Assembly: GCA_947172415.1 (NCBI GenBank)
Contig: OX359189.1
Coordinates: 828,501-892,500, forward strand
Origin: Chondrosia reniformis
Taxonomy: Eukaryota > Porifera > Demospongiae > Chondrillida > Chondrillidae
Length of the DNA stretch: 64,000 bases
Reading direction: 5' to 3'
Below are positions 1 to 64,000 of this stretch, one piece after another. A program made the position numbers and the translations under genes. Each line of letters opens with the position of its first letter. Position 1 is the stretch's first letter. A model generated the notes under the pieces. That model saw nothing but the letters and a program-made list of their open reading frames with translations. It did no database searches and was not told where the DNA came from.

Positions 1-567
1 TCCATATATAGTTTCTTGAAGTGGTGCTATTATGTTTACCACCCTTTCCAAATATTCTTTTTCTGTTGGAACATTCTTCAAAAGAACAAGACCTTGTTCA
101 GCGAGAAGCTGCAACCATTTCAAAACAAGTTTGTCATCATTCAACATCTCCGGATAACTTATTTCTGTTACAGGCTCCTTTAATGGAGGCGGCTGTCTGC
201 TTCTTGTATCAAGGGGAGGATCATAGGAATTCTCCTTCAGCATCTTTAAAGGAAATATTCCGTCATGGCCTGGGTCTTCCTTCCAGCGCACCGTCAGTTC
301 CTTCTCTCTCGTTTCAATATTAGTAATTTCATAATTTGGCAAGGCATCGCGGGACAGGAACGCCTTCTGAGAGGTGCCATACCTGCAAAGGTCACAAGTA
401 CAACTGTGGCGCAGCCAAATAGCGCTGTACTTAGAAACGGTATTTTCGTCTTTCCAGTCAACTTCCAAGTGTTTTCCTTTTATTTGTGCTTGGTAGTCAA
501 TTGTAAAAGTCCTCACTGTAATTTTTGGGGCCAACCAGAGGGGTCTTAACCTTTGGATAAAGGTCAT
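1..567 (-). CDS. Trimethyllysine / gamma-butyrobetaine dioxygenase family protein, N-terminal part
   Basis: An open frame of 189 codons starts at the ATG complementary to 565-567 and runs off the left edge. It matches the N-terminal (DUF971-type) domain of the Fe(II)/2-oxoglutarate dioxygenases of carnitine synthesis, BBOX1 and TMLHE. Seen: a zinc-ligand cluster CTCDLC after WLRHS, the fourth ligand His in DPGHDGIFPL, and then the start of the dioxygenase domain (EQGLVLLKNV). The first ~20 residues (MTFIQRLRPLWLAPK) are basic with no acidic residue, as in a mitochondrial presequence, which favours the mitochondrial TMLHE type; that choice is inference. The catalytic HxD..H residues lie outside the window. 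The gene is head-to-head with the PH-domain gene, 439 bp away. Confidence 0.85.
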   Translation of the reverse strand, partial: MTFIQRLRPLWLAPKITVRTFTIDYQAQIKGKHLEVDWKDENTVSKYSAIWLRHSCTCDLCRYGTSQKAFLSRDALPNYEITNIETREKELTVRWKEDPGHDGIFPLKMLKENSYDPPLDTRSRQPPPLKEPVTEISYPEMLNDDKLVLKWLQLLAEQGLVLLKNVPTEKEYLERVVNIIAPLQETIYG

Positions 568-1006
568 TTTAACAAACCTTCCTGCGATTGCGCAATGTAA
601 ACGCAACTAAATGGTTGTGGTTTAGTTGTATCATTGTGCACTACTATTTTTAGCTGCAAACAAAGCAAACGAAGTGTAATTGTAGTGAGCTTTGGGATCG
701 GTTGATCAACAGGAACTTCGTAAGTTAGCGCTCACTTTCCCCCTATTTTCGTGGAAATTAAGCTTGTTTTAGATACACATTAATATGTCGGTGTCTCCAT
801 TAGAGTAAAAAGCTAAGATATGAAACTAAGGACGTAAACATTGGCATTGTATGTATTCAAATTCACATTGTATATAAATGAAGTATAACGAGACTGGCGT
901 TCCAATTTATTAACGCGATTAATAGTGTTTAAGCATAGTTTATTGTGATACGTAGTTTTGAGTATCTGATCGTTTAATTTTGAACTAAAGCTACTCTTAT
1001 ACGTAT
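568..1006. promoter_or_regulatory. Divergent intergenic region between the dioxygenase and PH-domain genes
   Basis: 439 bp between two opposite start codons. A palindromic bZIP/C/EBP-like element TTGCGCAA lies just upstream of the dioxygenase start, at about 588-595. Related TTACGCAA sites occur in the DCAF6/FAAP100 promoter (near 29566) and at about 60735. No ORF or repeat is visible, and no transcription start can be placed. Confidence 0.4.
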
Positions 1007-4000
1007 ATGCCTCTGAACTTTAGGAACAGGACAGCGAGCATGTTTCGCAAGAGAGCTTTATCGAACGGCCTCATTGGAGCGCAGGTCGGAGAGACTTTAA
1101 AAGTTGGGTACTTGAGGAAGAAGGGACACGTCAGGAGGAACTGGCTAGATAGATGGTTTGTACTGACAACAGAAGGACTTTACTACTACAAGGCCAAAGG
1201 CGTGAGTGTTTTACAGTCTGTAGATGTTAGCTCTGTCAAGGGTTCGCTAATAAACTTAAAATGTGACAGTCTTGTAAGTTTTTATGCAGCTTGCAATTTC
1301 AGTCTGTACGAGAGCAGAGTATGTAGTTAATTTGTAAATTCTCATTGATGTAATTTGGCGGAATAAATTTGTTATGTAAATACTTTTGCTTGTTAGTAAT
1401 TTAATACCTCTTGTAAGGTCATTTAGATGGTACATCTTGTAAGGTGTTATGTCTGAAAGATCACTTAACATACCAAAGGACCTTCTCTTTCATCTAGTAA
1501 TGTACCACTTAGCACTTAATTTAAATAGTCGAATCTTAATTCTATTATATGATCTAGATCAGCCTCGCCACACTGGATCCAGTAGTTTGCTTCATTGAAG
1601 CCCTAGGCATATAATTAATGTACAAAGCTCTAAATTCCATTTGTAATTAGAAACGTAATTATTATGTTAAAGCAACCGCCTTCTTATATACCGGCCTCCT
1701 TATATACCGGCCTCCTTATATACCGGCCTCCTTATATACCGGCCTCCTTATATACCGGCCTTCCCCCAAACTCTTCTGCTCTATGAATATTGTACTATGG
1801 GAAACAGTGCCTCAAAATTGAATTACTGGTGGGACATACATACCACAAGCATCCTATAGCTCCAGGGAGCACTGTCTTTTACAGGCAGTCAGTCCGTTAG
1901 AGTGTGGCAGCTTCAGACTGTTATACGTACATGTATGTAGAGACTATATGTGAACAATCCTACAATGAAAATGTATTTCTTATTGCTGTGTGAAATGTGA
2001 TTATAATGTCCACAATGGCAAGCAATTTGCAGCCATGTCTGGATTGCATTACACTCTAGTTCAGTCATACAACCTCTCCTCTTCCTCTCCCTCTCGTAGG
2101 ATCCTAAACCACTTGGTGTCATTCCACTAGTAAGAGCAGAGGTTAAAGAAGGTAAGCCGAGATTAAGAGTGTCAAGTATCACAGGTGTGCTTGTCTCTGT
2201 GGGGGCTAAAATATTTCTTGCACATGTTTGTAAGGGGGAGTGTGCCTGTTGAGTCGGTATTGATATGTTCATGTGACACTGATGTGTACATGTGACACTG
2301 ATGTGTGCATGTGACACTGATGTGTACATGTGACACTGATGTGTTCATGTGACACTGATGTGTTCATGTGACACTGATGTGTGCATGTGACACTGATGTG
2401 TGCATGTGACACTGATGTGTGCATGTGACACTGATGTGTGCATGTGACACTGATGTGTTCATGTGACACTGATGTGTTCATGTGACACTGATGTGTTCAT
2501 GTGACACTGATGTGTGCATGTGACACTGATGTGTTCATGTGACACTGATGTGTGCATGTGACACTGATGTGTTCATGTGACACTGATGTGTTCATGTGAC
2601 ACTGATGTGTGCATGTGACACTGATGTGTGCATGTGACACTGATGTGTGCATGTGACACTGATGTGTGCATGTGACACTGATGTGTTCATGTGACACTGA
2701 TGTGTGCATGTGACACTGATGTGTGCATGTGACACTGATGTGTGCATGTGACACTGATGTGTGCATGTGACACTGATGTGTGCATGTGACACTGATGTGT
2801 GCATGTGACACTGATGTGTTCATGTGAATGTGTTTTTATATACATTATGTTCATAGAGAAATACGTACGTATTGTATGTATGTACAGTTTTGCTTGAGTA
2901 AGTTTAAATTGTTTAGAGAAGTCAATAAAGTGTCCATTTGTACGTATTTATTTTGTTTTCTTTTCAGCAAGTGTTTTTGATTTATTCACATGTACGTGTA
3001 TATTAGACCTTGTGCAACAGTAGTGGAGTGTTTACTTGCTGTGTACTGGGACAGTGTGTTTAGGCTAATTTGTAGGTAATACGTTTAGTATTGTCTCCTT
3101 ATTGATTCCACCCTATATAGCAATTAGGTTAACTAATATCTTCTTCTTTGTGAAGAACTTAAAGTGTTAAGCGTCTCTTCTCCAGTTTGTTCCTGGTTTG
3201 TTCCTGATTGTGTCTGTCTTGTAGGATATTTCAAATGACAATGGTTAGCATTATTTAGCTTAAGAGGGCCTGTGTATTAAGAAATGATGAAATTGCAGCT
3301 GTTACACATTCAATGTTGTTCTAAGAGCTCAATCCTTTCAAATAGAAGCCAATCTTTTTAGATGATGTAAGTGATCCTTAATCATTCCATTCTGTGTGAC
3401 TTAAGACAAAGGAGGATGGTGTAGCATTTATAAGGTCCTTTTCTATCTGAATGGTGTATTGTACAGAAAATGTCCCAGTGCTAGAGTAGGTGCTCTCATA
3501 ATGTGCCATTGTGCATGTTTCTTGAATTGTTGGCATGAAAACAGGTCAACTGTCTCAATATAGTTTTACCACACTGTACATTTCGTATTTGTGTCAATTT
3601 TATTACTTTCGTATGTGTTCTGTACTTGTGTATTGACATATTATTCATATTGTGTGTATACAAACGTTGTTTTTATTATCATTGTAAGTACGTATATACT
3701 GTATGTATGTAAGTATATGTACTCGCATGCAATCATATATTTTACAGTCCTACCCAGTGTCACCTAGGTGGTGTGATGGTGTGTAAATAGTTTACGTAAC
3801 TTTTCTATATGAATTAAATTCACTTTGTATCAAAGGCATTGTATGGGAATAAAATAGTGACATGTATAGTGAAAATATTTTGGCTGTAAAATGTCCTTTA
3901 AACTTCTTATTGTTATGTTTTGAAATGGTTTGGTGTGAGGAAATTCACAGTATAAATATAAAAATTATAAAAAAATATCGTATACATGCATACATTTAAC

Positions 4001-6288
4001 CTAGTGAGAACTTTGGATGAGGATACAGGAGCTTTCTACTTCTCTTCTTCTCCAATGGGCCAGTATGATGTAATATCCCTTTTTTGGGGAAGTTGTTAGA
4101 GAAAGGGACTGGCTGTGGCACTTGTAGGGGCTCTTTGGATTTATGAAGCCATTGAGGTCCTGCAAGCCACTCAACTGAACAACAAAATGGCTGCCCTACA
4201 GCCATCACCTATTTATGACACAATGTGAAATCTGAAAAGAACTGTATTGTGTTACAGCTCTTTGCTATTGAGTAAATGGTTTCTACTGATTTGAATGAGA
4301 AGTGTCTCTAATGTTGTTTTACACATGTCTATTGTAGTCTTGGTTATGAAAATGATTGTAAATGTAAGCTGTTTATGGGTGTAGTACCCCTAAAGATATG
4401 TAAATATTGTGTGCTAGGTATTCTCTTGTATGCGACCCTTCACATACATAATTATAAACATAAAATTACTATATATGATCGCCTGTATGCATACATATGT
4501 GAAAATATGAATAATCACTGGGATAATAATTATGCCAAATCAGCCATGTTTTATCATCTTGGCTGGGGGGCCAAGTCCTATTAAAATGGCAACCAATGAT
4601 CGCCTCTCCCAGTCATCACCAAAGAACCACAAACATTTTATGATAGTCTTTGTACATGCTTTGTACAGTTAGCTCCTTATTATATATATACACAAACACT
4701 ATATGACAACCTGTATGTATTTCTGATTCTGTATGCATGTACACATATACACCCACTGCTGTGGGCCAATGAATGAATTAATTAAAAGATGACTAAAATA
4801 AAAATTGAGGAGATTCATTTAAGTGAACTACAGTAAAGTGATCTATCGTGAAAATGGATGCGAGGGAAATTCAAACAATACATCTTCCTTTTCAGATTGT
4901 AATTCTTTCCTTTCTCAGTAATCTATTGTTTGCAACTGAAACTGTCTCAATGTAAACAAATAAGTACGTATATAAATACATACAGGCCAGTACACAGGGG
5001 GATTCGTTGGGTGAAAGAATGTAACTCCCTTTTCAAAGCTCTGGTACGGACCTGAAATAGTAACAATTTGTTTGCTGTATTTTAGCATAACTATTGATTA
5101 CCAGTTTACGTATATCACAATTAATCATATTTCCTTTTACTAATTGAAGTATTTTGCCATTTCATTTTCAATCCTTCTTTGTTCATAAATGATGATTGTG
5201 TTCATAACAGAGCACATTATATGGCACTGATTGACTGACTGACATAATTCTCTATTTTTATTTTTAATTCATTTGTATATTATTAAGCTGCTCATTTATA
5301 CATATATGTATGCATTGTAACATGTATAATTTGTATCAATTTTATATGCAGATACCACAGGGAGGCATGTAAATGTCTTTACATGTGTCACCATTGAAGG
5401 CAAAGACTACCCCATTCAAGCTAGTACTAAAGATGAAATGTGCCTATGGATCAAGGTCATCTCAGAAGCAATGGTACGTTGGTCTGGAAGGTTTTTATAA
5501 TCACCATGGTAATATACGTATATATGTATGTATGTGAGATACTACATACGTATATCAGTGAATCCCAATCAACTTTTCCTGAATTTCTGGATAGGTTGAA
5601 TAAGTATCTATGTCTGCAAGGACAAGCACCTGTCTATGGCTGCCTATCTTTTGAGTGGCTTAAGGGAGGGACTTTGGTTCCCATTAAGAAGTTTGGTTTC
5701 ACCCAATAGCTCATTGTGCTCCTCAGGAGACATGAGTGGGTGGGGTAAATCCAGAGCCAAATGTCAGTCACCAAATATTAAAAGTCACAAAAATTATGTC
5801 CATGGCCATATATAGTCTTACTGCCCATGGCCATATATAGTCTTACTGCCCATGGCCGTATATAGTCTTACAGCCCATGGCCGTATATAGTCCTACTGCC
5901 CATGGCCGTATATAGTCCTACTGCCCATGGCCATATATAGTCTTACTGCCCATGGCCGTATATAGTCCTACTGCCCATGGCCATATATAGTCCTACTGCC
6001 CATGGCCATATATAGTCCTACTGCCCATGGCCGTATATAGTCCTACTGCCCATGGCCGTATATAGTCCTACTGCCCATGGCCGTATATAGTCCTACTGCC
6101 CATGGCCGTATATAGTCTTACTAGAATACTCACTTGCATTGTTTCTGTAGACGAATGCAACCGCGAGGGCTAACAGAGGAGAAGGTCCTCCACCGCTTAC
6201 AGCTTCCATTCCAGAAAGTGAGAGTCAGAATGGAGCAACAAGAAAGGAGAGCACCAGTTATGACTCTTTCGATGATGACGATGACTAA
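1007..6288 (+). CDS. Small PH-domain protein (five exons)
   Basis: Exons 1007-1201, 2100-2129, 3225-3243, 5352-5473 and 6151-6288 join in phase to 167 residues. An alternative start is the Met at 1040. A single PH domain fills residues ~30-120: GYLRKKGHVRRNWLDRWFVL with a basic K/R-rich beta1-beta2 loop as in phosphoinositide binders, then GLYYYK, and the C-terminal helix with the invariant Trp in EMCLWIKVI. The tail is Ser/Pro-rich and ends in five Asp residues. The family resembles DAPP1/PLEKHA adaptors, but orthology is unclear; a membrane-recruitment role is inferred from the family. Exon 3 is a 19-nt microexon, chosen because it alone repairs the phase between exons 2 and 4. Minisatellites sit in introns 1, 2 and 4. 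Confidence 0.72.
1678..1763. repeat. 16-bp minisatellite, about 5 copies
   Basis: Unit CTTATATACCGGCCTC, nearly perfect, in intron 1 of the PH-domain gene. No coding role. Confidence 0.9.
2262..2827. repeat. 19-bp minisatellite, about 29 copies
   Basis: Unit ATGTGACACTGATGTGTGC with a G/T/A variant position (GTGC, GTTC, GTAC), in intron 2 of the PH-domain gene, about 130 bp after exon 2. Because 19 is not a multiple of 3, all three frames read through for ~70-110 residues as His/Ser/Cys/Thr repeats; these ORFs are by-products. Confidence 0.95.
3995..4075 (+). repeat. Dispersed ~150-bp repeat family, copy 1 (truncated)
   Basis: Begins with the family signature CTTTGGATGAGGATACAGGA, then CT-rich TTCTCTTCTTCTCC and TGGGCCAG, after which similarity stops. 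It lies in intron 3 of the PH-domain gene. See the other copies at 12218, 26545, 36535, 41045 and 56195. Confidence 0.6.
5793..6121. repeat. 25-bp minisatellite, about 13 copies
   Basis: Unit CATGGCCGTATATAGTCCTACTGCC with A/G and T/C variants. It occupies the end of intron 4 of the PH-domain gene and stops about 30 bp before the last exon's acceptor. Confidence 0.95.
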
Positions 6289-6729
6289 AGATGGAACATC
6301 ATCAAATCGGATTTTTATAACTTTACACCACATCTACATGGACAGGCTTATGAACACTACTCATTGCTACGTATAGTGGAGTGGGTCTGTTCTCTGTATA
6401 TATAACAATAGCTATAATATATAGGGAGTATGTTATATACTCTTTTTTGTGTGAATTCCTTAAGTTTTATATATAGTCACTTAATTTCATCTTTAGTTTG
6501 TTATTAAAGTAATTATATATGTGCTTTATTTATGTCAAAATGCTGATTACAATAATATTGATACAATTCAACAACATGTGTTCTAAATACTAATGGAAAA
6601 TAGCACATAAGACTAATGAATAGTTTAGGTATGAAAATGAATATAAATCACACATGTGTCTGTAGAAGTTAGCATTTCAATAACATACATATCTTCAGTA
6701 CAAGTTGCTATTAAAATTGTCCGCCGTTG
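6289..6729. terminator. Shared 3' region of the PH-domain gene and PARP4
   Basis: 441 bp between two converging stop codons, AT-rich. TTTATT at 6524-6529 is an AATAAA signal on the minus strand, about 200 nt past the PARP4 stop. I see no canonical plus-strand signal for the PH-domain gene. Confidence 0.45.
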
Positions 6730-9700
6730 CTAGGGATGCATGGCGTTAGCAACAATTTTCAGGGCTGCCTCCTCCCAGCTGTTCCCCAGCTCCAAGTGGT
6801 AGTATAAACTGGGGTACTTCTTGTTCATTTCAGCTACAAAGAGCCGCGCCTTGTTCACTTCTGGTACTTCCATCTTCAAGAAGTTATCTATGGCTAACAG
6901 GATGATGACAGTCGTCAGCAATCGCAAGAGACATTCAAAAGCCTTTGGACCTATAAACAAACACACATTAATATACTATAAACAAACAAGATGTAGATGT
7001 GTGGAGGAGTAGAGATGTGGAGATGTGGAGGGGCTGACCATATGATTTGGCCCCTGCCTTCACAAGCACAGTCTTCAGGATCTCTGGATTAATGGATAAG
7101 TCACTTAGTATATCTAAATCCCATGATCCATCAGCCTATGGAGATGTTGCAAAATAAAATGGACACATTGCATCATAGCAAGGTCATATTGCACAACACC
7201 ATGTTCCCATCCATTGTATTATGTTCATAAAGGATGTTACTGTAACAGATGTTGCAAGGCTTAATTAGTAAACAAATCTGTGAGTGTACTTCAAACTTGC
7301 AGCATATAAAATGTACATGATAGTGTTTTACCTTTTGGCGTTTCAAAATGGAGTTACAAAGTGATGAATCAGTCAGCAAATCAACACTACCCAATGTCTG
7401 CTGGAACTCCACTGAGGTTGGCTCACATACAGACGATGAAGATGAGGAACACGATTCAAAGCTGTCGTCAGAGGAGCCAAACCTCTCATATTCCTCATTT
7501 TCCTCTTCTTGCTCCATTTCTTTTCCACTTCTCCTCCCACCTTCATCCGCATCCCATGACTTCAAACTTTCATCATCAAAATCATCATCACTATCACCAT
7601 CAGAGCCTAATGGAGAAATTAGAGGTTAATGAGGAGTACAGAATGAAATCATATAATACATCTACATAATACATACAAGTCTATCTTTGCACTGTCTATG
7701 TGTGTGTACAGCTGATCAGGAACCCACCATCATCTCCTCCCCCACCTCCGGTAAGTACAGCGCTGCGTCTGTAACTCAAACCTTGGCTCTATATTGCACA
7801 ATCAAACAACATGGCTACCTCACACTTTGCTGGTAATAAAGAGATAGAAATGGCCTGCAACTCACCAAACTAGTTGCTATGCGATTTATCTCCAAATTTG
7901 ATTGGCTAGTCTCCTGAGCCACCTTCTGTAGTTTCTTCCCTTCCCTTATTGAAGCAAGCAGACCTCCTCTGGAGACAAAAACAAGCACAAACCTAACAGT
8001 GATCTGGGCTATTGGCAAAGTCTACACTTTACCTTCCACCAGAAGGTGGTTGTTGAATAGATTTGTCCTTTGCCTTGCCTTTTGGAGGCGGGACTGTTTG
8101 AGGAGGAGGAGCTCCGGGAGGGGGTGGGGCTCTGGGAGGTGGAATAGGACTGTGTCCCAGACTAGAAGCTGATGTAGATCTAGAGTAAGAATTAGAGAAA
8201 ACTACCCATCCAGATTTCTTCTGACTAAACACTACATGCTTGAGAAAATGCTCTTGGCTAAGGTGTTGGCTTAAATGTGTCAAAAGAAAAGTGAAGAGAA
8301 GTTTAGCCCTCTAAACCAGGATGTTTCCCAACAGAGGCACATAGGAGATGTACCTGGGTGATTGGCTAACCTTAATCTTTGTACCTGGGTGATTGGCTAA
8401 CCTTAATCTTTGTACCTGGACAATTGGCTAACCTTAATCTTTGTACCTGGGTGATTGGCTAACCTTAATCTTTGTACCTGGGTGATTGGCTAACCTTAAT
8501 CTTTGTACCTGGGTGATTGGCTAACCTTAATCTTTGTACCTGGGTGATTGGCTAACCTTAATCTTTGTACCTGGACAATTGGCTAACCTTAATCTTTGTA
8601 CCTGGGGTACAGCTTCAGAGTCAGCCATGCTCAAAAAAGAAGAGCCAAAGAAGCAATCAAAGCCCGCTTGCTGTTGTTTCATTTTGGTAGCGGAAGGACT
8701 AATGGTACTGGATACTATACTGGAGAATCCTAATCCAAAGGGTGCAGGAGGGGGAGGGGGAGGGGCAGGTGGTCCTCCCCTTTCAGGGAGTGAGGAAAGT
8801 CCAGAAATGAATGGGCGGAGTGGTCCACTTGCAGGAAGTTGTGGAGGGAGTGGTACCATTTCAGAGGAAGGTACAAATTTTGGAGGAAGTGGTGGGGGGA
8901 GTAGTCCACTTGTAGGTGGGGGGAGTAGTCCACCTAGAGGAATCGGTGGGGGGAGTGGTCCACCTAGAGGAATCGGTGGGGGGAGTGGTCCACCTAGAGG
9001 AATCGGTGGGGGGAGTGGTCCACCTAGAGGAAGTTGTGATACCATTCCAGAGCTAGGTTTTGTAGGAAGTGGTGGGGGGAGTAGTCCATATGCGGGTTCA
9101 GATGTCGGCAATGACTGGTATCTTGACATTGTCATATATCCCTCAGGAATAGATACTGGAGCTCCTGGTCCTAGCAGAGGTACTTGGGGTGCTGTGGGTA
9201 TGTACTTAGGTGAGGATGGTTCAATACTTTTAAAATCAGCTTTCAGCAGCACTTCTAAAGTTTTGAAAAAAAAACAATAAATAAAAACAAAGATAAGTTT
9301 AGTAGTATATATCAATATGACAACAACAATTTTCAAGTAAATAATTCAAGGGAAACAAATATTACATACTTTTCTTGGCCTTTTTAGAGAAGCTCCTTGC
9401 TGACGCTGCAAGACTTTCAGCTCGCTCTTCCAAGTCATCCATTGCTTCACTGCGATCGACAACTTTGGCTATGTTTTCTCTCATCCTGCTAGAAACACTA
9501 TTTACTCTCTCTTCAACCTTTCTAACCTCCTTTGCAACTTCCCTTTTCTTTTCTTCCTCTTGTCTTTGAACAGTCATCAGGTGCTCTTCAGCTTTGTTCT
9601 TCTCCGCAAAACTGTATCTCTGAATCATATCTAACTCTGCCTCTTCCACTAGACGACCATCTGCAGGCTCAATCATCTGTGTCTTATCTAGACAATCAGT

Positions 9701-12700
9701 AACAAAGACTAGGTCATCTAGCAGTGCCAGCAATTAAGCATCATCTACACTTCTGACAACAATCATGCAGTTAAAGACTCTCAATACACAAACACACAGG
9801 CACATCACAGGCAGCTTACATGAAAGTGTATTCACTAGTTGCTGATGACTTGAAGGTAGTACTTCCTCCTTCAGTGAAGATACTTCTAGCTGTTCTAGTG
9901 GTGTATCATCATACAATTCATCACTTAACAAGTCTAGTGGCATAGATAACAAGTCAGATTGTTGTGAAGGTTTTGTCTCTTTAGCTGACACTTTCGGAGA
10001 GTTCCTAGTGCTACGACCAACTACCATAAGACGCATTGTGGAGCATATAATACAAATACTAAGAAGCTGTTTCAGTGAATATACAATATGTAACTGAGTG
10101 CAGAAGTTTTGCAACAACTATCCTTAAATATACGGTGGTCTTCTAGAGGTAGTACTGACGTACCATGAGGTGGTGACCTGGCCTAGAGGTAGTACTGACG
10201 TGCCATGAGGTGGTGACCTGGCCTAGAGGTAGTACTGATGTACCATGAGGTGGTGACCTGGCCTAGAGGTAGTACTGACGTACCATGAGGTGGTGACCTG
10301 GCCTAGAGGTAGTACTGACGTGCCATGAGGTGGTGACCTGGCCTAGAGGTAGTACTGACGTACCATGAGGTGGTGACCTGGCCTAGAGGTAGTACTGACG
10401 TACCATGAGGTGGTGACCTGGCCTAGAGGTAGTACTGACGTACCATGAGGTGGTGACCTGGCCTAGAGGTAGTACTGACGTACCATGAGGTGGTGACCTG
10501 GCCTAGAGGTAGTACTGACGTACCATGAGGTGGTGACCTGGCCTAGAGGTAGTACTGACGTACCATGAGGTGGTGACCTGGCCTAGAGGTAGTACTGACG
10601 TACCATGAGGTGGTGACCTGGCCTAGAGGTAGTACTGACATACCATGAGGTGGTGACCTGGCCTAGAGGTAGTACTGACGTACCATGAGGTGGTGACCTG
10701 GCCTAGAGGTAGTACTGACATACCATGAGGTGGTGATCTCATACCTAGCCTAGAGGTAGATGCAGGTTTGGCTAGTGTCACATCCTCAGACTGGAGGGCC
10801 CTCTTCCTTCTGAAGGGACTGCTCATTGTCAAGATACCTCTCTTTGACTGTGCCTCATCACCTACATACGAATCCTTCTGGCCCATCCCCACCATCACCC
10901 CCTGGGGGAGAGAGAGGACATAAAAATGTCCACCCTAGTTGCCATGCAACCACAGATGTGTTTGAACGTACCATGTGTCTCGGCCTCCCCACAACGGATG
11001 CGAAGACAGCCTTGGGCATATCGTCTCCAGCAAACCCAGCCTGTAAGGATGAGGAGGAGGTAATAAAATGGAGGACAAGCCTTGAATGGACTTACCTTTA
11101 CAGTCGCCATGCCAGTGTCCAACACTATTGGTTCTTCAAACAAAGCATTGTCCTCTTCTGCTACAAATCCAACATTGTTTGGCTTGCTCATGTATTTAGG
11201 AATAGCTTCAGAAAAATAATCATAAACCCGTGTTCTGTCACCATCACCCAAAGAATCCCCTGCATGAAGTTCAAGTTTACTATCCTCATAAAGTGATTCA
11301 TCAACGTTCATCCGTTTACTTCGACCAAGACAAGGATGAACTTGATAGTGGTGATAGTAGAGTACAAATGAAATGCATTACAGGTAATGGTTAAATATCC
11401 TTCCTACCATTATATTTCTCCATTTCCTGCAATATATTCATCTTTTTCATCTCCTTCTCCCTCAGTCTCCTAGCAGCCCTTTGTAGGATGAAACAGAAGA
11501 CGAGAGAGCAGATTGTGCAATCCAGTCACAATACCATAATACGGTACACATACATACGTACATCAAGGACAATATAGAAGTTCAAATTCTCTTATTAAAG
11601 TCACAGCTTTTATTTAAAAGAGAAACAAACTTTTCCTTGTATTTTCTAAATTTTTCTCTTGCTTCAAGAGACGACAGTCCAGGCTGATCTTCTCCTTCCT
11701 CTAGCATATACTCTGCAAGAAGCAGCATTTCATCATACGATTCTGTCTTCTCTGCCGTCTTCATTATCTTAGAGGCCACCTGCAGGAACCAGATGACTCA
11801 TCTCTAATATGGTGGTTGTCATGGCAACATGTTGGTCTGTCATGGTAACAGTTGTGTTGTCATAGTAACAGTATTGTGACAAACCTTCACTAGCACAGGA
11901 TGGTATAAAGGTAAGACCTCGTTACTCAGGAGTTCCTTACACTTCTCTTTGACCTCCTCAACCTCCTCCTCTGTGAGGGCCTCGTACTCCAGTTCCAGAA
12001 TCTTTTGTGCCTCTTCAATGGCTACCTCTTTTGGGTCGCGAGCTGTCTGGTCAATCTGCCAGTCCATGTAAGCCAAGCAGTCGACAGTGTCTTTGGAAAT
12101 GAGTTCTTCAATGGAGGGACCTTTCTGTTCATCAAACTTCTCATCCTAACAGCATGTATGAATAGTCTAACACGCCATTTTTCAACATACTATATACTTC
12201 AGAGTAAAGGCCTATAGGAATTAAACCTTTGGATGAGGATACAAGAGGTTTCTCCTCCTACTTATCTACTTCTCCACTGGGCCAGACAGCTGTTTCTGGG
12301 AACTCCACCCTTCATCAGCGACCTGAGGAATCTTAGTCTTTTTGACCTTTTCTCACAAGTTATCCGAAGAAAAAGGTTAACTTTATACACATAGCTACGT
12401 ATCTCCCTCGGTCAGCCAGGTGTACTAAAGAGGTTATGTTATCCCTTATATACTGCTAGGCAGGCAAGGAAAGAATTAAGCTAGTTCTCTGGTGCACCTT
12501 TTCTCTGACTTCGATTGCAACAAAGCTTGTGAACTGAGAGACAATGGAATACTCTTTACTTGTATTGATGATGAAATCTTTTCGTTCTCTCTTTATAACC
12601 TGTTGTGTGAAATTTAAAAGAACACTTTATAGAGGACTAGTTCTGATGCATCAGACACTTAAAACTATTGCATCTACGTACTTATTAATGGAAAAGTGAG

Positions 12701-15700
12701 GAAAGCATGTGATTAGAGAGGATACAAATAAGTGATTCAAAGAGGAGATTTTAAAGAGAAGAGTTTAAAAAGACTAATAACATTACCTCATGTTCCATTT
12801 TCTCCTCAGCCAACGAACCCTCTGTCCAATCACGTATGACTGCCCTAGCTGTCAGCTGGTGGAGTATGTTGCCCTTGGTTACGGCCAGATCACTGGTGGA
12901 CACCATAGTGGCTACCTCTCTCCTGCCAATCTTGGCCTTCAGTGTTGCCTGAGACAGGGACAAACAGTAGGTGGGTTATGCAATCAAAGGGTCTGTGGAG
13001 GTGAGACTCTTGTTACCATTTTACAGTGAGGCACAAATCCGTAGATCACTTGTCTGGATCCACTGAACAGTGATACCAGCTCTTGGGGCGCCTAGTACAA
13101 TATAACAATTTGTACTACATTATAACTAGAAGCTACAGCAGGATAATGTATATAAATACTACAACATACACATCTATGCTATAATTGAGTTTATTATATC
13201 GCTACACAACAGAGACTATAATACACATACATCAACCTGTATTATATATAAAATAGATATTAATAACTGTCTTTATATTATTACAATGTAATACGTATGT
13301 ACTAATGTATGAGGGCAGTAGTTGCTATTATATAGATACACATATATATAGCTGTAGTATATTCACTTGTACAGGTTTTGGTGCATTTGAATCAAACACT
13401 TGCCACTCCACCGACACAGAGGACAGCGCAGGCTGAAAGGCTTTGGACAACTGAGACTTCACCTGTTATATGACATACATGACAGAGAAACAATAGCACA
13501 ATGTGAATAATTCCATCACACCCTAAACTGTCTCCAATAAAAAGTTTCAATATACGAGTACGTAGCTTCGGTTTAAACATGCATTCATTATCACAATACT
13601 CCCTCCTACAACATATACTGATATGCCATATTCTATAGACATTAGTCAACATATGTAAGGATACATTATAATGTACTAATATATACTTTTCGTTCCCATT
13701 TTGATTTGGTTTTGGAATCGAAGTACTCTGAAGCTCCACCTCCTATTCTTGCCATTGCTTTCAAAAAGTGATGATTTGGAGCTGACCTGCAAGTGAGAGA
13801 CAAGACTAGCTTAGCGCTGTCATGGTGATAAAACTAGCTTAGCACTGTCATGGTGATAAAACTAGCTTAGCACTGTCATGGTGATAAAACTAGCTTAGTG
13901 CTGTCATGGTAACCGTCAACCTTACTAACCCAACTCCAAAGCTGAACAGCCTACTTGACCCCGCCCCTTTCCTGATAGCGGCCAGGACAGGTGCTTCTTC
14001 AGTGGCGTGGCCATCTGTGATGACAAATACGTTTCTTGGAGGCAGTGTGAAGGAGTCACTGGATGGACCACCACTCTCAGAGGCTTGTGTTGGAGAGAGG
14101 AGGTTCAGAGAGTGCAAAGGTCGCCAGAGGTCAGTGGAGCCACGAGAAGCTACAGTACCCTGCACGAGACAGTAAACATTAGCACACTGCAATAACAGCT
14201 CTATGCCATAGTAGTACCTGAATAAACTTTATGGCCGTTGCCATGGTTTCCTTAGTCTTTGGCTGACTGGAAGGGAAGAGCTCCTCAAAGTCTGACCCAA
14301 AGGTGACAATGTTGAAGAGGCATTTGTTGGGGAGGTGATGGACAAGGAGAAGAAGAAGCTTCTTTGCACTTGTGAGGGCTGCATCCTTCAGGAGAGGCAA
14401 GTATCAGACTGAAATGAAACAATAATTTGGAGATTTAAGGGACCCACCTTCATTGAGTTGGACAGGTCAAGCACCATGACGATCTCATTGTCCGTCACAG
14501 GATCAGTTTCAAACTCTGGATAGAAGGCTAACATACAAGCCTGGGAGGAGAGAACAGTGCAGCACATGAATCAAGTGAGAGGTGCTGTGTGTGAGAAGGT
14601 ATATAAAGCTTAGCTGTGCATTATTATGAAAATACTCTTATATATCACCCCAAATTGCATGTCAATTTAAAATAGTCAAATACTCCAGAGAAAACAATCA
14701 CAAGTTTCCATAAACGGGTGTCTTTTAAATTTACCACTTCTGATTTTAGTAGGATTGTCCATATATCAATATATAATATGGCAACACATTCCACACCATT
14801 CACTATAGACTACATGTGCAGCGAAAGGTATGCAAACGCATTCCACTAGTAACAAATGAAGTTTGCCAGTTGCGCAAGGTCCCTCCTTACGTGGTGTCCC
14901 TTCTCTGTCTCCTCCACCCACATACGAGGAACATGGATCTCCGCCAGACCAACCAACAGCTGAAATCCATCGCCTAGCAACGAACCACTTGGAAGTTCAA
15001 CAACAGCTTTTGTATTAGTTTTCTACATATGCACATAATGATATTCATGAGGGGGAGTTTAGAGATTGACTGAGAACAATGCTATGTACAATACAATAAC
15101 AGCAACAGGTTATGCAATAATGAGGTCTAATTTCATCACACACTATAGTAGTAGTCTTAATGGAGTAACTAACTTTAATCTTCATCTTATGTGTGGGTGA
15201 TTCAAGTGTCTTGATATCAAATGGCATCTCTATGGAAATCTGTGCTGAAAATTCACTATAAGATGAAAATGGAGACTAACAGACCACTCCCTCTAGTCCT
15301 CCCCCACTTCCTCTAAGCCTCACCCTCCTTGTTCCTGTACTTTGACCTTCTCTACATCTGTCTGTGTGGTCTCATCCAGAGCAGACTCCTGTTTCCATGG
15401 TGCCACAGAGCCAGGCAATGTGAACACAATATTCTCTCCCTCCACCGCCAGCTCAGCCACGTAGGTTATCTTGATGAGGACATTGGCACCCGGAGGTAGG
15501 TTACCCACGCTCACAGTAAACACATCCTACACACATAAAATGGAGAAAAGTTCAAAATGCAGTTCTGGCCTGTGGAGGATTTCCTCATTATTTGGTATCG
15601 GGCAATATTGAGCAATATGGCCAATAGCTCACCGGTGTTTCTTCGTCTTCATCCATGAGGTAGGCTCCGTGTCCCTTGCTGATGGCCTCCTTGTATTCTC

Positions 15701-18700
15701 TGTGTGCCTGCTCCTTCTCCTTTACTTCACCAACAATGTGCTTACCATTGATAAAGGCTTCAAAACCACACACTACATCAGAAGAGCAGGGGTAAGAGAG
15801 GTGAGGAGGGGAAAAGGAGAGGAGGAGGATAGGATTAGTAAAGGAGAATGAGGGAGGAGAAGGGGGGAGGGGGGAGGAAAAGGAGATGATTGCAATTCAA
15901 ATTATAAAAAGGAATCTCTAGTGTGGTTAGAGGCCATTGAAATTACATACCTGCAGCCATGTCGTCCAAAGGAAAGACATACTTAGCTTCTATCGGAAGG
16001 GTACTGTTATTCTTATAAGCTTGAAACACTATAACCTGAAGAAATGATATACTCTCATACCTTATACACCAACTGTGTACCATCACCTGCTGTATATTAT
16101 GTACGTACCCACATCTGGCACTCATACCCACATCTGGCACTCATACCCACATCTGGCACTCATACCCACATCTCGCACTCATACCTGCACTGATATCCAC
16201 CTATGACAGCTAACATGAGCTAACTCACTTGAGAGGCAAGGTCAAGCAGTCTTGCTCGGATGTGAACTGACTTCAATGGTACGTCTGCTCCTCCACTAGC
16301 CTGCAAACCCGCCTCCACTTTAGAAAGAGGATCTTTAATGCTTTTCACATCATTCAAATTCACTTTACACAAGAGAGATTATAAAGTGCTCAACTAAATT
16401 TCACATTTACTTGTAATAAAGAGAGACTTGTTCTACCTTCCTTCCTCTCACTGTCCTCTGTTCCTTCTTCTTCATCATCACCTTTGACCTCTCTTTCCTC
16501 CAGCTGTACATCATCACCTGTTGCATCATCACCATGGAGACTGAATTCCACTAGGTACCTAATCCTCTGCTGGTGTGTTGTATATACCACAAGTTCGTCT
16601 CCCTAAGTGCAGCAGTGGAGAATAAGTGAACCACAAATGTTTATTTATTTAAGGAAACTCACTTTAAAATCAGTAGCCTCTTCTGCTGTAGATTTGACTC
16701 CGTGAACGCTGTTGAACCCTTCAGGTGGCTCGGTGAGGTTCATCTGGCGAATTGTACACTCCTAAGGAGAAGTGATGAGGATTTCACTGACTGTACCAAG
16801 TGTTAGTGAACTCCTCTAAACCCTCAATAAAAAGCCTTCACAAGTAACCTCATCATTACAAACATGAATGAATATCATTAAAACTTTACTACTAACTTTG
16901 CATTTCCCAAGTGCAACTTGGTTAATCAACATTAGCCGCTTGCTGCTCTTTTGGCCAGGCTTTGAGAATTTGCAGGACAGGCTATATATATACACATACA
17001 CATACACATAATAGACACATACATATATACTGTACATATAAACATGAATATCCATATACTATATAATAATTGTGCTTTTTTGCATGTGTCAGTTTAATAA
17101 ATATTATTACTATAATGGGAAAATTTTCAGGGAGTATAAATTTCACATTCAAGAAAATATTTGACTGATCTTAATTTCATGCTGCCATTTTTGTTTAGTA
17201 TGTATTGCATCCATCGTATATATCTTTATTTCAGGTCTAAGGCTGTATGTTACTGCTAGACGTTGATACCTTGAGGAAGAGGCAAAGTATATTCCACTCC
17301 CAAGCATTCCTGGATCAGATCTTGTTCCTCCAAAGTCATTGACCACAATCTTTGGTAGCAACAATCCTCTATACATCAACACAAACAAATAATTTCTATT
17401 TGAATCCTATGGAGTATCTCTCAGCTAGCTTGTGTTTGTTTTAACACAGACTGTGGTAAGTTTAATAAGACAACCACACATAACAGTAGAGAGACAATAA
17501 GGCTGTATGCTGCAGTCACTTATACTCCAAATAAAGCCCACCTTGACAGTATTCCCACAAAGTTAGCAACCTGCAGATGAGAGAAAAAGTACAAGTCTAC
17601 AAGATGGCCGACACTGAGAATCACATGACGTACATTTGAGGAATGAAATAGTAGCTGCTTGTTGTCAAGGTGATGGGCAAAGTTACTGTCTTCCACAGGA
17701 CGGTGAACAGAGTATATATTGGACACTTGAATATCAGTTGACCTTTCAAATGTAAGAAAAGGTCAATTAGGATGTTATGGAGGACTACCAATGGTAACTC
17801 ACCCATCCTGCGAGTCCAAGAGGTGGTCCTGGACCTCCTGGTACTCGTTGGAGGAGGGATCCAAGTGAGATATCTCACAGCGAAGGGACCGGTACTTGGA
17901 GGCAGTGCTACTCCTGGTGGACCAGTTGGTGGACTCACCTACAGCTACTATGTCCCTGACCAGTTGACAGAGATCCTGCTTCTGTGCAATCATTCTCTTT
18001 GTAGTTATAGTTTTCTTCCATTCTGGTTTGTGCGGCAGAGAAGAGTAGAACTCCTCAGAGAGGTTTTCCAAAGATTCCTTGCTGGGAGAATTTGACTCAT
18101 CAAGCATCCTGCGAATGGACAGCAAAGCTCCTTCAGCTTTATCAACCTTTAGAAGGAGAGAGAGAGAGAGAGAAGGAGAGGGTGAGGGTGAGAGGGAGGG
18201 TGAAGGTGAGTGAGTACCTTTTCTGCTTTAAGACTTTCAATGGGTACTGAGAGCACCTGTCTGAGCTCCCCACTGGCCTCCTCCCACACATTATCCACCA
18301 GATTGGTCACTTGCAATGATAGACTATCACCAGCAACACCACTGCTGTGACGAATATCTGACAACATCTTCGCAAACAAAGACATTCAATACTGAAATCG
18401 TACCATGCACTAACAATCAGAAATACTATTAAGAAGGCTAATACAGTGGCTTAATACTCACCTTCTTTAGTACGTTGGATCCAACTTGACTAGAGATATA
18501 GGAGGTTCTAGTCAGCATCTGTACACCTGTATACTTCTTGTACAACTGTGAATAGGCTTGCTCTGCCTCAAGTACAGAACTGAAATAGACACACTCTTTC
18601 CTACCAATCTCTCCCATCTGTAGAAGAAACAGTCCTGTATAGGAGAACTGAAACACAAGAGATTAGCTTTCAATGTACTTTCTCTTTCTTTTCAAGAATC

Positions 18701-20142
18701 CCAGAATGAATAAAGATTCTGAAACTTAACACTTTATCTCTCTCCTTTCCACCTTCACCAACATGAATTTCAAGACAGCAAAAGGTGGTTAATCTTGATT
18801 TAGAGTCAAATTTCTAAACACAAAAAAGAAGAGCTCAACACACTCCTAGCCATGCAGCTTCAGAAGGTCTCCTGACATGGCACAGAACTAGTGAAATCAG
18901 CTTACAACACAGCGCAAAACGTGGTTATGCATTGAATTACAACACAAGCATGCACCAAGAGTAGAACCACTCACTCTCAAAATGGAATATCTGGCCACTT
19001 CAAAGCTGCTCTCTGGAAAGTTCACACTCCCTCCTGAAGTATGCGGCCATTCAAGGAACCTACAAATGACCAGTTTAATGAATCTCGTCCCTTACACTGT
19101 CTACACAAGTGAACAAGGGGAAATCTCTTACTTGATTTGAGATAAGTTGACCGAAGACCTTTGCTTCTTCTTTGGTACTAGTTCTTGTTTTGAGGCTGTA
19201 ACAGTTAATGAGTCAGGTTATATTGAATGTACTTTATAAAATCAGTTGTACCATGTGTGAGTGAAGGTCCATATGTACTACACATTTAGTAATTACCAAC
19301 AATCCTTCCTGATTTAAATTCCGCAGCTGCAGTCTTGCCAGCCACCACAAACTCGTCTGCATCCACAACCTTCTCAGATTCCACACACTTGTCAAGGAAG
19401 GTCAGCGACACCACAGGAATACCAAATCTCTTGGCCATCCTCACTTTGTGAGAGTCTTGACTCTTCTTAGCATTGCTGACTACCAAATAGGACACCTAAA
19501 TCCCAGAATAGGCAGACACTATCCCAGAATAGGCAGACACTATCCCAGAATAGGCAGACACTATCCCAGAATAGGCAGACACTATCCCAGAATAGGCAGA
19601 CACTATCCCAGAATAGGCAGACACTATCCCAGAATAGGCAGACACTATCCCAGAATAGGCAGACACTATCCCAGAATAGCTACAGCATCCACATAACAAA
19701 TATGTACAGCAGATTGTGGTTCAGGTCAGTATTAAAATTCACTTATGACTATTATATTCAAGAGTACATAAGAGATATCATAGATACTCTTACTATTATT
19801 ACATAACCGCTTAGGGAAACCCTTGGGAAGAAAGAGGTTACAAATTATGTCATTCACCATAAATGTACATATCTATACTTCACCATGCATAGTTTCTACT
19901 CAGCTGGAACTAGTATAACTAGTATAACTAGTATAACGCTCCATCTCCTCACATGCCATAGACACATAACTTCTCAATTGCATCTGCCAACCATGCATAT
20001 CTGGGGTACCTACCTTTCTCGTGACGATGTAGGATATCACGCCATCATTGTCTATTATCTGTCGCTTGAGAGCTGCCTTCCGCTTGAACGACAGCGAAGT
20101 ATCGAGATCTAGAGCTATCTGGCACTTCGAAAAGATACCCAT
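6730..20142 (-). CDS. PARP4: Vault poly(ADP-ribose) polymerase with extra actin, SNARE-like and WH2 modules
   Basis: About 43 exons chain in phase from MGIFSKC at 20142 to a stop at 6730, giving ~2,215 residues (human ~1,724). Order: BRCT (~1-110), helical regulatory region (~250-410), ADP-ribosyltransferase (~415-615) with His in LLFHSSN, Tyr in GSGIYFASS and Glu in GDELVVY (an H-Y-E triad), VIT (~620-810), and vWA (~855-1050) with an intact MIDAS (DLSNS, GSTDLW, TDGH). Then come unusual parts: acidic helices, an actin slice (~1440-1488), an R-SNARE-like coil (~1640-1695), polyproline (~1700-1975), a WH2 motif (~1976-2000), an acidic stretch, and the vault-binding tail ([10 protein letters not shown]). 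It mono-ADP-ribosylates proteins in the vault particle (family knowledge). Uncertain: a short exon near 7720-7745, the 5' ends of the exons at 8033-8220 and 16229-16300, and exon 18733-18813. Confidence 0.9.
7332..7606 (-). other. PARP4: PARP4 acidic exon before the vault-binding tail
   Basis: This exon encodes runs of Asp/Glu/Ser ([20 protein letters not shown]) and then the start of the vault-binding region ([10 protein letters not shown]). It enters in phase 1, whereas the WH2 exon (7866-7968) leaves in phase 0, so a small exon must lie between. A Gly/Asp-rich candidate is at about 7722-7746 on the minus strand. An acidic segment after WH2 recalls the VCA layout of WASP/WAVE proteins, but I see no clear central helix or terminal Trp, so Arp2/3 binding is not claimed. 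Confidence 0.6.
7890..8045 (-). other. PARP4: WH2 (actin-monomer binding) motif within PARP4, split by an intron
   Basis: Codons at the end of exon 8033-8220 and the start of exon 7866-7968 give [19 protein letters not shown]. This fits the WH2 pattern: an amphipathic helix with LL..I and a basic LKKV-like tail, as in WIP (RGALLQDI..LKKV). It is preceded by [18 protein letters not shown], a profilin/SH3-type proline stretch, again as in WIP/WASP proteins. Human PARP4, as I recall it, has no WH2. Confidence 0.65.
8341..8606. repeat. 31-bp minisatellite copying a splice donor, about 8-9 copies
   Basis: Unit TGTACCTGGGTGATTGG.. (31 bp) abuts the 3' end of PARP4 exon 8602-9254. Read on the minus strand, each unit repeats CCAGGTACAAAG, which is the real donor of that exon (CCCCAG|GTACAAAG). 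The intron therefore carries a ladder of donor copies. Confidence 0.9.
8602..9254 (-). other. PARP4: PARP4 polyproline exon
   Basis: 217 codons with proline tracts: LLPPPLP, three in-frame copies of the decapeptide [20 protein letters not shown] and [12 protein letters not shown]. Such FH1-like tracts bind profilin and SH3 domains in other proteins (family knowledge). The decapeptide copies come from a 30-bp tandem repeat at about 8930-9030. The antisense strand is open for 248 codons as a Gly-rich ORF, a mirror of the proline codons and not a gene. Confidence 0.8.
9370..9717 (-). other. PARP4: R-SNARE-like coiled coil in PARP4
   Basis: 116 codons, nearly all predicted helix with heptads. 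The last ~55 residues (ending [18 protein letters not shown], then [14 protein letters not shown]) follow the synaptobrevin/VAMP pattern MR.N..KV..R....L..RA..L. The Arg in VVDRSEAM falls where the R-SNARE zero-layer Arg lies. No membrane anchor follows; the next exon is polyproline, as in soluble R-SNARE proteins such as tomosyn, which lack an anchor. Whether it enters SNARE bundles is unknown. Confidence 0.6.
10130..10738. repeat. 40-bp minisatellite, about 15 copies, at the exon 10745-10901 donor
   Basis: Unit TACCATGAGGTGGTGACCTG plus GCCTAGAGGTAGTACTGACG. The last copy merges with the end of the PARP4 exon (CTAGCCTAGAGGTAGATGC), so the unit appears to have grown out of the exon-intron junction. 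Each copy contains a donor-like CCAG|GTCACC on the minus strand. Confidence 0.93.
10824..11040 (-). other. PARP4: Actin-derived segment inside PARP4 (actin residues ~19-65)
   Basis: Exon 10972-11040 encodes [18 protein letters not shown] then RPRHM; exon 10745-10901 continues [14 protein letters not shown] then [12 protein letters not shown] before leaving actin similarity at SSPFRRKR. This is conventional actin from about residue 19 to 65, including the DNase-I-binding loop (subdomain 2), with only a few substitutions. The intron falls between His-Met and Gly, equivalent to actin codons 41/42, a classic actin intron site. Both junctions are in phase with PARP4 (phase 0 in, phase 1 out), so the slice is predicted to be translated. 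Confidence 0.85.
12218..12350 (+). repeat. Dispersed ~150-bp repeat family, copy 2
   Basis: Contains CTTTGGATGAGGATACAAGAG, a CT-rich block, CTGGGCCAGACAGCTGTT, GGGAACTCCACCCTTCATCAG and a T-rich end (CTTAGTCTTTTTGACC). It lies in a PARP4 intron. Confidence 0.7.
13800..13912. repeat. 28-bp tandem repeat, about 4 copies
   Basis: Unit ACTAGCTTAGCACTGTCATGGTGATAAA in the 143-bp PARP4 intron between exons 13687-13786 and 13930-14159. The repeat fills most of the intron. Confidence 0.9.
16100..16185. repeat. 19-bp tandem repeat, about 4-5 copies
   Basis: Unit CCCACATCTGGCACTCATA in the PARP4 intron between exons 15951-16035 and 16229-16300. Confidence 0.85.
17542..17570 (-). other. PARP4: 29-nt PARP4 microexon (VANFVGILS)
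   Basis: Encodes VANFVGILS plus two bases of the Arg codon that begins RGLLLPK. This is the conserved segment after the catalytic His that reads NIVGILCRGLLLPK in human PARP4. Acceptor CTGCAG| and donor |GTGGGC both fit. It is far below any ORF length cut-off but essential for the ART fold. Confidence 0.85.
19496..19683. repeat. 21-bp minisatellite at the acceptor of PARP4 exon 2, about 9 copies
   Basis: Unit CCCAGAATAGGCAGACACTAT. It starts immediately at the acceptor of exon 19297-19495 (minus strand: ..CTGGGATTTAG|GTGTCC). Since 21 is a multiple of 3, it reads open on both strands. Confidence 0.93.
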
Positions 20143-20227
20143 GCTCGTCTCCGGTCGACAGCGAAAAATCCCGTTAATTTTGCGTCAAAGTGCGTTTTCT
20201 TGGTGGCACTATCATAGTGCTGCAAGG
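20143..20227. promoter_or_regulatory. 85-bp divergent promoter of PARP4 and RMI1
   Basis: Only 85 bp separate the start codons of PARP4 (minus) and RMI1 (plus), so both promoters and 5' UTRs must share or overlap this space. TTTTGCGTCAAAG is E2F-like at best. No TATA box is visible. Confidence 0.6.
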
Positions 20228-23200
20228 ATGAATGCAGTGTTAGCAGACGTGAACAAGTGGCTACGACAGAAGAAGTATGTTCGAGTGAAAGAGGATTGGC
20301 TAAGAGCCTGTTTAGAGTGGCTAAAGGAACAGGTGGGGAAAGGCAGTGGAAGCTCTTCAAGTCCAATTGCCAGTTTATCTCCTCTTCTTTCTCCCTAGAG
20401 CGATCAGCAATCCTCTCTCGACTACTTTAAGGAGAAGGTCTACGAGCAGTGGTTGTATTCGGACTTGGCTGAGTGCGGTGAGGGATGCCTGCCATCGAAT
20501 ATTGACCCAAACAGCCTGCAACCGTTACCACTGAATGGAATAATGTGCCTGCAGGTACTATATGCAGAGCCTGCAGTAGGACATGACCGTCACGTGACAT
20601 CTGTAGCGCATTGAATTGATATTATACATATATACTGTATAACTATACATATAAAATTCCTAGTAGTTGTTGCTGATTCTTGTGACTGTGTTGTTTTCAG
20701 GTGAACTCGGTCATCAATGTTGCAGTGTCAGCTTATTCGCAGCTTCAAAAGGTGAAGGGACAAGAACTAGATGAATGTACCGATGAGTTCAGAACTGCTC
20801 CTGTGAGTACTCCCAGTTGTTTGTTATTGGAAATACGCAGCTAATTATATTGGGTAGTGTACTTAATTATTGCATTACCATTATTAAAATTGCGCAATTC
20901 TATCACTATAATTACGCAATTCTATCCTCTGATTAGAACTGTTTATGTAACCTCTCTTTGTGGCCTTGCATGTTTAGGTATGCATAGCTACCACTGCTGG
21001 GCTTACATTGTATACAGTGGCTATGTGAGTGCGTCTTGTATACTTCCTTCAGTCTAAATCAGCCTGCCCTAATCGGCTGCTGTATCTAGAGCTGACGGAT
21101 GGTATTCGCACCATCCACGCCATGGAGTATAGACCTCTTGGTCCTGCTATTGAGGAGAGGACTGCACCAGGCTGCAAGGTATATGGAGGTACAGTGTGCT
21201 GTGTATAATAGTTCTTACATGCTACATCCCTGCTCCAGGTCATGTTGAAGGGGAACCTGCAGTACAGACTAGGAATAGTGCTGCTACAAGGCAGCAATTT
21301 GGATGTCCTAGGAGGATCAGTGGACAGATTAGTTGAGGAGAACAGCATGGACAAGATATTAGCTAGGGCACTGTGCGTAGGAGCTGGTGCATCCTCCAGT
21401 TGTAGCACATTTAAACATTCACTACTATTCTAATACTCCTGTGAATTGACAGGCATACCTTATAAGGCCTCCATTTTATATGTTACTGTACATAGGAAGA
21501 ATGAGACCCTTGCCTGTACAACCACCAGGCCTCCATCTGGTCACCCACAGACTGAAGGAGTGACTACTGATCAATTGCCTGTAGCTCCTGAAGATGACCA
21601 CAGGAGACACGCCTTGAATCAAACTGCCACACCCACTTCAAGTAGGAACCTACCAGGGCCATCTGGTGGTCTTCAGGGAACTGCTGCAGGAGGTTCAGAC
21701 TCCATTTTGTCTCGTTGTCAGGGGCAACAGTCACATGATAAAGGTGAAGTTGATGAATTTGATAACTTTGACTTTGACGATTTGGAGAATATTGATGATT
21801 TTGATAATGTTGATGAGATTGGAGATTTAGATGACTTCAATGACTTCGGAGAAGACTTAAATGAACCACTTTGTGAAGATGACTTTGTTTTACCACAAGA
21901 TTATGGTCCAGAAGACATAAACCCAAATCAAGAAGTTCCTCAGCAGGTAGATCTACCTCCTTCTGTTGAGATGATTAATTTACAATCTCCTCAGCAGAGA
22001 AAACCGATCCATATAGTAAAGCCAGTCCAAAGAAGATCCTCACCAATACTATTGGATGATTCTCCTGAATCATCTAAACCCCCACCCTTCCCTCCTGGGG
22101 TAACCCCTGCTTCCCCTCCTAGGGTTGCCCCATTGACCCCTCCTGGAGTTGCCCCAGCCACCCCCCCAAGAGTTACCATTAAAGAATTGCAAGATGGTGG
22201 ATGCAGCATGCCTAATGTGAAATTCAAAGGCAGGTCAAAGGATGTTATAGAGAAACTGACTTGTGAAGGTGACCAGTGGAGTTTGCTTATCTTAGTGGAA
22301 GATGAGACTGGTAGTCTGGCAGTCCAGCTTAGCAATGAGGTTTGTCGGCCATCTTTTTATTGCAACATTGTTATAGTCGTATGTAAGGCTTTTGGTCATT
22401 TTTGTATTTTTGCACGAAAGAGTGTGTATCAAGGGACAGTTCAAATGTAGCCTTCAATTGCAATTTTTCAAATATTTACAGATCCTAGAAGCTCTAATTG
22501 GTTTCTCTGCCGAATACTTTAGGAAGGTACAAATGTACATATTGCATGTGCACAAGTACTGCTATTACATGTGCACAAGTACTGCTATTGCATGTGCACA
22601 AGTACTGCTATTGCATGTGCACAAGTACTGCTATTACATGTGCACAAGTACTGCTATTACATGTGCACAAGTACTGCTATTACATGTGCACAAGTACTGC
22701 TATTACATGTGCACAAGTACTGCTATTACATGTGCACAAGTACTGCTATTGCATGTGCACAAGTACTGCTATTACATGTGCACAAGTACTGCTATTACAT
22801 GTGCACAAGTACTGCTATTACATGTGCACAAGTACTGCTATTACATGTGCACAAGTACTGCTATTGCATGTGCACAAGTACTGCTATTGCATGTGCACAA
22901 GTACTGCTATTACATGTGCACAAGTACTGCTATTGCATGTGCACAAGTACTGCTATTGCATGTGCACAAGTACTGCTATTGCATGTGCACAAGTACTGCT
23001 ATTGCATGTGCACAAGTACTGCTATTGCATGTGCACAAGTACTGCTATTGCATGTGCACAAGTACTGCTATTGCATGTGCACAAGTACTGCTATTGCATG
23101 TGCACAAGTACTGCTATTGCATGTGCACAAGTACTGCTATTACATGTGCACAAGTACTACTATTACATGTGCACAAGTACTGCTATTGCATGTGCACAAG

Positions 23201-25196
23201 TACTGCTATTGCATGTGCACAAGTACTGCTATTACATGTGCACAAGTACTACTATTACATGTGCACAAGTACTGCTATTACATGTGCACAAGTACTGCTA
23301 TTGCATGTGCACAAGTACTGCTATTACATGTGCACAAGTACTACTATTACATGTGCACAAGTACTGCTATTACATGTGCACAAGTACTGCTATTGCATGT
23401 GCACAAGTACTGCTATTACATGTGCACAAGTACTGCTATTACATGTGCACAAGTACTACTATTACATGTGCACAAGTACTGCTATTACATGTGCACAAGT
23501 ACTGCTATTGCATGTGCACAAGTACTGCTATTACATGTGCACAAGTACTACTATTACATGTGCACAAGTACTGCTATTGCATGTGCACAAGTACTGCTAT
23601 TACATGTGCACAAGTACTGCTATTACATGTGCACAAGTACTGCTATTACATGTGCACAAGTACTGCTATTGCATGTGCACAAGTACTGCTATTACATGTG
23701 CACAAGTACTGCTATTACATGTGCACAAGTACTGCTATTGCATGTGCACAAGTACTGCTATTACATGTGCACAAGTACTGCTATTGCATGTGCACAAGTA
23801 CTGCTATTACATGTGCACAAGTACTGCTATTACATGTGCACAAGTACTGCTATTACATGTGCACAAGTACTGCTATTACATGTGCACAAGTACTGCTATT
23901 ACATGTGCACAAGTACTGCTATTACATGTGCACAAGTACTGCTATTACATGTGCACAAGTACTGCTATTACATGTGCACAAGTACTGCTATTACATGTGC
24001 ACAAGTACTGCTATTACATGTGCACAAGTACTGCTATTACATGTGCACAAGTACTGCTATTGCATGTGCACAAGTACTGCTATTGCATGTGCACAAATAC
24101 TGCTATTACATGTGCACAAGTACTGCTATTACATGTGCACAAATACTGCTATTACATGTGCACAAGTACTGCTATTGCATGTGCACAAATACTGCTATTA
24201 CATGTGCACAAGTACTGCTATTGCATGTGCACAAATACTGCTATTACATGTGCACAAGTACTGCTATTACATGTGCACAAGTACTGCTATTGCATGTGCA
24301 TAAATACTGCTATTGCATGTGCACAAGTACTGCTATTGCATGTGCACAAGTACTGCTATTGCATGTGCACAAGTACTGCTATTACATGTGCACAAGTACT
24401 GCTATTGCATGTGCACAAGTACTGCTATTGCATGTGCACAAGTACTGCTATTACATGTGCACAAGTACTGCTATTGCATGTGCACAAATACTGCTATTAC
24501 ATGTGCACAAGTACTGCTATTGCATGTGCACAAGTACTGCTATTGCATGTGCACAAATACTGCACAGTACAAGCAGTAGATAATTACCGTCTGCATTGTC
24601 TTGTTCTCAAAGGAGATTGAGCCAAAGAGGATGATAGACGAACAGATGAAAATTAAAGGAAGAAACGTAAGTACTACAATGGTTGTGAGCTTGCATTCCA
24701 AATGTACTTGTAAGTACACTTAGCTTGTAATGGTAGTGTACATACGTATATTGTATTATATGTATATTGTATAATAGTATACAGATCAGTTATTATATAA
24801 TATGCTAACAATGACAAATGATCATATTATATATACACATGCACATATAGACGTGTATGTATGTGTATGTATGTGTATGTATGTGTATGTATGTGTATGT
24901 ATGTGTATGTATGTGTATGTATGTGTATGTATGTGTATGTATGTGTATGTATGTGTATGTATGTGTATGTATGTGTATGTATGTGTATGTATGTGTATGT
25001 ATGTGTATGTATGTGTATGTATGTGTATGTGTATGTGTATGTGTGTAATCAATTGAGTTGTGGTTTGGTTATCAATTCAATTGATCACATGCAGGGATTT
25101 AGGAGGTGCCAGTACACCATCAGTGAATTAGATTGTTGGATGGAAGTTGAGACTGTCTCAAGAATGTTACCACCAGTCGTTCGCAGATTATATTGA
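20228..25196 (+). CDS. RMI1: RecQ-mediated genome instability protein 1
   Basis: Nine exons (20228-20332, 20399-20554, 20701-20802, 21053-21178, 21239-21372, 21496-22339, 22482-22526, 24613-24666, 25095-25196) join in phase to 555 residues (human 625). Residues 1-95 form the N-terminal helical domain (RVKEDWLRACL); ~100-220 the OB fold that binds TOP3A (IHAMEYRPL, GPAIEER, VMLKGNLQYRLGIVLLQ, VLGGSVDRL). The middle is Pro-rich and very Asp-rich (NFDFDDLENIDDF). The C-terminal OB fold that binds RMI2 is residues ~430-550 (GDQWSLLILVEDETGSLAV, ILEALIGFSAEYFRK). RMI1 is the scaffold of the BLM-TOP3A-RMI dissolvasome that dissolves double Holliday junctions (family knowledge). Intron 7 carries 2 kb of minisatellite, intron 8 an 8-bp microsatellite. 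Confidence 0.93.
22538..24562. repeat. 23-bp minisatellite, about 88 copies (2 kb), in RMI1 intron 7
   Basis: Unit GTGCACAAGTACTGCTATTACAT with A/G, G/A and C/A variants. It begins a few bases after the exon 7 donor (AGGAAG|GTACAAATG). All three plus frames stay open for 600-740 residues because the unit lacks stops and 23 is coprime to 3; these long ORFs are artefacts. Confidence 0.97.
24853..25047. repeat. (GTATGTAT)n microsatellite, about 22 copies, in RMI1 intron 8
   Basis: Perfect 8-bp array TGTATGTA ending in GTGTATGTGTATGTGTGT, about 50 bp before the last RMI1 exon. Open in several frames on both strands. Confidence 0.97.
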
Positions 25197-25340
25197 ATTT
25201 CAAACATATTGCATACAAAATTACAGGTTTACTATCAACATGAAAAATTAATTACAATTGCACATATAATAAAATTCAACAGTTTTATCCATTAATCTTT
25301 TAATTCCATTTATTTCAAGTCATTTTTCATTGTTTTCCTT
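25197..25340. terminator. Overlapping convergent 3' ends of RMI1 and DCAF6
   Basis: Only 144 bp lie between the two stop codons. AATAAA on the plus strand at 25268-25273 serves RMI1; TTTATT at 25309-25314 (AATAAA on the minus strand) serves DCAF6. With cleavage 10-30 nt past each signal, the two mRNA ends should meet or overlap. Confidence 0.7.
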
Positions 25341-28300
25341 TTAATCACTTTCACTATCATCCACATCATTGTTGTCAAGATTATTCTCTGATCTATGCCA
25401 ACCTATATAATGGAGTAACAGTCAATCAAATAATCATTCATACAAAATTGGGCCAGATAACTCTTAACCCATCACTTGTACATATATACTGTAGATGGAA
25501 GTCATTTGTATACGGGCAAGAACATATATTGCATGTACATGTGGTATATAGTAATACTATATATTGTACAAGCTTATAAGGTGGCCTCAATGCAATGGGT
25601 ACACAGGTGGCTGTATTAGATGAATAGTATAGATAGGTGTATTAATTGTACCCTCCAATCTTCTCTGTCTGTTCAGATATGACAAGAATCGCAAAATAAG
25701 CACAGATGGCACGGTTATAATATTCTGCCCTTCTTTTAGCATCTGTGCATTCCTCTCCATCACCTAGGTAACGACACACACAGCATAGCATTCTTCTCTA
25801 TCACCTAGGCAACCACACACACAGCATTCCTCTCTATAGCCAAGGTAAAGACCCTCATCACAACCAAACTATTAAAGCAAAACATACAGCTATAAAACAA
25901 TTAACAAACTGAGTTTGAGTTCCACTACAATAACCACTGAATAAGCTAATATATATGGTATGTATTAGTATTGTGAGCCATACATTTCTGGTATGTGTTG
26001 ATGTCTGTCTAATTCTCATTAGAATAACAGTTGAAGTGGTAGTGAAATATTCAAAATATCTTTTGGTAGGTACATCTTTCAACTCTTTGAGTGTTTTGTT
26101 TTTAGATGCTCAAAGAGTTGAAATATATGTACAAATGACACATATGTTTGATGCAGTGTGAGGGAATCCTTATTTTACTATCCTACAAAGCATGCTTAAT
26201 TTATATAGGATGTGTGAGTGTGTATTCAGTATCAATGCCTACCTCTTCAAGATCGTGAAGCTGGCACGTGTGGGGAGAAAGCGGTTCCCAAATCTTAATA
26301 TCATAATCTATTCCACTAGTTGCCAGCACTATAAGAATGAGGATGGATGGAATTCACTGTGCATACGTGTACTTCTCAATTTGAATATCTTATTGCATTA
26401 TCAGTTTTGGCTATCAAAGTATTCCTTCTATGTGTATTTATTAATTTACAATGCAATTATGTAATAGTAATCTGATAGTCGACTTCTAATTATCAAGGAT
26501 TGCGATATTAAGCTACTCCACACAAGTATATTCTTCATAGGGACTTAAAGAAGTAGACAAAGAATCAAGGGGTCACTAATAAAGGATGGAATTCCCAGAA
26601 ACAGCTGTCTGGCAAAGTGGAGAAGAGAAGAAAATTGGTATGAAATTGTATTCTCATCCAAAGCTCTATATGGGTTTTCCCTAATTAATAATTCTAGAAA
26701 GTTGTCTATTTGTATTTTTCCTTTGTCTATAATATGCCAATAAACATATCTATAGACTATTCATGTATTTAGTGAGTGGCCTTACTGAAAGCCTCCGGGT
26801 GGGGTTGAACACAATTGACAACATGTCGATCACCGATCAGCATATTGACAACTTCACCGGTCCACTTGTCCCAGATAAAGACTCGACCACAATCACTTCC
26901 ACTCATCACAAAATCACTTCCCCAAAAACAAGCCTGCTTGATCTAAATAATAAGAACATTCACATGATGCACTCTGATTATTAGGTTGTTCTACCTGTGT
27001 TATCTCACCATAGTTCTCGAGTTACGGTGACCTTTATAACAAAGATAGGCAGGTTCCTCAGATATGGCTTCTGCTCCTCGTACTTCTGATTGGCCAGATC
27101 CAGTGTCCATTTCAGAGGAGGATGAGGAGGCTTCAGGTAAAACAATCTTAACTGGAGAGGTGTCTGCATCATTCCCTTTTGAAGGAGGGCTGGTAGCAGC
27201 GGAACTCTGTTCACCAGAGGTGGTACAGGAAGCTTTGAAGGCTGAGGAAAGAGACCCAGGGGAAAGTGGACCATTTCCGACAGTAAAGACCTTCTTCTCT
27301 CCAATGGTCATCAGATTAGGGTCTTCTGACTCAACTGAAGTAGCACTTGCAGGCTGCTCTAGTGTGGAGGGTGGCTGTGATTTTGCTGTGGGGAGAGAAG
27401 ACACTTGTGGCTGTCCTGATTGAACCTCCTCCTGGTTCCCTTCGCTAGCACTGTCCTCCATACTATTCATCCATCTTGCAAGCAATGAAGACATTCTGTG
27501 TACTAGTCGACCACTTTGCTCATTGTTATCAAAGTCTGGTCGCGAGGCTGGTCCAGTGTCTGACCAATCCCCTCGTAGTCGTAGCCGCTTCAGTGGCGGC
27601 AGGCTGTCTGCTTTGGGATTCTGAGCAGCAGCACAATTCAAAGAGGAAAGTGGAGGGAATCTTTCTTGCATTCTAGTCCCTTTTTGTCTTCTCTTCCCTG
27701 GGCAATACAGACCGTCTTCAAGAAAGCTTTTCCTCTGGTAGCAGTGTCCACGAGGGTTCTTACTTCTCTCAGGAAAGTTGAACAAGTAGACATTGTCTCC
27801 ATTGTAACTAGCAAGGATTTCATCTCCCAGATCATTGAATTGAATTGAAGTAATTCTATATGTCCTGTCCGGTTCAAATGGTTTATATTTCACAAAGTCC
27901 TCTCTCCTTCCTGGCATCCTTCGATCCATCACTCTGACACTCCCATCATTCAGCCCCACCCCCAGGTAGTAGGGGGCGAGAGGGTTAATGGCCAGTGCAG
28001 TAGTAGCATTATCAAAGGAATAGCACACATCCTGCAAGGAAATATAAAGAAAATGCACAGTTCATTCTACAAGGCTCACCTCTTCATGTGTTCAACTTCA
28101 AAAACTTGCAATTCCACTAACATACGTACTCACTCTGCCGGCCCATCTCATACTCACCCCGCCTATCTCATACTCACCCCGCCTATCTCATACTCACCCC
28201 TCCCATCTCATACTCACCCCTCCCATCTCATACCCACCCGCCCATCTCATACTCACCCCACCTCTCTCATACTCACCCCGCCCGTCTCACAAACACACAG

Positions 28301-29531
28301 CTATATGTAACCAGCCAACCTTATCACATCCTTCACAGGAACACTTATTCTTGGCTCTGAGATCGAATATCCGGACCTTTCCTCTCTCCTCACAAGTGAG
28401 AAACTCGTTGGGATCCACTGGGTTGGTCACCACCTGGTACGTGATGGACTGGTGGCAGTTGAAGGAGTGGCCCAGATAATCACCAGTAGGGTCTACCTCT
28501 GTATACTGGACCGTTCCATTGCCTGCACAAGACACTAGTTTATAGTCACACACTACTGGGAGAAACTTGGCACTGAAAATGTTTGAATGATGATGTGTCT
28601 GCACTGAACACAGCACCTGAAGAGAAGAGAAGACAATCCCTATTATCCAAGACACCACAATCTTTCACTAAGAGCCCGTGGTATAGTTTATAGCCCTTCA
28701 TTCAGTTAAGAGCCTTCAAAGAGTCACTCAGTTAAGAGCCTTCAAACAGTTAAGAGCCCTCAGGTAAGAGCTCTTTGCTCACTTAAAGAGGAGCTTACTC
28801 TAAGTTAAATGGTAGCAAACTTAAACTCAAGTCTTAAGTACATAAGAGGTCTGCTCTAGTGGAACATAACAACTAAATGTATTTGATATTACAATTGATC
28901 ACATTGGAAACATTCTCACTCTCTTCTGAAAAGGATCACTTATAACAAGCCTGCAGTCATCTGAACCAGAGAGGATCTTCCTACCATCTTTACTCCAAGC
29001 AACTGTATTAACCTGAAAACATGTTTCATAGCCTGTACATATTCAATCAGTCAATTGACAAATCTATACATATATATATACCATGTATACACATATAAAT
29101 ACTATTGACTGTATAGATTTGTATATAAGATTCTACAGAATGTATACATGTATAATTATTAGGTATGAAAAAATAAAATCATTAACTAACAAACTGTACA
29201 TACGTATATGGTAAATTCACATGAATTTGAGGAAATGTATTACTTTAATTAAATAGTTAGAACTGATTCTAAGGGTCTCTCAAGCATTAAACCTACACAT
29301 CCTTCATGAAACTTCATTGAATGAGAGAGGGTCATTCTCTTCAGCAGTTTTGGCGAATCTAAAAGAAAGGAAATAACCAAGTTATAATTAACAACTAAAA
29401 AGTAAAATTGGCGGAGCGAGGACGAATTGAACATAGTGCATACCTTTGTAGGCTATGGAATTAATATTGTTCTGAAGCATTCCCCTTTCTCTGCGCCCCA
29501 AGATGTCCATACTTCCCCAAGAAAATGACAT
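25341..29531 (-). CDS. DCAF6: DDB1- and CUL4-associated factor 6 (WD40 substrate receptor)
   Basis: Nine exons (29444-29531, 29297-29358, 28920-29012, 28320-28616, 27009-28031, 26786-26942, 26243-26328, 25652-25763, 25341-25402, read right to left) give 659 residues. WD40 repeats begin at FHEGCVNTVAW and [13 protein letters not shown], continue with [24 protein letters not shown] and [15 protein letters not shown], then the diagnostic [15 protein letters not shown], a long Ser/Glu/Pro insert, and the closing blades [23 protein letters not shown] and [13 protein letters not shown]. This order is that of DCAF6/NRIP, with the large insert inside the propeller. It acts as receptor of CRL4 ubiquitin ligases (family knowledge). 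It ends in an acidic tail NDVDDSESD. It shares an 85-bp divergent promoter with FAAP100. Confidence 0.93.
26545..26690 (-). repeat. Dispersed ~150-bp repeat family, copy 3 (reverse)
   Basis: Reverse orientation: GACAAAGAATCAAGGGGTCAC, GGAATTCCCAGAAACAGCTGTCTGG, then TATTCTCATCCAAAGCTCT. It lies in a DCAF6 intron. Confidence 0.7.
28137..28290. repeat. ~20-bp C-rich tandem repeat, about 8 copies
   Basis: Unit GCCTATCTCATACTCACCCC with variants, in the DCAF6 intron between exons 28320-28616 and 27009-28031, ending about 30 bp from the donor of the former. On the minus strand it contains repeated GGGGTGAGTATGAG, that is many donor-like GTGAGT sequences. Confidence 0.88.
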
Positions 29532-29616
29532 TCTACTGATAAACAACTGACCAGAGTGCTTCAGTTACGCAATATAAAATGGCTTCCAATCAATTCCCAA
29601 GCGTGACCAGACGCCA
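29532..29616. promoter_or_regulatory. 85-bp divergent promoter of DCAF6 and FAAP100 with a short uORF
   Basis: Contains TTACGCAA at about 29566 followed by TATAAAAT at about 29573. An upstream ATG at 29579 opens a 13-codon uORF whose TGA (29618-29620) overlaps the FAAP100 ATG (29617-29619) as ATGA, an arrangement known to allow reinitiation. Confidence 0.55.
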
Positions 29617-32600
29617 ATGATCCGGCGGGTCCGTCAGTGCGGCCGTATAACGTCCTGGAATCCTTCCCTGAGTGTGCTAAGGTTTGCTGCAGAGGATGGT
29701 ACGGCACCACACAACTCAGAGGTACCTGTATCAAGCAATAGACGCTGGTGCATCTGCTCTACCGGGAGTTGCCATGTTCAGATCTTCTCTTTGAGCAACA
29801 TTTTGGAAGATTCTGAAGCAGTGGAAGCTGATTCCGAAAATTCGGTAAGACGTTAGACTGTTGAAAAGAGATTGTGTATGGAAAATTAATCCAAAATTGA
29901 TGGATGTATCGATTGTGCAATAATGCAACACCTGGGGTACTCGCTATGGTTTCTGTTCAATGACCCTAACCAAGGATGCACTTGTAAGGTTGTCATTATA
30001 ACTCCCTTATTTCTAAATTGATTTTAAAATTAAACGACTCCAGTTCTTCAAACACTGATTTGCATATACCACCTTTTTACTGTAACTTTATTTGTAAACA
30101 CTATAGTCTCCCCTCAACTACAAGTCTCTATATAATTGTCTATCCACATACATTATAGATTGAATTGTGTTGCTTACATATAATACTTTATAGGTCATAG
30201 TTGAGTTCGACTCTCCTTGCCAAGCTGTCTTCATCTCTGCTGCTCATGGTGCGGAGCAGGAGCTTGCAGTCTGTTTGGAGGATGGGTCAGTTCAGAGAAT
30301 AGACCTTTCGCCATGCCTCAGGAGGTCTGGCTACATTCCCAAAAGGTACCGGATCTAGTTTCTACGAAGACCCCCTCACTTACCACACAGTTGTTCTTTT
30401 ATTTCATTTTATTTGATTTGTAATTGTTTACAGTAATTGATTAGATTTATCAGGTGTCTAAAACAATATTAGATCAAATAAGTTATTAAATGTTTTATGG
30501 AAATACAATGGTATAATAAAGTCATAGGTTATGATAATAGTGTGTAATGGTTTATAAGAGAAACATTAAAATCCTGTTGTAGACAAGACATGCATGACAT
30601 TAATGAATGTTTGATTGATACTGTATGTTGTGTGGTAATGTGACTGTCATGTGAATGTCATGTGATGGTCAAGTGACTGTCATGTGATGGTCAAATGACT
30701 GTCATGTGATGGAAGTATTACCTTCAGCTCATTTTCAATAGGTCCTTATCTTCACCACATCTCTCTCCACCGCACAAGAAATTAAAGTCAGATATACAAA
30801 CCAGTTCAGAACCTGATATAGTGTCACTCCTTGATGATGAAGATGACAGCTTTTTAACATTTTCACCCAGAACCACAGCCTGCTTTGTTAATTATGAATC
30901 ACCAGTTGATCTGCTTGGAGACGATAGCTCCGAGGAGATGGTGACAGATCTGCCACCAAGAAGAGACATCAATATCCCAACCATCTCTGAATCACCCATT
31001 GCATCAGGCATCCAAAACACGGTTATCAAACCTCACCATGTCTCCACATTTTGGTTTCAAAGAAGAAATGCTGAGAGCTCTACAGTGATTTCTGCTGTGC
31101 AAGTGCAAAGTCTTCTCATCATCCAGTCAATCAATCAGAAGGGTCAGCAAGATGGCCGTATAAATGTGGATATTTACAAGTGTTCTGGAGAACCCTCTTC
31201 TAGCAATGTACAACTAATATCTTCTCACCAGATAGCTTCACAGAGACAGTCCGCCACAAGAGATCACTCTCCTGTCACCTTTCCCTGTCCACTGCTCATC
31301 TTATCACACAAAGAAGGAGAAAAGATTGACAGCTGTGAAATCTCCCATTCCATCTCTCCAAATCTTTACAATCAGCTGTTTGGTTCTCCCTATTCTGAGA
31401 GGAGGGTTCCCATGCTTCTGATTGGCTGTCCCTCTGGATCACTCAGCTACGCCCCTTTAGATGAGGTAGTCACGCCCTCCTGTAATATCCTCTCGAGGAT
31501 TCTCTGTAGCGACACATCCACCATCACTGGAATACACTGTGCCTCAATGAACAGTGTAGCCACTGTTGATACATTAATTGTCTCCTTTCAATCCGGAAAG
31601 CTACAGGTCTTAATTGCCAGTAAAAGAGATGGTAAAATGAACTCTCTCATAATAGCAACTGATAATATAGGCTGTCAGATCTATCTCTCAACTACACTCA
31701 ATCATCACTCTATTATCCTCTGCAATTACCAGAATACTAAGGTCATTCGATTGCATCATTTGAGGAAGTACCTCTCTGACCAGACAATCAACAAACCAGA
31801 TCTACCCATCAACCACATCCTAGCCAAGGATCTGCAGGACATTACCGATTTAGAACTCACAACTGTTCTGAGGATGCAAAACCTCAGTGACAGCACATTT
31901 TTGGCCCTGAACAGACTAGGCTTTGTGGCCTATTGCGACATGGAACAACCCAAGATTAAACCTCTGCCAACTTGTGCTTTTGATAACACTGAGGACTGTA
32001 AGGGAAAGCTGCAATTATTTGCTAAAATGGAGCGTGACCTTGAAGCCTCGTCTGTGCAGATGAAGGAGGTGGATGATTCTCTAATGCAACTAAACTATGC
32101 TGTGCAGGTTATCAAAACTGTTGAGCCAAACAGCAGTCAAAGTCCTTTCGCAGTGAAGGACATTGAAATCTGTGATAACTTGCGTCCCAGAAACTTCTCT
32201 CTGCAAGCCATCCTGTCCTACCAGGGGCAGAAGGAGCTAGGAGCAGGTTGGAGTGTGATGGCCAGTGCTGGAATACACATCACACATGCCACATCAGTTT
32301 CCAATATTCTGTGTGTAACTGAGGGGTGTTGCACAAAGGAGACCAGCTACTGTTCACAATATGCTACCCAATCATTGGCTGGAGGTGTGTCTAATTCTTT
32401 ATTTTATGTCACTTTGGACTTGCCACTCAATTGGTCCCTGCATAACCTTCTCATTTCCTTCTCCCTGACTTATGACACGTCTGTACCAGCTGCTCTGGTA
32501 GGTGTGAGATCTACCAAACTGACCGCATTGCTGCACAGGCAGATTCTCTCTCCTGTAGATTTCTTACAGCCTTTATCTCCCTTTGTGCATCTCCCAGCTC

Positions 32601-34442
32601 CTTTGAGTGTTACTGGTGTGAAGGCTGATTCGTTTCCTACTGGTTTGTCTTCATCTGAGCCGCAGGAATCCCTTAATCTTTCCATTAAGGAGGAAGCCTT
32701 AAGACAGTGCTTGAAGTGTTCACAGCTTGTAGGAAGTGATCCTTTGAAATCATTCCTTTCTCTGATTCTAAAGAAGAACTGTTTGTCTTTATTGAAGACC
32801 TTGGAGGATGGACAGTTCCTCTTGCAGTGTGCATTGCCAGGCTCTAACCCTGTAAGGCTTGTACTGAAGGAAGCTGTGGAGAAGGATCTAGAGCTCACAG
32901 TTCAGTCCTCCTCATTTCTTGTTGCAGCTGCAATGGTGAATGCCATTGTCAACAGAATGGTTAGTCCACATATATGGCATATGTATATGGGGGTGTGGCA
33001 AGGGGTATATATGAGGGGTGTGGCAAGGGGTATATATGAGGGGTGTGGCAAGGGGTATATATGAGGGGTGTGGCAAGGGGTATATATGAGGGGTGTGGCA
33101 AGGGGTATATATGAGGGGTGTGGCAAGGGGTATATATGAGGGGTGTGGCAAGGGGTATATATGAGGGGTGTGGCAAGGGGTATATATGAGGGGTGTGGCA
33201 AGGGGTATATATGAGGGGTGTGGCAAGGGGTATATATGAGGGGTGTGGCAAGGGGTATATATGAGGGGTGTGGCAAGGGGTATATATGAGGGGTGTGGCA
33301 AGGGGTATATATGAGGGGTGTGGCAAGGGGTACATATGAGGGGTGTGGCAAGGGGTATATATGAGGGGTGTGGCAAGGGGTATATATGAGGGGTGTGGCA
33401 AGGGGTACATATGAGGGTGTGGCAAGGGGTATATATGAGGGGTGTGGCACAGGGTATATATGAGGGGTGTGGCAAGGGGTATATATGAGGGGTGTGGCAA
33501 GGGGTATATATGAGGGGTGTGGCAAGGGGTACATATGAGGGGTGTGGCACGGGGTACATATGAGGGTGTGGCAAGGGGTATATATGAGGGGTGTGGCACG
33601 GGGTGAGGGTGTGGCACGGGGTATATATGAGGGGTGTGGCAAGGGGTATATATGAGGGTGTGGCAAGGGGTATATATGAGGGGTGTGGCAAGGGGTATAT
33701 ATGAGGGGTGTGGCAAGGGGTATATATGAGGGTGTGGTTGCGATAAGTTGGAATACCACCCACCACTCCATGGGAACACCTTCAATCACTTCCACTCTGT
33801 AATGAATACTTATATATGTCATGTAATGTGCCTTACATTTGTATTCCTATACAAGCCTATGAGCTGATAGTTTTGTATTGGGAGTTGCCTTACCCATTAA
33901 TCTGCTTTGAGCAAAAAAAGCTTTAAAACCTTATCACTTATTTTGTTAGAAAACCTGAAAATGATATAGTGGAAGCCATTTTATTTCTTTATCTCAAATG
34001 GTTGATGAAACCCAGGAACCTAAGGCTGCAGTTGTTTACAGTTAGCCTCTCCATTGGGTTTCCTGAATCATTTCCAGCTGTTTTGTTATTTGGTGGTTTC
34101 CCTGGGAAGCCATTTTAAACCCCTGGATACACACTATTTGATCATCTCACTGACAGGTACAGTGTGCAGACCCCCAGCCCAAGGGAGGTGTTGTACAGGA
34201 ATTGCAAGTAAGCCTTTGAATATCATGTATAATTTTTATATCTATACTCTATATACATAACCTTCCCTTAAATTAAATTTTTGTAATTTTGTTTGTTCAT
34301 TTTGTAGTCTTTGGAGAAGGAATTGCCTGTTCTTCTAAAAACACTGAATCAAGACACCAACCAAAGAAACAGAGCAGAGGTTCAAGCCAAACTCCACAGA
34401 GTGATTATCTCCATGGTGTATGCTAAATTGTTAGCAATATGA
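29617..34442 (+). CDS. FAAP100: Fanconi anaemia core complex-associated protein 100
   Basis: Exons 29617-29844, 30194-30345, 30742-32959, 34157-34207 and 34308-34442 join in phase to 927 residues (human 881). Resemblance to human FAAP100 is collinear: an N-terminal propeller-like part (VEFDSPCQAVFIS, MLLIGCPSGSLSYAPLDEVV matching LCGLPDGQLCCVILKALV), a central coiled coil (KMERDLEASSVQMKEVDDS), a beta-rich domain with GAGWSVMASAGIH, and a C-terminal helical part (AAAMVNAIVNRM; LEKELPVLLKTLNQD). FAAP100 is the scaffold that holds FANCB and FANCL in the core E3 ligase acting on FANCD2-FANCI (family knowledge). The last exon runs through a possible donor (ATG|GTGTAT) to a stop. Intron 3 is largely minisatellite. 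Overall identity is low, so confidence is moderate to high. Confidence 0.78.
32980..33735. repeat. 26-bp minisatellite, about 28 copies, at the FAAP100 exon 3 donor
   Basis: Unit GTATATATGAGGGGTGTGGCAAGGGG with a few shortened copies. It starts about 20 bp after the donor ATG|GTTAGT. Minus-strand ORFs of 270-306 residues (His/Pro/Leu/Ile repeats) are artefacts of this array. Confidence 0.96.
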
Positions 34443-34769
34443 CATTCCTATCTGACCAGATGTGTTTTCCAGACTCTGTTTGTACATATTTTACTGGCCA
34501 CAGCGCTGCTTTGCGGAGAAAAATATTAACATTATTCATATGGGTGTGTCCTTTACGAGTGCAGCTGGGATAAATAGAATCCGAAGTTATACGGAAGTAT
34601 ATATAGTTTCCGCGAATAAATTGCTGAGTATGGAGCTATTTCTATAATAGTGTGTGTTCTATGGTGTATGAGGGCAGGGTCCCTATTGGCCGCATAGTGG
34701 ACTTGTTCGATTTTATGACAGGAGAATAATCCGGTTGAAAGACTTTTAACTCCTGGACTACGATTGAGT
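34443..34769. other. Intergenic region FAAP100 to afadin
   Basis: 327 bp. No gene is seen. The upper half is AT-rich 3' sequence of FAAP100 with no obvious AATAAA close to the stop; the lower half must hold the afadin promoter and 5' UTR. An in-frame stop at 34716 fixes the afadin start at 34770. Confidence 0.5.
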
Positions 34770-37700
34770 ATGTCTATTCGAAACCCAGTCGTCGAACCAA
34801 GGTCATCAGTGAATGAAGAGCGAGAGATACTGACGAAAGTAATCACACGATGGAACGAACATCGATTAGATCTCTTTGAGATATCTCTCCCTAACGAAGT
34901 AAGTATGAATATTTGATGGTTCTGACAGGACGGGATATTGAAGTAATTTGTGTGCTTGATAACGACTTTCCTTGAAGCTTAGCGGATATTCCTAATTATT
35001 GACTATTTTCTCAATATATATCGCAGAATCTTGACTTCTTTGGTGTGATCCGATTTTATTTCCACGACAATCAGCAGTCTGTGGCGACCACAAAGTGTCT
35101 TAGAGTTTCCAGTACAGCTGTCTCGAAGATGGTTATAGACGCGTTGATCGAAAAGTTCCGTCCCGACATGAGAATGTTAGGATCATCGTACGCCCTCTAT
35201 GAAGTGCACCAGAGCGGAGGTAAGAGGTTAACGCGCAGACACTTAGCTTGGCTACTGGTCTGCTGGAAGTTTTGTTTTTTTGTTGCTTAATCGCATCCCG
35301 ACAAGTTGTTCCGTGATGTTTATAGATTGTGTAATACTACTGTCTGGGCATATAAATTCCGCCAGCCTTTCGATCAGCAGGATTTGTGATTTAGAGTGCA
35401 ATTTACATAATATACTTTTAAATTATCACTTAGAGACGAAAATTAATTTGCAACAGTTCACACTTTCTGCAAAGAGATTTTAGTTAAAGGGAACACCTTA
35501 ACTTTGAGAGAGTGTCACAATAAGCTCTGTATTGAGATTATAAAATATGTAGAAACCTTCTCAATCAGTTTAGACTATTACATTTAATGTTTTTAGATTT
35601 GAATACAAGGTGTCCAGCACCTAGGGCCTTTATATATCAAACTGTATGTACATCACTGTACCCTGCTAACATCCATATTATATTACTGCAATGTATAACC
35701 ATCATTATAAATTGCTCTTTGTTGCAAAAGAGAAATATCTGGCTGACAAGGGTGGACACAAGTTTTGGTAGTTATTATTATAATAGATATGCCAGCTTCC
35801 ATTTTGTTATGACATCATCACTGTATAATTGTTCAAATAAGCATGAGATTTTAAGTTACCTATGAAATTGCACACTTTTGACTAAAAAATTTTTAATTCA
35901 ATAAAACACCAAATATTTTTCTTTGCCGATGACTTTTCTTCCTGGAATGTAACCCCCTTTTCAAAACTGAATATATTGCATGTGTGAAGTCTTGCTACAG
36001 TTCTATTGCTAAGAACCTTCTTAAATGGAATATTGACTAGTATACTTGGAATATTATTCTTTCATCATCTCTTTAGTATTATAACAATTAATACTTATGA
36101 TATGCATATTTATACATATATAATTCAGCCTATTTATATGCATATTTATACATATATAATTCAGCCTATTTATATGCATATATCATATTATTTTGCATAT
36201 TTGTATTATATAGCAAGTGTATAGTATGTGTTGGCTTTTCGTTGTCCAGTCACTTTGCTTTATCAGGTGTGTGTGACTGTGGTATTTGGTAAATATTTGC
36301 TGTTGTCAAATATCTATTTTAATCACTCTATAGCCAATGAAATTCCATACGAGATATGTGAACCAGATTATTGAAGCATGCTCTGGTTCTGATGTACACA
36401 TACTATATATCTATTTCTGATTAGTAACATTGTTTGCCTTCTGGTATGTAGATACGTATATATGAGTCATTTATAAATGATAGCCTATGAAAAATCTAAT
36501 ATACCATTTTCCTACATGCTATGCCTATTCTGTAAAGAAAGCCTATAGGGGAACTAAACCTGAAGAGAGCTTTGGATAAAGATACAGGAGTCTTTTCTTT
36601 CTTCTTTTCCTTTCTTTCATCTGGGTCAGACAGCTGTTCTGGGAATTCCACCCTTCATCAGTGATCCTGGGAGTTTTTGTCTTTTTCTTGATCTTCTGTG
36701 AATCCTATGTACATTATTGTATTGGTGTCCAGTGATACATTTCTGAAAGTCTATGTGAAAGTTTAGTAACTCCACTTTAAAATTTCTGATCTTTTCACTG
36801 AACCCTTGTTTTCAACTGTTTTGAATATGCAAAACTTTAATTTGTTTGTTATTTCACACAAACATTTGGAGTGCCATTGGTGTAATTTGTGTTCAGTTTT
36901 CTTTTTATATATTTGTAACTTACAAATTGAAGTTTATAACATTAAAAGTTTGTTATTTTGTATGCACCTTTTGTGTAATCCTTTAGACATTGCAAGTACA
37001 TATATACAGTGGAAACTGGTTAGCGAGTGCTCCTAGATACCATGCCTTTTAGTTATCAGTAGTTCTTGTTAAACAATAGTACTGCTATAACATGGCTATA
37101 TAAAGTTTTACATAATATACAGCTCCATATACGTATAGTCATTATGGGTAGCATGTGTCTTTGTGAAAGTTTCAACACGAAAAATTTCAATTTAAAATCG
37201 ATAAAACAGCACTTTTCTTTCTTCTTCCATATTGTGCTACCTCATAGGTTAAAATAATAGTTACACTAGTAATCAGTTGACCTGTTCATATGAAATTATT
37301 TAGTGGGTAATTTGTTGCTCTGGTAATCAATTAATTGTTATTGTTGTTTTTATTGTTTAATGGAAAGCCCCAGCTATATATGTATATATGGTATGGTTGA
37401 TGTACGTACATACACAGACTAGAAGCTAGCACTGCTTCACAGTTTACATTTTCATGTATTCCCAAGTTCCATTAGAGTATGATCCGCACACATAGGCCAC
37501 AGCTATTCTCTTAGAAGTGTAATGTACCTGTCTGTGTGTTATTGTGAAAACATTAAGCATTCTACAGTTGCTTTTTATCTGTGGCAATAACAGGCACCTC
37601 GAGGCAAGGTTCTAGTTCAACACACATACACTGAATATTACATACCTTGTCCCTCAATTGATTTGAATTCTTAACGGAGTACCTGATTGGCTTGTTTGTA

Positions 37701-40700
37701 TTTAAAGTTAAAATTGGAGCAGTCTCGATTAAGGGGCATTTAGCATGTTTTTCAGCACATGATAAATGACAGAAAACTTTATTAAAAATATGATTTGAAG
37801 CACACGCATGCATTGGATATATAGGTACTTGTTATAGTGGTCCTTATCTGTGGTATTAGTCACACCCACTTGTGAAGAGTTTGTGATAGTCAGTTAATAG
37901 GAATTAGAGGCTGTTATCTGTGACTTAGATTGTTATTTAAGTGCACTTGTAATGATATATGTGATATCATGATACAAATCAATTTTATAGATTTAATTTT
38001 TGCTCCAACTAAGTGTACATTATTAAGTGTAGTACGTGTGTATGGTGTATTGGAAGTATGTGGTATGAAAGAGGTAGGGGGTATTCTAGATCAAAGCTGA
38101 TAATTAAAGCCATAGTGTATGGGGTGTGACTACTGTGGAATTGGTGAAGACAGAGATACAACATATATACGTACGTAGGCATCTAAAATATTCTTACCTG
38201 ATTTTTTATGCTTAAATAATTAGTACTGGATTGCATCACAATTTCCATGGAAACGGTGAGATCCGGATGCTAGTTTATTGTCCGACATTCTTCTGCTCAA
38301 CTGACAAGTGCTATATGTTTACAATCATGTTGTATAACGGTAATGACTGTCTGATCCTCATTGGTTTTCAAGCCAGATGACGACAATCACATATCACAAG
38401 TTTGCCACTCTGTGCAATTCACTGATCTCACACCTTCAAGCCAATAAATGTTACAAATGACTCATTTATTTTGGCTTGCTCCTGCATTGTTTTCACAGAT
38501 GTGCACATAGGACCCAATTGTCCCACACATAGAGCACCTCTGAATGTAGCCAGGAATCAGTACATACATCACATGCAGCTCTATGGTGCTTTCTTCTTTT
38601 TTTTACCAATTTTGGACCATTTAGCCACTGTTGTTGTGTTTGTATGTGCTAGAAATCTCTTTCCATTATCAGTGCTGGGTCTAACAAAGAGAGAGAGAGA
38701 GAGAGTGATGGTTTATGGGGGAGGGGGGCATTGTAAGGGAGGAGGTGTACAATATTTGATAATCACATTCAAGTAAATGTTATGAAAATCCAAATTAGTA
38801 TGTGAGTAAAACAGTCCTTTATGTTGCCTGGCAACTGTCAACTTAACAGTACTTAGCCACACCTATATATACGTACTTTACTGACAATCTGAAGGTGCAT
38901 ATACATGTATATATAATTTTGAACTTATCCACTGAGACCCGCTCTGTGTACTGAGAGACATTTAACAAGATCTTTTGTAACTGATTGAATGGTTGGTTAA
39001 CAACAGAATGAGGAATTTCCTCCAATTACATGGGTTCAACTTTTCAATAATTATCCTGGTGTTAGACAGAAGTATTTAAAATGTGTACACACCATCTATG
39101 ACCATTGCTGAAGAGGACCTGAGGGTTGAGACTTCCAAATTTCTGTTCTTTGAAGTGTTGCTGATACTCAAATATACAACTCTCGTATTCACAACCATAT
39201 GTGTACAGTAATAGAGAAACAAGGAGACAATGAAGAAATAGAAAATTCTCTTGTTTTTCTTTAAATTAACTAATTTGTTCTGTTCCAGTGCAATTCTTGA
39301 ATCCGAAATTCGTGGTAGTTTATAATAAATTTTCCAAATTGTTGCTAATGTTATTGATGCATGCTAGGTGTTATAACATTGCTTCATGGGTCAGATAAAT
39401 TTCACCAACTAAAAGTAAAGTTAGAGCAATTTCTAAACTTTGCCATCAACTTTGCATTAATAAAAGACTGCTAGTTTCAACTAGTAAACTGATATGCTTG
39501 TTGGTTGTCTAATTATGTTTGTACGGACAACTCACACGGTTAGCTTGCAGTATGTGTATATGTTGACCTATGTATATACATATCTTTAAACGTTGACCTA
39601 TATATCTTCATACATTGACCCTATACATACAACTTCATATGTACATTGACCTATATATCTTCATACATTGACCCTATACATACAACTTCATATGTACATT
39701 GACCTATATATCTTCATACATTGATCCTATACATACAACTTCATATGTACATTGACCTATATATCTTCATACATTGATCCTATACATACAACTTCATATG
39801 TACATTGACCTATATATCTTCATACATTGATCCTATACATACAACTTCATATGTACATTGACCTATGTATCTTCATATATAAACCTATGTACTGTGTGTA
39901 TCAACAGTGTATATGTATGTATGATTATTTATATTACTTTTCATTGTATGAATGTTTCACTTTGTTTCTACAACATTATAGCAAACCAGCTCAACTTTTT
40001 AATGACATTATCAAGTAGCTCACAAGTGCAGGTAGTGCATGGTATACTTCAGTTACCATAGTAACCTGACTACTGTCTGGATCTAGTTGTGTGGGCTTTT
40101 CAATCATGGATGTGATATGTCATTAGAATAACAATGATGTCAGTTTGGGTAGAAGTTTATAGTCAATACTGTGTTCCAACCTGACTAGTGGTCCAGAACA
40201 TTCCTCTTAGCTCTACATTGAGTCATGTACTGGCATATTTAACCTGTTCACTGGAATGTGTACTTAGATATACTTTTGAAGGTTTATATCTTTACAGCCA
40301 AGGCAAGATGTCACTTTATATTGCATACCATCATAGTCTTTGCATATTATAATTAACTCCCTTACTACATTATGTATGCATGTATGTATCTATGGAATTG
40401 ACTCAATAAAGAATTTCTTGTTATGGTAGTGTTCCTGTTTTCACTTATTTAGAGTTTTGACTTCCATATTTGGTCCTCTTTTGATCAGGTGTACCAGTCT
40501 CACATTAGAGACCTTAGGATTAATACCAGGGGAACTCCCTTTAATCCCTGCTCTTTCCTCTACTTGTTTATTGTGTGAAACTATAGGATATATTGACACA
40601 GAAACTAATTTTCCTTCTCCTTATAAGGACCGTACTTGGCACATTTACAGCATGCTATTACTTACATGCATAATTCACTCAATTCTTATGAGAGGTATTG

Positions 40701-43700
40701 CGTTAATAGGTATAGTTTGCAAACCAATAGGTGATACTGCGAAGAGGGATATTGTAAGGTGTGATAATATACATATGGTATGCATACATGGATAGCAAAA
40801 GGATTGACACATTTGGTGATGTATAGTCAAGTATCCAGTTTTGTAATCGAATAAGCATATTCAATGCCAGTGTGACATGCTTTTGATGTAAATGATACTA
40901 TCCACAAGAGATAACTCTCTCAATGTATTGGTAACTCTTTGAGAAGCTGATGATATCATCTAATCTAATTCAATGATTATACACAGAAATACATACCTAC
41001 CTACATACTAAATACATGCATTTCATACCAAGGATTCAAAAGATCATGAAAAAGACAAAGATTCCCAGGGTCACTGATGAAGGATCGAATTCCCATAAAC
41101 AGCTGTCTGGCCCAGTAGAGCAAAAGAAGAGAGAAGACTCCTGTATCCTCATCCAAAGCTCTCACCAGATTTAGTTCCCTATGGACTTTTTAATTTATTA
41201 CAGAGTTGGCATATCATGTTGGAATGGTGTATTAGATTATTCATATGTCAATCCATATATATATGTAGTGTAGGGTACTATAGGGAAGATTTCCAGCATA
41301 CGTACATACGTATGTTCATGGTAACGACTCAATCATATCCCCTTTAGTCACATCCGAACTAAAACCTTGATAATTATTTTAGAATTATGTATTTTATAAT
41401 GTATGTACGTACAAATATGCTTACATTGTTCTACACTTGTAATTAGCTTGTTTCTCCTATGTTGCTAGAGGAGAGAAAGTTGCAAGAAGATGAAAGACCA
41501 CTTGTGGTGCAACTGAACTGGTCCAAAGGGGATAGAGACGGCAGATTTGTGTTCAAGCAGGTCACACTACGTGGTGAAGGACCACTCTCTCCATCAGGTC
41601 ACCATTCTAGCCCCAAGAATCCATTTTCATTAAAAGGGAAGAAAGACAAACGAAAGAAGAAAAGATTTTCATCTTCATCTTCCAAATCCTCCCATCACCT
41701 TAAAAAGTCTGATTCTGAATCTGATGATCAGAAGCCGGGATCGCTTGCCAAAGCTATATACAAGGCTGTACCAGATTCACGGTTCACCAGAAGCATATCC
41801 AACCCAGAAGCTGTAATGAGACGACAGCGCCAACAGAAGTTAGTGAAAAAACTACAGTCAATGAGAGGAAAAGATGGCCGACCCGCCTCCGGTGGTACCC
41901 TGAGAGTGTATGCTGGATCACTTGTGCCTGAAGAACCTTATAAGACTCTCTTAGTCAGCAACAAAGCAAATACCTCACAAGTCATAAAGCTAGCACTGGA
42001 TAAATATGGCATACTCCACGAGAACCCTAGTGATTATTGTCTGGTTCAAATGACTGTACCATTGACAGCAAGCCGAAATGTTCATCTTAATGTGATTGGT
42101 GGATGTACAAACCAGCGGATGCTCCGTGAGGAAGAACAACCCCTGGAACTGTTCAATTCTTGGATGGAGGAGAGAAGAGAATCGGTTGTGATATTCCAAC
42201 TACAGAAGAAGAATTCAGTAGAATATCTTCTGCATGGAGATTCAATGGTTGTAGATAGCTCGTTCATGCCTTACCTGGTCGAGGTTTCCTCAGAAGGTCA
42301 AGACTTTTCCAGTGCCAGAAAAATCCACCTAACAATGGATCACAATATTCTCGGAAGCAAACAGCCTTCAACTCCATCTTCACTCAGTCACAACTTTATT
42401 CACGTAAATGGTCCCGAAATCAGACCTCAGCATTGCGACATCTCCAATATAGAGGGTGTCTTCACGATATGCCCTGTTGAGCGTAATTCTGAAATCCGTG
42501 TTAACAACAAAGTAATACGCAAGCACGCCTTTCTTAGTCATAATTACATCATCAAGTTGGGCCGGTACGTATCCTTTCGCTACATCGATCACTTTGCTTC
42601 AAATAGAGTAGCTGCTCTTACTGAAGCTAACTGCGGCGAAACTCATCCAGCTTCAGCTACAGCTGAACTTTTAAACAGCATGTCTGGTGGTGAGAGGGAA
42701 TCACCAGTTTCACCTCAACCTTACAGAGAACGATCTCAAAGTCATTCCGCCCTTGAGGACCATCAGCAGTCCAATAGAAGGTCGTCCAATGAACTGGAAC
42801 ACAAGTTAAGAGCCACACTTTCAGCTGAATTTGATCAAATTGAGAAGAAAGACGTACCTAAAGACGAGGTAATCATTAATGTATTGCACTTGTGCCAATT
42901 AATTAGATTCTGTCCATCACTACTGAAATATTAATCATTGCCTATCCAAATTGCATTATGTAATGTATTAGGATGATATGAGATATGAGTTCTGTTTTCT
43001 TTTTATAAATTGCATATGCAGCTTATATTTATACACAATTATTTCACTGTGTTGATATACAGGTGGTTATAGTTTACTCATTCTCTAATCTGTTACATGA
43101 CCTTTTTGAGCATTTCTAGATATTGTGTAAACTAATTGATAATAAGCATGCCTCAAGATTGTTTGTACAGCAGAAAGCATGTTCTTCTACTAACTGTGTT
43201 GAGGAGAATGCCTGAGTGTCTACAATTGTTGGTATAATGGCCTTAGTTTTTACAACAGGACAATGTTAAGGAATTCACTATCTGACTGATTGTTTCTTTC
43301 TTGTCTGGGAGAAAAAAACTACACGTTTTAATTATGAAAACTGTGGAAATATATACATATTAGTGCCATTTTCGGCTAACATAGTGGTAACATACAAACA
43401 TACTGTGTATGTACATGTAATAAAAATTTAGTTTTTTGGGACTAAAAAATTTGCAAAACTAAAACACAGGAAATTCTCATGAGAATTTACGTAGATAACA
43501 GTTCAGGTCTATATGGTGCAGGATGAAATATGTACAGGAAGTAATATTTTCCATTTCCTGTGTAGTCCATTGGAACTGGTCATGTGAACGCCGTCTCCAT
43601 GCCAGCATTTCCTGTCCAGTTCAACTCACCTCCTGGTACCCTGAAGTCTTGCTCAGAAAGCTTGCTGTCAAGTGATGTCTCTGAAGGAGAACCTCTTCAT

Positions 43701-46700
43701 CTTCCAATGTCTCTTGTCTTTCATCCCACAAAGGAAGGACCTCTCTTGTCCAACATGATTTTGGAATTGAAGTTGAGCACGCTGCAGTTCACATTAGCTC
43801 CGGCCTTCTCCCTCTACATGATTGTGAGATATCACCTGACAGCTGATTTCCAGCCTGGAGCTAATGCTAGCGAACTAAAGAAACATCTCATAGTAATGTT
43901 GAAGAACACTGTCAGCTACCTCAAGAGAGCCATCAAGGTACATGTGTAACCTAGCAACCTGTGTAACCTGGCAACATGTGTTTCCCATATATGCATACAT
44001 ACATATATACTTATATAATATAAGTAGTGCTAAAAGTCAGGTGAATGGAATTTACAGTTTAAAAGCAGGTTCATTATAATTCCTAAATGGTGTGTTTGAT
44101 TATTAATTTTGTGTGTGTCACAGGAAGCTCGAAATACTGTGTCCTTGTTAGCATTCTGGATGGCCAACACTTCAGAATTTCTACACTTCCTCAAACAGGA
44201 TCAGGACATATCTCGACTCACTTACGAGTACGAGAGCCCTCTGACCAATCTCATCCAGAGCTGTTACAAACACTTCTATCTCGGTGTTACCCGGGATCTG
44301 ACCAGTCTCATTCCCGCTCTCTTTGATAGCTCTGAAGAAGTCGATATTGATGATGGTTCATTACCTGAGAGTGAGGATCAACCAATCGGTGTACCTCCGG
44401 ATGTCATTAGCAACAGCTGGACAACAGGTGGAGGAAGTAACTGTGGCACTCCCCATGGTACCCTCACCAAGTACACCTCCTCTACCTCCTCAATGAGTTC
44501 TAGAAACTCACGCAAGTCAAGACGATCCCGCACGACTGTGAATGACATTATGTCAGTCTTGTCATTGTCCCTGTCGACACTGCACAAGAACAACGTCAAC
44601 ATGAGCCTGGCAATGAGATTGTTTTCTCAACTGATCCGCTTTCTAAATGCCAAAATATTCAACATGTTGTTAAGTGAAGCGAAGTACTGCACTCGTTCCT
44701 GGGGACTCAGACTGAGGAAGCGTTTGGAGAGGATTAAGCAGTGGGCAAAGAAACATAGACTGGAAGCAACAACTGACAGATATTTGGCAACTTCACTTCA
44801 GGTAATTGTTGAAAATATGTTTCACACACATATGAGTGCTTCCAGTAGAAATCATAGGTAATTGTACCCCAGCTGGGATTGACCTCATTCCATTAAGCAT
44901 CCGTTAGCCCTTAGGGAAAGCGTGTACAAACTTTGAGCCCAATTTTTATTTTTTATCCTTTTCGTAGAAGATTTCATCAATTAAAAACACCATACCATAT
45001 ACGTACATTTTTACCATATCAAATATTATGGCCATTTTCTCAAAAATATCTGTAACCATTTTTGCAATTTCTACTGGTGGTTCTCACATATATGATCTGC
45101 ACACCTGTATTATGAGACTGAAAATTATTAACAGTAGTTTCTTGCGTAATTTGAACATTCAGCCCTAAAGTCTTCATGACCAATTAACTGTTGCTGAAGT
45201 TGAATAATATTTGCTGATCCCCGTGACCACAACTACTACTTCATAACATTTCTTAGCAACGTTACATATCTCATGCTCTGCATGTGTACGAACGAACATT
45301 ACTGGTAGTTCTGTTCTGACCATCATGTGTGCAGGCTTGTACTCTGTTAAGTTGTTCCAAGTACTATATGGAAGATCTGAAGCATCTGGGACCAATAACA
45401 CACCTGAATTCCCTTCAAATTGATACCCTTATTAAGCAGTACCAGCTAGAGGAGGGAGAGCCACAAATCTCTAAAGATTTTGTGGCAATTTTACAATCAG
45501 ACGTAAAAGCCAAGAGAGATCATGCGTTGATGAGAGACAGAGGAATAATCCCAGTGGAAGAAGAGGGAAACTTTAATGTGTTGACTAGCTTCATATTACC
45601 TGAGTTTGGCTACATTGGACAGGCTGTCAAGGGAATTCCCCCTGGACTAGAAGACTTTTTAAGACCATTCATTAGTATAGGTTTGTTTAGAGCGAAATGA
45701 AGATTTGTGTAAGAGTGTGTCAATATATTTTCCATCTTCTTTTATGTTTAGGCTTGTGTAAGGTTGTTCTAAATGTAGAATCTCCGGGTCTGTGGACCTA
45801 TCTACAAGCCAGTTCTCACAATGGTGTGTCTGGACAGGATGAGCTGTGTGCATTGAGACAGGACATGATGTCCAGCCCCGTTCCCCCCGGCAACACTCCA
45901 AGCTGCTCCACTGCAACAGAAAGCGATCCTAGATTACCTCCGATTACTGAAATCACTGTAAAGAAAGTGAAAAACTCTCTTGGCATATCTATTACAGGAG
46001 GAAAGGTGAGCGGATTGTGGCCTTTCCTTCAGCAATTTCCTAGAAATATACTATTGATTAAATTATATTTCCTTAAATGAATTCCTAGAATGTGATTTCT
46101 TTTAACAAACTTCTAGATTGTCCACATACTCAAAATTTACTTATTGATGCTGCCTCAGATATAATGACGTTGAATATATGAGAAAGTAAATGGGTTCCTT
46201 AGGTTCAGATTTATATATATACATAGATATGGGAATAGTTATAAATGAGACCAGGTTTTTAAATTAGGTATTTTTAACAGATATGATTGCTAATTATGTC
46301 AATAAACATTTCTACTTTCAGTATTCGTCTAACAATCATCCCAACTTGGATATTTATGTCAAAAAACTTGTGACTGAGGGAGCAGCTGAGAAGGATGGGC
46401 GTCTTCAGCCTGGAGACCAGATATTGGGCGTGGACAACCAATCTCTCCAGGGACTTACTCAAGAACAGTAAGTACATAAAAATGTAACCCAAGGTCTGCA
46501 TTTCACACAGCAAAGCAATCCCAAGTTTTTATAAGTGCATTAGTATGGTCAGGTAAAATACTGTACTGATATATCATATGTGCTCTGATTACCAGCTGCT
46601 TCAGATATATTATATGAAATCACCACTAATTAGTGTGAATTGGGACTAATTTACTTTATCTATTGGTAGTATAAGAGGGGAGCACTGGTGGTCATAACCA

Positions 46701-49387
46701 AATGTCCTTGGGTTCAATTCCCAGCATTTTTTCATTTTGTTTTTCCCTCTTTACTTCCATGATGTTTGGCCAACCAACTCTACTGTACTTTATGTACGTA
46801 TATATGTATACACAGTGCTGCACAAATATTGAAGAACACTGGAGATACGGTGAAACTTACCATAGCACAGCAGGCTGCCCAGTACTATGGACTGACCCAC
46901 TTAATCAACCAGCCCTCCCCGGCTCATGCCCGGAAAAACAACACAGAATACACTCAAGGTTCATTAGCACTCTCATTTTAAAGATATACGTATTGCACTG
47001 TATTGTATTGTTTGCCCCTCCAAAATAGGCCTGAAATAGGAATGTCATTGTATTAGTTTCATTGTATGTATGTAGATCCCAAGCCATCCCAAACTGCAAA
47101 GTTGGTTAAGAAGAAGATGCAGAACCTTCAACCCAAGCAGCTCTATTCAACAAATGTTTCCTTACAAGGTAGGAATCTGACAGAATCTCACTCTAATGGA
47201 GACGTCCAGCGAGAAAGCCAAGCTCCAATGACACACCTTTTTCACAATGGTGTGTCCTATGAACCTTCCAGCAGGCAAGAAGAAGGTAAACCTTCACAAC
47301 TTGTGATACCAAGCAGTCCTTACTCAGAATCAACAAGTATCTTTCAACAATTCACTCAAGAAGAACCCACAAGAGATTGTCCATCTATAGACTTGGAAAA
47401 GACAGCAGACAGTGGCTTCACTAGAGACGGCGACCATATTGGCTTTAGCTTCCTGACCCACGATACCCAGCAGCTGTCTTCACAACCACAACCTAGCAAC
47501 CACCCTCAAGCTCCAGCTCAACCCAATTATGATCCATTGAGCATGGATGTCCAGCACCCTTCTCTAGCGAGCAGTTCCGTGCCAACAGCCATGTCTGTGA
47601 TCCAAAGGTATGAGAGCCCTGTAAGATCAAAAGAAGAAGCACTGTCACCTGTACCAGCTGGAAACCCGGTAGCTAGGCAACAGAGGAACTTAGATACATT
47701 AAGAGGCATGGCTAAAGAATATAAATCTGAGTTAGCCATCTTCGAAGATCAGCGTTCAGAGGAGGAAAGACGCAGAGAACAGCTTGAAATGGAGTTTCAA
47801 AGTGTAGACTTCCAAGGACCTGTAGGACCAAGAGATGAAATGACTACACAAAAGTACAAAAAGAGGCAATTGAAGGAGTTAGAAGAAAAGAGAAGAAATA
47901 GCAATGAACGCTTAAAAGACATTGAAGTAAAATTGCACAACAAAAGAACCAGGCTTCAGGGCATTGAACATCAGATTAAGATGATTGAATTGTCTTTGGA
48001 TGCAGAAGAATCTGAACGAAAGATTGAAGAACTAAACAATAATGATTATGGCACAAAGGAGAAACTGGAGGAGCAGCCGTCTAATAAGCCGGAGAGAAAA
48101 GAAATTTCAAATAAGAGAGAAGGAGAGACAAGGGCCATTTCTCAGAAAGGCAGAGAAGCAAAGGTGATAGCTTCACCTGTTGTGAAAGAGCTTCCTGTTA
48201 CTGACAGCTTGACCGCTCATCAGAGACAAGTTAATGAGAGTTCCATCGGACACCAGAAGGACCAGCAACACACAAGACATCGGAATGGATCTAGTGATTC
48301 TTCTCCAAAAAGTGGAAGACATGGAAGTGCTAGTAGCGAAGGGCATCGATCACTAGAGAGACACAGAAATGGTCCTATCCGAAATGACCTACCAATGTTA
48401 TCTATTCCTAAGAACCCTGAAGCTGACCCATCTCAAGTTAGACGAAGCCCCAACAAAAGACAAATGGAGGAAATTCGTTACCCAGGCAACCACAATATGC
48501 AAGCTGGAGTAGGAGAATGGACCCACACTCATCAAAGAATGGAGCAAGGAAGAAAGAACTTCAAACCTTCATCCTCAAGTGACAGTGCTGGTCTGTTGGA
48601 ATTTAAAGAGGAGCAATTCTCTAGAGTTCGTGTATATAATTTAAGTCCCACTTCAGAGTCAGATTTTTCAGATTATCCACGGCCCCCTCCCCCTGGGGTA
48701 GACTGGCAGAACCAACCACAATCAGGATCTAATCCAAAGCATGACACTAATCTGAAGAAGTGGAATGAACTGAAATTTAGGAAACAAGGCAAGCCAAATA
48801 AGGAAGTTCTCTCACCTCGTGGACCCTTCAGTCCCGGAGGAAAACAATTCAGTCCTTCAAACCAGCAGGAAATGGCTTTCAGGTTCCATAAGAATGTGCC
48901 TCACTACCAACATTACAACATGGAGGGAGACCACAGAGGTCTGGCTCAACCAGACTCATACTTCACAAAGGGAAATCTTCAGTTCCACCAACCTTTGCTC
49001 TCTTCACAAGAAATAACTTCTTCCCAAGTGACAAGTTACCCAGACGACATGGCGACACCTGATCCTTATAATAGTGAGCATGTCACTTCTGAAACCACTC
49101 GTGATAGTGAACCGGTCAATTTGGCTCAGGAAGAATCTGCAGATGAGTTGACTCACCACAAGAGCAGCTTTGAGATCACTAGTCCTCGTGTCGTCCCGGT
49201 GACACGAGGACCACCGCAGTCACACCACAATCAACGCTCACGACAGAACTACCCAGCTAAGAAGCCTCCCCCTCCCTCCTCCAAGCCGAAGCAAGGTGGA
49301 CGTAAGGGCAATCCTATGAGTTACCGAGAGAAAATGGACTTTCTAATGAACTACAAGGGTACAACTGTATCAAAAACAGATTTGTAA
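34770..49387 (+). CDS. AFDN: Afadin (canoe), junctional scaffold
   Basis: Ten exons (34770-34898, 35027-35219, 41469-42868, 43566-43937, 44124-44801, 45335-45680, 45752-46005, 46322-46467, 46816-46958, 47076-49387) join in phase to ~1,990 residues. Domains: first Ras-association domain in exons 1-2 (RWNEHRLDLFEISLPNE, FRPDMRMLGSSYALYEVH), second RA ~248-340 (GGTLRVYAGSL), FHA-like region ~390-500 (PQHCDISNIEGVFTICP), DIL domain ~575-1080 (SLLAFWMANTSEFLHFLKQD, FLNAKIFNMLL), PDZ ~1104-1200 (NSLGISITGGK, GRLQPGDQILGVDNQSL), coiled coil ~1424-1545, and a Ser/Pro-rich tail that binds actin in the family. Afadin links nectins and Rap1 to F-actin at adherens junctions (family knowledge). All eight exon phases between the first and last exon fit. 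Confidence 0.95.
36535..36700 (+). repeat. Dispersed ~150-bp repeat family, copy 4
   Basis: Near full length: AGCCTATAGGGGAACTAAAC, GAGAGCTTTGGATAAAGATAC, CT-rich tract, GACAGCTGTTCTGGGAATTCC, TTCATCAGTGATCCTGGGAG, TTTTTGTCTTTTT. Confidence 0.75.
39590..39875. repeat. 53-bp minisatellite, about 5 copies, in afadin intron 2
   Basis: Unit begins ACATTGACCTATATATCTTC and continues with a half-similar ATACATTGATCCTATACATAC, suggesting an older two-part unit. Confidence 0.9.
41045..41200 (-). repeat. Dispersed ~150-bp repeat family, copy 5 (reverse)
   Basis: Reverse orientation, near full length: AAAAGACAAAGATTCCCAGG, GTCACTGATGAAGGATCGAA, ACAGCTGTCTGGCCCAG, CTGTATCCTCATCCAAAGCT, TTAGTTCCCTATGGAC. 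Confidence 0.75.
46655..46732 (+). repeat. Possible tRNA-derived element (B box plus T-run) in an afadin intron
   Basis: GGGTTCAATTCCC at 46710-46722 fits the Pol III B box / T-arm and is followed by TTTTTT at 46727-46732. A weak A-box-like TTGGTAGTATAAGAGG lies about 50 bp upstream. No full cloverleaf is visible, so this is more likely a decayed tRNA-derived SINE than a tRNA gene. Confidence 0.3.
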
Positions 49388-49740
49388 TTCCCCTTACACA
49401 AATATATAATATAGCTTAAGTGTACATTGCTTTATCTTATAACTGTACAAAAATATTAACTTTCTTGTGCACACGATTTAAGTACAAGGGACAACATTGA
49501 TCATGATCAGTGCATAATTTTGTTTGAGAAGCAGCCAGTTATACACTCTGCAATGATCATGGAATAAATTAAGACCCATCTGGAAAATGTATAACAAGGG
49601 TCTATATATGAATTCAAAACATGCATATTCAAGGCAGTGATCATATACATGCGATACTAGCTGGAGTATTGTATGTGGTTAAGATTATGCTGTTAAATAA
49701 TGTATATTATGTTTTGTCCATCATACAGGCTCCATCTTTA
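49388..49740 (+). terminator. Afadin 3' region and upstream region of the next gene
   Basis: AATAAA at 49563-49568, about 175 nt after the afadin stop, is the likely poly(A) signal. The remaining ~170 bp precede the predicted ATG at 49741. An acceptor-like CATCATACAG| at about 49730 leaves open that 49741 is not the first exon of the next gene. Confidence 0.5.
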
Positions 49741-52700
49741 ATGTCACGCGTACGATACTGCCCTGTCGACAACTTTCGAAATGACAGTTCAATTGCCTCC
49801 TCCATGCTCCGCGCACATGCAGCCATATCCAAACTGTTACGCAATATCTCATGGCAAAACTTAATTGATGTGTCTACGGTCGCAGATCGACTCCGCCCCT
49901 TGTGCTACGGTTTTGGGCGCTCCGTCTTTTCCAGGGAAGCCGGGGCGGGCAGGGTCGAAGGAACCATGTCCAGTGACAGAAAATTCAGTAAGTTTTCCTG
50001 CAAGAGTGCATCAGTCTATCGTAGATGAGACTCGGTGTCATTGTGGTGTTGATAGTTAACATGCAACTGGCTTACCATTGAGCAACAACAACATTAAATC
50101 TTTGAAATAGGACATTTCAACTGTAGGCCTTCTTCAGAAATAAGCATATGATGTCATATATACTGTATATATGTAGACTTTGAGAGTGATTCCGACGATG
50201 ATATCAATTATCACTGTCCTATGTTAATGGCAGATTCTGAAGATATCAGTCTGATAAAGCACTCAACGGACCTTCGAAATCTAGAAGGAACAATGTCCAG
50301 TGATAGAAACGTCATTGGTCCTAGTAAGTTTGGTATCTCATAATTCATTGACACTTAGGGATAATTAGTCAATTCACTAATTTCAAAGCACTTTCAAAAT
50401 GAATCACACAAATGCCACCTCAAAAGGCTTAATAAACATCATTAATTTGAGAATCATTTAACGATAGAGTTTTCCTGCAAGAGTGCATCAGTCTATCGTA
50501 GATGAGACTCGGTGTCATTGTGGTATTGATAGTTAACATGCAACTGGCTTTGAGCAACAGCAACATTAAATCTTTGAAATAGGACATTTCAACCGTAGGC
50601 CTTCTTTAGCAATAAGCATATGATGTCATATATACTGTATATATGTAGACTTTGAGAATGATTCTGACGATGGTATTGACCCACGCAGAACAACAAGGTT
50701 TTGCGCAAAGAGAGTTGGTCAATTTATCACAATTAGAACTCTTCCCGCAGTGAACTATCGCATGTCAAGAGACGAAAATGCGTTGCTTTCGGCCACGGTG
50801 CTGGTAGGAACCATGTCCAGTGATAGAAATGTCATTGGTCTTAGTAAGTTTGGTATCTCACAATTCATTGCAACTTAGGGATAATTAGTCAATTCACTAA
50901 TTTCAAAGCACTTTCAAAATGAATCACACAAATGCCACCTCAAAAGGCTTAATAAACATCATTAATTTGAGAATCATTTAACAGTAGAGTTTTCCTGCAA
51001 GAGTGCATCTGTCTATCGTAGATGAGACTCGGTGTCATTGTGGTATTGATAGTTAACATGTAACTGGCTTAACATTGAGCAACAGCAACATTAAATCTTT
51101 GAAATAGGACATTTCAACCGTAGGCCTTCTTCAGAAATAAGCATATGATGTCATATATACTGTATATATGTAGTTCTTGAGGATGATTCCGACAATGATA
51201 TCGATTATCATTGTCGTATATCAATGTCTGATTCTGAAGATATCAATCTGTTAAAGCACTCAACGGACCTTCCGAATCTGGAAGGAACAATATCCAGTGA
51301 TAGAAACGTCATTGGTCCTAGTAAGTTTGGTATCTCACAATTCATTGCAACTTAGGGATAATTAGTCAACTCACTAATTTCAAAGCACTTTCAAAATGAA
51401 TCATACAAATGCCACCTCAAAAGGCTTAATAAACATCATTAATTTGAGAATCATTTAACGATAGAGTTTTCCTGCAAGAGTGCATCAGTCTATCGTAGAT
51501 GAGACTCGGTGTCATTGTGGTATTGATAGTTAACATGCAACTGGCTTTGAGCAACAGCAACATTAAATCTTTGAAATAGGACATTTCAACCGTAGGCCTT
51601 CTTCAGAAATAAGCATATGATGTCATATATACTGTATATATGTAGTTCTTGAGGATGATTCCGACAATGGTATCGATTATCATTGTCGTATATCAATGTC
51701 TGATTCTGAAGATATCAATCTGTTAAAGCACTCAACGGACCTTCCGAATCTGGAAGGAACAATATCCAGTGATAGAAACGTCATTGGTCCTAGTAAGTTT
51801 GGTATCTCACAATTCATTGCAACTTAGGGATAATTAGTCAACTCACTAATTTCAAAGCACTTTCAAAATGAATCACACAAATGCCACCTCAAAAGGCTTA
51901 ATAAACATCATTAATTTGAGAATCATTTAACGATAGAGTTTTCCTGCAAGAGTGCATCAGTCTATCGTAGATGAGACTCGGTGTCATTGTGGTATTGATA
52001 GTTAACATGCAACTGGCTTTGAGCAACAGCAACATTAAATCTTTGAAATAGGACATTTCAACCGTAGGCCTTCTTCAGAAATAAGCATATGATGTCATAT
52101 ATACTGTATATATGTAGTTCTTGAGAATGATTCCGACAATGGTATCGATTATCATTGTCGTATATCAATGTCTGATTCTGAAGATATCAATCTGTTAAAG
52201 CACTCAACGGACCTTCCGAATCTGGAAGGAACAATATCCAGTGATAGAAACGTCATTGGTCCTAGTAAGTTTGGTATCTCACAATTCATTGCAACTTAGG
52301 GATAATTAGTCAACTCACTAATTTCAAAGCACTTTCAAAATGAATCACACAAATGCCACCTCAAAAGGCTTAATAAACATCATTAATTTGAGAATCATTT
52401 AACGATAGAGTTTTCCTGCAAGAGTGCATCAGTCTATCGTAGATGAGACTCGGTGTCATTGTGGTATTGATAGTTAACATGCAACTGGCTTTGAGCAACA
52501 GCAACATTAAATCTTTGAAATAGGACATTTCAACCGTAGGCCTTCTTTAGCAATAAGCATATGATGTCATATATACTGTATATATGTAGACTTTGAGAGT
52601 GATTCCGACGATGATATCAATTATCACTGTCCTATGTTAATGGCAGATTCTGAAGATATCAGTCTGATAAAGCACTCAACGGACCTTCGAAATCTAGAAG

Positions 52701-55700
52701 GAACAATGTCCAGTGATAGAAACGTCATTGGTCCTAGTAAGTTTGGTATCTCATAATTCATTGACACTTAGGGATAATTAGTCAATTCACTAATTTCAAA
52801 GCACTTTCAAAATGAATCACACAAATGCCACCTCAAAAGGCTTAATAAACATCATTAATTTGAGAATCATTTAACGATAGAGTTTTCCTGCAAGAGTGCA
52901 TCAGTCTATCGTAGATGAGACTCGGTGTCATTGTGGTATTGATAGTTAACATGCAACTGGCTTTGAGCAACAGCAACATTAAATCTTTGAAATAGGACAT
53001 TTCAACCGTAGGCCTTCTTTAGCAATAAGCATATGATGTCATATATACTGTATATATGTAGACTTTGAGAATGATTCTGACGATGGTATTGACCCACGCA
53101 GAACAACAAGGTTTTGCGCAAAGAGAGTTGGTCAATTTATCACAATTAGAACTCTTCCCGCAGTGAACTATCGCATGTCAAGAGACGAAAATGCGTTGCT
53201 TTCGGCCACGGTGCTGGTAGGAACCATGTCCAGTGATAGAAATGTCATTGGTCTTAGTAAGTTTGGTATCTCACAATTCATTGCAACTTAGGGATAATTA
53301 GTCAATTCACTAATTTCAAAGCACTTTCAAAATGAATCACACAAATGCCACCTCAAAAGGCTTAATAAACATCATTAATTTGAGAATCATTTAACAGTAG
53401 AGTTTTCCTGCAAGAGTGCATCTGTCTATCGTAGATGAGACTCGGTGTCATTGTGGTATTGATAGTTAACATGTAACTGGCTTAACATTGAGCAACAGCA
53501 ACATTAAATCTTTGAAATAGGACATTTCAACCGTAGGCCTTCTTCAGAAATAAGCATATGATGTCATATATACTGTATATATGTAGTTCTTGAGGATGAT
53601 TCCGACAATGGTATCGATTATCATTGTCGTATATCAATGTCTGATTCTGAAGATATCAATCTGTTAAAGCACTCAACGGACCTTCCGAATCTGGAAGGAA
53701 CAATATCCAGTGATAGAAACGTCATTGGTCCTAGTAAGTTTGGTATCTCACAATTCATTGCAACTTAGGGATAATTAGTCAACTCACTAATTTCAAAGCA
53801 CTTTCAAAATGAATCATACAAATGCCACCTCAAAAGGCTTAATAAACATCATTAATTTGAGAATCATTTAACGATAGAGTTTTCCTGCAAGAGTGCATCA
53901 GTCTATCGTAGATGAGACTCGGTGTCATTGTGGTATTGATAGTTAACATGCAACTGGCTTTGAGCAACAGCAACATTAAATCTTTGAAATAGGACATTTC
54001 AACCGTAGGCCTTCTTCAGAAATAAGCATATGATGTCATATATACTGTATATATGTAGTTCTTGAGGATGATTCCGACAATGGTATCGATTATCATTGTC
54101 GTATATCAATGTCTGATTCTGAAGATATCAATCTGTTAAAGCACTCAACGGACCTTCCGAATCTGGAAGGAACAATATCCAGTGATAGAAACGTCATTGG
54201 TCCTAGTAAGTTTGGTATCTCACAATTCATTGCAACTTAGGGATAATTAGTCAACTCACTAATTTCAAAGCACTTTCAAAATGAATCACACAAATGCCAC
54301 CTCAAAAGGCTTAATAAACATCATTAATTTGAGAATCATTTAACGATAGAGTTTTCCTGCAAGAGTGCATCAGTCTATCGTAGATGAGACTCGGTGTCAT
54401 TGTGGTATTGATAGTTAACATGCAACTGGCTTTGAGCAACAGCAACATTAAATCTTTGAAATAGGACATTTCAACCGTAGGCCTTCTTCAGAAATAAGCA
54501 TATGATGTCATATATACTGTATATATGTAGTTCTTGAGAATGATTCCGACAATGGTATCGATTATCATTGTCGTATATCAATGTCTGATTCTGAAGATAT
54601 CAATCTGTTAAAGCACTCAACGGACCTTCCGAATCTGGAAGGAACAATATCCAGTGATAGAAACGTCATTGGTCCTAGTAAGTTTGGTATCTCACAATTC
54701 ATTGCAACTTAGGGATAATTAGTCAACTCACTAATTTCAAAGCACTTTCAAAATGAATCACACAAATGCCACCTCAAAAGGCTTAATAAACATCATTAAT
54801 TTGAGAATCATTTAACGATAGAGTTTTCCTGCAAGAGTGCATCAGTCTATCGTAGATGAGACTCGGTGTCATTGTGGTATTGATAGTTAACATGCAACTG
54901 GCTTTGAGCAACAGCAACATTAAATCTTTGAAATAGGACATTTCAACCGTAGGCCTTCTTTAGCAATAAGCATATGATGTCATATATACTGTATATATGT
55001 AGACTTTGAGAATGATTCTGACAATGGTAGCGATTATCACTGTTCTATGTCAATGGCAGATTCTGAAAATATCAGTCTGATAAAGCACTCAACGGACCTT
55101 CGAAATCTAGAAGGAACAATGTCCAGTGATAGAAACGTCATTGGTTCTAGTAAGTTTGGTATCTCATAATTCATTGCAACTTAGGGATAATTAGTCAATT
55201 CACTAATTTCAAAGCACTTTCAAAATGAATCACACAAATGCCACCTCAAAAGGCTTAATAAACATCATTAATTTGAGAATCATTTAACAGTAGAGTTTTC
55301 CTGCAAGAGTGCATCAGTCTATCGTAGATGAGACTCGGTGTCATTGTGGTATTGATAGTTAACATGCAACTGGCTTTGAGCAACAGCAACATTAAATCTT
55401 TGAAATAGGACATTTCAACCGTAGGCCTTCTTTAGCAATAAGCATATGATGTCATATATACTGTATATATGTAGACTTTGAGAATGATTCTGACAATGGT
55501 ATCGATTATCACTGTTCTATGTCAATGGCAGATTCTGAAAATATCAGTCTGATAAAGCACTCAACGGACCTTCGAAATCTAGAAGGAACAATGTCCAGTG
55601 ATAGAAACGTCATTGGTTCTAGTAAGTTTGGTATCTCATAATTCATTGCAACTTAGGGATAATTAGTCAATTCACTAATTTCAAAGCACTTTCAAAATGA

Positions 55701-58700
55701 ATCACACAAATGCCACCTCAAAAGGCTTAATAAACATCATTAATTTGAGAATCATTTAACGATAGAGTTTTCCTGCAAGAGTGCATCAGTCTATCGTAGA
55801 TGAGACTCGGTGTCATTGTGGTATTGATAGTTAACATGCAACTGGCTTTGAGCAACAGCAACATTAAATCTTTGAAATAGGACATTTCAACCGTAGGCCT
55901 TCTTTAGCAATAAGCATATGATGTCATATATACTGTATATATGTAGACTTTGAGAATGATTCTGACAATGGTATCGATTATCACTGTCCTATGTCAATGG
56001 CAGATTCTGAAGATATCAGTCTGATAAAGCACTCAACGGACCTTCGAAATCTAGAAGGAACAATTACCAGTGATAGAAACTTCATTGGTGCTAGTAAGTT
56101 TGGTATCTCATAATTCATTGCAACTTAGGGATAATTAGTCAATTCACTAATTTCAAATATACAGTATATGCATTCAAATACCTTTAACATTTAATTCTCT
56201 GTCTTCTTTTGCTCTACTGGGCCAGACAGCACTATTTTTGCTTCTACTTATACTTAAACCTTCATCAGTGACCCAGGGAATCTTAATCTTTTGTACATTT
56301 TGGTGCCAAAAGCTTGTTAATTATGTTAATAAAGTTAATTTTGAAATATAATTTATGAAAGGAATGTAGATCAAATTAAATTCATTAGTAATCTGACTTG
56401 TACATGCAGGCAAAACAGTCTCATGCACATCTAGCTGTCCTGTAGATGTGTTGGACACTGAAGATGACATTGTTCTTCATTTTTCATTTTGTAGCCTGTG
56501 CTGTAGCTGATAGCTCTGGCACTCCACTTCACCAAGCTGCCATTGGAGGACATCTTGATACTGTGCTTGCGCTGCTAGAAAATGATTGTCCTGTAGATGT
56601 GTTGGACAGTAAAGGTGAAAGTGTTCTTCATTTTGCAGCCCGTGGAGGAAGTGTTGAAATTGTGAATTTGTTTCATAGCAGAGGTTTAAGTGTAAATGCC
56701 AGAGATAAAAGAGGACAAACTCCTCTTCATGTGGCAGCAGGAGCTGGTAAAACAGAGGCTGTTATTACACTTTTACGCTTAGGTGCTGGTAGTGCTGTTG
56801 TAGCTGATAGCTCTGGCACTCCACTTCACCAAGCTGCCATTGGAGGACATCTTGATACTGTGCTTGCGCTGCTAGAAAATGATTGTCCTGTAGATGTGTT
56901 GGACAGTAAAGGTGAAAGTGTTCTTCATTTTGTAGCCCGTGGAGGAAGTGTTGAAATTGTGAATTTGTTTCATAGCAGAGGTTTAAGTGTAAATGCCAGA
57001 GATAAAAGAGGACAAACTCCTCTTCATGTGGCAGCAGGAGTTGGTAAAACAGAGGTTGTCTCTGAACTTCTCAGATTAAAAGCAGATAAAGCATCTGAAA
57101 GTAAAAATGTTAGGGCTATACATAAACCTATTTTGTATCAGTTTGTAGAAGTTCATGAGGGATTATGTAATCTAGCCAGCAATGAAGCTGGGAGAGATGC
57201 ACTAGATTGCCTTTACAAACTGGTGTATCAAGATCGTCTTGACTATCCAAATAAGGAAGACCTGGAAAAAATCCAATTACAAAATGTCATGTACAACAGC
57301 AAGCCTAGTATGACAGAGATTTCTAAATTTCTTTTTCCAAAATTATGTGAAAGAACTATCAAATCTTGGCAGGCAATTGGCTACTCTCTAGATTTGTGTT
57401 CCTCTGAATTAGATCTCATAAGAGGTAACTGCAGTAGTGATTATGATCGATTCCTAGCAGTGATTCGAAGATGGGTAGAGGAAGGAAAAGATAAAAGATT
57501 GTCAACTTTGTTTGAAGTATTGGCTGACTATGTGAACGAGAGAACCCTATCAGAAATGAAAGAATCATTTCTTAAACGTCTTGTTTCTTCTCAACCTAGT
57601 ATCAATACCAGGGGTGCTTTTGTTTTGCAGGTACATGCATATACGTATAATAAACCATACACTATCACCATCAAGCCATTATACTATGTATACAAATATG
57701 TACGTCTAACCACAACGTATATGCAATGTGTAATAATGTAGTCTAGCATGTACATATATAAGTAATAATTTTGAGTTTTATCTCCAATCTCTGTCTTATT
57801 AGAGATGTCAGGAAGCTTTAGTGGGTCAGGTTTCAAACCTTCACACAATTCAACAAACAACAAGCTGCACTAGAGAGATAGATAGCATTCCTGACAGTAA
57901 GCATTATGCATGTATGTATAAGTCTGAAGTAGTAGGGAATATTTGTTGTGATTACTATGGTATTCAGTACTGAGCATCAGCAACTTATGTTTAACAGGTT
58001 TGGATATTTCAACCTGGAGGTCTTCATCAGCACTTGCTGATTCTCAATTAATCACTGACTACCATGCATTTCATAGGTGTGTGTTAACTGTTATGCAAGA
58101 GTGTGTATATATTTAATAAATTATTGCTTTTTAATTACTAGCTGCAACAAGCATTTACATGCTGTACGTACATAATAATGTACTCCATCTGTGCATGCTG
58201 CTGGAACATAACAATTAATTTTAGCCTTATATACATACAAAATGATTATGCAGGTTTAGGAAATTCTATATAGTTACTGATAGATAAATAATGAACTTAG
58301 CTTTGCAGTGAGCTATACAACAATCATGTCACCAATGTTTTAGTTGGCAAAAGTGAGGGTGATGCCATTGTATATTGAGGATTCTCTGTAAAAAATAGGA
58401 CACACTAATTATTGCATGTGTTAACTTACTGATGTTACCAAGCCTGTTTACTAAGCAATGGAAGAGTTCTGTAATTAAGCCATCAGAGTTATTAAAACTT
58501 GTGGGTCTGCCGCCCCCACATTCAAATTATTTGATCACTTGATGCTTAAGTATCCTTAAATTTTACAAAGAAAAAAGTTAATTGCTTCCCAATAGCCATT
58601 TGCAAATACGTATATTGATGAATTTTATTCATCTGCTTAATATAGGTATTTTTATCTGTAAAAAAACTCAGACATCCCCCAAAAAAGTATATTTGGTGTT

Positions 58701-59094
58701 CACATTATTATATACTGAGAATATGATTATGAGGTAGTACACTAGCTGTATAATGCAGACTGACAAATCATCTTTTTCATAATTTATACTATATGCAGGA
58801 ATACCTACCCAAGTTATTAAAAACTTCCTAAATCAGAAGAAGTTCTTAGATTTGCTAAGGGAATGTGATGTTAGAGGAATAGCTGTAGATTTGTTGAGGA
58901 TGGATGTGATAGATTTAGCAGAAGAAGAATGCATAGGACGTACAAAAGGATTAAAAGAAGCAGCTGATAACCTTTATCTGATACTCCAGAAAGACAAGTC
59001 ATCTTCAAAGCTAGAAGCATTGGCAGAGGCTTTACAGAATGATAGTAGTAAAAAAATTTACCAGGAACTTGCTGCAATGATCAATATTTTTTAG
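49741..59094 (+). CDS. Tandem-exon / ankyrin / Death / CARD-like protein
   Basis: Seventeen exons chain in phase to 1,259 residues. Exon 1 (49741-49987) encodes 82 residues of unknown type. Exons 2-14 are the symmetric array (listed separately). Exon 15 (56495-57630) encodes six ankyrin repeats (SSGTPLHQAAIGGHLDTVL type, ~752-950) and a Death domain (~1035-1130; WQAIGYSLDLCSSELDLI, VIRRWVEEGKDKRLSTLFEVL). Exon 16 (57803-57896) is a linker; exon 17 (58799-59094) a CARD-like helical domain (LLRMDVIDLAEEECI, LYLILQKDKSSSKLEALAEAL) ending at TAG. Death and CARD folds assemble apoptotic and innate-immune signalling complexes, and sponges have many ANK-Death genes (established knowledge); the role here is inference. 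No NACHT, TIR, caspase or kinase domain is seen. Two further exons may follow (59195-59847). Confidence 0.72.
50177..55002 (+). repeat. 2,413-bp higher-order repeat (A-B-A-A-A exon block, two copies)
   Basis: Exon starts 50177, 50649, 51174, 51646 and 52118 recur exactly 2,413 bp later at 52590, 53062, 53587, 54059 and 54531, with matching subtypes and only isolated differences (for example AATGATATC against AATGGTATC). A further A-A-A follows at 55003-56093. The block duplicated as a unit of five exons. Confidence 0.92.
50177..56093 (+). repeat. Array of 13 tandem symmetric exons (472-bp unit)
   Basis: Type A exons (147 nt, 49 codons) are at 50177-50323, 51174-51320, 51646-51792, 52118-52264, 52590-52736, 53587-53733, 54059-54205, 54531-54677, 55003-55149, 55475-55621 and 55947-56093. 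Type B exons (195 nt) are at 50649-50843 and 53062-53256. All are phase 1-1, so any subset keeps frame. Type A reads FESDSDDD.. or LEDDSDNGIDYH.., then SEDINLLKHSTDL and EGTISSDRNVIGP: acidic, with no recognised fold. Exon starts are 472 bp apart, or 525 after a B exon (48 nt more exon, 5 nt more intron). Intron sequence is as conserved as exon sequence, indicating recent tandem duplication or gene conversion. Confidence 0.93.
56195..56305 (+). repeat. Dispersed ~150-bp repeat family, copy 6 (5' truncated)
   Basis: TCTTCTTTTGCTCTACTGGG, CCAGACAGC, CCTTCATCAGTGACCCAGGG, AATCTTAATCTTTT. It lies in the intron between the exon array and the ankyrin exon, where the array's intron sequence breaks off. 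Confidence 0.7.
56503..57096 (+). repeat. 297-bp in-frame duplication of three ankyrin repeats
   Basis: The block from GTAGCTGATAGCTCTGGC at 56503 recurs at 56800 (297 bp = 99 codons = three 33-residue ankyrin repeats) with a handful of changes (AARGG against VARGG, AGAGKTEAV against AGVGKTEVV). A decayed fragment of the same unit lies upstream at 56427-56494. Confidence 0.93.
57897..58798 (+). other. Intron of the ankyrin/Death gene
   Basis: 902 bp. An exon-like stretch after TTTAACAG| at about 58000 (GGATATTTCAACCTGGAGGTC..) resembles the intron motif GACATTTCAACCGTAGGCC of the exon array and cannot be joined in phase to the next exon. No other feature is seen. Confidence 0.5.
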
Positions 59095-59194
59095 AAAGCC
59101 AAAGTAAGTTGCAATTGTCATGTTTAAGTGTATAGAACACATGCATAGCCTACATTCTTTGAAAAGGGTTTGCTTTTGCAAACTTTTTATATAG

Positions 59195-59847
59195 TCTCTG
59201 GAAACAGAACATCAGATGTCTTTCCAACTAACTTGCCTCAAAAAAGGAATCACAAATTTACACTAGATGGTAAGTAGACCAATTTGTAGACCAACTCAAC
59301 TACTAACTAAAACATACAGCCTGCATGAATAAACATAATTGGGTACATTCTTTGAAAAAGGGTTTGAAGTTAAAGTTCTCTTGCTTATCATATATTTTAG
59401 TGATAAATTGGTTACCAGTGATGTTATAAGTCGAAAAAGGGGGATTTCCTAGGGTTGGAATTTATCTTTTTAAGAATAAGTTCCTTGGGGTAAATGTCAC
59501 TAATTGACAGCGGGTAGAGGAATCACAAAATGCTTCAAATTGCAAAATAAAACTGCAAAATGTTCAATTTTGCATAAAATCGCAAAAATTTCTTCCACAA
59601 ATTTCCCCCATTACACAGTATATACACAGTGAGGAGATTATATATCTATTTCAATGATCATATAAATTTTACATTATATATATGTATGTACTATATATCC
59701 CTTTCAGAAGATGAGCAGTTATGCCATTCAGACAGTGAAGATTGTCCACCAGTAAAGAAGCCAAAGGATGAACAGTTTGAAAGTGTATCTATGAAAAGGA
59801 CACAATCTTCTACTTCTACAACATTGAGGCTTTTGCAATATGCTTAA
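59195..59847 (+). other. Two probable downstream exons (59195-59269 and 59708-59847) of the same gene
   Basis: 59195-59269 (75 nt, acceptor TATAG|, donor |GTAAGT, phase 1-1) and 59708-59847 (acceptor TTTCAG|, stop TAA) join in phase to a 70-residue tail with EDEQLCHSDSEDC, the basic PVKKPK and a Ser/Thr-rich end. They need a phase-1 donor upstream. Exon 17 has a perfect GTAAGT at 59104, but the frame before it hits TAG at 59092. One more T in the six-T run just before TAG would give phase 1. They may be alternative, decayed, or hidden by an indel. Confidence 0.5.
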
Positions 59848-60782
59848 TTAAAGGAACTGTGAATGTATCTATTTATCTTTCTTAAGAATTGATAAATACA
59901 GGTGAATCAATATGACAATAATTAACAATTAATTTTGGCAGGACTTAGATTAAAGGTCCATTGGAGAAAAATACTGCTATACAAATTAATTCTATCTACA
60001 GCAGATGAAACTAAGACAGTATATATCTAAAATTCCTCCAAAGCCAAAAGGAGGTGAACATCCATGTCAATGCGTACAATTTTTATGGAATCATGTGACT
60101 TTGCCAAAACAGTTTAATCAGAAATGATCATGAGTTTTATACCGTAAACTTTATGATAATAATATAATATGCGCATTTTTGCTGGTCCTTTCTTGGAGCC
60201 ATATAAATTAATTATATTATTTATATACATATTAGATTACCTTAGTATATTGTATATAATTGCACTGATGGATCATATATATTTGAATTATGCCTTGCTG
60301 AAATTTGATATAAAGTAAGTTATGAGACTAAAAGATACTGGATTAAAATGCCTGCAATAGCCATACTGACAAGTGCTGAAATGTTTTTTAACTGACTTTA
60401 GTTCTATTTCAAAAGTGGACAGAACTCAGAAGCTTAAAAAGGTAGCTCACCTGGCTGTGGTATTATTCGAACACTACTTATACTTTGTTGATCATCCAAT
60501 ATTGAAATAGGATCCTTTATCTATGAACACCAATGCGCATGCACATATAGCTCTAAAAGCACAAGTAAGATACTGCGCCACAATAACGAAGTTACATTTT
60601 ACGGATGTAGAATATTGCAGCAACAAGGTAAATTATATATGTGCGCAAATTTAAACCTTCGCTTGGAAAGACTGCAACAAAGAATCCTCCGATGGAAAAC
60701 CTATTTCATTGTCCAGTAAAGTCGAAGCCATTTCTGGAGAGTTACGCAATACCGCGCATGGCCAGAAACTGTAATTTTAGGC
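59848..60782. other. Intergenic stretch, nothing recognised
   Basis: AT-rich to about 60400, then more balanced. It contains TTACGCAA at about 60735 (as in the gene promoters here). No ORF over 60 codons, no repeat and no tRNA were seen. Confidence 0.5.
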
Positions 60783-60862
60783 TGACGTCATACACACACG
60801 TGACCATAATTTCCTAATTTGGAATTTGCGCGGGAAAAATGGAAGCAGCCATATAAAAGATG
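60783..60862 (+). promoter_or_regulatory. Dense promoter-like cluster: CRE, E-box, E2F, TATA, YY1-like
   Basis: In 80 bp: TGACGTCA (60783-60790, perfect CRE), CACGTG (60797-60802, E-box), TTTGCGCGGGAAAA (60825-60838, E2F/DP palindrome type), TATAAAAG (60852-60859) and, overlapping it, AAGATGGCG (YY1-like). The order and spacing suggest a real core promoter firing to the right with a start near 60880. None of the protein-coding genes in the window has such a TATA promoter. Confidence 0.6.
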
Positions 60863-60879
60863 GCGAGGTGTGAAAAATC

Positions 60880-61560
60880 TCAGTTTACCCCCAGTGGCTT
60901 ACTTGACGCGTGAGATTGCTAAAGTTTCTGTGCCTGACGGTGGTCTTTCCTTATCCCGAGTAGTCCTGTTCGGAGCGCTAGACAAGTAGACCCAGGATTC
61001 CCCTCGGCTCCGCCAGCGAGCCGAGAATGCGGCCTGGTGTCACGTTGGATATGCAATCTGATCAGGAACTCAGTGGGAGGGTTGGTGCTTGGGATTGGTC
61101 CTCACTAGCTCTGGCTTCGGCTGGGGTCTGACGGCACGGAGATTGAGGTAATCACGTAACTATGTAAGTTGAAGTCGGTTGTCGACACCTGATTTGGGCA
61201 GTTGTTTCGCCAGTCCCCACTTCAAGGACGTCATCCGATCCTGAGGAGTTAAAGGTGTGGCAACACACTGATTCTCATCGGGGCAGTTTGCGGTTCGGGA
61301 GGGTCGGACTTGGCATAGGCTGAAAGTGAGGCTAACGCTGATCGATTCCTATGTCATGGCTAGTAACTCCATGAGTGCAGATTACTGCGCAGTTACAGCT
61401 TCTGTTACACAATAGTTAGTGTCAACGCTGTGGGGTGGGGCACGATGTACTTTCACCTCCTCGTGGTGTGCCCTGGGACAGCTCTACTTGAGTTGTGCTG
61501 AGAGAAGTACATGACCAGTTTGAAGATCTCTTAATCTCAAGTTAAGTCACTTATAAAACA
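60880..61560 (+). ncRNA. Candidate structured non-coding transcript
   Basis: About 680 bp, markedly more GC-rich than its surroundings, with no ORF of 60 codons in any frame; the first ATG after the TATA box gives 17 codons. Hairpins: CTCGGCTC (61003-61010) pairs perfectly with GAGCCGAG (61018-61025) over a 7-nt loop, and GGGGCAC (61437-61443) with GTGCCC (61468-61473). It does not contain a telomerase template (CUAACCCUAA-like), nor did I match RNase P, RNase MRP, 7SK or SRP RNA motifs. A 5' UTR of an unseen spliced gene is the main alternative. Confidence 0.4.
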
Positions 61561-62175
61561 TCTAATCTCATCGTTATATATCATGTATTTTCATTGTGTA
61601 GGATATGGAGTTGTTTTTCTGTGAAATACAGATTGTGTGTAATACAAAACTTTAGTAAACTTTAACATCTAGATGACTAAAAAATTTAGTAATAGTATTT
61701 TAGTCTTTGTGAAAGTTAGAAATAAGCATATGTACGTATAATTTTAACTTTTTTTAATTAATAATTTCTAGTATTTGAACTTGTATGGTGAGATATAGGC
61801 AAATGGTAGTACTTGTCATCTAATTAAACTACAACTTTATCAGAGAACATAAAGTATAAGTAGATATGCATTACATATTTACAGATTAAAATAAAAAAAT
61901 TGGGTTCAAAATACAGCATTCAACCATATCACTAATAAGGAGCCACTCCATTCACTTGCAGGGTAACTGTGAGTACCTACAGGGTGAAGTATATAGCATA
62001 TTCAGGCCCCTAGTCAGGGCATACCTGCAGAGAGTCACTGGCAGAATGATTAAAAATTCAATAAATGACTTTGGACCTAACACCTAATTTCTCTTTGAGA
62101 GATACGAGAGTTCTATAGGATTTGAAATTACAAAGTCATATGAACTGCCATGATTGTAGTTTATTTAAATAAACA
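61561..62175. other. Intergenic, AT-rich
   Basis: 615 bp with no gene seen. It must include the PIH1D1 3' UTR; AATAAA-like signals exist on both strands (for example TTTATT at about 62160 for the minus strand). Confidence 0.4.
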
Positions 62176-63971
62176 CTATACCTTGGTTAACTTATTGAAT
62201 TGAGCTCCAACTTCTTCTGTGTTCAGAAGGTAAGGCAGATCAATGTCCATGTGGTAGAGGTTTGGGCGAGCACTCAACACTAATCTGTCTTCACCAATAT
62301 CCAGAGCTAGACTGCCAGCACTGTTCTACAAGTGTACAAGCATGGATAATTGTACAGATAATTATGGAGAACTATGTATATACAGTATATATATAGTAAA
62401 ATAGAAATGATCAATGCTGATACAGATTATTTGTTATGTTATGAGGTCATGGAAATAAAAATGGTGGCAGAAAATAATAACAATTAGTTGACTGTGATGA
62501 TGGTGATTTGACTGGTGTTAAACTAAGCAAGGAGGCACCCAATGCACATCCTGTAAGTCGAACTAGGTCAAACTTACAACTTTGGGCAGTTTAACTTCCA
62601 CCACTAGATACTGTGCCACTCCCTCTGGGGGCTCTTGAACTATTGTATATTCAGGTTCTAAGGTCTCCCTATGGAATTAACAACACAACATATTCAAGGC
62701 TGCAGAGAAAGCACATAATCAACTGGTGCATATCTGTTACTTTTCTTCTTTGTCAGCCTCCACTTCCACAATCCTGGGTTTTGCTTTTTGCCTGACAAAC
62801 TGCTCATGTAGTGTTCCCAACACTTTCCTATTCTTCAAGATTTTACATTCTTTGAAAAAATATTGAGATTAAGATTAACAGATAGATTGATGTGTGTGTA
62901 GTCTTGACACATTTTACTGAAAAAGATGAGACCGACTGACATACGTACACAGTTAGCAGACCTTTCAATCATATGCTGTACATCATAACATACGTATACA
63001 CATGACACTTCTTGCATGTTGCACATCAGATAATAGTATCTATATACTTCCTATATATACTGGTATGGTTCATATGTGTATGTATGCACCTCTTGATAGG
63101 AGAACACTATTCTTCTGTTCAATGCCCTCTAAGATGAGCGTCAGTATAAAGTTTAACAAGATTGGTCTCTCTTGTGTCTTTGTATAAAAGTCCGAATTTA
63201 TTATGACATCGTACGCAGTGCAACCATTTCCAGCTACATACATATAATACATATGTATGTACATATACATAGTGATGGAGGAAGTAGTATATATTTATTG
63301 ATGAGGCTAAGTAAGATGGTTCTTTGATAGATTTCCATTTTGAATATCTGGGAGACAATCACTGGTTGCTATTTAATCAGGGCTTCAGTCCCCCAACCAA
63401 GATAAGACTTTTGAATGATTTGGTGTAATATCTCCCAGTGATTATTCACTTTCCTACCACATAATTTATATGTATACATATAGAATATACCATTATCCAC
63501 CTCCACATGAGGCTCGCCAATACTCATAGGAACTCGATATCTCATGGGATCTCCAGACTGGATTATATCAGCCAATTCCTCATCGGAAACGTCTCTTGGA
63601 GATGGAACCTGTTTGAAAATGGGTACAAATGACTCTACTAGTCCATACAATACCATGACATAGGTGCAAGGAGACTAAGGTAATTTGACTATTTTTTTAG
63701 ACTAATCATTTAGGGTATAGAATTTGGTCACCTCATTCTGGCTTATCTCTCAAGATCAGCAGTTCGCTTAATCACAATTAATGTTAGCTCCCAATTATAG
63801 AAAAATGAGGCGATATTAGGTAACAATATATACAACCTCGTATACACACAATGAAAGTCATATTCTTACAGCACTCACTTTATCAGATTTGCAGACATTT
63901 ATAAAAGCTTTTTCCTTTTTGTCAGTACTTGTTTTCAAACAAAATCCTATTCGTTGACGGAAACAAGTCAA
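62176..63971 (-). CDS. PIH1D1: PIH1 domain-containing protein 1 (R2TP subunit), lacking its N-terminus
   Basis: Six exons, read right to left: 63879-63971, 63491-63608, 63090-63233, 62741-62849, 62578-62668 and 62176-62325. They join in phase to 234 residues, and the 5' end is beyond the window. Seen: GFCLKTSTDKKEKAFINVC, then VPSPRDVSDEELADII, RVPMSIGEPHVEVD, GNGCTAYDVIINSDFY and KILKNRKVLG (PIH1-N domain that binds phospho-DSDD/E motifs), then the CS-like C-terminal domain with SLALDIGEDRLVL and PNLYHMDIDLPY. PIH1D1 is the client adaptor of the R2TP complex (RUVBL1/2, RPAP3) with HSP90 (family knowledge). The phosphopeptide-binding Lys residues of the PIH-N domain appear kept in KILKNRK; this is a tentative reading. 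Confidence 0.92.
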
Positions 63972-64000
63972 CTGTTATAGACTATATAATAGTACATAAC

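What the first reader, a model, noticed from the sequence alone, without database searches (positions are those of the whole stretch)
49741..59094. Exon-cassette array feeding an ankyrin/Death/CARD-like protein
Thirteen consecutive exons of 147 or 195 nt, all phase 1-1, precede one exon with ankyrin repeats and a Death domain and another with a CARD-like domain. Skipping or choosing any subset preserves the frame, so one gene could give from 0 to 13 copies of an acidic 49-residue module ahead of a death-fold effector. Near-identity of exons and introns points to ongoing expansion or gene conversion. Repeated cassettes joined to signalling folds are typical of recognition or immune genes under diversification. 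I recognise no known family for the cassette.
Basis: partly seen in the sequence, partly recalled or inferred. Interest (0 to 1): 0.92.

Follow-up and report, generated by a model that had tools for sequence, protein, structure and literature searches.

The report
Sponge death-fold gene with cassette array
A sponge gene that ends in signalling domains of the cell-death type carries, at its start, thirteen repeated small coding blocks that could be added or dropped without upsetting the reading frame; the arrangement is real and young, but whether and how it is expressed is not yet known.

Summary
The array is real: 13 of 13 cassette exons (eleven of 147 nt, two of 195 nt; 50177-56093) have consensus splice sites and phase 1-1. 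A 17-exon chain, through an ankyrin+Death exon to a CARD-like exon, reads 1,259 residues with no internal stop. The genome fits Chondrosia reniformis odChoReni1.1. Cassette protein matches only inside this array; two protein searches found no relative. A 2,460-bp block is duplicated with one mismatch. Introns are 98-100% alike, but exons fall into diverged types (25/147 versus 9/325 variable sites).

Best reading: a chimeric gene whose 3' half comes from a resident ankyrin-Death-CARD-like family and whose 5' half is a growing coding array, giving an acidic repeat tail of adjustable length. It works like LPA KIV-2 or brown-algal LRR exon arrays. Transcription, exon choice and immune function are untested; a two-gene rival remains open.

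The parts
49741..49987 (+). Exon 1 (247 nt, ends phase 1). Most of it (to about 49957) matches a transposon-like element on C3; the last 31 nt match the 3' end of the cassettes
   Evidence: open frame; 157/180 identical to C3 element, alignment continues to the element's end; 3' end
50177..50323 (+). Cassette exon 2, type A, 147 nt, phase 1-1
50649..50843 (+). Cassette exon 3, type B, 195 nt, basic core
51174..51320 (+). Cassette exon 4, type C
51646..51792 (+). Cassette exon 5, type C
52118..52264 (+). Cassette exon 6, type C
52590..52736 (+). Cassette exon 7, type A, identical to exon 2
   Evidence: second copy of the 2,460-bp block
53062..53256 (+). Cassette exon 8, type B, identical to exon 3
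53587..53733 (+). Cassette exon 9, type C
54059..54205 (+). Cassette exon 10, type C
54531..54677 (+). Cassette exon 11, type C, identical to exon 6
55003..55149 (+). Cassette exon 12, type A'
55475..55621 (+). Cassette exon 13, type A'
55947..56093 (+). Cassette exon 14, type A'
56408..56494 (+). Decayed ankyrin coding relic at the end of intron 14; its end forms the acceptor of exon 15
   Evidence: read directly from sequence
56495..57630 (+). Exon 15: about six ankyrin repeats plus Death domain (57334-57564)
   Evidence: Pfam; Death placed at C1:885834-886064
57803..57896 (+). Exon 16 (94 nt, phase 0 to 1)
   Evidence: phases and splice sites; no relative in the loci held
58799..59094 (+). 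Exon 17: CARD-like domain, TAG stop
   Evidence: sub-threshold CARD matches; chain ends here
59195..59269 (+). Putative exon 18 (75 nt), open; not in register with exon 17 as assembled
59708..59847 (+). Putative last exon 19, acidic/serine-rich tail, TAA stop

Best explanation
One chimeric death-fold gene of the demosponge Chondrosia reniformis. Its 3' part (exons 15-17) belongs to a resident ankyrin-Death-CARD-like family; joined to it is an unrelated 5' array of frame-neutral cassette exons, headed by an exon made largely of transposon-like sequence. The array grows by tandem duplication of 472-bp units and of a 2.4-kb five-exon block. Exchange between units keeps the introns alike, while distinct exon types (A/A', C, B) persist. 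If all exons are spliced, the protein has 669 residues of cassette sequence, mostly Asp/Ser-rich and acidic, ahead of ankyrin repeats (partner binding) and Death plus CARD-like domains (assembly of a signalling platform). Copy number, and exon skipping if it occurs, would tune the length and valency of this tail without disturbing the frame. Shown: anatomy, phases, block duplication, exon/intron contrast, cassette restricted to this array, cassette-free relatives. Inferred: one transcript, a multivalent and probably unstructured docking tail, and death or immune signalling as output.
For: 17-exon chain with no internal stop; 13 of 13 cassettes with consensus splice sites and equal phase; shuffles rarely open. 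2,460-bp block duplication with one mismatch. Exon versus intron variable sites 25/147 and 9/325, p=1.6e-7. Cassette protein: 11 matches at E<=10, all in this array. Unit DNA: 70 matches, 16 in this array, the other 54 only through the dispersed stretch from query base 397-398 on (40 of 251 candidates scored). Relatives at C5 (two), C11 and C4 show no credible cassette match in the stretches fetched. Exon 1 matches a C3 element with 90-bp inverted repeats. HiFi reads averaged 12.9 kb at about 70x against a 5.9-kb array.
Against: No transcript was available. Each cassette type is open by chance in 2-4% of shuffles, and copies are not independent. dN does not exceed dS between types. Exon 15's acceptor lies in decayed ankyrin sequence, its frame has its own ATG at 56446, and exon 14 read through would stop within about seven codons of its donor, so two separate genes are possible. 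Tail exons are out of register with the CARD-like exon, so part of the gene may be decaying. The CARD assignment is below cut-off, its profile match to NLRC4 CARD (E=0.78) is no better than to ABL1 kinase (E=0.94), and the lone-sequence model has pLDDT 47.
Confidence: 0.53

Rival explanations
1. Two transcription units: the ankyrin-Death-CARD-like gene starts on its own near ATG 56446, and the array upstream is a separate short or dying gene that happens to be in phase.
For: One ORF of 431 codons runs from ATG 56446 through the Death domain. Relatives have no cassettes. If exon 14 were terminal, its frame would stop within about seven codons of the donor. A phase match alone is a one-in-three event.
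Against: That ORF start lies in decayed ankyrin sequence, whereas both C5 relatives and C11 have a further ankyrin-like exon upstream. An acceptor with a T-rich stretch before it sits at 56495, and exon 14 has the same consensus donor as the others.
Confidence: 0.22
2. Alternative first exons: each cassette has its own promoter and is spliced to the constant ankyrin exon, as in chelicerate sDscam.
For: The array lies 5' of a constant region and cassettes contain in-frame ATGs. The sDscam precedent has tandem 5' cassettes with promoters (passages of PMC4835542).
Against: Every cassette has a consensus acceptor. Introns are nearly identical, leaving little to tell promoters apart. The exon frame is open upstream of the ATGs, unlike the stop-before-ATG pattern described for sDscam.
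Confidence: 0.07
3. Non-coding or decaying tandem repeat: a 472-bp satellite-like array with exon-looking segments open by chance, in a window rich in tandem repeats.
For: TRF lists 13 rows in the window, 11 of them elsewhere. dN is about equal to dS between types. Exon 1 is mostly transposon-like.
Against: A consistent open phase in types A, C and B and in exon 1 through to the CARD-like exon. The excess of variable sites begins at the acceptor: 0 of 38 in the intron's last 38 nt, 20 of 78 in the exon's first 78. No stop in any of 7 distinct 147-nt exons despite up to 21 differences.
Confidence: 0.12
4. Assembly artefact: the 2.4-kb block was doubled, so the true number is 8 cassettes.
For: One mismatch in 2,460 bp between block copies.
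Against: HiFi mean read 12.9 kb, about 70x, primary QV 69.8: the array fits in one read. Exons 12-14 differ from the block, so an array of several cassettes remains in any case.
Confidence: 0.06

Closest known systems
Brown-algal LRR-ROCO genes, one exon per repeat (PMC11378527; passages seen)
   Same: Tandem exons of one length and one phase, each a repeat unit, beside a signalling core; intragenic duplication and an immune role are proposed
   Different: There the repeat is a folded LRR, with splice variants and positively selected sites reported. Here the module is an acidic orphan, selection is unproven and no transcript was seen; sponge, with Death/CARD-like domains in place of ROC-COR
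Human LPA KIV-2 coding copy-number repeat (PMC7613587; passages seen)
   Same: Coding tandem array, unit exons 98-100% alike, unit subtypes inside the array
   Different: The LPA unit is about 5.5 kb with two exons of 160 and 182 bp; here 472 bp (525 bp for type B) with one exon. Here exons differ more than introns. Copy-number variation between alleles is not tested here
Chelicerate sDscam tandem 5' cassettes (PMC4835542; passages seen)
   Same: Tandem cassettes 5' of a constant region
   Different: sDscam cassettes are of two or four exons, preceded by promoters, and encode Ig domains; here single exons with ordinary acceptors
Resident ankyrin-Death genes of the same genome (C5:2028225-2031602, C5:2042155-2047602, C4:1108726-1111665, C11:2061861-2068625)
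   Same: Ankyrin repeats then a Death region (36-40% identity); CARD-like exon (40-59%) at both C5 loci and C4
   Different: No credible cassette match in the stretches fetched (in C4 one 19-residue stretch on the other strand at E=0.039). No CARD-like exon found in the 1.9 kb held downstream at C11. C11 and both C5 loci have an ankyrin-like exon upstream instead

Membership tests
Death domain (PF00531) | Pfam score above curated cut-off | tested here: met
   25.8 bits against 22.6. The family profile's best PDB match is the ankyrin-3 Death domain, E=0.012; an unrelated chain (APC9) scores 0.044
CARD (PF00619 / PF16739) | Pfam score above curated cut-off | tested here: not met
   15.0 against 23.9 and 19.3 against 28.2 bits. 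Four relatives scanned, none above cut-off: three with weak CARD matches, one (C5) with none. Hence 'CARD-like' only
CARD (PF00619 / PF16739) | Six-helix death fold | tested here: inconclusive
   Lone-sequence model all-helical but pLDDT 47; profile to PDB: NLRC4 CARD E=0.78, ABL1 kinase E=0.94
NOD-like receptor | NACHT domain with LRRs | tested here: not met
   No NACHT or LRR in Pfam scans of exon 1, a C-type cassette pair, the B cassette, exon 15 and exon 17; type A cassettes and exons 16, 18, 19 were not scanned
Coding copy-number repeat (LPA KIV-2 kind) | Near-identical tandem units that keep the frame | tested here: met
Coding copy-number repeat (LPA KIV-2 kind) | Copy number differs between alleles or individuals | not testable with these tools
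   Alternate haplotype GCA_947172445.1 (named) is not held here
Exon-shuffled receptor arrays (brown-algal kind) | Positive selection on repeat positions | tested here: inconclusive
   Within types 17 nonsynonymous to 1 synonymous, p=0.10; all edges 29 to 7, p=0.56
Exon-shuffled receptor arrays (brown-algal kind) | Alternative splicing of repeat exons | not testable with these tools
   No RNA reads available
sDscam-type 5' cassettes | A promoter before each cassette | not tested
   No promoter scan was made; consensus acceptors on all 13 cassettes speak against it

The most novel reading that the evidence does not exclude
A germline exon-cassette system in which exon cores are exchanged and held diverse while the introns between them are homogenised (unrelated cores A/C, B and a transposon-derived one on the same 3' end), producing individual-specific repeat tails on a death-fold signalling protein: a diversified recognition locus in a sponge.
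Probability: 0.13. Interest if true: 0.85.

Novelty: new variant of a known kind. Interest (0 to 1): 0.5.

Why it matters
If expressed, it is a compact and very young example of a signalling gene gaining a variable repeat tail: a transposon-like first exon, an orphan cassette, a recent block duplication and a death-fold half from another family, all readable in about 10 kb. It makes two questions testable with existing public data: whether sponges carry copy-number-variable coding arrays on death-fold genes, and why exon types stay different while the introns between them stay alike.

Tried and rejected
Protein searches with the cassette: a 343-residue chain (7,990 candidates scored) and an alignment of three cassette pairs (586 candidates) gave nothing at E<=10; both tools see only proteins that share words and fall in a length range. 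The ankyrin-Death search gave 1,417 matches, 120 listed, dominated by generic ankyrin proteins. Pfam on a C-type cassette pair: best E=0.079, below cut-off.

Origin of the 195-nt core from the transposon of exon 1: rejected; the best alignment score was reached by 137 of 300 shuffles on one strand and 16 of 300 on the other. The core has no other copy in the genome at E<=1. An exon at 57998-58076: rejected, it breaks the phase and resembles dispersed-repeat sequence. Intronic RNA as the cause of intron likeness: no Rfam match at E<=1 in 49400-59900, no tRNA in the window.

Short motifs (definitions recalled): an acidic dileucine pattern is kept in 7 of 7 distinct 147-nt exons, but shuffles of two of them hold it in 11% and 20%; a SUMO-interaction-like pattern in 5 of 7 (shuffles 5% and 11%). 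Leads only. Lone-sequence folds of a cassette (pLDDT 60, no secondary structure) and of the CARD-like exon (pLDDT 47) are uninformative. No paper held all of 'Chondrosia reniformis', genome, 'immune genes' and expansion.
Full report
SOURCE. The window is C1:828501-892500 of a 117,379,552-base genome in 15 contigs. I recalled Chondrosia reniformis from the size, then checked it against the genome note (PMC12181767; abstract, sections 5 and 7, and term passages seen): 117.37 Mb, 14 chromosomes plus a mitochondrion. Of six other contig lengths compared (C3, C4, C5, C6, C9, C11), five agree with the table to the printed digits; C4 is 8.954 Mb against 8.96. Sequencing was HiFi, 10.31 Gb in 0.80 million reads, about 70x: a mean of 12.9 kb against a 5.9-kb array.

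OBSERVATION. Thirteen exon-like segments lie at 50177-56093, eleven of 147 nt and two of 195 nt. All 13 follow TATATATGTAG, precede GTAAGTTTGG and are phase 1-1. The 12 introns between them are 325 nt (ten) or 330 nt (two), 97.8-100% identical where lengths agree; exons of equal length are 85.7-100% identical. The 17-exon chain ending at 59094 has 1,260 codons and no stop but the last. My first trial chain included a segment at 57998-58076, which breaks the phase and resembles dispersed-repeat sequence. Shuffles keep the frame open in 49/2000 (A), 85/2000 (C), 41/2000 (B) and 175/2000 (exon 1) cases. The copies are not independent, so coding is likely, not proven.

TYPES AND HISTORY. Exons fall into types A (2, 7), B (3, 8), C (4-6, 9-11) and A' (12-14). 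The order A B C C C is present twice: 50139-52598 and 52552-55011 match over 2,460 bp with one mismatch. In the ten 472-bp units (seven distinct), 25 of 147 exon sites and 9 of 325 intron sites vary (p=1.6e-7): 20 of 78 in the first part of the exon, 5 of 69 in the rest, then 5 of 85, 4 of 202 and, just before the next acceptor, 0 of 38. Between A and C, synonymous (0.17) and nonsynonymous (0.12-0.13) divergence both far exceed that of the introns (0.012-0.018). This points to introns homogenised by exchange while exon types persist, rather than to plain positive selection. Within types there are 17 nonsynonymous to 1 synonymous changes (p=0.10); over all edges 29 to 7 (p=0.56). For A against A', nonsynonymous divergence exceeds intron divergence (8/118 against 2/325, p=0.0006) but not synonymous divergence (p=0.69). 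Type B keeps the ends of type A around an unrelated core of net charge +6.

EXON 1. Its last 31 nt match the 3' end of the cassettes, and intron 1 matches the 3' part of the array introns (95%). The rest matches a 642-bp element on C3 with 90-bp perfect inverted repeats: 157 of 180 bases identical, with the alignment running on to the element's end sequence. The other strand of that element encodes a fragment with a DEAD-helicase match (E=2.3e-6). The exon-1 region has two matches in the genome, itself and C3; terminal-repeat relatives lie on C14 and C2. The 82-residue N-terminus is best read as exonised transposon-like sequence on a truncated cassette.

THE 3' HALF. Exon 15 holds about six ankyrin repeats and a Death domain above cut-off, with a 297-bp internal duplication at 98%. 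Relatives are at C5 (two), C11 and C4; both C5 loci and C4 also have the CARD-like exon, while none was found in the 1.9 kb held downstream at C11. The stretches fetched hold no cassette match, apart from a 19-residue stretch on the other strand at C4 (E=0.039). Exon 15's acceptor lies in decayed ankyrin sequence (56408-56494). Its frame is also open from an ATG at 56446, and exon 14 read through would stop within about seven codons of the donor, so a two-gene rival is kept; that last fact, seen in checking, moved a little weight from my best reading to the rival. The CARD-like exon is below Pfam cut-offs; its profile matches the NLRC4 CARD at E=0.78 and ABL1 kinase at E=0.94, so this test decides nothing. 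The genome search listed 150 similar places, this exon included (150 of 287 candidates scored). After this exon, two relatives (L055, L057) have a GTAAG donor-like site and two (L056, L044) run to a stop. In the window two further open exons follow (59195-59269, 59708-59847), in phase with each other but not in register with the CARD-like exon, which ends at a TAG after a run of T.

MECHANISM. Shown: anatomy, phases, block duplication, exon/intron contrast, module restricted to this array (11 of 11 protein matches), cassette-free relatives. Inferred: a single transcript; a 669-residue mostly acidic repeat tail of variable length in front of ankyrin, Death and CARD-like domains; assembly-type signalling. 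The lone-sequence cassette model has no secondary structure at pLDDT 60, which is compatible with disorder but is not evidence for it.

COMPARISON. It works like brown-algal ROCO LRR exon arrays (PMC11378527, passages) and the LPA KIV-2 coding repeat (PMC7613587, passages). Chelicerate sDscam 5' cassettes (PMC4835542, passages) are nearer in position but are preceded by promoters. Sponges are rich in Death genes: 142 matches here (150 of 220 candidates scored) and 128 DEATH genes in Dysidea avara (abstract passage of PMC12909245; its text does not hold 'ankyrin' or 'Chondrosia'). No NACHT or LRR was found in the five pieces scanned. I saw no description of this locus in the listings; most were general term searches, so absence from print is not shown.

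VERDICT. A real, young, well-formed cassette array with an orphan module, in phase with a death-fold half: a new variant of a known kind. The bold immune reading is possible but untested.

Noticed in passing
window 59195-59847: Two open, phase-compatible exons beyond the CARD-like stop encode an acidic/serine-rich tail; not in register with the CARD-like exon as assembled.
   Followed up: partly
array introns, e.g. window about 51547-51612; also about 57998-58040: A ~66-nt stretch of each array intron matches a dispersed repeat that often occurs in inverted pairs elsewhere (looks like one arm of a MITE); resembling sequence lies in the intron after exon 16.
   Followed up: partly
window 2261-39877: Eleven tandem-repeat rows besides the cassette array and the ankyrin duplication, including an 88-copy 23-bp array at 22540-24563 overlapped by long ORFs in three frames.
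   Followed up: no
window 41459-49387: The upstream neighbour looks like afadin (recalled from its ORF text, not searched); its last long ORF stops 353 bases before exon 1.
   Followed up: no
G000 C6:6698658-6707888: An open frame of 3,533 codons holding many ankyrin repeats related to exon 15.
   Followed up: no
L041:4671-5312 (C3): A 642-bp element with 90-bp perfect inverted repeats carrying a helicase fragment in two frames; terminal-repeat relatives only on C14 and C2 among the matches returned.
   Followed up: partly
window 56502-57059: The ankyrin part of exon 15 is itself a recent 297-bp tandem duplication (1.9 copies, 98%).
   Followed up: no
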